Shown here piece after piece: positions 1-64,000 of a stretch of 64,000 bases of DNA. A program made the translations under genes and the position numbers. The notes under the pieces are model-generated. The model worked only from the letters and a program-made list of their open reading frames with translations, had not been told where the DNA came from and searched no databases. This DNA comes from Tubulanus polymorphus (taxonomy: Eukaryota > Nemertea > Palaeonemertea > Tubulaniformes > Tubulanidae): the NCBI RefSeq assembly GCF_964204645.1, contig NC_134029.1:18308450-18372449 (forward strand). Reading direction: 5' to 3'. Position 1 is the stretch's first letter. Each line of letters begins with the position of its first letter.

Positions 1-77
1 GAGAGCAGAAGAGAGCATGTTCCAAGAGCAGCTCGATTGAAAAAAGCATCATCACCTTTCTGGATTTATTCAATTAT

Positions 78-311
78 AGCCGTGATCACACGGAGACGAG
101 TTGGCTCGGTTCAAAATGGCATGGATCAGACCTGAGTCAAATTCGGTCCATGCCCATATTTAGAGAGCACGTTCAAACGTAAACATTTGATAATAAACAA
201 TGTTTAAACAAAGCGAAGTGAGTCACTTCCAGAACCAGTTGCAATTCGACCCGCGCTAAAATTTGGTGCTAAAATTCGGCTCAGGCCAAAAATGCTCGTG
301 TGATCGCGGCT
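78..311 (+). mobile_element. AGCCGCGATCACAC-family MITE, copy 1
   Basis: Starts AGCCGTGATCACACGGAG and ends GTGTGATCGCGGCT, its inverted copy. Internal landmarks shared by the family are AAACAATGTTTAAACAAAGC, GTGAGTCACTTCC and CCAGTTGCAATT. Non-coding. Confidence 0.75.
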
Positions 312-3300
312 TTCAAACACATGGCTGCACGGTACAAGCTTCCATCGTTATTGAGGACGGATGGCGAAAATTTCAGGGATATCGACTCTTTTTCAATACC
401 TACCACGGAAGCTAGCACAATCAGGGACAGTAAACCGTTTGGCGAGGACGGATCCCTGATATTCAAGGATTGTGAAGGATAGCGTTGAAACAGGAAACCA
501 ACCAAACATCGATTGAGCTCCAATGCCACATCCTTCATACATATCGAGGGGGAAGCACGCGAGCTACTATCATCTCATTGAATCAGTGCATAGAAATTCA
601 TCTTTCCCGTTATTAATTCCGTAATGGTATTTTTGCCTATCGTGACTGCAAGTGTCTCATTTATTCCAGCGCTATTATTCTTCGACCGAAGCTGTCACGA
701 TCTCGTGACGACGAACGCGCCATATGTCTATGATCGACGAAGCATAATTGAATACGCCGAGCACGTTTTCAACTGGTATACACTAAACTCGAGCCTTCAT
801 TCCCGTTATCGAATTCAACTGTATCGTCTGTAGGACGACTATATTTAAATTGAAGCTAGATTTAGTCCGCGCGGACAATAGCAGGTGCGGATCTGGGAAA
901 GTTGGAAGGCCGAGGTCCGGATGAAAAGAAAATGCATTTTACAGATAAAGCAGCCGTGCCATAAGCCGCGTTCACACTAGATTCGGCGCTTGTGAAGTAC
1001 CGTACTTCGCTGGTGCCGAATTCACCAAAATACGGCGCTTACATGGCCAGTTACGTTCGAGTCGGCAATTCGGCACTTAAGTAAGTCCTGTATAGTAGTC
1101 TACCGATCAAATTTTTAACAATTGTTGTCTCGATGAAAAGGGCAACTTCAATTCGAAGTCTGAGGTCCCCTAAACCTGCCCCTGAATAGACCAACCTATC
1201 AGGTACAGGCAGGTATGTTCCCGAAATGCAGAATTTGTTTAATGATTGGTCTATTCAGTCGTGTCCAGGTCATCATCTCTACGATGTGATGGAACCAGAA
1301 GCAACTGGATTTCGAGCGACTGATAATGATTTTCAGCCACCAGCCACCAGATTAGGTGTAGTCACGGTGACATGAACTCATATACTGACTGCGAGGAGCC
1401 AATTCAACTAAGTTCTGCGCTAGTCAAACTTTAAGTTAAAACTAGTAAAACTGTGTAACCGAGTTTAGCCACTGATTTTTATACCTTGTAATTAGTAACC
1501 TCACACTGGTTAGTTACTAGTTGTGACTGCAGTTAGCGATCATCATGACCTGACCCGACGACAGCACAGCAGTCACTAGTAATCATCAGTCATACCAGCC
1601 TGAGCGCAAACGTCCCTCATGGTTTTGTCCCATCGTATAGGATGACCTGAACCCAGTAAACAGCCTTAAAGTGCATAGCAGCATGGGCAGATCTAGGATT
1701 CTTCGAAAGAGGGCGGACCTGAAAATTGGAAAAGGCCAGATTTGGTAATGCAGGGCTTCAAACGCTAACATGCGTGGGGGTTCTGGTGGCCCTCTCACAG
1801 AAAATTCAGGAAAAAAATGGGTATTTCTGGCCTTTATCACGACCCATTTGGATTAGTTTTTTTTTTAAACTTTATTAGCAAGAGAAATTTCCAGGCTTTT
1901 TAAGATGCCCATTTGAATTTCGAAGGGGATTGAGTAGTCTGGTGTATCAAATATTTTTGGTGGTGTATTGTATATGAATGCACAAATGACTGTAGTTCGA
2001 AATCAGTTTAGTGTCACTGGATCTAAAGGCAATCAGAACAAAATAGAATTTCTTTGACAATTGAACTTTGTTCAAGAATCGACTATTTTGAAATCTTACT
2101 TAAAAACGAAGCCGATCCCCATCAATAACAGCTAGATCACACAACTATATCTGTACTTCGATTTCCTATTTCAAAATCCAACCCCCTGTTTCACTCCCAG
2201 CAGGTGTGGTGGGTCTGTAAGGACTACTCAATCAAAAAATCAAATGAAATTTACCAACCAAATAAAAGACAGGTACAATCCCTACTTTTAAGATCAAAAA
2301 TATCATTCCTATTGACATCTTCCGGTGAAAACTAAATGCATTACAAGCGTATCGAGAATGACAATTTCTCTACCCAGGCACTCGGTCATCGTAGAAGTCT
2401 CAGGCGAATTGTCCGGGAAAACTAGTTCCGACAGTGTCCAGCTTTTGCTCGACATATGCAAAGAACGAACGAGAGCCGAGGACGGTTTCGTTTCGAAGCA
2501 GCGGAGTGACTCACAAAGCTGCCGGTAATTAACGACGGATCGTCGGGCGGTATTATTGATTTCCTTTCTTGCAAACGAACTACAGATGGCTTTTAGCCGT
2601 CAGTTTCCGTGATAGAGCCTGACAAGAGAAATTACTCGCTTGGCTCGTCGTCGTCGTTCGGCAAAAACGACGAAACAAGACTGATGACGAGAAAGCGTTC
2701 ATTATGCATTGGCCTAAAACCAATGTCAAACGAGGAGCAAACAGAATACGAAAGAAAGGTCAATAGGTTCTTCATGCGAATACTAATGTAGGAAGAAATC
2801 GGCTGAATATTTTTCAGTTGCTTTCATTCAATCGTTTTCTTTTTTAATTTTTATTCCCAATTTCAATTATTACCATTGTTGTTATTGTTATCGTTTTTTT
2901 CCTCTCAACGTTCCCTCAATCTTTCTATTATTTATGTATCTATATGTAAATAATACTGTACATGACTTGACTATTTTTTGGTTAACAACTATAATTATGG
3001 TGTTGCTATTAATATACATTGTACCTAGGCAAACCTTTAAGATAATAATTCTTTGTCAAATTAAGTCACATATATTAAAAAATATAAAAAAATTCAGTTG
3101 CTTGAAGTAATCATCTTTAGTCAAGGAAGTTGAAGCAAAGCGTATAAGCCAGGTGCTGCTTTCGAGTGGGTTTAGATAGATTTGAACTGGCGCTTAACAA
3201 AGAGAGAGAGAGAGGGGAATGAGAAGTGAAAGAGAGAGTACCTGCGCAAGTTATGATAGACATATCACAAACATATCCATTGAACACAGTTTTATTTATA

Positions 3301-3790
3301 GGTGAACATCGAGCTGGAATATCTCAATGATTACTGTGGTAGAGAGAAACCACGAATATTATGTGGAGTAGAGTAGATCAGTACCATGCTCCTTAATAAA
3401 CAGTTTCTCTCATCCGAACAGTGTCTGGCATTGAATTTTGTATAGTATAATATATTCATTTTTCATAATCCATACATACAATGTTATATTTGGATAGATT
3501 TTAAGTGCACTATATGGTTATGAAGGATCCAGCTGGCTGTACTTAGAATTAAGGCACTGGACCCTGTGCATGGTGCACACGGGTGCAATCGAATTTTGAA
3601 TTGAAATATCAGTGGCGCTATCTAACCAAAATCTATCGACCAAATTTGTTCAAGTTTCCCTTTCACGGTTTTTCCGCCTCATCTGATAATGACAAGTTCT
3701 TTCTTTTATCTACTCCCACACATTTCTCCCCGATCCTCTTAAGCTCTCTCGCCGCGTTCAATATTTCACACTAAAACATAGATGAATAGT
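312..3790. other. No supported gene
   Basis: Only short, unrelated open frames. One possible terminal exon lies at about 2373-2528 (plus; after CAG, HSVIVEVSGELSGKTSSDS to a stop), but no partner exon or homology supports it. Confidence 0.5.
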
Positions 3791-4289
3791 CAATGTTTTT
3801 CAACGAACGATTAATTTCATTGCGTGCGAGAGTTTACGATCATCGTCGTCGTCGTACCGCCGGTCGATTCTCATTGGTTACCGTTCTTCGAGCTCGTCTC
3901 TACTCGGAGATCGATAAAACTTATCCATCCGTCCGTCTGTCCGACATTGAAAGCTTCTTCCGCGTTAAATTATTCAACCGCCGAACAAAGATTGTCCGAC
4001 AACGGACGACGACGCGCGATGTAACAAAGCCCCGACGCCCGGATCGGTTTAAGTCAATTGTTATCAATTATAGCAAATTTAATTCCGTACACTCGTCGTC
4101 GCCGCGGCACGGCAGACGTGACTAATCTACCAATCAGATTTACGCGTTTGTCTCCCCGCCGGTGAACACATGTAAATGAAGCCGCACCGCTAGCGGGGAT
4201 GACAAACGCTTCAACGCATGGCGGCTTTGTTCCGAGAAGAATAGCCACAAATGACACCTGATTATAAATGTTCGACTGACTAGTTTATC

Positions 4290-4367
<78 letters not shown>

Positions 4368-4600
4368 CGTGTATAAGCCGCTATGCCGCGCGGAGAATTC
4401 CTTGAAAGTGACGCCTCGGATTTCGCCGGTTAACATCCTTACGGCAAACGCATCGATCGCGCTTTAATAAAACGATGGTTTCCTGTACCCGCCGGGCTAA
4501 CCGGTCGCGTAGAATATCAACACAATGAAACGACACCGGCAAAAAATACACTGTTCGCTTAAAAAAGAAAACAATCAATTAAATGACACGCTGAGCTAGG
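3790..4600. other. CpG-rich block 1, non-coding
   Basis: GC and CpG content rise sharply against AT-rich flanks (TCGTCGTCGT, CGCCGCGGCAC). Holds the (CT)n tract. The longest frame (3793-4125) shows no domain. Confidence 0.5.
4287..4364 (+). repeat. (CT)n microsatellite
   Basis: About 78 bases of almost uninterrupted CT, inside a CpG-rich block. Open frames across it are artefacts of the repeat. Confidence 0.95.
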
Positions 4601-4988
4601 GATGCTAAATGTTAACTCAACTCAAATCATTTCATGAAATTTCAAATTGTAAAATCCGAACTTCAACGATACACTTACTAAGGAGTTCTGGTTAAAAAAC
4701 AGATAAAATATTGATCGACGTGAATATTGAAACATAAAAGGTCATTACTCATATAACTTTATTAATTTATTAGCCCATGTTTGACTTCCCTGAGCCTTAT
4801 CATAAGTGCATTACAAATGTTCTCATTTCAAAGGACCACAATAGGGTTCATATGCCCTTTGCTAATAAGTCATTGAGTACACATGGGGCTTACCATTTCT
4901 ATGTATGTATGTATGCAAAGTGCTAAATTGTGTACAAATTGGGGAAACAGTGAAAGTTGGCAAAATTCTGCATTCACAACATTTCATG

Positions 4989-5166
4989 GGTGGATCCAGG
5001 GCAGATTTGTACGAGTCTATTAAATTTTTTTGAAGTGTCTTTTTTCATTTCTTCAAAAATTTCACCAAAAATTGGCACATTTCAGCGCATGAGTACAAGT
5101 AATATTGCCTTTTGGATATCATACCGCCTTTTTGGGACTTCAAAATTAGCCTCTGGATCCATCCCT
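4989..5166. mobile_element. Small hAT-like MITE
   Basis: GGTGGATCCAGGGCAG at the left and CTGGATCCATCCCTG at the right form short inverted ends. AT-rich interior. Confidence 0.4.
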
Positions 5167-6792
5167 GCATGGTCCCCAAAATATCCTAGCTAGTTATATC
5201 CTAGCGACTAGACGTATATGGATTGAAGGCGAGTGAGCTTCTTTATTCCATACGCGCGCGCATGTCGTCGTGACTTATTTTTTTATTCCTCGGCAGGAGA
5301 AGATTGCATTTCCGCATTCGCCTCGAAGCAGCTATTTCCCTGCCATCAATAATGAACACAGAGCCATTAGTCAGGAAAATCAAGCCATCCACTTCTGCGT
5401 TGTACCTGATGTGCGCGCACGTATAGACGTATAGCTCTGTGCTCTCCAGTCGAGTGATTTTACAGCTAACCGAGTACGAGGAAAAGTGATGGAGAACGTT
5501 GGGATCAGACATTCCGTTAACAACGGCGAATTACAAGAAAGCCACCGTTACATTTTCAATTACTCCGATTCTACTTCGGCTGCAGAATCGGTGGTACTGC
5601 GCAAAAAATTAGAATAACAAAGACTAAAAAAATTGATACCTGCAGCCCATCTACCCCGTACATTACTTATCTTTAAATCATGGTCAAGCTAACAATATAC
5701 TTACAATAACAGACACGGCAACTGAAATTACAAAATCCGATTTACAAAATGACCCGGCCGATTATTTCATTGGTCACATCTTGGGTTCCCAGACTAGGTG
5801 GCAAAGGTGTTACACGGTCAAGCGTAAAAAATTGCCTCCAACCTCAATATCGCAAACAAAAGCCTAGCGCGCATAGCACACAGTGAAAGATACAAATCTG
5901 GAGGAGGAAACAGAAACGCTTTTCAGGCTTGTTTCGTGACAGAATTGTTCCAAAGGAAAAAAAAAGAAACAGCAGAAACGAAACAACATTTGGATAAACC
6001 ATGTTTCATGATTCAGAAAAATGCATTTGTATTCTGAATTCCACAAACCAGGTATAAACAATCTTAACACAACAATACATGGTTTGGTATAGTTTCATCT
6101 CAGCTACGTATGAAATTATCCAAATCACTCGAAGAAACGCGCCGTTAAATCATCGGGCTTCACTGTCTGGTTCATTCAAGTTGCAAATCAGTGCGTATAC
6201 GGATAATGGTTCGAATTTATGTAAATTCAGTCGATATCTCTCAGTGAATTGAAGTGGTGTATCAACGATCAACGCGTATTTGCAATCTATTACTAATGGA
6301 ATCGCGTTGGTAACATCGACGGACGCCCCGGAATGAGAATTACTTTATAGCCTCGATACGAAATGAAGAGCAAACACTTATAACAGTAGAAATATGTTAC
6401 CCGCACGGGCCTGTAGCCAGCCATGTCTTCGGAGGGGTTTCGATTTTCATGAAAGCGGAACTTTTTGTAATACAGGTGCAATGTTTTGCTTTCTAATCCT
6501 ATATTTTGGCCTCACAAATCAAGTACATTCAGAAGCATACGCATATTTTGAACGTAATCGAATAAAAAAATTTTACTAATAATTGAATCTTTGAGGTCGA
6601 TGCTCAAATTCACTTTAAACTGGCATCTGGGCGGAACTTCGTCGATGAGCTTTCGAATCTACCCCCCCCCCCCTAAATACGGGCCTGCCGTCACACGCAA
6701 ATCCGACAACTTCGATTTCGTGAATTTGTCGCTCTTTTACGTTCGACGAGTCTTGTCTTTTACCGCGAGCGTTTCGTTTTTATCATCGGGAA

Positions 6793-6793
<1 letters not shown>

Positions 6794-6866
<73 letters not shown>
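6794..6866 (+). repeat. (AG)n microsatellite
   Basis: About 73 bases of uninterrupted AG. Confidence 0.95.
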
Positions 6867-6867
<1 letters not shown>

Positions 6868-8152
6868 ACGATAGCGCAATTCAGGACGGACGCCAGGACG
6901 GCACTCAGGGGATAGCTATTGGCATGCTTAGTCATGTTTTCATGTGGTAATTCTCCTTAACGTCAACCTTACATCTTACGCATTAAATGTGATATACCGC
7001 TACGAACTAACTCTCCGACTTCATTAATCTAACGCTGGTGAGGGGTCGTCACCGCTGCCAAACTGCGTTAGCCGCGCTCGCGCCACGCCGGGTCAATAAA
7101 CATTGTTACGTGAATAAAACATTAAACATGACTTTCAGAGTTTTTTCTTAAATAGTTCATGGGCGATTTTTCAATTTTCCTCAATGGAAAGAACAGATAC
7201 ATCCAAAATAAAAGGACTTCAACATAACAATGGAGACTGGTTGATTAAGGTGATTTTCAAGGATTGCATAAGTAAGTTGCCCTTGGCAAATTAGGCGCAG
7301 AGGGGGGGGGGGTGGTATTAGTCTATCCCAATGCAGTCTAAAGCCCAGCTTATGTCAAAGCCTCAGAATGCCAAGAAATAGTCCTAAGATTTCAAAACTT
7401 TCTGGGGATATCCCCCACCCATAAATTCACTCCACACCTACGGCATTTGGTACATGAAATACCCTCATTTCGCATGAGTGGCCTCAATTTTCTTCCGATA
7501 CTGCCTAGATTCAACCCCGATTCCGCGTCTGCCAATGCTGGGCAAAGTACAAAATGAAATTTGAAAATATTTCCTGGACAAGAGGAAAATCTATTGCATT
7601 CCCAAATACGTCCAAATCAGGAAACATTCCAGTTTTACCCTATTCCTGCAACCATGGGAATCATGAAAAAGAGGCAATTCTCGATTCTGCTCTTGAAAGG
7701 AAGTATCTTCTTTCTCTTTCCATTATTGCTTCCGAGTTTCTACCAATTATTTCATCTCAGCGATGGCACAACTGTCTTCTGCTGGGAGAAAACTCATTCC
7801 GAAGAATATTCATGACAAATATCATTCATAATAGATAAGAGTAACTTAATTGGAATGAACTATAAGCAATAAAGGTGCGCTTTATTTATCAATACGTAGA
7901 AATGAGTGTTACACCGTAGTACGGTGAGTCTTAGAAAAAATTTATCCATTATTGATTATTGCGTGTCAATCGTAGTACATGTAATCATAATTAATCTAGT
8001 TTAATTCCCTTCTACCTTCAGGCGAAAACTATGTTATGGATCTTATAGCATCAGCCAATGATTCATATGTTACTGTCTTTAAAACTGTCATTCAATTCAT
8101 TTGTCTGTGTGCGAGCCATGCTCATTATCATTTCTTTCATTAACCAGACTAT

Positions 8153-8449
8153 AGCCGCATCACACGGAGAGGATTTGGCCTGGACCAAATTGGCACGAGT
8201 CAGACTGAGCCAAATTTTGCCCGTGCCTAATTAGAGAGTGCGCTCACACGCAAACCACTCATCAATATGATACTAAACAATGCTCAAAGCGAAGAGGGTC
8301 ATTTTCGGTATACAGTTGGAATTCAAACGCAATCATTTGTCTCATGCTTAAATTTGGCTCGGGCCTGGTCCGATGTTTTTGGTCGGGGCCAAATTTGGTA
8401 CCCGTGTGAACAGTTGTTCCAGGCCAAAAATGCTTGTGTTATTGCAGCT
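8153..8449 (+). mobile_element. AGCCGCGATCACAC-family MITE, copy 2
   Basis: Full-length by end motifs (AGCCGCATCACACGGAGAGG to TTGTGTTATTGCAGCT) with the family interior. Ends are mildly decayed. Confidence 0.72.
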
Positions 8450-8678
8450 TACAGCTCAGCAGTCACATGAGCAAAATTAGTTTAAGGCTAAAACAATTGA
8501 TACCTTGTTTCTCATTTCTGCTGAGCTTAAAAATTTACCCAGCCAGCCGCCTACCCTGTATATTTACATTTCCTAAAATCACGATCGAGCTAAACATAAC
8601 AGACCCGATAGAAATGAACTGATTCATACAAATTTCATTGCAGTTTTCAAAATAGCCCTGGGCGATTCGATTGGTAGT

Positions 8679-8918
8679 GCATTCGATTTTCTTCTGCGAG
8701 TAAGTCTGGGTATACCCGGGGATCACCCAGACGCGTTCGATTTATCCATCACATGGTAGTTTTGGCTTCCCCGGGGAAGTTTAAAGTGAGCGACTCCCGT
8801 AGCAGATTACTTAAAACTTCCCAAGGGAAGCCCAAACTATCACGTGACGGATAAATCGAACGCGTCCGGGTGATCCCTGGGTATACCCTGACTTACTCGA
8901 AGATAATCGAACGCGCTA
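8679..8918. mobile_element. Foldback element with ~100-bp arms
   Basis: 8679-8789 and 8808-8918 are near-perfect inverted repeats. Shared stretches include GGGTATACCC, ACGCGTTCGATTTATCC and GGGCTTCCC/GGGAAG, with a loop of about 20 bases. A single strand would form a very stable hairpin. No ORF. Confidence 0.8.
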
Positions 8919-8929
8919 TAGGAGAAACG

Positions 8930-9480
8930 AGGTATCGTTTTATTCTAGCCTTGTTGTGAAATGTGAACGCATAGTGACAGAGATTCGCAGTCTCTCACGG
9001 TTGATGATTTCGAGACGGTCCCTCGCGCGAGACTAGTATTCGTGGCACGTTTATTACTCAGGCGACGTCGACATTAGCCGAACAAAGTATCGGCTGAATC
9101 AGCTCGATTGTAATCCACGGTAATTGCATCATTATTCAATAGGAAATACAGCATGATGCCGCAATATCTCAGGCGCTTAACTTCGAACCAACCTGTCCCT
9201 TTTATCATTTAACCGGTCTGTGACCATCGCCGGCGCACCCGGACGATTACGTTATTCCCGTCGCACTGGATATTCGCTAAATAATGAAACCCGCCAGTAG
9301 AGCGTGTGGAAGCGATGGTATTCAATAACACAATCCGTGCACTGTTACCGCTGAATTTACACCGACGATCTTTTGTCGATGAATCAGGAAGGTCATGAAT
9401 TGTTGAAATGAACTGAATCGTTGCGACCGGCACGCGCCAACATTGACAATTTCTGCATGAAGAATCGTCTCCACACCCAT
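8930..9480. other. CpG-rich block 2, non-coding
   Basis: Relatively GC- and CpG-rich unique sequence after the 8.7-kb foldback; no gene recognised. Confidence 0.4.
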
Positions 9481-9979
9481 TTAATCAATCCTGTCCACTT
9501 TACCCAAAATAACCATCGAATCCAGATATCGAATCTATAAAAAGAACCAGTACATTTTGTGTTGAATGTTCTGACAAAGATTTTTGGGGAAACATTTACA
9601 CCTAGTAACAGACGAGGAGGACAGATTATTGTATGTGAAAAGCAGCAATTCTATTAGATGAAGCAAATCACGCATAATCGGATCAGTGTAAGTCGGATGA
9701 AAAACTCGAGTCAGCAGAAAATGTTGTTTTTTCTTCTCAATTTCAATTCAATTCCAGAAGTCAGAAATTCATTCGTAATATTTCTATGGTCGAAACGATA
9801 AAGATGTATTAATAGCATCAGCTGTTATTATTTTACTAAGACATATGACATATATTTTGGTGGTTTTTGCCTTCCATATTAGTCCGCAGTTATTGATGCA
9901 ATGATGTAACACAATGATCTAGGACGATAGGTTAGATACAGAGGCCTCCCCTCCTTAAACGTAAGATAAGTCGATACAC

Positions 9980-10510
9980 GAAAGATTGAGCTGTTTCTAC
10001 TTGCAGCCGCAGTTTTCGTTTCCGATTCAAAACCTTGAAAATCATGAATTCTCGAAGTCGAGGGTTTTCTCGGTCAGGGCAAATCTTTCAATGCCAAAAC
10101 ATCCGACTTACACGTGGTTTACTTTCAACAGAAATCCACGACTTCTCGCACCCAGCCCCAATATGAAGAGTGCTATCGTTACATTCTGTGAAAATCAACG
10201 GATGCGCAATTTTCACCGAAGGACGACTCACTCAGTCGTCGCTAAATCATCGTTGATGCAATTAACGCGTAACAATCACCGTTCGTTAATTCGAAAAAGC
10301 GTCGGTAAATAGCTCGCCGCCGTCAGTCGTAGCCACAACCGGTACCGCGAGCGTCGACTCCAGCGACCAGCCGTATAGCGCAGTCGGGTGTCATTACGAT
10401 AAACAGCGTTTAACGACTCTTAATGGCTCGTAATTGGCGGAAAATATCACGAACCCGGCAGAAAAATAACGACGATGACGATGGCGAAGTGGAGTGGTTA
10501 ATAACGAAAT
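9980..10510. other. CpG-rich block 3, non-coding
   Basis: Contains a 108-codon open frame (9986-10312) with no recognisable domain, followed by CpG-dense sequence around 10310-10450. Confidence 0.35.
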
Positions 10511-11097
10511 ACCAATAAACACTTAATATCATTCTTGTAATATACGAACGTTCTCCAGTTTATATACTGAATATAGAAGCGTTGTTGTCATCGAGGGGAC
10601 GAGTATCATGCAGTACATTTCTTAATTTTCATTTTGATTTTTATCAGTGAGTGTATAATAAATGTTTCTTGTGGATATAATATTGTTTAATAATGCTAAA
10701 TTTAATTCTTTCGTAGATTAATCAGCCTGATTGTGATATGTGAAAAAGGGCATCAACATCGATGAGTTTTTTGCATTAATTGGATTAGGTAATTAGTAAT
10801 GCTCCTAAGTAATATCACTGCCATAAACATGTCAGTGTCAAAACATGTCAGCAGTACTCATTCTCCATTTTGTATACAAACAAAAATATGTAAGCTCACA
10901 GTTTTCTAGTTGGAGTTGTAAGTTGAAAATGATTAATCATCTAAATTCAAGATCATGGCCTTATTTCAATGATGAGAAAAGGACAAGATTTACACATCAT
11001 GACACGAGGCCTCTGGTGGCACAGATGTTCATTTGTAGGATGTACCAGAATGAGAACTATAAGCAAATGGGAACGCAAACTCTGCGATGTCAACATA

Positions 11098-11373
11098 AGC
11101 CGCGATCACACAGAGACCGCACAGATCGGGCTCGAGCCAAATTTGGCCCATGCCTTATTGGAGAGCACTCGCTCAATACTAAACAATGCTCAAACAAAGT
11201 GAAGCGAGTCACTTCCAGAACCAGTTGCAATTCAAACCTCCGATCGTTTGTCCCGTGCTAAAAGTTGGCCCGGGCCTGGTCCAACGTTTTTGGTCTGGCT
11301 AAACAGGCTCAGGCTCATTTGGCATCCGTGTGAACAGTTGTTCCAGGCCAAAAACGCTTGTGTGATCGCGGCT
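11098..11373 (+). mobile_element. AGCCGCGATCACAC-family MITE, copy 3
   Basis: Complete copy, AGCCGCGATCACACAGAGAC to TGTGTGATCGCGGCT, flanked by ATA on both sides. The flank may be a target duplication but is too short to prove it. Confidence 0.75.
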
Positions 11374-11699
11374 ATATGCATTTGTCATCACGATCTTGTA
11401 AATTGATTAGCGCCCCTCACCGTTAGCGATAAACAATAGATTATTGGTAATATTTACGATGATATTTCTGCACGAGCGTTAAAAGGATAGCCCTTATCAA
11501 GATTTGGTAAAGTTTTAAGACTTAAACAAATCATGGAAAACACTAATTACGAATAGAGACCAGCAACCAGTCTAGAAAATCTATTGTTTATCACTAATAG
11601 TGAGGGTGCTGAACAAAACACAAGATTACTAGCTGTGCCTAGCGGATTCTCGAGGAGTCAGCATCCCCGTTCACTTCTATGATTTTCTAAATGACAATC

Positions 11700-12077
11700 C
11701 CACAATCCCGTTTGAGTCAAATCTTTCTGTGTGATCGCAGCTAATATAGCCACAATCACATGAACACTTTTGGCCGGAACCACTGTTCACACAGGTATGA
11801 AATAGGCCTGTGGCTGTTCGACCCAAGTCAAATTATTGCGTGTGAATTGCAACTGGTTTCGGAAGTGACTTGCTTCACTTTGTCTAAGCGTTGTTTAGTA
11901 TCACTCTAATTAGACATGGGCCAAATTTTACTTGTGCCCGATAGCAACCAATGTTGCCCCGGTATGCAATACGAATAATAGTCCCTATGGGATTATAATA
12001 GCCGCGATCACACAAGCATTTTTGGCCCGGGTCAAATTTGATCCGTGCCAATTTGGCCCGGGCCAAATTGTCTCGGC
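11700..12077 (-). mobile_element. Two or three truncated copies of the same MITE family
   Basis: 11700-11742 is an end fragment (TGTGTGATCGCAGCT). 11755-11935 is a 5'-end copy in reverse orientation lacking its other end. 12000-12077 is an internally deleted copy of 78 bp retaining both ends. They suggest repeated insertion near the same spot. Confidence 0.6.
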
Positions 12078-12188
12078 TATAGATTGCATCATATGGTAAC
12101 CAATGGTATATAGATTATCAATCTAATCAATCAATCCGCCTAATCAAAAATGCCCAAAAAAATATCAAAAACAAGTGTTTTTTACTGA

Positions 12189-12423
12189 AGCTGCGATCAC
12201 ACAAGCATTTTTGGCCCGAGCCAAATTTTAGCACTAGACAAATTATCGCGTTTGAATTGCAATTGGTACGGGAAATTATCCACTGTGCTTTGAGCATTGT
12301 TTAGTATCGAGTGAGAGGTTTGCGTGTGAACGCGCTCTCTACTTAGGCATGGGCCAAATTTGGCTTGAGTCTGATCCGTGCCAATTTAGCCCGGGGCAAA
12401 ATCGTCTCCGTGTGATCGAGGCT
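12189..12423 (-). mobile_element. AGCCGCGATCACAC-family MITE, inverted copy
   Basis: Begins AGCTGCGATCACACAAGC (the family's right end) and finishes CCGTGTGATCGAGGCT. The interior runs in the reverse order to copies 1-3. Confidence 0.73.
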
Positions 12424-12674
12424 CGAGATTTGACTGGACATCGACTAAATAAAACTGATTCCATATGAAATTATTTCGAAATTAGATAGGGTTGGAAACA
12501 TAAAATGCCCACACGATAATCTCTTGTGAATAATATCAGCTCTTCTAACTCAGACATCAATATTTGATTCAAAGGCAGGTGTTGTAAAAGCTAACATACA
12601 TTCAAGTACCATATCTATTACACCGATGGTGGTACTTGTTCAACAGATGTTGTAGTAGCAGATCTAGAGTCTGA

Positions 12675-12915
12675 TTCAGGGAGGGATGCACCCCCAAAAT
12701 AGGGCATATTGCATAATCGATAAGGGCCCCCCTCCGCCCGTAAGAAAGTTCATTGGAAAACATTAACTCATTTTAGGCAATGCAAAGAATGAGCTTCAAC
12801 AAGAATTCGAACCTTTTAGGTATCATTTATCATTTCCCCGTAAAATTTCAGGGCAACTTGACATTTTTAAGAGGGTGCGCATTCCCTGCACCATACCCTT
12901 GGGATCCGCCCCTGA
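12675..12915. mobile_element. hAT-like MITE fragment
   Basis: Right end GGGATCCGCCCCTGA (12901-12915) and a left end near CAGGGAGGGATGCACCCCC. The interior is AT-rich. Confidence 0.4.
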
Positions 12916-12976
12916 AGTAGTATAATAGAGCTTGATAACTTAATGAATTATCCCTCTTCTAATTACCGATCTCTAT

Positions 12977-13213
12977 AGCCATGATCACACAGAGAGGATT
13001 TGGCTCAGGTTGAAATGGCACAGATCAGACCCAAGTCAAATTATTTTGGCCTGTGCCTAATTGGAGTTAACACTTAAACCACTCACGCGATACTAAACAA
13101 TGCTTAAACAAAGCGAAGTGAGTCACTTCCCGGAACCAGTTGCAATTCACACGCAATTATTTGACCCATGCTCAAATGAAGCACAGGCCAAAAACGCTTG
13201 TGTGATCGTGGCT
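12977..13213 (+). mobile_element. AGCCGCGATCACAC-family MITE, copy 5
   Basis: AGCCATGATCACACAGAGAG to TTGTGTGATCGTGGCT with the AAACAATGCTTAAACAAAGC core. Complete. Confidence 0.74.
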
Positions 13214-13369
13214 TCCATTCACGGAGTAATTTAATAAGCCAAAGAGGAACGTCATCAAATAAATGAATTGTATACAAACACTTTATTTTTGCAGCAAGCA
13301 ATCATTTTAGATACATGCATTTTCTATCATCATTATTTACGAGGGTCATTTTTTTCGAGCCTCGCTGAT

Positions 13370-14170
13370 TTCCATTTATCACGAGACACACGCGCTTGGA
13401 ATCAGCAGCGGTAACGAATTATACACTCGCGCGAACAAACGAACGCGGAATCTACGAAGCGCACATCCCTCGGTCGACATTAACGTGATTGGTATAGATG
13501 GACGGCGACCGATTCCGTTGATGGGTAACGGAAAGCAAAAACCCCGTACGGCCGTACACAAAGGAAATTGCCGTCGCGTTTCCCCCCCCCTACCCCCCTG
13601 ACGAAAGAAGAATAATAATCATCATCGGCGCAACTCGGCGGCATTGTGCGGATTTTCTTTTGACACGACACGGGGTCTGCATTCGAATATTATTCGCCTC
13701 AGATACGACGATGAATAAACCGCCATCGCTGCAACGGCGTGTACACCGCATAAACGCGCGCATACACGGTCGACAGTCGTCGCCACCGCCCGCGCCAAAT
13801 CTCAAAGGGTTTAGTAAATACATCTTCCCTCTCTCTGGCAGCCTGGCAGGCATGTATAAATAATAGATGATAACTCGGCCGGCTCGATAGTGGCAGCGGC
13901 GGTGGTGGTGGCGGTACACACACAGGCAGCTCCGTCAACGTCGTCGTCGTCGTCGCGACAGCTCGTTACACCGCGTCTACATTAATGGCCGATGGATTGA
14001 TGCACGGCTCGAATGACTTCGTGATTTTATGAATAATTTCCGATTAGTTCGCGTGGAAATGAATTCGACTCCATTAATGATTAAAAACGGCGCGCATATC
14101 ATCATATACGATACCCGATAGCCCCACATGCGCGGGCGGGTTCAAATTTCGTAAATTAGTTATCGAGCTC
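13370..14170. other. CpG-rich block 4, non-coding
   Basis: The most CpG-dense stretch of the window, unique, with several ATTAATGG/CATTAATGA sites that look like homeodomain sites. Overlapping frames on both strands look like GC-bias artefacts. Confidence 0.45.
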
Positions 14171-14483
14171 GGAATTAGACGATAAATTAAATTCGCTGAA
14201 TTCAGAATTTCAATTATTTTAAAATGCCCATGAAATTGTTAACTGATGATATTTAGTTCCCTTGCAATACAATAAATACGCCTGCGCGTACTTAACACAC
14301 CATACATAGCGGGGGGGAGTTGTCCCCCAGGAAATTTTGGAAAAGTGCCCGCTTTGCAAATATTATTGTTGTATCCAATGGAAATTTAATGTAGGATTGG
14401 GACTTGGGACTTAATTGACACTTGGGACTTGACATGCATTTTATCACAACTGAGTTTTTGTTAGGGCTTATATGTTTGAGGTC

Positions 14484-14870
14484 TGTGCAGTTAGCTCAGT
14501 TGGTGGAGGACTGGGGTCCCTAGTCCCTAGTTCGAAATCACCTCTGGCGTTGGCTGTCGTGACACATATGGACTAAGCTCTGCTAACTTTAGTCAGGTTG
14601 TGAGCCATAACAACCTATAATAAGGCCCCGGCCGTCTCTTAAGACCCACTAGGGTTACACTGTTACTTGCAGTTGGTACGTAAAACTCTACTTCTTAACT
14701 GAAGGAAACAGATGTTTTCAGGGTTTCTCTAACCTCCCAAACATTAGAATACTAGGTACCGCCTTGCTAAATAAGCCAAACGTGTTGTCATTTTTCTATT
14801 GTGTTCATCATCCTAGAATGTTAATGCGTATACATTACGGATCAATAAACTTTTTTGATTTGATTTGTAA
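14484..14870 (+). mobile_element. tRNA-derived SINE
   Basis: The head has a pol III A box TTAGCTCAGTTGG (14491-14503) and a B box GTTCGAAATC (14530-14539) at tRNA spacing. A non-tRNA body follows and a tail near 14848-14870 with TTTTTTGATTTGATTTG. Length of about 385 bp fits a SINE. Confidence 0.65.
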
Positions 14871-15744
14871 GAAGTGTTTCCTACAGTCCATGCGGCAGGT
14901 TTTTTTTCGAAAGAACAAAACACCTATATTTTGTCTGGGGGCTAGTCAACATACTGCCTTGTGTCTATACCGCCGCCAAAAAATCACCTAAGTGGGCGGT
15001 GCATAGTACGTAACAGGTAAAATAATCCCACTGCTCGATACATATCCCCCAGGTAAAAATTACATCCTGGTAAAATTCCTTAACGGGCAATCTGATGCAA
15101 TCTTTTGCAGCAAACCTGCGCATGTACATGCATACCCAGTCAAGCGCGGCAGGATTTATTGCCATGGCCGAGTCTAGCATTCTGCCACCAGATTCGAATT
15201 GCTGCCAAGTGAGGATGGTCAGAAGTCTCCCCTCAATACACTCCTGTCTAAACTTGTATTCGTATAGTATGAACATACGAAATGAATATTAGGCAGATGT
15301 TTAAGAGAACTCAAGTTGATAAATATTGACCTAACGACCCATTACAGACTGGCTAAGGGGCCGATATAAGTAAGTATATGAATATTAGTCATTGTAATTA
15401 GCGCTTCTATTGGACACGAGGGAAATCAGTGACAGCTAATGGATGGTCGATGTTGTCCTCCAGAATCCAGCGAAGTTCTTATCGTAATTACAAACATTAC
15501 TGGATAAAATATGCACGGCTTATATAACTGATTGTTACGTCAAAGTAATAGATTCAGCACGGATACAGCGACACTTCATTTGATCTATATGAATATGCTC
15601 GTGTTATAAAATGTGCCCGGCAGCAGTCGATTGACAGTCAAGCGAACAGTGACGACGACAACTCTTCCATCCGTGCGAAGAATTCGGGAGCCTGATGGCA
15701 TAATTTTGCGGCGATGCTGTATGAAAGGCTACCCACGGTACTAG

Positions 15745-16050
15745 AGCCCGTGCAAAATTTGGCCCGGAACAACTCTTCACACGGGTGCCAAATGGGCCCC
15801 GAGCCAAAAAATTTGGCCAGACCAAAAACGTCAGACCAGGCCAGAGCAAAATTTTAGCATAAGAAAAATTATTGCATTTGAATTGCAACTGGTACTGGAT
15901 ATGACCCACTTCGCTTTGTTCGAGCATTGTTTAGTATCGGAGTGACTGGTTTGCATGTGTGCACGCTCTCTAGTTAAGCATTGGCCAAATTTGACTCGAG
16001 CCTGATCTGTACCAATTTGACCCGGGCCAAATCATCTCCGTGTGATCGCT
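15745..16050 (-). mobile_element. AGCCGCGATCACAC-family MITE, inverted, one end missing
   Basis: Reverse orientation; internal motifs CAGTACCAGTTGCAA and ACTAAACAATGCTCG on the minus strand. It ends CCGTGTGATCGCT; the opposite tip is truncated. Confidence 0.7.
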
Positions 16051-17139
16051 TAGAAGTTGATTCCATAGGAGTTTCGATACCATTTTCTGGTTTCTACTAT
16101 AAGTAACTAACTTAGTTTAACTAACATGTTAATTTGAAGTATGAGCTTTCTCTACTGATGTATAGTAGATTCATCAGGTGAATGACTCTTATTCTTTACC
16201 AGGCTAATACGGCCCCTCTACAAATGGTTTGCACTAGATATAATATCAGAATCATCTATATTTCAATAACAACGAATGACAAAATGATGAATGAGCGATA
16301 CGATATCGAAATGGAGAACATGTTCTCTACAATGAATTACTCATAAGTAATCAGTTCAAAAAAGTAATGGTCATTTGTACTAGAGGTGTATAGGGGGTCC
16401 AAGTCATGGAATATCATCTCCCTAATATCAAAGGAGGCACGAACTGATCACATCATCAAAAAAATGAATTGAATAACCCCCCTTTTTGATGAAATAAGTA
16501 TGAATTAACAAATCAAAATAATTTTCGTCCACAAACTATATCAGTCTCTATAAGGTGGCCTCATCTAGGTAATTTGAAGCTATAACACCTGTAACAATAA
16601 TGTCTATAAACTATCGTCATCGGGTTCCCTATAAGTCGATGTGCACTATGTCATCAATATTGACAAACCAAAAATAGTAATCACAATTGTGAATTTTGTA
16701 ATCAAATATATTCCATAACTCTTATTCCATTTTTGATAAATTTTGATAACTATTTTTGTGATGATGTGCACTACATCAATATATCGGGGCTAGACTGATC
16801 GCCAGCAAATTCAATTCAATTATCGATATATTCAAATGAAACATAATCTTATCAATCCTTAATATTAAGTTCATATCATTCATATTATATTATTTATTGT
16901 CAATGATATTAAGCGATATATGTGTGCCATTTTTCACGGCGTCAATAAATTTTTAGAGTTATTTTTCTTGTTATACCAGGTGTACGGCGATGTAAAATTG
17001 AGTTTTTGTTATAACTCAGGAGCCATTTGGAGCCGTAATAAAAACGGAGCCATTTGGGGAAACACATTTGGTTATGCCAGTGCATATGAACCGATCATAA
17101 ATCATTAGTAAGAATGGAATCAAATCGCATGATCATAAC

Positions 17140-17850
17140 TTTATCACGGCGTTGAACCTGATTGAACCTTGAAATCCGGCGTACTGTACTCGATTAATGC
17201 GTACTCAATATTCACATAATTCGGAATACTCATCGCAAACATCATCATCATCACACGCGACGCAACGCGCGATTATCCGATCGAATTTCGTAGCGTTCGA
17301 AATTCGAAAAATCGTCTATGCAAGAAAAACACAGAAAATTGAAAATCGCTGGCGACGATACAAATAATACTAAAGTCATCTGTGAAATGAACGCTAAATC
17401 ATTTCTCTCTACACAATCATCGCTTTTAAAAACGACTTTATTGCGCGCGCGCGCGCGCCTCAGGGGCCATAATTCATCTCGACGCGGCATTCTTTTCTGA
17501 CTCAGTTATTACGGGCGACAAAGGCGATACCTAGGTTTTTATCGATATCAACGGCAGAACGCGGAATTTTCGTCGCCGCAGCCGCGCCGGGAAACCGGCC
17601 AATCAGACGGCGCCGTTCGCGTACCCGGGATCAACGGATACGAGGCAATTAATGGTCATCAATAGAAATGCGCCGGGAGTGAGAGTCGATATTGTGCTCG
17701 CTCCGGCGGGTCTTACATCGAACAAACAAATCAATTATAAGGTCATTAAAAGCAACACACTCTCCATTAACCCGATCAACCTATTAAACCGCTAATAAAG
17801 TCGGGTTGTAATGTAAAAGCTGGCTGCTTCGACGGTTATTTCAAGTCCGT
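17140..17850. other. CpG-rich block 5, non-coding
   Basis: Includes a (GC)n tract (17442-17458) and AATTAATGGTCATC motifs. Unique, no coding signal. Confidence 0.45.
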
Positions 17851-17862
17851 AAAATATTTTCA

Positions 17863-18146
17863 GGCCCGTAGCCAGTGATATTTTTGGAGAAGGCTGCGTT
17901 TTCACAGAAGTGAATGTTTTCAAGGGGACCCCAGCCCTCACAAATCAAGTGCCTTTCAAAAAATCATGAAAAAAATGAGTAGATTTTCTAAAGTTACTCG
18001 TACGAAGACTAATCTAAAATGCCATCAAATTCTATGCTCATAAGGCATTTTGCATGCCGCTGACCAACGGGAAACTATAAGCTTGCAACAAATGAAGCAT
18101 TTATCAAGAAGTATCAGGATATACCATCTGGATCTGCCCCTCGTAG
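17863..18146. mobile_element. hAT-like MITE
   Basis: Left end CAGGCCCGTAGCCAG and right end TCTGGATCTGCCCCTC are typical hAT-type MITE termini, although they are not perfect inverted copies here. Confidence 0.4.
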
Positions 18147-18869
18147 GGGTAGTCGGGGTCCAGGGAGTGTTCCTTCAGAACATATTTGAAACATGCAGTG
18201 GAGCAATTTTATAACTTCTGGCAAATTCAGGTGAAAATTGGAGAACATTTTTCCTACAATTTGGCATTAAATGAAGTAATTCTGAAAATGAATACTTAAC
18301 ATTCTGTATTGCATCGATATACACGCCTGCTCATTCTGAACTGAACGTTGCGACCCTGGAAAGGTTTGTTGGTTATTAACAGCTTTCAAATTTGTAATAA
18401 ATTTGAAATAAGGTAGATGCGTGTATTTAGCTTTGAAACTGCCCGGTACGGTACCGTGAAAAATCAGGTTATTATCAATTCATGAACATTACATCGGAGA
18501 ATAGGAATATATGGCCAAGTGGCCTTTCCCATAAATGCATTAGGTCAACCATTAAGTAATTAAGTAATTTTTAGTGTGATAGTCCTTGATTTGCAAATAA
18601 TTGTGGTTTATCACAAAAGGCTAAAATCCTAGGACATGTCCTGAAGGCCTAATAACAGTGTGCTACAACCTTGATCATAAGTGAAGGGCAATCGTACATA
18701 TTCAAGGAATCAATTTTCCAAACAAAAATTCTAAACCATTTCGATAGAAATAGAGGTCAAACAAAATTACATTGAAGAAATTTATAAAAAGAAAGAAAAG
18801 TGATTGAGATTAATCCCACAATTGAATTGAAATTGTGTTGGACCACAATATTTTTCAAACGTCATCATA

Positions 18870-18920
18870 TTCTACTTGATGACGACTGTTCAGGAAAAAG
18901 CCGAAACATTGCCGTCTGAA
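18870..18920 (+). repeat. Hammerhead/Penelope-like terminal motif
   Basis: TTGATGACGACTGTTCAGG followed by GCCGAAACATTGCCGTC resembles the GATGA...GAAAC ends of Penelope-like elements. Isolated, with no matching second copy nearby. Confidence 0.3.
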
Positions 18921-20117
18921 TAATTCGTCAATACCTTCATACTTTTAGTTTTCAAGCGTGGGATTATTCATAATCACATTTTTCATGGATTAATGCGTTT
19001 CATTTACTCGATAAACTTGCGTAGTAGTTAGATTTGGTTCCTGACATTGCCAAAGATGGCAACACTGTACAGAGACTCCAGATCAAATCATATTAAAACA
19101 AATGTTTAAGGTCTCCCCAAAACTGCGTAAATTAATTACTTTTGGAACGAACTGCATCATGACAAAACGTGTTGTTTCATAAACTTGCCAAAAAAGGAAT
19201 TTTGCTTTGATACGTATTTAAACTTGCCAGCAGAGTTAGCTCTTTCTATTTGTTTTTATCAAACATTCAAACTTTCAGACTTTTTGATTTACTCTTTATG
19301 TTATAGTATCACTATCTTCGACGAGTATTTGCAGAATGCTCTATCTTAGACGAGCATAGACAACTAGTTTGGAACAGCCCTCTTTTTAGACTTGCCCACC
19401 AAACTTGGAACCATATTAAGTGTGTGTAACTACAAATTTAGGAAATTATGAATACTTTGTAAAACAATTGTGAAGCTTATTATTACAACAACCCTAATCG
19501 TCATTTTAGGGTTTAAAAACTCACTTCTTTATGATTCAGGTCCATTGTTAATATGTATTAGTAGCTGTACATAACAACCATATCTATCCATCATATCTAT
19601 TGCTATCCATCATATCTATTGTCAACTAGCTAAATACCAATAAATGACAGAGGCGGGTATAACCCTGAATTTCTGATTCATTGCCTTTGAATTCAGTAGC
19701 AACGTTTTAGAATGTATGTGTTATGCCAGTGCCAACCAACGTGGGATCTTGAAAACATGGATAACCCGGCCAGCCTGCATAGATCGAGTCCACCACCATG
19801 GAAAATTACTCGAGATCACCGTGGGGACCTCGCAACAGAACAGCAAGTCAATAAATACATAGGCCCCTATAATAATAGTTCTAAGTGAAAAAACATATTC
19901 CCTGGCACGCCGGAATGAGAGTCCTAATCAAAAACCAACTGAGCGCCTGTGACTGGTAACGTGCTAACGATGCATCATTGATGCTGTATCAAAGTACTAC
20001 ATGATATCATCAGATGGCGCATATGTCTGGTCAATTTTTCAAAATGCCTCAATTGATGAAATATGACAAGCCAAGATTATTAGTTCATTACCAACACATT
20101 ATAGATATTCAATCATT

Positions 20118-20225
20118 AGCATCCTACGATCACCTACATATCCATCATGACCTACACATCTGTCATGACCTCCTACACATCCATCCATCATGACCTCACT
20201 TGTGATGATCTCCTACACATCCATC
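20118..20225 (+). repeat. Degenerate minisatellite
   Basis: Four to five imperfect copies of CATGACCTCCTACACATCCATC. Confidence 0.6.
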
Positions 20226-20751
20226 CACTTGCCACTCACTTGATTTCTAAAGGCAACCCACCAAAGCAGGCCCCCATTTTGGGGGCTCCCCGCTATCAGT
20301 GAAGGTCCCTAACCGCCTTACTGATGAAGCAGGGGCTTTGCCTAGGGGGATCCGAAAAACTCCCCCCATGAGAAAATAGTCTCTCTGAATGAAAATAATT
20401 GAATACAGCAGAATAGAACCTCAATTCAGTAATTTGAATAGAACCTCATTTACAAAGAGGGTTCAGGGGCCCGATAAAAAGTCATTGTTATATCCCACAC
20501 TTTGTTGTTAGAGGTAAAGGAAGAAGGAGGGAAATCTCCAATTTAGTAGTTTCTTCAACCTAGTGCAACATTTCTAAATCAAAAAGGTCCGTTTTCTAGT
20601 CCGACAAACTTTTGCGCTCAGAAGGCACCAGTGGCGGATCTAGGGATCAAATCTTGCGTACTGCTCAAAGTAATAATTGTCACCCAAGTTGTTGGTCGAG
20701 GGTCCCATGCCCTGGCGGGAGCTCATATTCCAGTGCCTGTCTAAGGGGCTC

Positions 20752-20851
20752 GTCACGATAGCTGGGGGTCGAAAATCAAAGATTCCTAGGTACCGCCTAT
20801 AAAAAAGGTCAATTCTGTATGTTGATTTTGAATCCCCAGCTATCGTGATGA
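20752..20851. repeat. Palindrome 1 of a three-hairpin cluster
   Basis: Arms GCTCGTCACGATAGCTGGGG and its inverted copy near 20833-20851, with a loop containing TACCGCC. It immediately precedes the next foldback. Confidence 0.7.
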
Positions 20852-21560
20852 GCACAAGGACTTGTCACAGTTGATAGTGAATGAATAAAACCAGTATCAA
20901 AATGACCAACCCCAGTATCCCTGTATGAAAAAAAAGTCCCTAGTTTTTTTTATTATAGGCTACAGGGATACTGGGGTTGGTCATTTTGATACTGGTTTTA
21001 TTCAATCACACTGGGGCTTGCAAACTGGCTTGGATTTTATTTCCGAGTTGTTGATAATCTCGCAAGAATGGCGCTAAATTTGAACTGCAAATAAATTCAA
21101 AATATCACGCCTGCTGTGACAATATTGATGCGGTGGAAACCACTGCGCATGCGCAGCAACTTCTGAGCGCTGGTGAGCTGTCGATCAAACAACACATTAC
21201 AGTTTTTCTACATCAAGTCAAAAATTGATACTTTCCTTAGTTTTGTGATTGCCTTGGCTAGACAAGAGGTTTTTGAGAAAAATCAATTTGAGGTAGAAGC
21301 CGTTTCATCCCTTGTTATTTTCTACAAAGTAAGGCGTCACCACCCCCGCCTGATAATGATCCTTAACGACCAATTGTTCATTGGAACTTTATAGCGGATA
21401 AATAAATAAACAATATCAACATAAGGTATTTCCGTGATATTTTAAATTTCCAGTTCAAATTTAGCGCCATTCTCGCGAGATTATCAACAACCCAGAAATA
21501 AAAATAAAATCCAAGCCAGTTTTCAAGCCCCTGCGTGATCAATTGTGACAAGTCCCTCCG
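20852..21560. mobile_element. Foldback element with a second palindrome nested in its left arm
   Basis: The outer arms GGACTTGTCACAGTTGAT and the inverted ATCAATTGTGACAAGTCC (about 21538-21556) continue into about 85-bp inner arms at 21007-21092 and 21455-21537 (AATGGCGCTAAATTTGAACT shared). The left arm is interrupted by 20874-21009, itself a palindrome with 49-bp arms differing at one site (AAACCAGTATCAAAATGACC). The inserted hairpin must be younger than the host element. Confidence 0.78.
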
Positions 21561-22980
21561 GCCTCCCCCTGGCCTGTGTGTGGTTTGTAAGTAATGGTAG
21601 TCCTGCCTATTGCTTCATACGACAACGTCTGAAGTCGCAATCCTCGGTAACTCGATCCACCCCTAACTGATGATGACAATTATATAGTTTGATTAATCAC
21701 TCACCCATAAACTGTCAACGCCTATCGCCCCATCACGGTCATGGTCCGTGGCTTTCAATAATAATGGCCAGCGTTAATATTGCGCAATCACTTTTGTACA
21801 GTTTTTGTTGCAGATGTAACAAATATCTTCAAAGCGCAAATGGTTTCGAATCCTTATGACGTAACTACTACATGGAATTAGCGCAATTGCAGCCCAGTCA
21901 ATCCGTATCCAATACATACCGTATTCCGCCATCCATTCTTCTTATAAATGATAAAGAATTACCGGTATGGTAAACGTTGCCCCGGCTTTGTATAACAGCA
22001 TTGATTTCCAGATGTTTCACCTCAATATTTCTCTAGGGAAGCCGTAACTGCCTCAAATAATTTCCGAGTCCTTTTTAGCATATTGTACCAATTTGATCAA
22101 AATGAAAGATCATTATTTCCTGTCTGTGGTTTAGTCTCACGATCGGATATTAGCCCATCCGATTATAAACGTTTACCACCAACGATTAGGTAAAGTCTCC
22201 CCCAGGCAGAAAGAAACTGGACTGTAGTACGGCTTCAAATTGAATACCGGTATACTATTGGTACCAAATAAGCCAATTCAATTATAAAAGTTTACTACCA
22301 CTAATTAAATTCCCTGAAGTCTCACCAAAGATATTTGGACACGTTACACAACTTATCCTTATTCCCTGCACATCAACAAATGAACTAAACCAATAGAATT
22401 TATCTGTATCAAGGTAGTTTTATTACATATATATATATTTTTTTTTTAATCATCAATGCCCACTAGGCTCCAGTAAAATGCAATTATATAAATCATAACC
22501 CAGACTAATGTATAATCTATGAGTATTATCGTAAATATGTCACCGAAATAGGTACCGTATATAAGAATATCAGTCATTAAAAATTCATTCACAGTGATTA
22601 AAAATAAGTAAAAGTCAAATACTGTATTAAAATTTCATGTTTATCCTAATGGGGAAGTCCATATTCCTATTCTTAGTTACCGAAAATCGATAAGTAAATG
22701 ATTTGTTCGTTTTGGCAAAAAAGTCATTCATAGCCTAAATGCAGTTAAATATAGTACTGTACCGATAATGGCAATATTTTCCATCAATAAACTAGGATCA
22801 CTATCAACTACTATCAAAATGGTTATTACCCCGAATATGCTAGAATAAGTGCACATCGAGCAACATCTCGGAAATCTGCGAGACAAATCATCAATTGATA
22901 CCACAAAATATACAATATTCATGAAAATAATACTTGTTAGGTAGGATCAGATACTAACACAAATAAATTTCAGTGTAAGA
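21561..22980. other. AT-rich 3' flank of the TEP gene
   Basis: No gene seen. Contains the candidate TEP polyadenylation signal. Confidence 0.5.
22419..22424 (-). terminator. Candidate polyadenylation signal of the TEP gene
   Basis: AATAAA on the minus strand about 590 bases after the TEP stop codon, in AT-rich sequence. It is one plausible signal; RNA evidence would be needed to choose it. Confidence 0.3.
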
Positions 22981-23012
22981 CGATTAACTAAAATGGTCAG
23001 GAATTTTCAAGT

Positions 23013-26000
23013 TTACATTGAACGGCAAGGATTTTTCTTCCAGAGGAAATAGAGCTCGCGTTCGATTTCGCGCGTCAGCCGCATTCCAACGGTTTCATCG
23101 GTAAGCAATAATGTGTCGACGTTGTTCTTTTTCATTAGCTGATTTTCGTTGATGAAGAACGCGTACTTGTCATTCGGAGGCGCTACAAAATGTTAAGAAA
23201 TTTTTTGGAAAATGGAATACAAATTACCATCATGTACGAAGGAAATAAAGTACACATCTCAAGCTAATGTGTGTATGTATATAACCTCCTGTGTGGTTCA
23301 CTCAGGTCAACAGAGAAACCCCACTGGTGGTCCTATATCAGGGTGCCCAATTTTATCTGACTTGCTTTTCCCCTGACTTTTCCCCGACTATTCCCTGACA
23401 TGCATGTTGTTTTTCCTGGCTTGATCCACTAAGAATCCAATCAGCTAACACAGTCAAATATATAAGACATAGACGGAAACTTCAATTCTTCACACGATCG
23501 TAGCAATCTCAACAAATTTCCCTGACTTTTACCCGATTTTTAGCTTTTCTTACAAAATTCCCCGACCATTCCCCGATTTTCAGTTACCCGGTAAGTGGTC
23601 AACCTGTTTGTAAATATATAAACTATCTAACTGAGAATCCAGAATGGCAGTATCATAGTTCCCAGTTAACTGGATCAAAACGATAAGTTTGACTCTACAT
23701 AAAAGTTAATATTAGCCACAGATATATTCTTACCATCTGCCTCGAAAAAGTCGCAGTTGCACATACCATCCATCTCATATTTGACGTACTTATTGACAAT
23801 AACCTTTCCGCGGATGTTTGCACCAAATTTAGCCATCAATCGCACTCGCCCATCTCTCAGAATCATCGTCTTATAAACTACGAATGATAAACAACATCCT
23901 GAGTTATACAGCACAGATTTAACTGAACCATTCACTTTTCCGAATAATACTTTTACCGTACACGGTTTGGCACTGTATTCTGCCAAAGTTAGAAGTTATA
24001 TGGAAATCATAGGAAGTATTGATTAAATGAACTAATCAACAGATCATCAGAGCAAGATATTGGCTGAGCCGATAAAGTGAGCCTTATAAAATCAGGGGAC
24101 AACCCCAGAAAACGTGTGGGAATTGCATCCACGCTTTCTCTGGCTCTGAATTTTTCAAACCTCTCTGTAATAGAACTAGCAGAAGACTTGTATCATGCAC
24201 TGCCCTAGTGCTATACAAGGGCTTGAATCTTAATTGTACTGATGCACAACATACCTGATGCATGGTCGCAGTAAAGTGTCGTGATATTAACTGCTGCAGA
24301 ATCAACTGTCACACACACCGGACAGCCAAGTTTCTTATCCTTTAAAAACAGAAATATTTCTATCAGATGATCATTTTGCTAGTACTTGTAAGATATGGCC
24401 AAAAATGGAAATCGGTTTTAGACTGCGAGCTGATAGTGCCCTCGTACAAAACTTATAAGCCCAAGACCAAACTCGAATTGACTGAATTGGTATATATCCT
24501 GCCAGTATCAAACCTATACCACTGAAAATCGAGAATGAATACGAATGCAAGTACCTGGTTTTCTTCAACTGCTACTTTTTCAATCGTCTTTCTTCTAAAT
24601 CCTTTTGGAGCAGCCAAAGATTGAGGCTGAGCCGGCGCTGGCAGTCTAAGCTGCCCAGCGAATTCACCGGCGGAAAGTCGATCAAATTCCTCTTGGGTAA
24701 GGTGTGGCAAATCCTCCTTTGTTGCGGTCAATCTTTTGCAGCCAGGTAAAATTGAATAGTCTTGTATGACGTTCAGGTCTGAAATAATCACAATCAATAT
24801 GTCAACGTGTGTAGTTTAATTCAAAAGATTGACGAAATCACTGGAAAATTAATTAAATTAGTCGAACAAAGGATATTTCCTACCAGTTTCATAGTAGTCA
24901 TAAACTTTGACGTAACCGGGTTTAGCAAAATCGATATCCATATGTCGTTCAACATCAAATGATAAACACTTTCGCTGCGCGGTCAATTCGTTATAGTACA
25001 AGTAAACATAATTCTTGCTGACTTCGAACTTTTTGATCGCACCATCGGCGCGTTGAACGAGTTTCTGGATGGTTGCTTTCACGGGTATCCAACCAGATAC
25101 CATACGTACTTCGATAACGGCCATGTTGGAAGCGCCATCTGGTCGAGTGTATCTAAAAACAAGATACAATACAAGATTCAATGTCACAGGTAAGATGTTA
25201 CTAGAAGGCTTTTTACCTAATTAAAGAACTAGTGAAGTGGAGCCAGTTCTTAGTTAAATTTGAGTTGAAAATTAGTTAATTTCCAATATCTTGATCCTGA
25301 GTCCAATCTCAACCCTTAAGTTACCAATCTCACAATTTTGCGAGCACCGAACAAACATGTCGTGTCTTTTGCAACTTTTATGACATCATATTGATTGAAA
25401 TGGTTGGTTGGATGGTCAGTTGAATCTACATTTTATGTTCTTTTTTGTTAAATCGAAGTAAATTATTGGAAAAACATTTCAGTTCATTTTTGATTCTGAT
25501 TTACTATCATACCGGTACGGTATGTGATCTCCCGCACAGCAAGGGAGATCTTGGGAACTTAGATAACATACCCATGGGATACTCTTTCACGGGTTTTCAA
25601 GCACAGGCCCTCCACCAACTAAAGATGTCCCATGCCTGGTGGTGGGCACGGGTAGTAAATTTATAGCTGAAGTATATATAGCAACACTATAGCAAAAAGT
25701 AAGTAGTACCAGTGAGAAGAATTATTCCCTTAACTACTGCAAATTTTTTGCTGTATTGGTATAAGCCATTGAAGCAGAGGTGATATATTTTCGGGGGTCT
25801 ATCATGGCCCCATATTTCAACTAAATAGGCTTTGAATATTTCAAACATGTGCAAAAAATCGCTAAGAAATCACTGACTCAAAAACAAATAAATACTGTTA
25901 TCCTAGGCAGAGGAAGCGAATTCAGGTCACCCATGTCTGTGTAGGCAAGCACACTATACTAAACAGCTGGATGCTCACAGCGGGCAACTGTTTATTTTGA

Positions 26001-26440
26001 TCAGTGTGCGCAGTGACGTCACGTAGAGCGTCCCAACTTAAGTGGTCCAAAACTCTATCTGAAATTTAGCGTATCCGCAAAAATTTGATCCTAAAACATA
26101 CATATGACCAGTATCTTTCATTTGGTACCAAAAACTTGTTCAAGCATAGCGCACAGACCGCGTCAACCCCTAACAAAGTTTCGCCGTTTGTCTCTTATAG
26201 TATACGGTAGATTAATCCGGTAACCTTACTGTTAATTTATGACTTAGGAACTGGGTGATGATTAACAACAAAATTCTTTTAACAAAACTAGGGACGAGTT
26301 TAATTTTCTATCTTTACTTACGTAGTGCAAATGCCAATACTTCTTTTTTTACATTCACCTCGTTTCCTCGATACAATAGTGTTCAGCGTAAAAGCTGGAG
26401 TTAATTTTACTGATTTTTTGATATTGTATTTTACGCTAGC
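23013..26440 (-). CDS. TEP exons 29-34: receptor-binding MG8 and C-terminal netrin-like domain
   Basis: About residues 1401-1770. Exon 30 ends the MG8/receptor-binding domain with KPGYVKVYDYYET, the A2M-type ending. A proline/alanine-rich linker with a basic KGFRRK follows (exon 31). Exons 32-34 form a cysteine-bearing module: CPVC, LYCDHAS, KPCTVKV, MCNCDFF, then DTLLLTDETVGMRL, ending CRSM before TAA. Cysteine spacing and the CNC, short loop, beta-strand pattern fit an NTR/C345C fold as in C3, C4, C5 and netrins. No transmembrane segment or GPI signal is seen, so the protein should be soluble. Confidence 0.88.
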
Positions 26441-29400
26441 CTGAAAACGACAAAGGATACACACGCATAACAGAATGACGCTAATCCATGTAAGGTATGA
26501 TTAGTTTGGAATAAGGATTTGTACCTGAAGAAGAGCACATCCCGTTCCATTGGCAGAAATGACCAACAAATCTGGTACTTGGATTGTCCTCTTTTGCAAC
26601 AATAAACGGTTATCATCATTCACCGAGAAGGAGACGCCGGCTAAGTGTGAACCTTGAGCTGAAGTGTACACCAACGATTCTTTCTTGTGAGCTAGAGCCG
26701 CATAATCGGCAAGCGCTTGCAAGGCAACGATCGTATCCTGCGTAGACGTGAAACCTCCGGCTGAATTTCTCTGTCGCGCAATCCATTTCACAATCGGCAG
26801 AGCTTCAGCCACGCCGGCTGCTCCTTTGTGATTCAATAATGCCATCAACGCGTAAGATGTTAACTCCACATCGGCCGAAGCGGCTTGATGATGAGGCTTC
26901 CAGGACTCAGCGACTTCCATGATCGGTTGAGCGGGCCGCTGCCAATGGGTCATACCATCTGAAAAAGAATTTATAATGGCAGCATAATTCCCCATGGTGG
27001 GGTGAACAATTAATTGGATAATCCTGATTCTACATGAAGACATGCATCCTTTGACACTGCTAATTATTACTAACACTAGTATCAAGACCATGAGACAACT
27101 GATTCCATCTATGGACGAATGAACAAATGGATGGATGAAAAAAGTGAATGCAATAGCCCACCAAAACTCACCATCGGTATAGCAGACTCCACAAATTTTC
27201 TATATTTTACCTGAATTTATCGAAAGTGTTAATAACACAGCCATTAGATCCAACGCTTTTTTACTTGATGGATTGTACAAGGAGTAGGTATAAGCCATCA
27301 ATGCTACAAGATATGGGTCAGTCTGATCAATAGTTTGCGACTCCAAGCAACCCACAGCAGCTACCACAGCAGTTGACTGAAAGACAAATAATTTTTATGC
27401 ATCTCTTTTGCTTCATAAAGCTTTAACCGCATTTAACCTGTGAAATAGTACATATGTTAAAACAAATGTAAATGGTTGATAATATCTATTTCAAGACTGC
27501 AGATAATATGGAAATTAGATGTCTAGTAATACGTTATTTTATTCAATAATGGTCGATTCACCAATAAGCCGCTCTCAAGTCATTTCTTGGATGCTCAACT
27601 TGATGAAAACTTTATAGTCCCTATCGAGTAAGTTTACTATATTTTGATCTCTGAACTATACTACCATAGTTTTACTTTATTTACCTCTGAACCCAATCCA
27701 GCTTCCAACATAGCCATCAAAACAAATGTAGTCAATCCTACAGTTGATGAACCACCACTGAGACCACCTTTCATATCTTTATGCAAAACACGGCCAACCT
27801 TGAAATATAAAGCAGATATTCACAAATTGATATACTGATGATACTTCATATTGAACATCCATAAACTGGACCCGATTAGGCAAAACATTTTACATTAAAT
27901 ATCTTTTTCCCTATCATCGGGAAAAGATGGAAATGTCTGTTGAATTAAGCTTCTCAATTACTACAGTTGTTATATGAAAATGAAGCCTATGTCTAGAAAA
28001 CCAATAGTACAAGTACAAATGTTCAAGAGTGGTGAAACTTAATCAAACCTGAGGGAAACATCCATTTTCAAGTTGTTGCGATTTGAACCAGTCGATGCTC
28101 TTCTGCAGATGTTCATCGTCGATGAAAATATACGGTTTCGATTGGGCAAAAGATTTAACAACGAAAGCTGTCAACCACATACTACCAGACGGGTCACTAT
28201 TACCAAATGCACTGAACGAACCATCATTATGTCTGTAGTTTAATTCCCTTTGATATCCTGTAAGCAAGATTTAAGACCTAATTTTTTTTTTTTACAATGG
28301 GATACCAACAACGATAGAGTGACAAGCAAGGATTCAGTGATAATCCAGGATCGCTATTGGCACCGGGCTTACCGCGCTTCAATTTCCATCTACATTTCAA
28401 TGAGTGAAAAAGGGAATCTTATATCTATGCGATGACTTATTTGATGTTTAGATATGGCAACCTAAAAATCAAGTTCAAATTTCATTGAAAATGAACTGAT
28501 TCTTACTAACAAATAACCCAGGAAGAAAGACACTCTGAATATTTGGATGGATATATGAAAGCTGTGGGTACTGGAGTGTGTAATGGGTAGTGTAGTGTGA
28601 TCTGTGTGCATTTGTGGCCAGCACACAGATCACATTGTTCAATGGGGTTTGGTCCAGGACTCACGAGATTTTCAACAACACGGAAGTAACGTGTAATAAA
28701 TGATGACTTGAATTGCATGACTACCTACTATCCCTCATTATTGTTGGAAAACTAAACGTTCGGCACTGACTAAAAATTAGTAATAACATTTTAGAAATGG
28801 CCAGAATTTTAACTTAGGTTCTATCTCATTTTTATTTTACAATTGCGATTGGTATGATTTTTTTTAAACGGCCGTTAAGGCTTCATGTTTCGTCTGCAAT
28901 TCACTGCAAATAGTTACGCAACTACGCACATTTCAGTGTTTTTGGCAGCTGTACACTCAATCGGCACCGTTCGTGACTAGCTTCACTACGGAATTATCAT
29001 TAATTAACATCGCCATATCACATCATCAACTTATATTGTGCCTTAAAACCCTAACAGCCGAAATAATTGAAATGCACACACGACTTCTATCATTGAAAAT
29101 TGAGAGAGTGGCCATGTTTGTGTTTACTGCTTCGCGTAAATCCCGGAGTGGGGCCCATACGTCCAGTGTTTTGTTGCCCCATCTGGTGAGTGATGGTATC
29201 CTATTGGATAGATGCGTAGGAATTCTACTACATGTCTTAAGCTACGGTATATCTAAAACTGCAGACAAACCTCTTTTCATGTGTGCGAGGGCTTTTGCTT
29301 CAACATTCGGCGTTAGTTGTTTGGTAGCAGTGAGATATTGCAACACGAATATATTCGGAGTAAATGTGATCATGTTCTGTTCTCCACAGCCAACTGGAAC

Positions 29401-32400
29401 AGTTAGCAGTTTGTCCAATCCGGATAAAGTCGGTCCCATAAGATCACCTGGAGTCAGAGATAAATCAAGATCATGTTTAAGTTAACCTACCGCTACGTTA
29501 TATCCACTCCACAGTGGCTCTCCCTCTCCCTCCCTGATAAGCCCTTCTGGAATTAAAGCCCAACAAAATTGCGTGAAACACATCAATTACTACGGGTGGC
29601 CACTTTTATCTGACTTGCTTTTCCCTGACATGCACGTTGTTTTCCCTGATCTGCTAAGAATCCAATCTTTAATCACAGTCAAGTACATATGTTATTGACG
29701 GAAACTGTTTGATTTTCCATGCAATCTAGCAATTTCAACAAATTTCCCTGATTTTTAGCTTTTTTCTTTTTTTTACAAATTTCAATAATTTTTTTAAGAA
29801 AAGAAAATTCCCCGACTTTTCCATGATTTCCAAGTGAACAGTATTTAAGGTGTTTCCCAGAAAACACCTGTATAAAATTTCCATGCATACCAACAACTGA
29901 GAGTTGAGCTCGTGCAGAATCAGGGACGAGGTTTTCAGGCAGATTTAAATCGAATGTGGTAGAGTAACCGCGGTAATCTGCAATTCAAAAAGATCAGAAA
30001 ATTGATCATGAAGTGTGCCATAATTGAAAGATATTGAAAAGGAATCAAAGAATATGGTTACAACGTACCTGGACACACTAATGAGCTCAGAGAATATTCC
30101 TCCTCAATTCCTTCCGCCTGAAATACAGACAATCATTCAAGTTCAAACATCAGTTTTAAAGAACAGTCAAAACCAATGCTCAGTTGCACCACTTATTCAT
30201 ATTTATAGGTTAAAAGCAGTAACTATTCTTCGAAGAAAATCTAATCATCTAGAAATGTAGCTACTAGATCCATGCCTCGAATGTGATGGTCCACGGGCCG
30301 GGGTCAAATTCATGATCCAAGTTTAACTCACTGGCTAGCCCATTGCTGAAAGTTAAAAATGGTCTATTAAGCCGAGCCCAGACGACTTACCTCAACCAGT
30401 AGTTGCCTAACGACAGCATCAGATGCCCCTTCACCGGTAAGTGTCTGAGTTAAAATGATATTTCCACAAACCAATGATTTATCCGATGAATAAGCCTACA
30501 ACAATAAGAACCTTGTGCTTGAAGCTAAATTCCTTGATATTTCTCTAATGCTGAGGTTACCATTGATAGTTTTATGTATGATCTTTCAAAGGATGCATAC
30601 GTATGACATGTATGCTGATTTAGATTAGCTTGAAAGGAAATTGTACAATTTCTATTTAAGTAGGTTTTCATCGCTAGTTGCCTACTTACATAGACAGTTA
30701 TATTAACTTTTCCGAGAGTTTTTGGAATGACATAGAATGTATGCGACTTCTGCTCATTCGCACACACGCACACGGCAGCGTTATTGGTTCCATTTATTGT
30801 ATAATCATCCGAGTGTCTCAACGTCAAATCAATCTGAAACACGAACAAAATAGGCACGACTGAAAGAAATGACATATAAAGAATTCACTGAAATTTACAA
30901 GAATACAATTATTGCACGGCTCAAAATGCTATGGCTTCTCGAAGAAAGAATGAGCTCCAAAATAAGTTTTTTGATGTAAGGGGTTAATAATTGACTACCA
31001 GGTATCTAGGGAGATAGTTGGAAATTTAATCAACTGCGAGTCAAATGTGCTAGGTTTAACTGCATCTACAGAAATGGATGGCGGGAGTGATAACAGGTCG
31101 TCCCCACACGAACCGGATTAGCAAATTCAACAGTAGGGAAATTCAAACATTTCGTCTGGGACACACGTCGTAATCCGAGTGACAAGCGCAGTCAACTGTA
31201 TATATGAACCATCTGAAATGTTCAAATTTTTGAGTCACGTGCCAGTATTGGAAATCCTATTGACATTATTTTCGTATCATACTTACAACCAGGCACTGCG
31301 TTAAGTAGTTAAACACGGTCACTAAAACCGGCACCTTCTCGCCACGAATGACTGAGTAGGGAAGAGTAAATGACACAAAGAATGGCTGAAATCCTTTGAC
31401 GCGAGTGACTTCCGAGAGTCCCATTCCCATCTGTAAATTCGTGCACAAACTTCTTCCAACCCATTCTGTAATTGTGTGCGGTAATCGTTTCTCGAGATTC
31501 AATTCACCAGTAGGCCTAAAATTTGGAAAAATATTCATTAATGATATTGAGAGTACTAACTTTAACCCCAGGGAAAACTCATGAATTTCTTAATAGCGTG
31601 TTTGCGGTACTAGGTTCTGGGCTCAATGGTGACTGTTTACTCATTGCCTGCCAAACATGTACTGGTACGTTCGATATTTCCCATCCCTTGCCCGCCAAAA
31701 CCGTACTGGTACGATTGGCTTGTTTCTTAACTCAAACGATGGCGAATTCATCACACAACACCAGGTAGTTTAATGCCTTTTACTACTAGAACAGATTATC
31801 ACCAGTCAAACGATGCAGTGTGTTAGTTATATCATATATTGATATGGGGTCTGAAAACGCATGAATGGGCATATTTTCTGCAAAATAACCCCCCCCCCCC
31901 GCAATGATATATCAGTGCGCGAGCACCTGTGAAGATAAAGATGGGGATAACACTTCGTTGCCGGGTAAAACCGATATAGACAATTCACTGACAGGTAGGC
32001 TCTTCATGTGCCTCAAGACTTTCCATAATTCGTAACGATTATGGGAACCTAAATACAACAGGCTATGATGGTCATAGCTAGGATCCTGGGTACAGACAAA
32101 TGACGCGTTACATGCATCGGATTATCAGTTCTATATGATACATAATTATGGGACTATCATGGTAGTAGAGATACTACAAGTGTTGTTTGGTGAATGGCTA
32201 GCTACGATATGGCAGGCAGTGTCAAGTTAAGCTGAAAGTAAGAGAACTGTTTTCATAGTTACCCGACAGTTTCAAGGTCGAACAACCACGTTTCGGGGAA
32301 GTATGACCTAATTTCACTTGTTGCTTGTCTTTCTTTTCTCCTACGCTGAACAGAATGATCTTGTTTAATAACTGCACCCCCGGAGGCCATCGGAACTGGC

Positions 32401-35400
32401 CCTAGTCAAATCAAGAGAAAATTGAGTCTGAAGTTATAAGCATATTTATAAGAAGCCAAATATCGCAAGACATTCTAGTATGATGCTCCAGACTATGATC
32501 ACGTGGGATATGTATTTTTAGCAAGAAAATGCATGGCCCAGGATTTATCCCAGATGATTCATGTCCTGAGACATTTCATTTGTTGTGAATTTCAAAACAT
32601 ACATTTTATCATCAAAATTTCTTTTAAATAGTTTCACAAGATTATTGTTGTATTATCATGAAAATGGTAGAACTTGTTAACAGAGTGAATAAGCTTGAGG
32701 TTGTGATGATAGATATTGAGGGTTACCATGCTGACTAGAATATCATTCAAAATCAGTTCAAAAAGTCTTATTTCACCAGAAGGATTATCTGAATATGAAG
32801 CAGATGACCAACACCAAAAGCCCTGTTCTATGTTTGAGACTTAAGCCTCAATCGCGAAGAGATGATTCGGCTGGGTAAACAGGCACCGGCCCATTTGGCA
32901 GCCCAGCGAACAACCAAATTTGATCCGGGGGAAAAACGTTTGTGTGTTCATGGTTTCAAGATAGAATTAAACCACCAGTAAGCTAATTCAGATCCTCTGT
33001 AGCAAATTAAAACTTATCTTAAGATTTAATTCCAATTAACTGTTTCAAACCTCTAAGTCAAACATAGAACACGGCTGCAGGTAACCATTTCGTGAAGCTT
33101 TATTTTTATTGAAAATCTATCGAATTAATCCACTAATAACACCGTGATCAGCTATTGAATCACGAATAACGAGGCGATTCATTTCAATAACATAAATCAG
33201 CTTCGCAAAACAGACCACCGATGATTTCTATTTGATATCCTAACTCGTCAATCGCAGAAAAGATACAGGAATCAAATGGTATTATCAGTGATAGTTATGA
33301 TTGATGCATTTGTGAAAGTACCTTGACCACCATCATCATCAAATTCGACTGCATCTGCGATTCTCCAGTAAGCCTCTCTCACTATACCACATGGACGAGT
33401 TTCAATATCAAAATCGCTCATGACCAATGAACCAACATCCTAATATAGTGATTTACGTTAGCAGTGCATATGTTAAGCAAATGATTATGTTACATGCCAT
33501 GGACACATGTTCATGCAAAATATCAAAAGGAAAGTTTTCGAACAGGAAGAAACGAAATCGACATTTCTCAGAATTATTTCACATGCATGAACATGATCCA
33601 AAAGCAAGTTATGTCTTTTCAGCCAGCCTTCAGGGTTTCAATTCGAACATGTGGCATGGAAAAAATTGTGACAAGTAAGAATTCTATAAAGAAGATCTCA
33701 ACATCTCTTTTAAGCCACCCTGGACACTTGCGAATTTTGTCCCCGCAATGCGTTGTGGCAAGGCGTGCCATTTCGGTGGTACATCACAGACATTTAGATG
33801 CTTATGATGCAATGATGCGTGCCGAATATTCGAACATTTTAAAATTCTCTCTACAACATGGCACACCCCCTCGCACCCTTCACACTCCTCACGCTCATTC
33901 CTGATGACTTTAAGTAATGGCACGCTGAAGTGCGTGCCATTGCGGGGACAAAATTAGTGTAAGTGTCGACGTCGCTTTACTCATTCTTACTATTCCAGTG
34001 TCGGACTAGATATAGCGGTATGATATATTTTGACCAAATTTCTGAAATTTGAAGCCCTAATAAATGGCCTTCATGATTAAACATTTAACTGACCGAGCTT
34101 TACTTTAGCTTTCAGCAATTGTCGGGTACGTATCTTTCATTTACAGGCCGATGCTAAATGATACCCTTATCAAACCCTTGAACATGAAAGTAGGTAGCTT
34201 TCCAACAAGAAATAGTATTGCCGAAAAAGGAGGCAACCTTATGAAATCATTTGAATTCCAATCAGCAGAACGCCAACAATTTTTCTGCCAAAACATTTTT
34301 GTCAACGGTATGAATTTTATTTTATTCTTTTTAGTCAGCATAGTTGATTTCACTGACCTAAACGTTAATTGACCCCACAGGGTTGCAGTCAAAAAGATGA
34401 CAAATGAATTCATTTGAAAATGGATTAACACAGATGTTCTATGACGGCCAGAGAAGAACCAGTTTTGTTCCCAGCAGTGAGGTAGGTTCGTAAGGGCCAC
34501 GCCAAATAAATAGTGAAATCAAATTGCTAATTGAAATGAGGAAGAGGGAAAAGTCATGCCTATCTCAAGATTAAAGCTGATACTGAACTTCCAGGTTTAC
34601 CATGATTTGTGAAATATGGAAGAAAGCTAAAATCAATATCGCAGCGCCTTGTTTCAAGTGAAAAATCACTTAATATCAATATGCCTACATCCTGAGTAAC
34701 AAAAAACATGACAATTAAACAGTTTTAGACACAGTTATGTTGATACGCGTATTACTAACTTCTAATCAAAATTCTATGTAAAATGGAGGTCTGTCTGCTT
34801 CTGTTGTCAATAAGAGCTTTGCGATGAATGTTGCTGTTATATGATACAGATAGTCAGATCTGGTGAAAGACCCACTAATACCCTGAAAGCTGGCCGACTA
34901 ATAGACACGGGCACATTGGCGAATTATTACCTGCAGGACCTGGCACACTGGCCCTCGAATACGCTACGACATAAAGAACTTGTTTACAAGGCCTCGTTTC
35001 AATTTCCAAGTCGGTCGAAACTACGAAGCCTAAATCCTAGTATAAGTAGAGGAGAAATCACGATGATTGAATTTCTAGCCGGAAACAATTCAAACCCTTC
35101 TGGTGAGTGAGCTTGGACCAATAATATCACAAAGTTAATGCATCATGATAACCATGCAGCCCAGGCCTATCAAACTACCAAACCATTCAATATCCTTCAA
35201 CAACGAAAAATAATTACCACGTCGGCCCTGTTTACGTCTCAGTTTTGTTTTCCTATATGCAATAGAAATTGCATGGCATGGTCTGGTTTCGATCTGTAGA
35301 TTGCTTATAACTGTGACACCTACATCCTAGCAAAATTTACGGTTAACTCTTTCAACTCTTCTAAACATTGAACCACTCAATATACAGTACAATATGAAGA

Positions 35401-38400
35401 GTAACTGCTAGACTTCAAATACTGACAAACGTTAAATCAGGGAGACCAATGAGCTTGAATAATTCAAAGTCTGAACTATGTATCTTCGACGTGGTTTTGT
35501 TATATCGAGATAACATTCGGTCATTTAGTCATCAAGCAAACCTCTTATGTACCTTCTATTCTCAAATTAGAAGTAGTGGATGTTTTTATACAAGCGACTA
35601 GCACTGACATTAATGAGTTATTGCTAAATTTGTTAATTACAAGTTTCGGCCACAATTCTGTCAATTTATATCCAAACAGCTAAACTACTGAAATCATTTG
35701 AAATGCCTTGACTGAAGTTCTGAATAAACAGCAAACAAGTTAATCTATCGCAAGTAGCAATAGCGCTTATACCACGAGTTTGCAGAGCCAATCATTTATT
35801 CAAAAGTATACCGTCCTAACTAAGGAAGAATAAATATCAGTGTTTTGTTATATAAGTTAAACTAAAATGCCAAAATTCTTCTTTATAGAAAATTCTTCCC
35901 AATCATTTGGTTATCAAATCGACTCATTCAATTCATTTCTACATACAGGTTGGTCAAGGTGATTACAAATTCAGCCAGGAAGGTTAGTTGAATCAGTGAT
36001 TCATTAAGTATTGATACATGATATTAGTGAAAAAGATAAATCAAACTGACTAAAAATCCACAGCATTTGTGGCATATTACCATCTTCCAAAGACGACATA
36101 AGAAACACTACTCTGGGTTCTTTGAAATCGCAAGGTCTCGTTTCAATGTCAAAATCAGTTAATATCGCAAAACTGACATCCTATTCGGGAATACATTTTT
36201 AACAACAAATAGAAACATTTCATTTCACGCAAACAGCAGTAATACATCAAACAAACATTCAATCTCTACTGAATTCAAGCCATATTGATTGAAATTATTT
36301 ACCTTGAACGCTTTGATTGAGTCGTAATACGAACTAGAACGGCCAGACCAAGGAAATCTAACATCACGTCGCTGTCGGTTGTCACCAGGTGGCCCAGCGG
36401 GCATAGGAGGCCCACGAGGATCGTGTCGAATATCTAAAACATTTTAAAAGCAAATTTCACCGAATTTCTACCAAACATATCAGGCATGAATAAGGTGTCA
36501 GACCATCCTTACCATCATCAGCATTTCTGCAGTGATCTCCACCAAATTCAAACGTTTCTGGACGCAGTGAAAATGAATCGACAAGTGAAACCACCTAAAA
36601 TGACCATAGATATATCAAAAATGTCAATATTCATAACTATATAGTCTTGATTCTGTTATAGCCGGTATTCATTCTAATCAACTAACTTTAGCCGGAGTTA
36701 ACTGCTTGTTGGCTTTTAGAAGGTGTACGCTCTTATCGACAACCCCAACACTGCACAATGATCCTGGAGCAGCATTCAGCTTCAGATTAACAGGTGCTCC
36801 AGGAAGCGCTTTTTCCTTCTCAAAATTCAATGAAACCTACCAATACAATAAAAGTGACGTACATGAAAATGGTGAACATATATGTGAAGTGATATACACC
36901 AGTGAACAATATGCCTTGACATTTAATGAAATTTGACATTTACCTTGTTTCGGAAACAACTCGCTACTGCAAATTCTTGACTATCAGCGATAACTTCTCC
37001 ATCGGGCCGTACACTATAAACTAACAGACGAACACCTCCGGACAGTTCTGGTTTGATGAACAACTGAATTGGTGAAAAAAAAAAAAACAACATATAATCA
37101 CTCCATTCACTTCCAGCTGACAGATAGATCTGCAGGGTTTGTAGTAGTAGTAAGGCCGAAGAAAAAGTCAGCAACTATAAGTATTTTAGTAGAAGTAAGC
37201 ACTTGATAAAGCACTTTCATAAAGCATAAGTGATACTTTATCCTTATCTACAACATAAATTGTTGAAACAAATAACAGTCATGGACAACGTTTATACTGG
37301 AATTTTTGAAATTTCTGTGACCATTTTGAAATATCGGTGAAATTTAAGCACTTTCAAAGGCCTTATTAAATTTTTTTTCAAAAGTAAGTGTAAGCACTTT
37401 GAAGCACTTTGGAGACATGCTATGAACCCTGTAAAGCCCAGTGCCCACAGCAAGAAAACCCTAGAAACAATTTTGTGCAAATCTTTTTATTCATTTCGAT
37501 GTCTAGTTCACCTGCTATTGTAACACACGGCGAGTGCAACTAGCCAACAGTGAGTAACTTACATTGATCTTGAAATGGGCAATATGTTTTTGGGTCCTTA
37601 GTTCCTCTCCTTCTTCCTCATTTTCATCGATAATTTCTGTTACTTCATCCGATTCATCTGATTCTTTAAAATGAAATACAAATATGTCATAAAATAATTG
37701 ATACAGCCTCCCATATACTGAATTCATAGTAATCTTATACTTTTTGCATATGTGCATGAATAATCAGGCCCATAACGCGACTGATTATATGGGCCGTTTC
37801 ATTTTCCGAAAAATACGGCCTTTTTGGTGAAACTTCTTGAAATGGCGCTGGAAGGTAAAAGTGTTGCGTCGTGACGGCAAATAAGCCTGCAATTGAAGGA
37901 CTCCTATGGAGTTTTATGCCAGTACTAAATACCTTGTAGGCCTAAGACCGGAAGTAGAGAGGACAAGCCTGGGATTTTATCTAATTCGAGCAAAAGCGGA
38001 GATTTTGGCTGGTTTGTCGAAAAACCCTTTAGTTCGCCCGGAGGACTGATAATCAACTGAGGTATAACTTTTTACCTCCAACTGCTGGTGCTAGTTCTGG
38101 TTCAGACGCTGTTTCATCAAGTAGATCTCGCTTTCGTCTGCTTGACAATGCTACTTTCACGTCATAGTCATGAATCTTGAAGTAATGCCCAATGCGGCCT
38201 TTTTCAACTACTTCACCGCGTTTTGTCATTGCCTACAAAAAAAACCCAGCAACTATCGAATCACTCGATCCAAAACTACAAACATTAAATGGCAAATCCA
38301 ACAAATGTCATCAAATACCTGATAATAAAATGTAGTGGATGAATCGCTGTCAGTGGTATATGTAACATTGATATCATAAGCTTTGTTACATTCCATTGTG

Positions 38401-41400
38401 TTTTCCTGATTAATTATCTGAACGGCGTAACCCGATTTCGAGTACCAATTGCGAATGTGCACCGAATTGTACGAAGAACGCATGCGATGCCTGCTATAGT
38501 CTGTGGAGCTTGGTTCTTGAAATTTAACCTAAAACAGTAACATTCAGAAAAATATTTATCCGAGCGCAGAAAAATGGCAAATCCAGAACAATGAGAATTG
38601 ATACAATTCATGTCTCCCGAATGCATATAAACCAATATGGTTTCTTTCGGAAGAGGATTCAAACCCCTCCATGAATCAAATAATTCTCTGTTAACTCTCA
38701 AAGCTGTAACAATTAAGTATAACACCGAAATATGACACAAAAGTGTTTTTGTCATTTGAGATGTTTTAGAAAATGAAGTCGAACCTCGGCAGAAAGTATC
38801 GAAATGTCAGACTATGTCTGCTCATCCAAAAATCCCTGCCTCCAAATTCAGTAAGGCTGAACAAAAATATTAATCAATAACACATTGGTATAAGAAACCA
38901 TTTGACAATTACCATTATATTCAGTCGTTTGACATGTTCACCTATCTTTGGCAGATATACTGAATAAACACCCTCTTCATTTGTCAAGATTTGCTTTTCT
39001 TGTTCAAGTTCCTTTGAGCCGTCGATATTCAGGGTTATTTCTTGGAAGGCTGCCGGAGTACCGTCTGGTCTTCTTAGTACACCCTACAAAGAATTATCAT
39101 TCACTTTAATTACTCCATACATTCCAACAGCAAATGTACTAACTAAATATGAATACTCCTACATGAAATGATTTAAGGGGTTCGTTCCCTTAACTCAGTG
39201 AATAAGACATACACCTTAAATATTCCTCCTTATTCTGTTAATTGTTCCCAAGTCGGTGAACTTGATAAACCCTGTTATTCCGTTATCATGGTTATAGATA
39301 TTCCCTGTCCAGGTTTAGCACCTTAACATGAACATCCTCCGACCGGAATCTCACCAAAAACTATATGATCTACTCACTTTTCCCATATAAGGCAGTCCAG
39401 GTTTGAAGAAATCTGGCATGCCAGTACTGTCGAATTTAAATCGTTGGGTTTCAAGTGGTGAGCTTGAACTACCATTCAGAATAACGCCTAAATTAGTGAT
39501 AAAAATTTTCATACAATCACTGGGAATTAAGAAAGAAACCATTAACATGTATGGATGATAGAGTAACTGACCCGTGGCGGTCTCTTTTACTTTGGCAAAA
39601 ACGTGTAGCTTCGTATTCCAGACACTCATGGTAGAATCGTTAAGTCCAAGTCGATCAGCTGATAAACTGAACTCAGTGCAGCGGTTTATCTGCGAGCAAT
39701 TGAATGATTGTAGTGAAACAAATATATCAGGAACAAATCTTGCATCTTAAGATATAGACGAAAGATTTCTACATTATCATACGATCAAAGATTTTTCAAT
39801 CAAACGCACCGCTAAGGTACCATCAAAATATTCATATCCATCAAACTAATGGTCACAATGCATTCACAAAATATGCATATTCAGTGGCAGTGATGAATCT
39901 AAGTATTGGCAACATAATATTGTTCAGAACAATCATTTAGCAGCTTTGATAGTCAAAAACTGAGCAGCAAGATTTAATGATCTATTATAGGCATGCTGAC
40001 CTTTTCCTTAAGGGTAACTGGTGGCCTTTGCCGATGAGCAAACCGGTTACCCGACTTGATTTGCAATGTAGCCTCTATATCCCCGATGACAGGTTTTCCG
40101 TAAGTATACCTGAAAAACAGACGAGAAACAATCATTTTCATAAATATTTTTTTAGCCCGGTTTCATGTGCAATCAGTCGTTGTGATACCTACAGATAATA
40201 TTAGGGCACTGGACACATAATCTACTAGCATTTATTACCCATAATAACAAGACCAACAAAATAAGGGACAGGTTATAATCAAAACAGGACAATATAATCT
40301 GCAATATGGCTCCAGAAAAAAGAGAATGTGGCACTTCCAGAAGATTTTGAGATGTAGAAACTACTGGACTCAACAAATGCTGGTATAAGGTCCCAGTGGA
40401 AGAAGAAGCTTGTCCGATTGGGAAAGAATGAAACAAAAGTTAAGTCCAAGCAGAAGAAACTGTGATACATTTACGGTGATTGAAATTGTACAACTACTTA
40501 GACTGACTATCAACACTGATTATTTTTCCTGCACAAATCCAACATTTTGGAATTGATTGACAAAATTTTGACAGAACAATGGGTGACTTTACCCACAAGA
40601 AGCAAATTACGTACATTCCTCCCCTCCCCCCACCCACAAGTTTGAAAATATGGATGCATCTTGGTGGATTCTGCATTTTCACGGTGTACTTAACAATAAT
40701 ACTTTCGTGGAGCTCAGCACCTTTGTGTAGACACAATGTTGAGTTTAATCAACTGTGCAAACGTTTATCTAAACTAGAAAAGTAGAGCTGTCAAATGGAT
40801 AACTACAAGTGGTGAATGTATTCGCGAATTGTTTACTCCTTATATTGAAATAGAACAAACAGGTTCCAAGAATAATTATTGAGGAAATAGGTTAAATGAT
40901 AAAAAGGTCAGTTTTTCATGATTGAACCTACCTTCATATGTAATTCTCTGATAAGATAAACCTGTCTGCACAGTGATATCTGAATAAATAAGACTTTACA
41001 AAGAATACTTACTTCGCACAAACTTGTACTTTAACTGTTTTGTCGACCACATAGAAATAGGGTGGGCCATTAACATCAACTTGAAATTTCGGTAGAACTG
41101 AAAACAAAAGAATAATGGACTAATAATCGTCGAAACAATCGAACCAAAAAGCAGAGAAGATTTAAAATTAATAATCAATTTTCTGATTAGGGCGTGAAGT
41201 ACTAAATGAGTTATAGAAGATGTAGTAAACAACATAATAGTCGACAATTTAAAATCAATCAGCTTACCATATTCTCTGACTTCAAATTGATGGCTTTCAC
41301 TTATCGTACCAGATTTCAAGTGAATACTCCAGGTACCGAGGATTGGCTCATCCGATAAAGGCAACTCAAAGTCGCCGAGACCATTTTCAGTTTTAGCATT

Positions 41401-43490
41401 TCTCCATTGAGCCACGCGATTATCTAACGAGTCTTTCACGTATACTTCTTCCAACTGAAATATCACCAAATAACTTTGATGTACAAAATATACAAATGAA
41501 TAAGAGTTTCGTTCTCATATCCAATTAGTAGCATATGATCTTATTTCAATTCCATACCCTACATTCAAATTGAAATCAAAATTCGAGTGATAGAACACGA
41601 AAATTGAAACATGAACAAAAATTATCATTATCATTATTTAGCATATTCGGTGCCTTACATAAAAGCCACTTACATAAAACATTGATACATAATGAAAGTG
41701 CAGCTAACCATAAACTTGAAAAAAAGATAGGTTTTAGGAGTTGATCTAAAATGGTTGTTATTTTCATTATTTCTTAAAAGACGATTAACTAAAACTTTTC
41801 AAAGCGCTGGTCCACATACTTTCAAAGATCTGACGCCATAGTTAGATTATGTAAAAGGACACATTAAAAGATTTTGCCCCGACAAACAAAGTGACATTCA
41901 GTTGCTAAATGTAGAGCAGGGGATTGTTTCACGGTTCGACCTTGTGCATCATCATGAATAATGAAACATTAACTCATTCTTTGAAATGAACTACCCCGGG
42001 ACTCAGGAGGATATAACAGAAAGGTTTCTTACAGTTTGAACGAGCGGCATCAATTTAGGAGTAACTGTCAGCGTCCGAAATTTAACTACATGAAAGAATA
42101 AAATTTACCCATTAAACCATTTGCATCTTATCATTTCAACGAAGTACGTCAAAAGAGAGTGGCTCAAGACGGCCTACCTGTTTGTCCCGGTTTATAAATA
42201 GGTTTATCCGTCTCGATGAACGTCAAGAAATTCGGCGGTATCAGACTTTTAAGAAATACAGTATCGTTGAATTTATAACCGACGGTAGCATCGACTGTTG
42301 AACCAACAACCGCTAGTTTATAGCTAATGTACGAAGACAGAGACTCCATTATCGGCACCTTAAAGTGCACACAGTGATTAAGAGCATCTGAAATGAAGAA
42401 AACATTAATTTAAGATGTACACAGGTGTCTATTTCTATACAGAAACATTTCCTTAATATATTATTTTATTGATTACAAATCAGCTGGAAAATCAATTTCT
42501 AAACACTCAATCTAATGCAAGTGAAGATTCATGATACCGACCTTTCCTTAAAAGGTAAGACTTAGAAATCACATGAGGCTCCGTACGCTGGTTAGGCGGA
42601 ATCATCGACAAAGAGACGTTTACATTCACATCGCAGTCAATATCGTGGAATGTGAAACACAGACGTTCGTCCTTTCCCATTGTAAATGTATTCGGTGCAG
42701 TCATCAGAAAGCCCCTACAACAAAAAATTTTCAAGAAAATGAAAAAACATGTTGGGCTCAATCCGTGAAATGTAGTTCGACTGTAATAAAAGTGCCCTAG
42801 AAACGTAATAGGATACCGAGTTCTTCCTAGATAAAGTTTTAGGTGCCCCTTCCGCTGAGGTGCAATTAAGTTAAACAGTTAAGGTTATAGTTAAGGTGAG
42901 GATATTACCATTACATCTCAACTGCGATCATTCCCAGTATCTACCAGTACTTGTGTAGGTACCACCACCAACCATCAACAAATGAATGAATGATTTTAAG
43001 CCAAGGGCTAGGCTAGCTAGATGCCTGGATTGGAGTTGGTTACCTTGCAGTTTTGCAGTAAGAATTTATAAAAGTCTAAAAGAAGTAATCTTGGTCTCAA
43101 AAGGCTAAAAAATTTAGTCACGATAACGACAAAGTGAACTAAAAATTAGTAAAAGTAAATTGAGGACATTTATTCAATTCAATTCAATTCAATTCAAAAT
43201 TATTTGCATAGAGTTAGATGAGGTAACAAATATAAAATCTACGCAGGCCTAGCAAAGCCAGAAAGGCCGCTTAATACTAGCACCCATGCAAAAAACAAAA
43301 CAAAGTATAGTACCGTAACAAAAATATACACAAATCATACAAATAGATTAGATACCCGGTACACCGACACTTCCGGGTTCTCTTTTACTAAATAAGTAAA
43401 GTTTACTTGCCGTTTTTCCACGGTCTCCGATGTTGTCAGCGCACATGGCACAATACAGAACACAGCCAGCAGCCCGAAGATACGTAACAT
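23013..43490 (-). CDS. Thioester-containing protein (A2M/complement superfamily), 34 exons plus alternative bait exons
   Basis: Secreted thioester protein that should trap proteases and/or attach covalently to surfaces through its thioester. Exons, 5' to 3': 43490-43411, 42714-42542, 42387-42178, 42085-42033, 41454-41268, 41097-41013, 40109-40001, 39689-39572, 39487-39378, 39083-38913, 38528-38319, 38232-38076, 37663-37563, 37063-36944, 36836-36687, 36594-36513, 36433-36303, one of cassettes A-E, 32401-32263, 31515-31287, 30833-30690, 30495-30391, 30117-30069, 29977-29891, 29447-29271, 28257-28049, 27798-27685, 27376-27211, 26958-26525, 26440-26322, 25152-24884, 24778-24555, 24339-24255, 23979-23734, 23182-23013. 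Counting one cassette as its own exon this is 35 in the mRNA. All phases match with no internal stop. With cassette A the protein is 1,770 residues. Order: signal peptide, MG1-MG6, bait, MG7, CUB, thioester domain, receptor-binding MG8, netrin-like domain. Every intron is GT-AG except intron 1 (GC-AG). The family is clear; the exact clade (A2M, TEP or complement) needs a tree. Confidence 0.96.
23327..23600. repeat. Dispersed repeat in the last TEP intron (TTTTATCTGACTTGCTTTTC type)
   Basis: Shares TTTTATCTGACTTGCTTTTC, CCCTGACATGCAYGTTGTTTT and AAGAATCCAATC with 29592-29850. Pyrimidine-rich with repeated CCCCGAYTTTTC. Confidence 0.6.
26525..31515 (-). CDS. TEP exons 19-28: MG7, CUB and thioester domain
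   Basis: About residues 829-1400. Exon 19 holds MG7 (LPYSVIRGEKVPV). Exons 21-23 bridge into the CUB (DAVVRQLLVEAEG). Exon 24 has VPVGCGEQNM; the thioester joins Cys1054 and Gln1057 in isoform A. Exon 25 has SGSMWLTAFVVKSFAQ, conserved in the alpha-alpha barrel. Exon 26 has GRVLHKDMKGG, where His1168 lies 114 residues after the thioester cysteine. C3 has its catalytic His at the equivalent place, in a similar context, which favours transfer to hydroxyl groups; human A2M has Asn there. Exon 28 completes the thioester domain and re-enters the CUB. Confidence 0.95.
28519..29165 (+). repeat. Dispersed repeat, copy 1 (TEP intron between exons 24 and 25)
   Basis: Matches the 56.6-57.3 kb repeat over its whole length in opposite orientation, ending at ACGTCCAGTG. 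Here there are no tRNA halves on either side. It fills most of the roughly 1-kb TEP intron 28258-29270. Confidence 0.8.
29592..29850. repeat. Dispersed repeat in the TEP intron between exons 23 and 24
   Basis: Second copy of the 23327-23600 repeat in the same orientation, slightly shorter. Confidence 0.6.
32263..32401 (-). CDS. TEP constant exon 18: end of bait and MG6 return
   Basis: 139 nt, phase 1 to 2; spliced after whichever cassette is chosen. It begins GPVPMASGGAV, has a dense basic run QRRRKER (residues 801-807 in isoform A) and then the highly conserved IRSYFPETWLFDLETVG that follows the bait in A2M proteins and the anaphylatoxin in C3. There is no anaphylatoxin six-cysteine pattern between exon 17 and this exon. 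The gene is therefore bait-type rather than C3-type at this point. Confidence 0.93.
32846..32958 (+). mobile_element. Decayed, internally deleted MITE copy in a TEP intron
   Basis: Starts AGCCTCAATCGCGAAGAGATG and ends AAAAACGTTTGTGTGTTCATG. Only the two ends remain. It lies between bait exon E and constant exon 18. Confidence 0.5.
33322..33439 (-). CDS. TEP alternative bait exon E (acidic tail)
   Basis: Fifth and longest cassette; 118 nt, phase 0 to 1, AG acceptor and GTACTT donor. It encodes DVGSLVMSDFDIETRPC and then GIVREAYWRIADAVEF plus an acidic DDDGGQ end. It is the last cassette before constant exon 18, about 0.9 kb away. Splice sites and frame are intact. Confidence 0.87.
33721..33971. 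mobile_element. TIR element within the bait-exon cluster
   Basis: GACACTTGCGAATTTTGTCC at the left and an inverted GGGGACAAAATTAGTG end at the right; about 250 bp, no coding. It lies between cassettes D and E. Confidence 0.6.
34601..34691 (-). CDS. TEP alternative bait exon D
   Basis: Fourth and shortest cassette; 91 nt, phase 0 to 1, CAG acceptor and GTAAAC donor. It encodes DVGILILSDFSLETRRC followed by DIDFSFLPYFTNH. The common motif is slightly changed (LETRRC instead of IETRPC). The tail is aromatic and has no lysine or arginine after the cysteine, so it may suit chymotrypsin- or elastase-like proteases. That specificity is inference. Confidence 0.86.
34931..35036 (-). CDS. TEP alternative bait exon C
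   Basis: Third cassette; 106 nt, phase 0 to 1, AG acceptor and GTAATA donor. It encodes DLGFVVSTDLEIETRPC followed by KQVLYVVAYSRASVPGPA. The tail is small-residue and hydrophobic-rich with single basic sites. Only 181 bases separate it from exon B, the shortest gap in the cluster. Confidence 0.87.
35218..35326 (-). CDS. TEP alternative bait exon B (basic tail)
   Basis: Second cassette; 109 nt, phase 0 to 1, AG acceptor and GTAATT donor. It opens DVGVTVISNLQIETRPC and ends HAISIAYRKTKLRRKQGRR. The tail is strongly basic with several dibasic sites, unlike A and E. If used as bait it would offer trypsin-like or furin-like cleavage sites. Homology to the other cassettes is in the N-terminal half only. 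Confidence 0.88.
36081..36180 (-). CDS. TEP alternative bait exon A
   Basis: First cassette exon after exon 17; 100 nt, phase 0 to 1, AG acceptor and GTAATA donor. It encodes 33 residues plus a shared glycine codon. It starts DVSFAILTDFDIETRPC, the motif shared by all five cassettes, and continues with a variant tail DFKEPRVVFLMSSLED. The tail is mildly acidic and hydrophobic with one KEPR stretch. Its position matches the A2M bait region, where target proteases cut. It is either alternative with B-E or, less likely, part of a combination that restores frame. Confidence 0.88.
36303..38232 (-). CDS. TEP exons 12-17: MG5 with acidic insert, MG6 and start of bait
   Basis: About residues 503-749. 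Exon 12 ends in a basic site RRKR at residues 534-537. It is followed by an acidic linker through exon 13, including ESDESDEV and ENEEEGEE, before MG5 resumes with HIAHFKIN. MG5 then shows the conserved VRPDGEVIADS and CFRNK. Exon 15 carries SLCSVGVVDKSVHLL, the conserved MG6 segment. Exon 17 is proline/glycine-rich, has a classical furin-type RQRR at 725-728, and ends phase 0 with AFK immediately before the cassette cluster. The RRKR and acidic stretch are absent from the usual MG5 core and look like a surface-loop insertion. Confidence 0.92.
38319..43490 (-). CDS. TEP exons 1-11: signal peptide and MG1 to early MG5
   Basis: N-terminal part of the thioester protein, about residues 1-502. Residues 1-19 are a hydrophobic signal peptide beginning MLRIFGLLAVF, followed by TSETVEKRGFLMTAPNTF, the usual start of MG1. 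IETDKPIYKPGQT near residues 143-156 opens MG2. LPKFQVDVNGPPY with YTYGKPVIG (about 235-270) marks MG3. FKPGLPYMGK at about 365-375 opens MG4. These are the most conserved N-terminal signatures of A2M/TEP proteins and fall at the usual spacing. The start was chosen because this ATG gives the signal peptide and lies about 45-55 bases downstream of a TATA box. Confidence 0.93.
43140..43335 (-). mobile_element. Non-LTR element tail with GAATT repeats, TEP intron 1
   Basis: On the minus strand an AT-rich 3' tail ends in about five copies of GAATT (43174-43195), as at the 3' ends of LINEs/SINEs with pentanucleotide tails. No coding part. Confidence 0.45.
43401..43412 (-). other. GC-AG donor of TEP intron 1
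   Basis: Exon 1 ends AAACG followed by GCAAGTAAAC. Using the GC donor gives phase 2 and joins to exon 2 as EKRGFLMTAP, the family's conserved MG1 start. The GT four bases further on gives phase 0 and puts exon 2 out of frame. The GCAAGT match is the usual form of functional GC donors. Confidence 0.7.
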
Positions 43491-43535
43491 CGCGAGGACT
43501 TGTGTCAGCTATTACGCTGGAAGCTCTAAAATACC

Positions 43536-43545
43536 CTTTTATATA
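43536..43545 (-). promoter_or_regulatory. TATA box of the TEP gene
   Basis: TATATAAAAG on the minus strand, 46-55 bases before the TEP start codon. Transcription would begin roughly 25-30 bases downstream, leaving a 5'UTR of about 20 bases. A strong TATA box fits an inducible secreted immune protein, but that is inference. Confidence 0.6.
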
Positions 43546-44128
43546 GATACTAGTTACTCATAAGCCCTGACCCGAAAACAGCCATTAACCATTAACCACC
43601 TGTCGCAACTTCCGTGTTTAGTATTAATGCGCTCAATAAATAGACCCAAAGTTTTCTCAAGCACTTATTTCGTCATTTTGACGACTAAATACAGTAAAAG
43701 CCTATTCAAAGAAATATACACGCACATGAATGGATACTTCAATGCTTATTTTTATGTTCAAATCAATCGATTAAGCAAACGTATTTAATCACTTTTTAAA
43801 TGGTACTGGTATTCATACGCGATTTAAATTTCGGGATCCGGATGTGAATTGTTATGACGTCATAATATTGCTAGAAACATCCGAACATCCGTTCCGTTAA
43901 CGTCAACAATTCAAAATGTGGTTGTTAAAAGAATTTCCCTTTTTCCCGAATGTGTCACTTATAATTAGGCCTACGAATGTATTTTATTATGGGGTTCGAA
44001 CTAATCAGGTTGGCAACTCGGTTGGTGTGCTGATTTTTTTTCTTGCAGCAGTTTATTTCAACCAAATTTTAGAAAATTAAAACTTGCCATAACTCAATCA
44101 TTTGCGTTAGAAAAAAAACTCGATCTTC

Positions 44129-44430
44129 TAGGGGCGGATTTAGACCGTGTCGACCGTGTCGCCCGACACGGTAGGAATTTTAGAGTGCCTTTTTATTTTT
44201 GCTCTGTATCAAAATTTGCCATTGTAACCACCTGAGATACACAATAGATATTTTTCCTAAATATATAACCTATGTTTCTTGACTGAATGCCTCTCAGAGA
44301 TGCTCAGAAAGCTCTGAAATGATAGTAAAATTTCAAAGATTTTGCTGATATGCCTTTCCGCCCTAAATTAAGAATATATGCCCTTTTTATTGGTCGACAT
44401 GGTCACAACATGCCCCTGGATCCGCCCCTG
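44129..44430. mobile_element. hAT-like MITE
   Basis: Ends TAGGGGCGGATTTAGACC and GGATCCGCCCCTG, the CAGGGGCGGATC-type termini of many hAT MITEs. No clean 8-bp target duplication is visible. Confidence 0.55.
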
Positions 44431-45513
44431 TCTTCTGAATTAATTCAAATCCTATTCTACATAATGCAGATCCTGCATGTTAATAACTTCTTCATGAATT
44501 AAATGTTGAACTATGTGCCGTGCCCGGTGCCGTGGCACAAATAAAGAGCTGATCGTTTAAAGCGTGCGTTTGCTGAATAGACATGACAGACATTTTCTTC
44601 TAAATTAAAAAAAAAATTGTTGACAGCTGTGCGCAAGGATTGGCTTTTGACAAGAGTGCCTACGCAAGGCGATGACTGCAGCCTTTTTAAATCAATTTTT
44701 ACTAGGAGTAGCGGGAGGGTGAAGGGAAAAAACAAAACGTTTTTATAATGCGTTTCGAATGAACGAGAAGAAATAGAATGCAATTTTTCTAATTAATTGA
44801 GTATTTTCCACATAAAATCTCGGAAGGACTGCAAAAAAAAATTTAAAGAGTTAAGATTGTCATGAAGATTCAAATGATGGGAGAAATTCAAAGAATAACT
44901 TTTTTTCAAATCACGAGACTGAAAATTGAGCTGATCAAAATAAGTTACTTGATTCACAGTTAAGACGGGCATAACATAAAACATCTTTTTTTTTCTTTTT
45001 AATCTGATGATTTTTGCAGAATTCTGGGAGGCGGATCCGTACTCCAAGTAATTAGAAAACAGCCTAAAGATCGACATTCTAATTATTATTAAGGTTTAAA
45101 GTTATGTGTGCCGCTTGATGTTCCCAAACCCAATTTTGGGTTTTCCGTTGATTGGCAAGTGGCCACTGAGCGCGCCGCGGCCACTCGACGCATTTCCCCG
45201 CCTGTTATCTCTTAACAATGAATGGCCGTGGCACGCGGCGTTTGTTCATATGCCATCGGTGGAAACAATTTTTAGCCGGTTTTTTGTAGTTTATACGAAT
45301 TAACTAATGAAAATATTTCTACAGCTTCATTTCCATTTTGTTTTAGGCCTTAGTAAGATTACATCAGTGTAGGCCCGGACATTGCTGCTGTAATCCGAAA
45401 AGTAATCAGATTGCAAGTACACAAAATTCCATATGCCAAGATAACGCCACAAACAAAAGAAAAGTATTTGCAAACCATTAGGCCTATAGCCTATATGAAA
45501 ATATGCATTACAT

Positions 45514-45815
45514 TACGGTGGAACCTCGTTACAACGATTCATCGGATATAACAAATATAGAATTTTGTCCCAAGAAAGACCATTAAATTACTTTCATACC
45601 GGAACGAACTATCGGTAACGAACATATTTTCTGGTCCCGTGAAGTTCACGCGTTACGAAGATCCAATATTATATATCTGCATTGTTGTTTAATATTGTTT
45701 TCATGAGCGTTTTATTTTGTGGCGTTTAAATTTTCAGCTGTAATCCAAACATTTTTATCATTCTACAAACACGTTTCACTACGACGTTCATTAGTATGAG
45801 GTTCCATCGTTGTAA
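45514..45815. mobile_element. pogo/Tigger-like MITE
   Basis: Ends GGTGGAACCTCGTTACAACG and ATGAGGTTCCATCGTTG, the GGAACCTCGTTATAACGA-type termini of pogo/Tigger elements. A shorter relative is at 57738-57896. Confidence 0.6.
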
Positions 45816-46049
45816 GCTTACGATGACCTTCTAACCTTGTCTCGATGTCGATACTACTAAAAGCTTTTTAAGTGTGGTTTTGATCGTATCGCCTCTAATT
45901 TTGAACACAGTCATGTCAGTTTTAAGTTAATGAATTATAATCTTATTTTCTGTGAGCATGTATAAGACCTATACGCAACTGGGTTTATCGCCGATAAGCG
46001 TCAACTAGCGGCCTACGAGAGGCCGCCAGTTGCTCCTCAATCGGTTCGA

Positions 46050-46727
46050 CATAAGCCGGCTTGCGACGGCAACGCGACGCCTACCGACGCCTACCGACTC
46101 GTCGCAAGCCGTATCCGGCTAGTCGCCCATGTTCTACTCCGGCCTACGGTAGGCGGGCAGTTGCTTTCGATCGCAGCCGACTAGACGCGACGGAACTGAG
46201 CGCAGGGGTTCCAGCCAATGAGAGACCGCATATACATAGTACAAATTATCACCGCTAGTTAGCGTCATTCGTAATTAGTCATAAACTTTCAAATTCAAGT
46301 AGTTCAAAACGTAAACCAAACCTTCAGCACGACAGAGGAGTGGACCGAAGATCTAGAAACGAAATTGGTAGAATTATGGTGTGAGCGGCCATCTTTATAG
46401 ATATCGCTAGCACGTTGTATTCAAAACAGAATCAGAAAGATCAAAGTCTTAAAGAAATAGCTTTTCTAATAGAAGTATATTTCCTAATAATTCAAATTTA
46501 TTCTCAAAATGCTTATCACGAGACCATTTGAGCCGTTGCAGTTGCCAGCAATCGCAACCGACATAAGCAGGGAAGCAACTGGGAGGATCTCATATCCCGC
46601 TAGTCGGCCTCAGTTGCTGCGAATCGGAGCGCAGTCGACAAAAGCTGGGCTGCGATCGCGGTTGCTCTCAGTTGCGTCGGTAGGAGTCGGTAGGCGTCGC
46701 GTTGCTTGTCGACATAAGCCAGCCTAA
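46050..46727. mobile_element. Non-autonomous TIR element
   Basis: The first 50 bases and the last 50 bases are inverted copies: CAACGCGACGCCTACCGAC near 46070-46098 and GTCGGTAGGCGTCGCGTTG near 46688-46706. GC-rich ends, AT-rich middle, no ORF of note. It abuts the LINE fragment directly. A shorter related palindrome (ACGCAACGTGACG...) is at 51715-51775. Confidence 0.6.
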
Positions 46728-47212
46728 GAATAATTTTCTGCCGCTTCCGTTGCTCAAACCACAAATTACCTATAGAAACCGGAAGATACAATCGAACCCC
46801 CAGGGAGGAAAGAATTTGTAGTCTCTGTGACACTGAAGATGTTGGGGACGAATTTCATCACGTCATTAAATGCCCTTTTTTCAGAAACATCCGCACTAAA
46901 TGTTTAAAACCATTTTTCAGAACTAGACCAAGCGTTTACAAATTTACCCAACTAATAAAAACTAAAGGGAAACAGCTAAATCAACTCACCAAATTTATCA
47001 AAACTGCTTCTAAATTTCTCTAGACCATTTTTGTATATGTTGTTGTATGTTTTAGATTTTTTTTCTGTATGTGTATGTGCGTCTATGTATGTTAATTGTG
47101 AACCGCATTAATTATTGTAATTGTTATAGCTTTTGATTTTGTTTTTGAGCTCTAAGCAATTGTATTTTGTGGAGCAATAAAACATATTCTATTCTATTTT
47201 ATTCTATTCTAT
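46728..47212 (+). mobile_element. 5'-truncated LINE (non-LTR retrotransposon), 3' end
   Basis: An open frame from about 46729 to the stop at 47021 encodes the C-terminus of a non-LTR polymerase protein. It shows SNHKLPIETGRY, RICSLCDTEDVGDEFHHVIKCP (zinc-binding Cx2C...HxxxxC pattern) and a basic end. A 190-base 3'UTR with an AATAAA and a tail of ATTCT repeats (47188-47212) follows. No RT domain is present. It ends 225 bp before the MATE start. Confidence 0.8.
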
Positions 47213-47436
47213 ACATTTCTATTGATACTAGTCAGCGTAGATTTTGCTTTACCCTTAAAAGTTCTATACACCTTACATGGTCTGGCTATTTACGGATGTC
47301 GAGAGGTACTTGGAATTACACTATTCAATCGTTTCAGGGTCCATGTTTAAGCTGATAATCTGTTGTCTGAAGAAATATTGACGGAAATATTTGGAGAAAA
47401 AACGAAAAACATCGGGAAAAGGAGAAAAAATAGCAA

Positions 47437-48923
47437 ATGACGATGATGAAAGCACTTCCGGATTGGTTACGCGAGGAGTTACGTTTCTTCTTCGTGTCGT
47501 CATGGCCGATTCTTGTTGTTCCTGTTTTAAGCGAATTGCCTCTTTTGATGTGTAATATAATGGTCGCTCAAACCAATTTAATTTCGCAAGCCGCCGTGTC
47601 TCTGACAGACACGTTTTTTGTGCTCCTTTTACTCATTGGGTATGGGTATGGCGATCGGTGTAGAGGGACTATTCTCGCAAGTTTTCGGCGCCAAAAACTT
47701 TCGTTATTTACGCTTGTTGTTACAGAGAGGGTTGTTAATACTGATTTGTAGTGGTTTATTGTTTCTTCCACTAAATTTCACTTCCGACAAAATATTTAAA
47801 CTTTTCGGACAAAATGTAACCGTCGCTGAAGAGGCTGGAAGGATGCTGATGGTGATGTCATCCAATAACATTCTTGTGCTCGCAAATGACATTTTACGCG
47901 TTTTTTAATGTCTCAGGGTGTTGTTTTACCTGTTGTCATTATATCAATATTCAACAACGTTTTCGCCGCAGTAATCTGTTATGTCACGATTATTGCACTA
48001 CGTTTGGCCAGTCTAGGGGTAGCCATCTCTCTCCTTGTATTTTTTGGTCTCAGTGCAGTTTGCATGGGTATTGCAACTTCTCTGATTAATAAAGACACCA
48101 TGGCTATATACAGAATCAATATGGATATATTTAAGAATCTATGGGAGGTCGCTAGTATGGCTCTCGGTTCAACAGTATCAATATTGTGTATTTCTATAGC
48201 CATAACAATCGGTATGTTTTTGACCGGTACTTTTGGAGTGGCTGAACTTGTATCATTGAGCATTTCGTTGCAAGTATATATGTTGACCTCAATATATTAT
48301 GGGGCATAGCGGAAGCGGGTAGTATGAGAATTGGTTTCCTGTTATCATCCAGGGACGGCCAGACAGCCAAAAGAGCTTTGTTCTTTTATCAAGGCATTTC
48401 GATGTTGGTCGCTGTAATTATCGGTGTATTAATTTGTTCCCTTCACGCTCTTTTAGCTCGGGGATTTGCTAGCGATAGTTTAGTCGAAGCTAAACTGAAA
48501 GTTATGTACATTGGAGCAACTTTGCCCTTATTTGCTGTAGATATTATATTTAATGCCGCTATTCAAGGTTGCGCTAAAATAGCCATCATTACGACAACGT
48601 GTTTCGTGACTTTATCAATAGGAACATCATTAGGTTTGATTCTACTATATTTTACTCGGTTAGGTGCGCTGAGTATAATAATAGGTTACCAGAGTTCATG
48701 TGTTTTAAATGCGCTCATATTCGTTCCGTACGCCATCTTTGTTTTAGATTGGGATGAACAATCTAAACTAGCGCGTCACAGAACTACAGACGATCTTAAG
48801 TTAATCCAAGACGGAACCGAAAATGGAGAATTGGATTACAGTACGTTTGAGTTAACACCCAGCGCCACCTTGATTCAAAATTCATCATCAAAAACAGAAA
48901 ATGGTTCAGAAACACTAAAATAA
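47437..48923 (+). pseudogene. MATE-family (SLC47-like) multidrug/organic-cation transporter, intronless, three frameshifts
   Basis: About 495 codons that read as a 12-helix MATE transporter once three single-base slips are allowed for. The start LPDWLREELRFFF is the typical MATE N-terminus. GLFSQVFGAKN and MSQGVVLPVV are family motifs in order, and EAGSMRIGFLL precedes the second half. The slips lie in a T run near 47611 (one base too many), a T run near 47903 (one too few) and a G run near 48301 (one too few). There is no other stop. The TM7 motif that in human MATE1 reads CMEWWAYE is here CISIAITI, so both glutamates are lost. No introns are seen. It is either a young pseudogene or a gene hit by homopolymer base-calling errors. 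Confidence 0.82.
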
Positions 48924-49320
48924 AACAAAAATGTTTTAGACTAAAAAAGTAGCTCTATAAGAGTGATGTAAAAAGTAATTACAAAGAATTATTACGAAAT
49001 ATTTGATATAACGAATATATGATGGCATGTGATAACTATCTGTAGCTACGATTCTAAATGTACTTTTTGTAAGACATTGAGTGAGTAGTTGTACTCGTGG
49101 TGCACAGTATTTGAAATTTAGAAATAGATAATATAAAGCGCAAATAGACTTGTTTTCTGATTTAAGAGTTTACCGGTATGAGGTGTTAGTTGCCACCAGT
49201 GTAGTCCAGGAAACAGAGGTCAAGGGACCGATAGTAAAACTCTGTAACTTTACGGATATCGGAGTCCTTCCAACATGTAAGAAGCCCCCACTGATCATTT
49301 CACATCATGTTTTGACACAA

Positions 49321-49830
49321 TAAGACAAAATCCCACTATTTACAGATTAAAAGAATTTAAAAACCAGAATTTATTCAATCAAAGATATATAAAAGACACG
49401 ACGTTTCGATCTCACCCTAGAGATCATCGTCAGGTGTGAGATGTAGATTAAAAACAGGGATATATATATAGAGGAGGATATATACAGAATTACACTAAAC
49501 GCCACATAGTTGAGTCAGCCCTAATTACTCGTCACTTAGATATTAGTACCAATTTAAATAATGGCTTTTCTCCGCATAATTCCCTTCTTTCTAAATATAT
49601 TACTTCATGCCTTGCCAAACACTAATTATTTACTCACTCACCAATTTACTCAATTCACCTGTCCTCCTCTGTATATATACCCCTGTTTTTAATCTATACC
49701 TCACACCTGACGATGATCTCTAGGGTGAGATCGAAACGTCGTGTCTTTTATATATTTTTGATTGAATAAATTAATTCTGGTTTTTAAATTCTTCTTTTAA
49801 TCTGTAAATAGTGGGATTTTATCTCATTAT
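49321..49830. mobile_element. Inverted-repeat element with hammerhead-like core in each arm
   Basis: Arms of about 155 bp (49321-49475 and 49665-49830) around a unique ~190-bp centre. Each arm holds CTGACGATGATCTC and GAGATCGAAAC (49707-49737 plus; 49398-49434 minus): a CUGANGA box, a 6-bp stem with a short loop, then GAAAC. This order resembles hammerhead ribozymes carried by Penelope-like elements. One extra T before the stem departs from consensus. Confidence 0.6.
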
Positions 49831-49933
49831 CCGTTCACCACGTTTGAGTGTGGTTATCGTTCTTCTAAGTTTTGACACAGTCTTTTGTAAAAGGGCGCTA
49901 CGAATAAAGTTTTGATTGAATCATGAAAATAAT

Positions 49934-52900
49934 TCAAGGACCAGTTTCTAAAAGCTCTTCGTCTCTCATTTTTCTAATCTTTGTCGACGCTTCTTCCATC
50001 GTTATCTTATTCTCTCTAAAAGAGTCCATTATCGCTGCGATATCTGCAGGAATAGGTGGCGCCGATTGTTTCAAATTGGCTGACGGGAATATATCGAATA
50101 GGAGATCACAAAAACAGTTGCCCAGTAACCTAGACGTAAAATCTAGGCTTGTTAGTCTCTGCCTGGTCGAGCTACAGTGTTGTAATCCACTTCCAGTTGT
50201 ACGGGTGGCTTTTTTGAATGAAATACCACATTCTGACTTTACCCTGCCGATTGCGATGTCCATTTCGCCCAAACGACAAATTTTGATATGGTCCACATGT
50301 TCAATCTCGCCGCTAGGGGGCAGTTGTTTAATCTGTGGAAAAACCAAAGAGCAGTTAAATATCACGTGACGCAGTCCCAGTGGGGTTATTACCGAGATGA
50401 TGTATTTTACCGAGATGAACCGAGATGAAATTAAATATAACATATTTATTTATTCCTTATCGATTTTAACACTTGAAATCATGTTATATCAGTAATAAAT
50501 ACCTCCTAGAGTCATATTTTACATATTTTTTTATTTAAAAAAATTTTGACTTCAAAAACGTAAACTCGGTTAGCAATAAAATTTCATTGAATTTGATTGA
50601 TCGACGATCTCATCTCGGTAAAGTTAAAAGTTATTTTTCCAAAAATATCCGACAAAATATGTAAAATATGAACCCAGCAGGCATTTATTACTGATATAAT
50701 AGGATTTCAATGGTTAAAATCGATATGGAATAAATAAATATGTTATATTTAATTTCATCTCGCTTCATCTCGGTAAAATACATCATCTCGGTAATAAGGA
50801 TGACCGGTCCCAGTGTTCTAATTGGTCCACGTAGACGTTATTTTGTTAACTAACAAATAGACACAAATTATATTAACATAGAAATTAATAACATAGACAC
50901 AAATGATAACTGCTTTGATTGGTCATAATAGACTTTCTGACCAATCTGGGACTATTGGCACTTGTAAAATTACCAATCAGGACAGTTGACGCAACTTGAA
51001 TTTACCCAGATATCAGCGGGTGAATATCCCCAAAACAGACTTCCGCCTTTCTTGATCAAGGCGACAAAACCATTAGCAACTCCTATAGCTATAGTGTATC
51101 GGGTGAGTAGTGACGGGTTATGAGTTGAGAGGTATGTAGCAAGGTTACACTGACACCTCTCAACTACTATCAACAATTCGTTATAGCTAGGCATTACATA
51201 GTTGAATATCTTCATCAAATTGTCATGTTCTATCGGACTCATTTCACTGAAATACAATAGAACGAATGCTCTTAGTGGAAAACAATAATGTTTTCGTACA
51301 TTTCGAACTCACAAATACAGCATTACACATTTACCGGGTTTTCTGAAGGTTTTCAATCGTCTGCCTCCAATTCATCGATTTCCGATTCCGGAGCGACGAA
51401 GCACCTGCGACGAAATCTTGTTGTTCGTTGTTGGTGAGGGGCAGTAAGCCCGTCGAGTTGAAGACTGGGGCCACAGTGGAATCGAGTGAATCAACCCTAG
51501 GAGCTGCCCTGAAAACCATTAAATACGACAAACTAGTGGGACCTTTCTAATTGCTCGGAGCCGACAAGATTATTGCTCGCAGGTCGCTCAAAGCAGGGAA
51601 GTGTGCACACTTCCCTGCTCAAAGTAACCGTAAACCGTCACGACACGCGATGAACCCCGCTCACTGATGTAGTGCCCCTAAGCTACTTGAACTGGGAGTG
51701 GGGATCTTAAAGGCGGACGTAGGTCGGCCTTATGACGCAACGTGACGATCGCGTTGCATCGCGAGGTCGACCTATGCCCGGCTATCTTTAGTGGATTCGA
51801 CCGATAGATAATGATCCATATCTGAATTCAGAAATTCAATTCAGAAATTGTCTCTGGTTACCTAGTGACGTCATCTTTCCGAAGGAGAAACGCCATCACT
51901 GATTGTGGGTTTTCCGAATTAACACGTTCAATATTGTAGGTACGAGGTTCGTCTCGGATCACTGGTCCTAACTGAAATTAAAGATCATTGAATTGAAAAA
52001 AAAACCACAAAAACTTTGTGTGGAGCTTTAGATAAATGGAAAACAAGATCAGTGTTAAGTGATAAGCGGGTTCGAGTCCTGCTGCTTACAGTGTGCGGGC
52101 AACATTTCAAAGGTCGGTTAATGAACAATCTGATTGTGTTAGAAACCAAGATCCGAACGACGTAAAGCACGATTAACAAACAAAACAGACGCCAAACAAA
52201 TACTTACAGTAACAGCCCCGAATATAATATAGTTAATACCAGCTTGCGCAAAGACCTCCATCTCAACCAAATGGTTTTCGTAAATTGTTGCCAAAACTGT
52301 TGTCGAAAGTCCAGACACCGGCGCGCTCTTCAGATACACCCGCCTTCAAATCATAGATAATGATTGAAATATTGACTCAATTTTTGATGACGTATTCGTG
52401 AGAAATACCTTTGTAAAAGTGAGTTGAATTCTTCGTGGGTTTCTGACAGCACCATACCGCACGCCTGACACAGTTGTTTACCGAGCTCGGGTAGAAATTC
52501 ATCAATAAATATAATCACCAGTTCATCAAGCATTGGTTCCAGCGCATTCAGCCAATACCCAGTAAAATTAGCTTGAACCCTGTTTATAAATGCAATTGAA
52601 TAGCCAAACTCATAGCCAGGAATTTCGTAGCTGATCAGTTCTTTTTTTTGACGGGGGGAAAGTTTCCACGAAAAAGGCATAAATCTAACCTTAAACCTAG
52701 CAGGACTGGTGACCTCCAGTATGACAATCACACACCCTAACCATCTAAATCTTCATTTACATTTATTTCCGATACACTCAGGTCAACCACTAAACCACTA
52801 GACCACAATACCGCTGGACTTAAGTGATTGGTGAACTTAGTACGTTATAGGCTGCGTTATAGTACGTTAGGTACGTTATAGTCAGTGTGGTGACTAATCA

Positions 52901-55015
52901 CCTGTGGTGACCAATTAGATTTGTGCTGACTCTTATTTACTAACAACATCCGCTATCACTCTGTCTGAGAAGATACAAGAAGTTCATAATTTTAATCATA
53001 ATTACCTTTTTAGCATAGCTCTCATCGGTTCGGAATAAACTTGTTTTTGAAAGAATTTCTCGACCGTTTCCCAAACGGCGTGTAGACATTTCTCTTTGAA
53101 TTTCTGTAGCGGTAATACCTTCAGCAGCGAGCCGTAACTGGATGCGAACTCAACTCCCGGTAAGTGTCCAAAACCCCCGCAGCTTTTAACTATACCTTTT
53201 AAAGTAGATTGTAGCATAACTCGCGTGCTCCGTTTGAAGAAACCTTGCAACGTGTCCATTACTGACACATACATCAGTGAAATGTTGTTCGCAGAGTCAC
53301 AAGGTCCCGCACGCCATTTTTTGGTTTTTCTCACGAGTTCCGGATCCAATCTTGACAAATTCAACATGATGTCCAAATTTGTAAGTTTGTTATGTCCCGG
53401 ACAACGCATGGCCAGCTTCTTGAGCGCATCTTGTAAAATCCACATAACCGGACAGTGCTCGTTGAATATCGCGAGAGCCTCCGATATCTTATGCCGAACA
53501 TTTTCTTCCATGTTTTCCGAAGCATAGATATACGCGGCCAAGTTCGAAGTCTCTTCGTGAACGAAATTCGAACATCGATGCAAAAGAAACATGGCATCCT
53601 CGTATATACACTTAGTCTGCTCGGAAATATTTTCCACCAAGATGGCGACTGTATTTTCAACCATGCGATCGTATTGGCTGATAAACCATACGTGTCTCTC
53701 AGCGCCACCTATAGGTTTTTTCTTTCTCTTGACTCGTCTGTAGTTTAACGCCGAAACGCAACTGCACCATCTCGATTCACCCAGTTTCAAATCGTCTGCC
53801 CCCTCACCAGCCTCGTTTGGGATATATCTCAAATCGTCTTTCATTTGTTTATACAAAAGTTCGAGGTCGTTTTGTAGTGTTTTGAATTTTGATTTGTGTT
53901 CTGCATCAACGTCACAGCCCTCGGGTGAATCCATTTCGACGTTTTCACGAGAAATATCGCATTTCGAAAAGACGAATTTTACTCTGATTTTCAACTCGTT
54001 CAGCAGCCATTCTATCATTACACGGTCCTGAAATGAAAAATTTTACACCTTGATTTTAGAATCTAAAGGAATCCGAATACACATCAATCAAAGGTGTATC
54101 CAGCGGGGGTCGGTGTCAGGGTGCCCTTAAAACTTTCAGTCCCCAATTCTTTTTCAAATTCAAATATTTCAGCATCCATTTTCATGGGTGTTAGTTTAAT
54201 TCGATTTTCTGATAGAATGAATCCATATTCAATCAGTCAAAACCTCAACTGACAAGTGGGACCTAGTGCGATTAGGAGTCCAGACCTACCCGTAGTGACA
54301 TTCTCCTGACTCCGTCAATCACATACACAATAAGAGGGCGGGCCACGTGATCGGTGGCCTTGCTAACCAAACTCTTCACCAGATTATCCAATCCATCGTC
54401 TTCCGATAATCCGGGAGTGTCGATAATCTGAATACCAGTTTTGAGAACTTCGTTATCGATAAAAACGTCCAGAATGAGATTAACATTTTTCTGGGTTGGT
54501 GTACTGAGGTCTGCTGGTCGGACGCACGCGTGGTCTATTTTCAGTTTCCTCAACTCGGTCCTAGTGACGGGGATGATCTCATCAGTACCATCAATATCAG
54601 ACAATACTAGCTGATAAAACGGCTTCTGATCGGTGTAATTCAACCTCGTGATGCGTGCCGTGCAGGGCAGCTCCTTTGACGGAAGTAAGTTTCTTGTTCC
54701 CAGAATTGTGTTAATCAAAGTACTTTTTCCGCTGTTTAGAGCACCCATGAATATGACCGACGGTTTCGAGCGGCCGGATTCGGCACCGGTTTTGTAACCG
54801 GTTAACTTCGTTTCCTCGCTCGCCGTGCACAGGCGGCTAATCAGAGCCTGGTTGTCGCGACGAGGATTTGAAGATAACGCCGTTTTAAACTTGCTCCAAA
54901 TTCCCAACGTGTCCGATACAAATTCTATTGAAGCGTCGCGTTTACGCAAATGATCCAATATTCGCGACCAAGCGAATAAATCCCGGTCCTTCTTTGAATC
55001 ATCAGTGTCTTCCAT
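49934..55015 (-). CDS. Dynamin-like GTPase with degenerate kinase-like C-terminus (DSTYK/Dusty-related)
   Basis: Eight exons: 55015-54290, 54027-53006, 52579-52409, 52343-52208, 51971-51862, 51508-51335, 51246-51006, 50332-49934. Phases agree throughout, giving 992 residues. The N-terminal G domain has P-loop GALNSGKS (91-98), a switch threonine in PCTAR, DTPG (199-202) and SKCD (263-266, in place of NKxD). A long helical middle follows. The segment CGMVLSETHEEFNSLLQRR resembles the stretch before the kinase domain of DSTYK. From about residue 780, NLMKIFNYV, LLIVVERC, NLATYL and IAIGVANGF look like a kinase N-lobe/hinge and helix E. The HRD site reads GYSPAD and the DFG site CRLGE, so catalysis is unlikely. 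DSTYK kinship is inferred; SLIP-GC-type GTPases are an alternative for the N-terminal half. Confidence 0.85.
50384..50800. mobile_element. Foldback MITE, ends TTATTACCGAGATGATG
   Basis: Both ends carry GTATTTTACCGAGATGA and AATTAAATATAACATATTT in inverted orientation, arms of about 140 bp. It sits in intron 7 of the GTPase gene just upstream of its last exon. Confidence 0.75.
52690..52812 (-). repeat. Degenerate tRNA-like repeat in an intron of the GTPase gene
   Basis: On the minus strand, GTGGTCTAGTGGTTTAGTGG resembles a pol III A box region. Further on, TACTGGAGGTCACCAGTCC resembles a variable-loop/B-box segment. It does not fold as a functional tRNA and is best read as a SINE relic. Confidence 0.35.
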
Positions 55016-56588
55016 CTCTCGAATCCCGACGGGTATAGTACCGATGTTAATGACACTGGGTTAGATCTCGACTCATTTACGAACCCGAAATATATGTTGA
55101 GATCGATCTAACTGATCCTAGCTTATGCACGTCAGGACTATAAAACTGGCCCCCGAAGCGGCACCGTTGTGCTGATTACTGGTAGCAGTCTATACGAAGT
55201 GTATTATATATATACGACAAACCCACAATATCAACGAACAACATATAATGTGGGTTTTTATGTATATTCATACACGTGATGTAGAAAGATTCCATTTATA
55301 CTGCGTTGGTTTCCTATGTACTGTTTAGTATATACAGACTGATACTCTAATTACACGAAACAAAAATTATATGGGACATTAACACGATAGACCTAGTCTA
55401 CGATTACTGAAATCGTCTCTATTTAGAGTCCCAACTGTTATTACCGTTGTTACATCAGTCGTTTCGATGTCAGCATACTTCTAGTTCTCCAACTGAGAGC
55501 TTGTTCTGAACTCTGCCTTAACATTCAAAATCTGGGCCTATTCATACAAATCTATCATCCTGGTGTCAAATTACGATTCACTACTTCCATGAAAGATGAT
55601 TTATGATACGGAATTTAGTAATATTTATGACCATCATATTTTGTGAAAATGATTTATGATAGGGACGTTTAGTTGACTTTCAACGTTAACTTGAAGGTGA
55701 AATTCAGGCTTGCTCACCACATACCGCTATCAATTTGGCTAAACTGCATCTAAGTTAGATTCTCGTTTGAGAAAACGCTGGAAGAATAAACTGTCGAAGG
55801 CGTAGCCATTGACGATAGACGGATGCAATTCAAAGCCATTATTTGAAGCTTACAATATTCTTTGTTTGCATCAAGTGAAAACTCAATTTTCAGAAATCTA
55901 ACACAATATACTCAGATTTTGTGAAAGTTTATTATAACTGAATTGAATATAGATATTCGTTGTATAAGAATTGATTGTAAATGCTGAAATATAGTATAGC
56001 AAAAAATCTGAACAGGGTGGACAATGTTTGCAGAATGTCAACTCTCTCTAGTGAGGATGATATCACAATGAATTACGTATCTGTTAGTTCAACTCATCAT
56101 TCCCAGTACACGCACGCATTGATTCATTTTAGTTATTTTCCCATTTTTCTGTGCAATATAAACAACGAAACTTGATGGATAATTTTAATCGTCCGAAGTG
56201 ATATGTTTTTTGGAGATGTAAAAATGCGATTTACTGAATGTCACTGTAACCAGTCCACAGCAAGAAATCCATCTTGATATCGATATTCGACTGAATTAGA
56301 TTGTGCTTTATTTCAGCAGATTCTTATGTCGAATCTACTTTCAAATTCTGGTATCACAAAACAGCTGTGTTTGAATATTGATATTGTCAGTAAATTTATT
56401 CAAAAATTAATCGGTTGACAGGGAATGACTATGGAATAAAAGCCACTGGCCCGTGGGGCAAGCATATCTGAAATTTTGCTTGCCCCCTAAAATTCTGCCC
56501 TAATGAGAATATACTTTTCATTTTGAATGTTATTTGGATAGTAATTGAGTGATCACGGCAAATATGTTTAAAAAAATCTAAGAAGCCA
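55016..56588. other. Upstream region of the GTPase gene, no gene seen
   Basis: AT-rich unique sequence; the GTPase promoter should lie in its first few hundred bases. No clear TATA box in the expected window. Confidence 0.5.
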
Positions 56589-57326
56589 GGTTATACCGAG
56601 ATTCGAATTCGGCCCACTAGACGTATCGGCCCCACTCCGCGCGGTTCCGCCACCGTGCGGGATTTACGCGAAGCAGCAAACACAAACATGGCCACTCTCT
56701 CTCATTTTCAATGATAGAAATCGTGTGTGCATTTCAATTATTTCGGCTGTTAGGATTTTAAGGCACAATATAAGTTGATGATGTGATATGGCGATGTTAA
56801 TTAATGATAATTCCGCAGTGAAGCTAGTCACGAACGGTGCCGATTGAGTGTACAGCTGCCAAAAACACTGAAATGTGCGTAGTTGCGTAACTATTTGCAG
56901 TGAATTGCAGACGAAACATGAAGCTTTAACGGCCGTTTAAAAAAAAATTATACCAATTGCAATTGTAAAATAAAAATGAGATAGAACCTAAGTTAAAATT
57001 CTGGCCATTTCTAAAATGTTATTACTAATTTTTAGTCAGTGCCGAACGTTTAGTTTTCCAACAGTAATGAGGGGTGGTAGGTAGTCATGCAATTCAAGTC
57101 ATCATTTATTACACGTTACTTCCGTGTTGTTGAAAATCTCGCGAGTCCTGGACCAAACCCTATTGAACAATGTGATCTGTGAGCTGGCCACAAATGCACA
57201 CAGATCACACTACACTACCCATTACAAACTCCAGTACCCACAGCTTTCATATATCCATCCAAATATTTAGAGTGTCTTTCTTCTTGGGTTCAGAGTCCAA
57301 TGTGCTAACCACTACACCATAGAACC
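56589..57326 (-). other. tRNA-Gln(CUG)-like sequence split by a 667-bp repeat
   Basis: The minus strand from 57326 to 57284 matches the 5' part of a eukaryotic tRNA-Gln: acceptor GGTTCTA, A box TGGTGTAGTGGTTAG, and an anticodon arm with CTG. The 3' part, T arm CCGAATTCGAATCTCGG plus TATAACC, appears at 56616-56589. The two acceptor strands pair at 6 of 7 positions. Between them sits 667 bp, most of which is a dispersed repeat also found at 28.5-29.15 kb. The break is just after the anticodon stem, not at the nuclear tRNA intron site 37/38. The sequence is therefore probably a disrupted tRNA gene or a composite tRNA-derived element. Confidence 0.6.
56620..57287 (-). repeat. Dispersed repeat, copy 2 (inside tRNA-Gln-like sequence)
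   Basis: About 640 bp, roughly nine-tenths identical by eye to 28519-29160 but inverted. It contains a short hairpin built on CTGTGTGCATTTGTGGCC and no coding capacity. It includes about 14-19 bases near the TE end that copy 1 lacks. Confidence 0.8.
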
Positions 57327-57737
57327 GATCGATGTGATAAATCTTCAGAGCACTGTTTATTGTCAGTTTGAACTGGTCAGCGCGAGGGTCAATGTCCCTC
57401 TAGTCTTAACCATGGATTAACTTGTTTGGTAATATTTCAATATTACGGTGTATTTCAAGTCTAGTTTATATCATTATGTCTAACCCTTGAAGGTAAACAT
57501 TACAAGCGCTCACCAGGGGCGCTTACCTTCTTCTGGTTGACTTCTATGAAAAGTTTTAAAGTTGCTGGTTAAAAGTAAATTCTGAACCAATAGCAGTTAA
57601 ACTGAAAAAATCGTAGTTTAACTGGACTGGGCAGCCATCTTTAATTTCATCGTCCTTTACAATGAAATGCTAGATGTATAATACAAATCAGTAGATTACT
57701 ATATCTACATGTAGTAACAAAAACTTGAAAGAGTGAA

Positions 57738-57896
57738 AACTCGTTACAGCGAACGAGAAAATATGTTCGTTATAACCGATAGTTCGTTATATCCAGTATG
57801 GAATTTGTCAAATTGTTTAACTTGGGACAAAATTCTATATTTGTTATATCCAATGAATCGTTGTATCAGAGTTTGTTGTTACGAGGTTCCACTGTA
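57738..57896. mobile_element. pogo/Tigger-like MITE, short copy
   Basis: ACTCGTTACAGCGAACGAG at one end and TTGTTACGAGGTTCCACTG at the other, with the interior TTATATCC blocks shared with 45514-45815. Confidence 0.55.
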
Positions 57897-59119
57897 TCAA
57901 ACACATAATATTTTTTTCAATGACAATTCAAATTTTTGATACGTATGAATAACCGATATCAGTTTATTTGACAGTACAATTTAAAGAAGATTATTTAGTG
58001 ATGCTGTGGTAAAAAATGGTACTGCAATTTACGAATTTTCTTTTTTCACCACGGTATCATCAATTAGGTAAAAGCTGTAACGAGATTTCAATAGCTCTGT
58101 GTCATTATCAATTTCATATTAAGTTACATAATCAACAAATAAATTCTGTACGATTGCAGAATGTGATACGTCTCAGATCGAAATTTCAATAGATTTTGAA
58201 TGTACTTTTCATAAAATTCAGTCAGTAATCGTACTCGAGGTGCGGCGTAATTGTACGGCGTCTTTTAAATGTTGAACGGTCCACGCCGACTGCTAACTTT
58301 ATATACGAAATAGATATAGTAAGAAAACAACAAAACTTTATAAAAGTTTTATAATTTGAGAATTTATTGGCGGTATATACCGTTTGAACAGCTGGATTGT
58401 TTACCGGTATAGGGGGCGTTAGTTGCAGCGTGTGGACTCCAAAAATAGTACCTTAAATGAAAAAGGGATCCTCCATAAATGTTACCATAATTCTGCAAAT
58501 GGGATAAGTGACGAATTTCGTTTACAAATGTATGCCAGGTCCCGAGAAACAGATTAATGATGAAACAGGGGATTCCCTGGACTTTCGCCTGGAGTAAGGG
58601 TAGCAAACACGGCGGGGGATTCCATTCAGCTCGGATGGGATACCCCTCCATTCTAAAGGTTAGATTATTTCCAAAGTTACGTTGGGTATGTGGGACGAAA
58701 ACCACTTCAATGCTTAGCTAATTTGGTGGCCCAGCAGCCATAAACGTGATTTCCCCTGGATTTACGCGTTTAAATTTGAATTTTAACGCTCGAATCTCTT
58801 TCTTTCTGGAAATAGTTCGGACAAACATCATCCTTGTCCTTCCTTATGATGAAAATATCAAATTTGATTTTCATGTATTTTTCGAGCGCAATTTTGTCGT
58901 TAATCGTGACGGTTTGTTTGAATGGGAAAAAAATTGAGCTGCAAAGTCTCTTTTTCTCGGTGAAGGCATTGCGAGAATGCTTCCTTAGGGGTCCGCATTT
59001 TACTGGAAAGTACTTCTGTCTTTCGGAGTCAAAAAGTCCTTGCTTTGCGTCTAAAATTGCATAAAAAACTTTCCCCTTATGTATTTCTTTTTATCCTGGC
59101 CTTACCACTTGAAATTGTC

Positions 59120-59960
59120 CATACTCTCGGAGAGTCTGTCCATATTTAGTGTTAGTTGCATCGTACGCAAAAAATTGACACATGAATCCAAGACAGTAGA
59201 AACTGACGAAACGCTATTGAAAATGACGATGTTCGTTATTGATGTAATTTCATTTAAGGGAATTTCGTTACGGATATGAACTTCGAAAGCGTTCCCGGTG
59301 ACTCCAAAATCAGAAACACAACCACCAGACCTGTGACCATGTTAATCTTTTTCTCGAGACTAGTCAGTGATTTAGTCGAATGAATATTCGACCTGGCTTT
59401 TGATTTGATTGATACCACACTGAGATAGTAACATATTGATAAACAGTATGGAATACTGGCATCAGGATGTATAGAATTGGATTCACAACGTTATTCAAAA
59501 CTCTGTCTGTAGCCGGCAATGCTCTCAAAGTCGGGACACATCGGTATTTCGTAGCCGTTCCAATTCTACCAGTGAAGAATTCAAACGAATTTAAAACGAT
59601 AGAGCTTATAGTAAGACACAACAGTATCAGGTCAATTTGAGAATTCCTCCTGTTGGTTACTTTGAATTAAAAACATATTGTTATCAGGCGTTCGAGGGGT
59701 ATGATTACGTTCAGCCAATTCCGTATAGATAGAGCACTTTCGCTGGAAAGACCAGACCAAGGAAAATGCGAGGCATCATCGAAAAATTACCGACTTGAAA
59801 GATCACGTGGCCGAGCACATTTCTACCGATGATATGACGAACTGGGCCTTGAAAAAATCCGACAAAAAACGAAGAATCTACAACAGCCAGATATTTGAGC
59901 AGATGATAGTGTTATGCGGCCCGAAGAAGGAACCGAAATATCGTGGGAGAGCGTATCCTT
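59120..59960 (-). pseudogene. GPCR pseudogene, paralogue of the 62.1-kb receptor
   Basis: The minus strand aligns collinearly with the intact receptor from before TM2 to the TM7 tail. The longest open piece (59364-59621) carries GTATKYRCVPTLRALPATD and LNNVVNPILYILMPVF, against GTATRYRCVPVVGALPATD and LNNVVNPILFVMTPIF in the gene. Upstream, the TM2-TM3 region (PRIFLGLV) is shifted out of frame and interrupted by a stop before the TM3 end. The TM7 region (about 59135-59210) has lost its frame. Several independent lesions and a missing N-terminus show it is dead. Confidence 0.8.
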
Positions 59961-59989
59961 CCTCAGCTCCGCACAACGACACAAATTGA

Positions 59990-61700
59990 ATTTGACCCGA
60001 GACCAAAAATAAATAAACGACTAAGATGTAAATACTTCGAATTCTAAATACTCACAACTATTTATTATGTTACTTTCGTCTTTCCTATTTATCGACACCT
60101 TTTACAATTTCGGGTTCTAGTTCCTTCCCCTCTTGGTTTCCCAGGTGCTCTCCGACTAGTTCAGCTATGTCTCTTATTTTTATACTATCCAAAATTTGGT
60201 TTCCAAGGAACTATTCTCGTGACCAACGCCACCGCATTTGGGGAGGGCCGACGACTAACCTCGGGACCTGATTCGCCCATCAGGCCCCCAAGAATTAATG
60301 TTCTTAGCAACCTGGTTAAGAAACAAGCCCGGAGTTGTCTCGGTTTCCAAACACGTAGACGTTGACACTTGACTATCCCCTTAGGATTTTTCTATTGTCT
60401 TGAAAACTAACTCCAAAATATTTCTTATTAATCCGACACATAAACTGAACTAGTAACAAAGGCAAACAACATTAAATGACCGCAAAGCCAAAACTTGCCC
60501 GTTTATGAATTCCTAGTAAACAATAACAAATATACAATGAAAAACCCATTAGTAAAACATGCCCGTTCTGGATTTCCTAGTGAATAGAGTTGTATGCATT
60601 ATGAACATACAACTGCTATTGAACTATGCATGTTTTATAAATATAAAAATTGGCTATCATAACAATAGCAGTGGTTGTCGGGTTTCTGTTTGTAGAAAAC
60701 TATAAAAATAATCCATTCAACACGATGCCCATAGCAAGTAGGGGAAGTGCAGCGTAAACCTCGACATAATATCTGATAACTGAAGGTAGTTTGGTGTAAA
60801 TTGCGCACCGCTCAGCCTTCGATAGGTTGGCCATGTCCATCATTGCAGAAAACCGCAACTACATAAATGTCCACAACTATCGATGCCGAGACAAAGCAAA
60901 TGACTGTGATAAGTGGCTGTAAGTGTGGTCGAATCAATGATCATACATAAACAAGTTATAGATTACTTGTACTGCTTTTTACACTGATTACATGATTCTT
61001 GTGCATTTATATCTAGACTTTTCGCTCTTTATTATCCATATCATAGCCACTGGCAACGATTGCTGAAATCAACATCGCCACTTCGGAATGAGATTCTTGA
61101 AAAAAATCTATGAAAATTCGTACGGAAAAGATAAGTGTAAAACGGTGCATTTTTGAATATAATATCCTTGGATATGGTAACTGCTTCACTTTTTAGTTAC
61201 TTCACTTTTCATAAAAAAATCAGAAAAACCTTTAAATACGATAGAATGTCTTGAACATTTTGAATAAATTATTGCTAACATTTTCAGCATCCGTCGGAGT
61301 AATACCCCCATCAATTATTCGGAATACAGGGTGCAAATATGAAAGTTTTATATCCGTCGGTCCATCGTATAGGCAACCTTTTTCTGAACGGATTTGATCG
61401 TTGCAAATAGTCTTATTTATCATAGGTCTGTTGCTCAAAACTTTCCTAAAGATAATTGATAGGTTTTTGGATGAATAATGTGATAAGAATGCTACAGACT
61501 ATCCGTTGGTTTACAATAACAATAACAATAGGCGTATAAAATGTGTTGTAAAGGGATTAAGATTTGAACCCAAGTTTAGATTACGGGGTATTAGTGCGAA
61601 GGTGTATGAACGTGCCGGTATTCCATACGCTGGTAGTAAATCGGTTCTTCATTTTGACGTGATTTGAAAACCCACCGACTGTGCACGGCGGGTGATATGG
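59990..61700. other. Intergenic, nothing recognised
   Basis: AT-rich with weak internal duplications around 60480-60600 (TTGCCCGT/ATGCCCGT...CCTAGT). A 68-codon minus-strand frame at 61232-61438 matches nothing I know. Confidence 0.45.
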
Positions 61701-61710
61701 TTTACTGGAC

Positions 61711-61834
61711 GACCGGAGGACTGGACGACTGATCGACTGGTTGACTGGATGACTGGTCGACTAGGGATGATTGGATGTCTGGTTGACTGGGCGACTGGAT
61801 GAATGGTCGACTGGTTTACTGGCCAACTGGTCTA
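61711..61834 (+). repeat. Degenerate GACTGG minisatellite
   Basis: About 15 tandem units of the form GACTGGNYGACTGG with drift, 290 bases upstream of the GPCR start. Confidence 0.75.
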
Positions 61835-62122
61835 CACTTGGGCCCAGATTTGTTGTATGCTCTAATGCAAGATCTACTGAAAAAGAGATATTCGTGAAAA
61901 ATATACAAAACCCTTAAATTCTACCACGAATAATTAAAATTGCAGATCCTACTTCAGTTGATACTAATAGTTAATTGGTGGTCAGAAATCTAATACTAAT
62001 TGGATCTTTTTAAATGAATGATTGGATCGAAGAAAACCGCGGTTTGTAGCTCAAAATATTCAACATTGCATTTATGACACTTTGCGAGTAGCAATCGCCG
62101 ATTTATCGCCGTTTTCCTTGTT

Positions 62123-63109
62123 ATGACAAATCTATCGACAGCTGATCGGTGTGAATCTTACACTAAACTACCTTCAGTTATTAGATATTATATTGAGGTA
62201 TACGCTGTTCCGCCTCTTCTCACTATGGGTCTCGTATTAAACGGAATTTCGTTTGCAGTTTTCCACAAACAGAAATTGAACAACCGCTGTTATCATCTAC
62301 TCACATGTTTGGCAGCTGTCGATTCTTCGTTTCTAGTCTTTAAATTTTTCCAAGGCCCAGTTCGTTATATCATCGGTTTTAAAGTTCTCGGTAAGGTTAT
62401 CTTTCGAGTCGGCAGTTTTTCGGTGATGCCTCGTATTTTTCTTGGTCTGATTCTATTTTCTACAGCCACTCTCGCAGTGCGCAACTGGCTTAATGTAATC
62501 ATACCTCTCGAACGTCTGATCACAGTTACTTTCTATTTCAAAGCAACAAAGTGGGAAAATTCTCAAATTGACCTCACACTTTTGTTTATATGTTTAAGTG
62601 TTGTCGTGTGTAACTCGTATTACTTTTACACGCGTCAAGTAGGAACGGCCACACGGTATCGATGTGTGCCAGTTGTAGGCGCATTGCCAGCTACAGACAT
62701 CAAACTTTATAAAGTCCTGAATAATGTTGTGAATCCAATTCTATTTGTTATGACGCCCATATTTTTAGTTATGCTTATCAACGCTTTACTACTTATCGTG
62801 GTATCGATCAAATTAAAAGCCAGGTTGAATATTCATTCGACTAAATCGATGACTAGTCTTGACAAAAAGACTCTCAATATGGTCTCAGGTTTGGCGCTGT
62901 TGTTTTTCATTCTAGAATCTCCAAGTACATTAACTAAATTCATACAAGCAACGAGATTCCCTTTGCATAAAACGACGTCAATAACAAATGTAGTGGTTTT
63001 GAATAGCGTTTCTGCTGTTTCGACAATCTTGAATTCTGGTGTAAATTTCTTCGTATACTATGCAACAAATAGGAAATTTAGACGCACTTTGATGCATGGT
63101 CTATCCTAA
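62123..63109 (+). CDS. Rhodopsin-class GPCR, FMRFamide/peptide-receptor-like, intronless
   Basis: 328 residues, single exon, seven hydrophobic segments. TM1 has GLVLNGISF, TM2 YHLLTCLAAVDS (conserved LAxxD). The TM3 end reads NWLNVIIPLERLITV, so DRY is replaced by LERL. ECL2 carries YRCVP. TM7 is NSGVNFFVYYATNRKFRR, in place of NPxxY, and resembles FMRFamide-type receptors (NSSVNFxIY...KFR). The TM6 CWxP motif is missing (ILESP), and no TM3-start cysteine is seen. It belongs to a divergent, probably lineage-expanded family of peptide or chemosensory receptors; the ligand is unknown. A decayed paralogue lies 2.2 kb upstream in opposite orientation. Confidence 0.85.
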   Translation: MTNLSTADRCESYTKLPSVIRYYIEVYAVPPLLTMGLVLNGISFAVFHKQKLNNRCYHLLTCLAAVDSSFLVFKFFQGPVRYIIGFKVLGKVIFRVGSFSVMPRIFLGLILFSTATLAVRNWLNVIIPLERLITVTFYFKATKWENSQIDLTLLFICLSVVVCNSYYFYTRQVGTATRYRCVPVVGALPATDIKLYKVLNNVVNPILFVMTPIFLVMLINALLLIVVSIKLKARLNIHSTKSMTSLDKKTLNMVSGLALLFFILESPSTLTKFIQATRFPLHKTTSITNVVVLNSVSAVSTILNSGVNFFVYYATNRKFRRTLMHGLS

Positions 63110-63169
63110 TAAGTCTACTTCACTATGTACTCTGCGACCTGACAGCATTATCGATGAAGCGAAGGCCTC

Positions 63170-63260
63170 ACCTAGATCCTTCAGTTCAGCATTTTGTGAG
63201 ATTTGATTTAATTTGATATCTTTATTTCGTACCGCGGAGTACAGCGCTCATTGAGCTGCA
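63170..63260 (-). repeat. Probable non-LTR tail fragment
   Basis: On the minus strand GTACTCCGCGGTACGAAATAAAG leads into an AATCAAAT-type tail like that of the 14.5-kb SINE. It lies in the presumed GPCR 3'UTR. Confidence 0.35.
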
Positions 63261-63635
63261 AAAAACACGATATTCACAACATATCAGTGTGTAAGAGTAT
63301 ATTTAGTATATAATGCCGATATGTGATCTATTTAAGACATAATATACACTTAACATGTTCAAAAATGATCTATAAAGGTAGATACTTCACTATTAGTAAA
63401 ATTGGTAATCGGATAATTCAGAAGTTCTATTATTTGTTGACGTATGGATGAGATCAGTATCGTTATATGATTGGAAGATTATAGGGACTTTGCTTTTAAG
63501 TCATATTGCCACTCGTAATTGTCAAGTTTTAAAGAATATTGGACAAGAAATATTGCAGGACGAAAAAAGTTCATTTTCTTGTATTTCGCCTTCATCCATT
63601 TTTCCAAAACTAACGTTTATTTTGATGCAATGTTG

Positions 63636-63641
63636 ACAATA
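63636..63641 (+). terminator. Candidate polyadenylation signal of the GPCR gene
   Basis: AATAAA about 530 bases after the GPCR stop codon. It would give an AT-rich 3'UTR that includes a non-LTR tail-like fragment near 63,200-63,240. Confidence 0.3.
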
Positions 63642-64000
63642 AAGATTCATATCGATGAAACACATTAAAAAGACTTCAGAGAAATAAAATCAAATGATAA
63701 ACAAATCAAAAGTTGAATCAAAAGTGGTCCGTTGATAAACATAGATACGATTGCACGACCGAGCATAACAACTTAATGTGACTATTTACCTTTCGCATCG
63801 GAGAAGAGACCGATGTAACTATAAAACACTCATTGATAACTACGTGTGCAGTACCAGTAATAGAAGATAAGGAAGATATGGAAATAGAAGTAATAGAAAT
63901 TAAATGCAACTGAAAGGGAGTAACTAAATTTACTGAATGCGTGGTTATATCTTCAATCTTCTTTCAATAGATTTTAAAAAGTAATATTTTGTAATAGGAG

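Follow-up and report, generated by a model that had tools for sequence, protein, structure and literature searches.

Five tandem exons predicted to encode alternative first halves of the bait region in an alpha-2-macroglobulin gene of the nemertean Tubulanus polymorphus

Introduction

Within a stretch of 64,000 nt from the genome of Tubulanus polymorphus (Nemertea, Palaeonemertea), hereafter called the window, a multi-exon gene on the minus strand carries five similar exons in tandem between two constant exons. The locus raises the question whether these five exons (cassettes A to E) are alternatives to one another and, if so, which part of the protein they exchange. A preliminary description of this DNA had taken them for interchangeable bait regions of one thioester protein (TEP). 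Here, we identify the host gene, describe the array and its reading frame, delimit the part of the protein that the cassettes specify and compare the arrangement with bait diversity known from other animals.

Results

The host gene is represented at NCBI by the model “murinoglobulin-1-like isoform X2” of Tubulanus polymorphus (1739 aa; named P0001 here). The gene and its thioester exon are located as follows.

23013..43490, minus strand: whole alpha-2-macroglobulin (A2M) gene of Tubulanus polymorphus, start codon at 43490 and end at about 23013, delimited by the first and last residues of P0001 (tblastn) and by the end of the last open frame.
29271..29447, minus strand: thioester exon (VPVGCGEQNM), the motif GCGEQN of which also occurs in P0001.

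In all, 957 of the 1739 residues of P0001 align to the window with at least 95% identity, exon by exon where tblastn reaches; most of the other exons were placed by hand. P0001 is a better gene model than the one we built by hand, in which exons 9 and 10 are wrong, several exons are missing, and 24 out of 28 listed junctions are in frame while four are not. The two queries used in homology searches (1510 aa, without the intron-split codons, and 400 aa) were taken from this imperfect hand-built model. Seven Pfam families are found over cut-off in P0001, in the order MG2, MG3, MG4, A2M_BRD, A2M, TED (TED_complement, E 3e-96) and A2M_recep; an eighth match, SVA, stays below it. The anaphylatoxin family, a trait of complement C3, is not among these eight Pfam matches.

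Amongst relatives with a solved structure, the 400-aa piece scored 199.2 bits with A2ML1, 187.5 with A2M, 114.7 with CD109, 51.5 with TEP1 and 50.1 with C5. Since A2ML1 and A2M outscore CD109 and TEP1, we assign the gene to the A2M subfamily inside the TEP superfamily; on the bit scores of this one piece, A2M is a closer relative than CD109, complement or the TEPs of insects. The name TEP originally given to the gene is, therefore, right for the superfamily, but the gene is of the A2M type rather than of the insect-TEP type.

The five cassettes lie on the minus strand at 33322-36180 of the window and follow each other in the transcript in the order E, D, C, B, A. The array and its flanking exons consist of the following features (slashes mark exon boundaries).

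36303..36433, minus strand: “exon 17”, the constant exon that precedes the array and ends with ...DSIKAFK in phase 0; it carries an RQRR motif and its residues match P0001.
36081..36180, minus strand: cassette E, DVSFAILTDFDIETRPC + DFKEPRVVFLMSSLED; 100 nt, tag/GATG..GATG/gtaat, phase 0 to 1.
35218..35326, minus strand: cassette D, DVGVTVISNLQIETRPC + HAISIAYRKTKLRRKQGRR, net charge +8; 109 nt, phase 0 to 1, exact in P0001.
34931..35036, minus strand: cassette C, DLGFVVSTDLEIETRPC + KQVLYVVAYSRASVPGPA; 106 nt, phase 0 to 1.
34601..34691, minus strand: cassette B, DVGILILSDFSLETRRC + DIDFSFLPYFTNH; 91 nt, phase 0 to 1, the tail without K/R and with four aromatics.
33322..33439, minus strand: cassette A, DVGSLVMSDFDIETRPC + GIVREAYWRIADAVEFDDDGGQ, net charge -4; 118 nt, phase 0 to 1.
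32263..32401, minus strand: “exon 18”, the constant exon that follows the array, PVPMASGGAVIKQDHSVQRRRKERQATSEIR, predicted to be the constant second half of the bait, then SYFPETWLFDLETV, aligned with YFPETW of A2ML1/A2M.

Each cassette encodes a block of 17 residues ending with ETR(P/R)C, followed by a tail of unrelated residues. All five have the boundaries ...AG/GAT...G/GTA..., are entered in phase 0 and left in phase 1, and have a length of 1 mod 3; in-frame stops or broken splice sites occur in none of them, so that splice sites and frame are intact throughout, as had been stated before. The divergence of the tails in length and charge was likewise confirmed: after the cysteine, cassettes A, B, C, D and E specify 22, 13, 18, 19 and 16 residues, with net charges of -4, -2, +2, +8 and -2, respectively. 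The motif first given for the block, DxGxxxxxDxxIETRPC, proved too strict. A common block is present in the five, but only D1, E13, T14, R15 and C17 are invariant: cassette E has DVS instead of DxG, cassette D has N instead of D, and cassette B has SLETRRC instead of IETRPC.

Homology of the cassettes was assessed with profiles of the block. A profile made from the five 17-residue blocks scored the cassettes between 38.7 and 42.3 bits, while the next stretch in the 64-kb window and two 20-kb paralogue loci, which is the paralogue’s own bait exon (see below), reached 10.8 bits. With leave-one-out profiles, all five cassettes were recovered (23.0-33.8 bits), against 12.1 bits at most for any non-cassette stretch. 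When the profile was built instead from 54 distinct blocks of homologues in other species, without Tubulanus sequence (the regular expression that extracted them fitted 78 out of 118 proteins), the five cassettes came out on top (28.6-19.0 bits), followed by the paralogue exon in sixth place (18.3 bits) and the next stretch at 9.2 bits. The claim of five homologous cassettes between the same constant exons is, thus, upheld: the block profile places all five far above background. A sixth cassette was not found in the 64-kb window with either the block profile or the other-species profile. A genome-wide search with one cassette as the query returned the self-match only and missed its four neighbours, and is hence not sensitive enough to rule out further arrays in the genome. 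The pattern GAAACNNGNCCNTG matched 1647 times and was of no use.

The cassettes share 57-69% identity over the block. At the first, second and third codon positions, 58, 28 and 102 differences were counted over the 10 pairwise comparisons of cassettes (170 codon pairs, which are not independent of one another), and third positions differ most in every one of these pairs, an excess that we read as the mark of coding constraint on the conserved block. The longest direct repeat shared by the introns is 21 nt. Because of this, and of the level of block identity, the duplications look old; a recent duplication is ruled out by the absence of long flanking repeats and by that same identity. Two inverted-repeat elements beside cassette A were considered as common transposons and rejected, as few other copies turned up; the DNA search behind these counts skips very common words, and the counts alone are no proof of rarity.

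The asymmetric phase of the cassettes (in 0, out 1) has consequences for their use, since skipping or pairing leads to stops. Any single cassette on its own gives an open protein. When two are joined, a stop is met inside the second cassette in all 10 ordered pairs (pairs being the largest combination covered), and when all five are skipped, the frame runs into stops in exon 19. Inclusion of two cassettes and full skipping are, therefore, excluded by premature stops: as far as the single, pair and skip cases go, the reading frame permits exactly one cassette per transcript. NCBI isoform X2 (P0001) holds cassette D at exactly the predicted splice sites. The cluster to which P0001 belongs has five member sequences, isoform X2 being the one whose cassette was determined; this number fits five isoforms, the NCBI isoform models being predictions.

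Pairing of docking and selector RNA sequences is known for Dscam. In the Tubulanus array, searched in one species with 20-nt windows against 180-nt intron ends, no such pairing was found beyond that in shuffled sequences: in the four arrangements, 9, 16, 30 and 9 of 40 shuffles were as good as the real sequence. The pyrimidine fraction of the acceptors is 0.41 for cassette E, 0.47 for A, 0.59 for D, 0.76 for B and 0.82 for C, against 0.53-0.82 in 26 other exons of the gene, so that E and A fall below that range; as a group, the cassette acceptors are not significantly weaker than those of the 26 other exons (one-sided p 0.22).

To place the cassettes in the protein, we used the best 120 listed of 5779 matches, a set that includes several isoforms of the same species. 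The conservation profile is based on the 114 of these 120 homologues in which an FPETW-like motif is preceded by 150 residues or more (108 distinct rows). In these rows, the block is conserved at G (77%), T (69%), R (73%), P (77%) and C (98%), while the 50 columns after the cysteine contain many gaps, and only two residues, a proline (84%) and a valine (55%), reach half. Past these variable columns, an R at 99% precedes FPETW, itself the selection criterion, so that its conservation is built in. Cassette B deviates at a conserved position of the block (RRC), and this counts against the proposal set out in the Discussion.

In the alignment, the bait of the solved A2ML1 and A2M sequences falls in the same stretch after the cysteine, if the bait of human A2M is bounded as we take it to be. 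By this alignment, the cassette tails would be part of the A2M bait region. The cassette provides 13-22 residues of it and constant exon 18 the rest, including QRRRKERQ; variation would then be confined to the upstream half, and the arginine-rich second half would be common to every isoform. The view of the cassettes as interchangeable bait regions is accordingly to be narrowed: they are homologous alternatives located in the predicted bait, of which the frame admits one, but they cover its first half only, the half in exon 18 being constant. Since that half is both constant and arginine-rich, the isoforms share possible cleavage sites. It is plausible that the isoforms differ in their preferred proteases, and the Arg and Lys residues of the constant half would blunt such differences toward trypsin-like proteases.

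The A2M gene has paralogues in the genome. One of them, on the same contig, corresponds by residue matches to P0014 (“pregnancy zone protein-like”). Where the A2M gene has the array, this paralogue has just one exon (our locus C5, 307256-307379; 124 nt), which is 1 mod 3 in length and goes from phase 0 to phase 1 like the cassettes. A third gene (locus C7) also shows one exon at the site with the same upstream phase, by a weak match (7.1 bits, E 2.1) that is insufficient to clear the 3-kb downstream intron of further cassettes. A fourth locus, on C3, came from the TED search. The asymmetric phase probably preceded the array, and the frame lock is perhaps older than the array because the single-exon paralogue has the same phases. 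If so, the frame alone would have made a duplicate of that exon mutually exclusive with the original from the start.

Discussion

We propose that this A2M gene has its pre-bait block, the cysteine and the first half of its bait encoded in five tandem exons that are used one at a time, and we estimate the probability of this reading at about 0.86. Each transcript would join exon 17 to one cassette and this cassette to exon 18. The half of the bait that differs by isoform and is offered to proteases would be acidic in A, aromatic without Lys or Arg in B, mixed in C, strongly basic in D and provided with a hydrophobic middle in E, and the arginine-rich common half would come after every one of them. 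Cleavage of the bait would then lead to collapse and to the thioester reaction, as is normal for A2M. Expression of all five isoforms, action as a protease trap and different specificities are what we infer beyond the anatomy and homology of the array, its frame lock and the one annotated isoform.

The cassettes could also alter a function other than the choice of protease, for instance the way in which the protein, whole or cleaved, attaches to the surfaces of microbes, as has been argued for TEPs of insects and snails. The accessible parts of one report (PMC7016707) tie splicing at the same site to pathogen-dependent expression in a scallop TEP and to snail TEP2, a binder of parasite larvae. 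The Tubulanus gene, however, is of the A2M type, neither insect-TEP nor CD109, and its variable residues fall where A2M has its bait, so that we hold this alternative to be unlikely, albeit worth keeping in mind. A second alternative is that only one or two cassettes (e.g., D) are used, the rest being relics of tandem duplication whose splice sites were kept by chance. Cassette D is indeed the sole one seen in the annotated isoform, and the acceptors of A and E are poor in pyrimidines; yet all five cassettes are free of in-frame stops and broken splice sites and are 1 mod 3 in length, the third-position excess is present in each of the 10 pairs, the NCBI cluster counts five sequences, and, at the observed block identity, decay would be expected by now, all of which renders this scenario quite improbable. 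An artefact of the gene model or of the assembly, such as the collapse of copies from several genes, was raised since arrays can be misassembled, but no support for it was found, and with all five cassettes placed in a span of 3.9 kb inside a single gene, between two of its exons, direct repeats in the flanking DNA of 21 nt at most, and block identities too low for assembly duplicates, it can practically be dismissed.

Bait diversity made by splicing is already known in invertebrate immunity, and the five-cassette A2M gene adds a nemertean to those animals, the example being compact, with five exons, and its frame lock clear. The accessible parts of the reports (PMC7016707, PMC5489563, PMC5438962, PMC7962413) describe alternative exons at the bait site in snail TEP2, CD109 and A2M, scallop TEP, fly Tep2, shrimp A2M-2 (6) and ticks, in line with the preliminary description, which had mentioned mutually exclusive central-region exons in some arthropods and in scallop TEP.

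Ticks resemble the worm in that the gene belongs to the A2M subfamily and the alternative sequence lies within the bait, with seven variants of IrAM in Ixodes ricinus and four of TAM in Ornithodoros moubata, according to the accessible text (PMC5438962). Among 10 listed isoforms from Dermacentor andersoni (X4-X8) and D. albipictus (X1, X3-X6), those of each species are identical outside one mid-bait piece of at most 27 residues. The DxG...ETRPC block is thus constant in Dermacentor, whereas in the worm the swapped exon carries this block together with the start of the bait.

In the snail Biomphalaria glabrata, as far as the accessible parts of the report go (PMC7016707), BgTEP2 has 12 mutually exclusive exons, BgA2M has three variants, and BgCD109 is likewise variable. 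BgTEP2 shares with the worm gene the central position of the array and its tandem, mutually exclusive exons that vary in composition and length, but conserves the C-terminal part of these exons, whereas the worm cassettes conserve the N-terminal part; BgA2M variants use one or two exons, unlike the single one in the worm. The six mutually exclusive exons of Chlamys farreri CfTEP and the five exon-5 isoforms of Drosophila Tep2, as described in the accessible portions (PMC7016707, PMC5489563), occupy the same site in similar copy number, but in genes of the TEP rather than the A2M subfamily.

Mytilus A2Ms are, like the worm’s, predicted “isoform” proteins with several members per cluster and a variable bait. 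One predicted protein of Mytilus coruscus has three bait+FPETWLW segments in series, which suggests that the alternative exons of the mussel would lie toward the 3′ end of the bait, with FPETW inside them, whereas in the worm the alternatives concern the 5′ half. The part of the bait that varies, therefore, appears to differ between ticks, mussels and the worm, which is possibly new. That at least three animal lineages acquired diverse baits independently of one another, each by multiplication of another piece (a 5′-half exon in the nemertean, mid-bait in ticks, the 3′ side with FPETW in mussels), the nemertean phase providing a ready-made frame lock, is a proposition to which we give even chances. 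If it is true, the very residues at which proteases cut would have been diversified by selection time and again.

TEP bait exons in Daphnia are not described in the accessible portion of PMC2685406, nor is bait splicing in that of PMC12939704. The accessible literature on Nemertea macroglobulin or the Tubulanus polymorphus genome yielded no account of nemertean A2M splicing; in its accessible portions, the coverage of a Lineus ruber study concerns C3 and domain names. Lineus longissimus is represented by one homologous sequence among the matches listed.

Basic motifs and other features of the A2M chain

38076-38232 (-), exon carrying SSRRKRDLLDE
about 37560-37664 (-), acidic exon, ESDESDEVTEIIDENEEEGEE, the next after the SSRRKRDLLDE exon
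43411-43490 (-), first exon, with an apparent non-canonical GC donor (AACG|GCAAGT)
23013-24350 (-), cysteine-containing C-terminal extension, past the receptor-binding domain

From their sequence, the SSRRKRDLLDE exon and the acidic exon of the alpha-2-macroglobulin (A2M) gene would together encode an inserted furin-like, acidic linker. In our alignment, the Lineus longissimus homologue (P0010) also has such a linker, differing in sequence, and it is absent from all three annelid homologues aligned. Other basic motifs occur in the constant exon 17 (RQRR) and in exon 29 (SRKR), and, as judged by motif, these may be sites where the chain is split.

At the end of the first exon, the residues of the NCBI protein model (P0001) are those expected with a GC donor. 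The C-terminal extension has an aligned counterpart in Lineus, Arenicola and Capitella, and none in Owenia or in the paralogous A2M gene in the same alignment of homologues. A Pfam search of the Tubulanus extension gave no match; the Capitella homologue is named NTR domain-containing by one source.

Intronic repeats and neighbouring genes

33733-33955, inverted-repeat element 1, in the intron on one side of alternative bait exon A (18-nt arms, 100% complementary)
32819-33076, inverted-repeat element 2, in the intron on the other side (19-nt arms, 95% complementary)
47606-48923 (+), MatE-family transporter gene (Pfam: one piece above the cut-off, one below)
54272-55060 (-), dynamin-family GTPase gene (Pfam search)
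G000:C5 about 305276-305791 (L014), intronic minisatellite of the A2M paralogue

In genome searches, the arm of element 1 had one further exact copy (on C8) and the element itself one partial match (74%, on C9); the arm of element 2 had no other occurrence in the genome. The two elements could be remnants of old transposons, or hairpins of local origin. The neighbouring GTPase looks mitofusin-like by eye. The frame of the paralogue's minisatellite reads (HVPPSPGIEPDGIVKLC)n.
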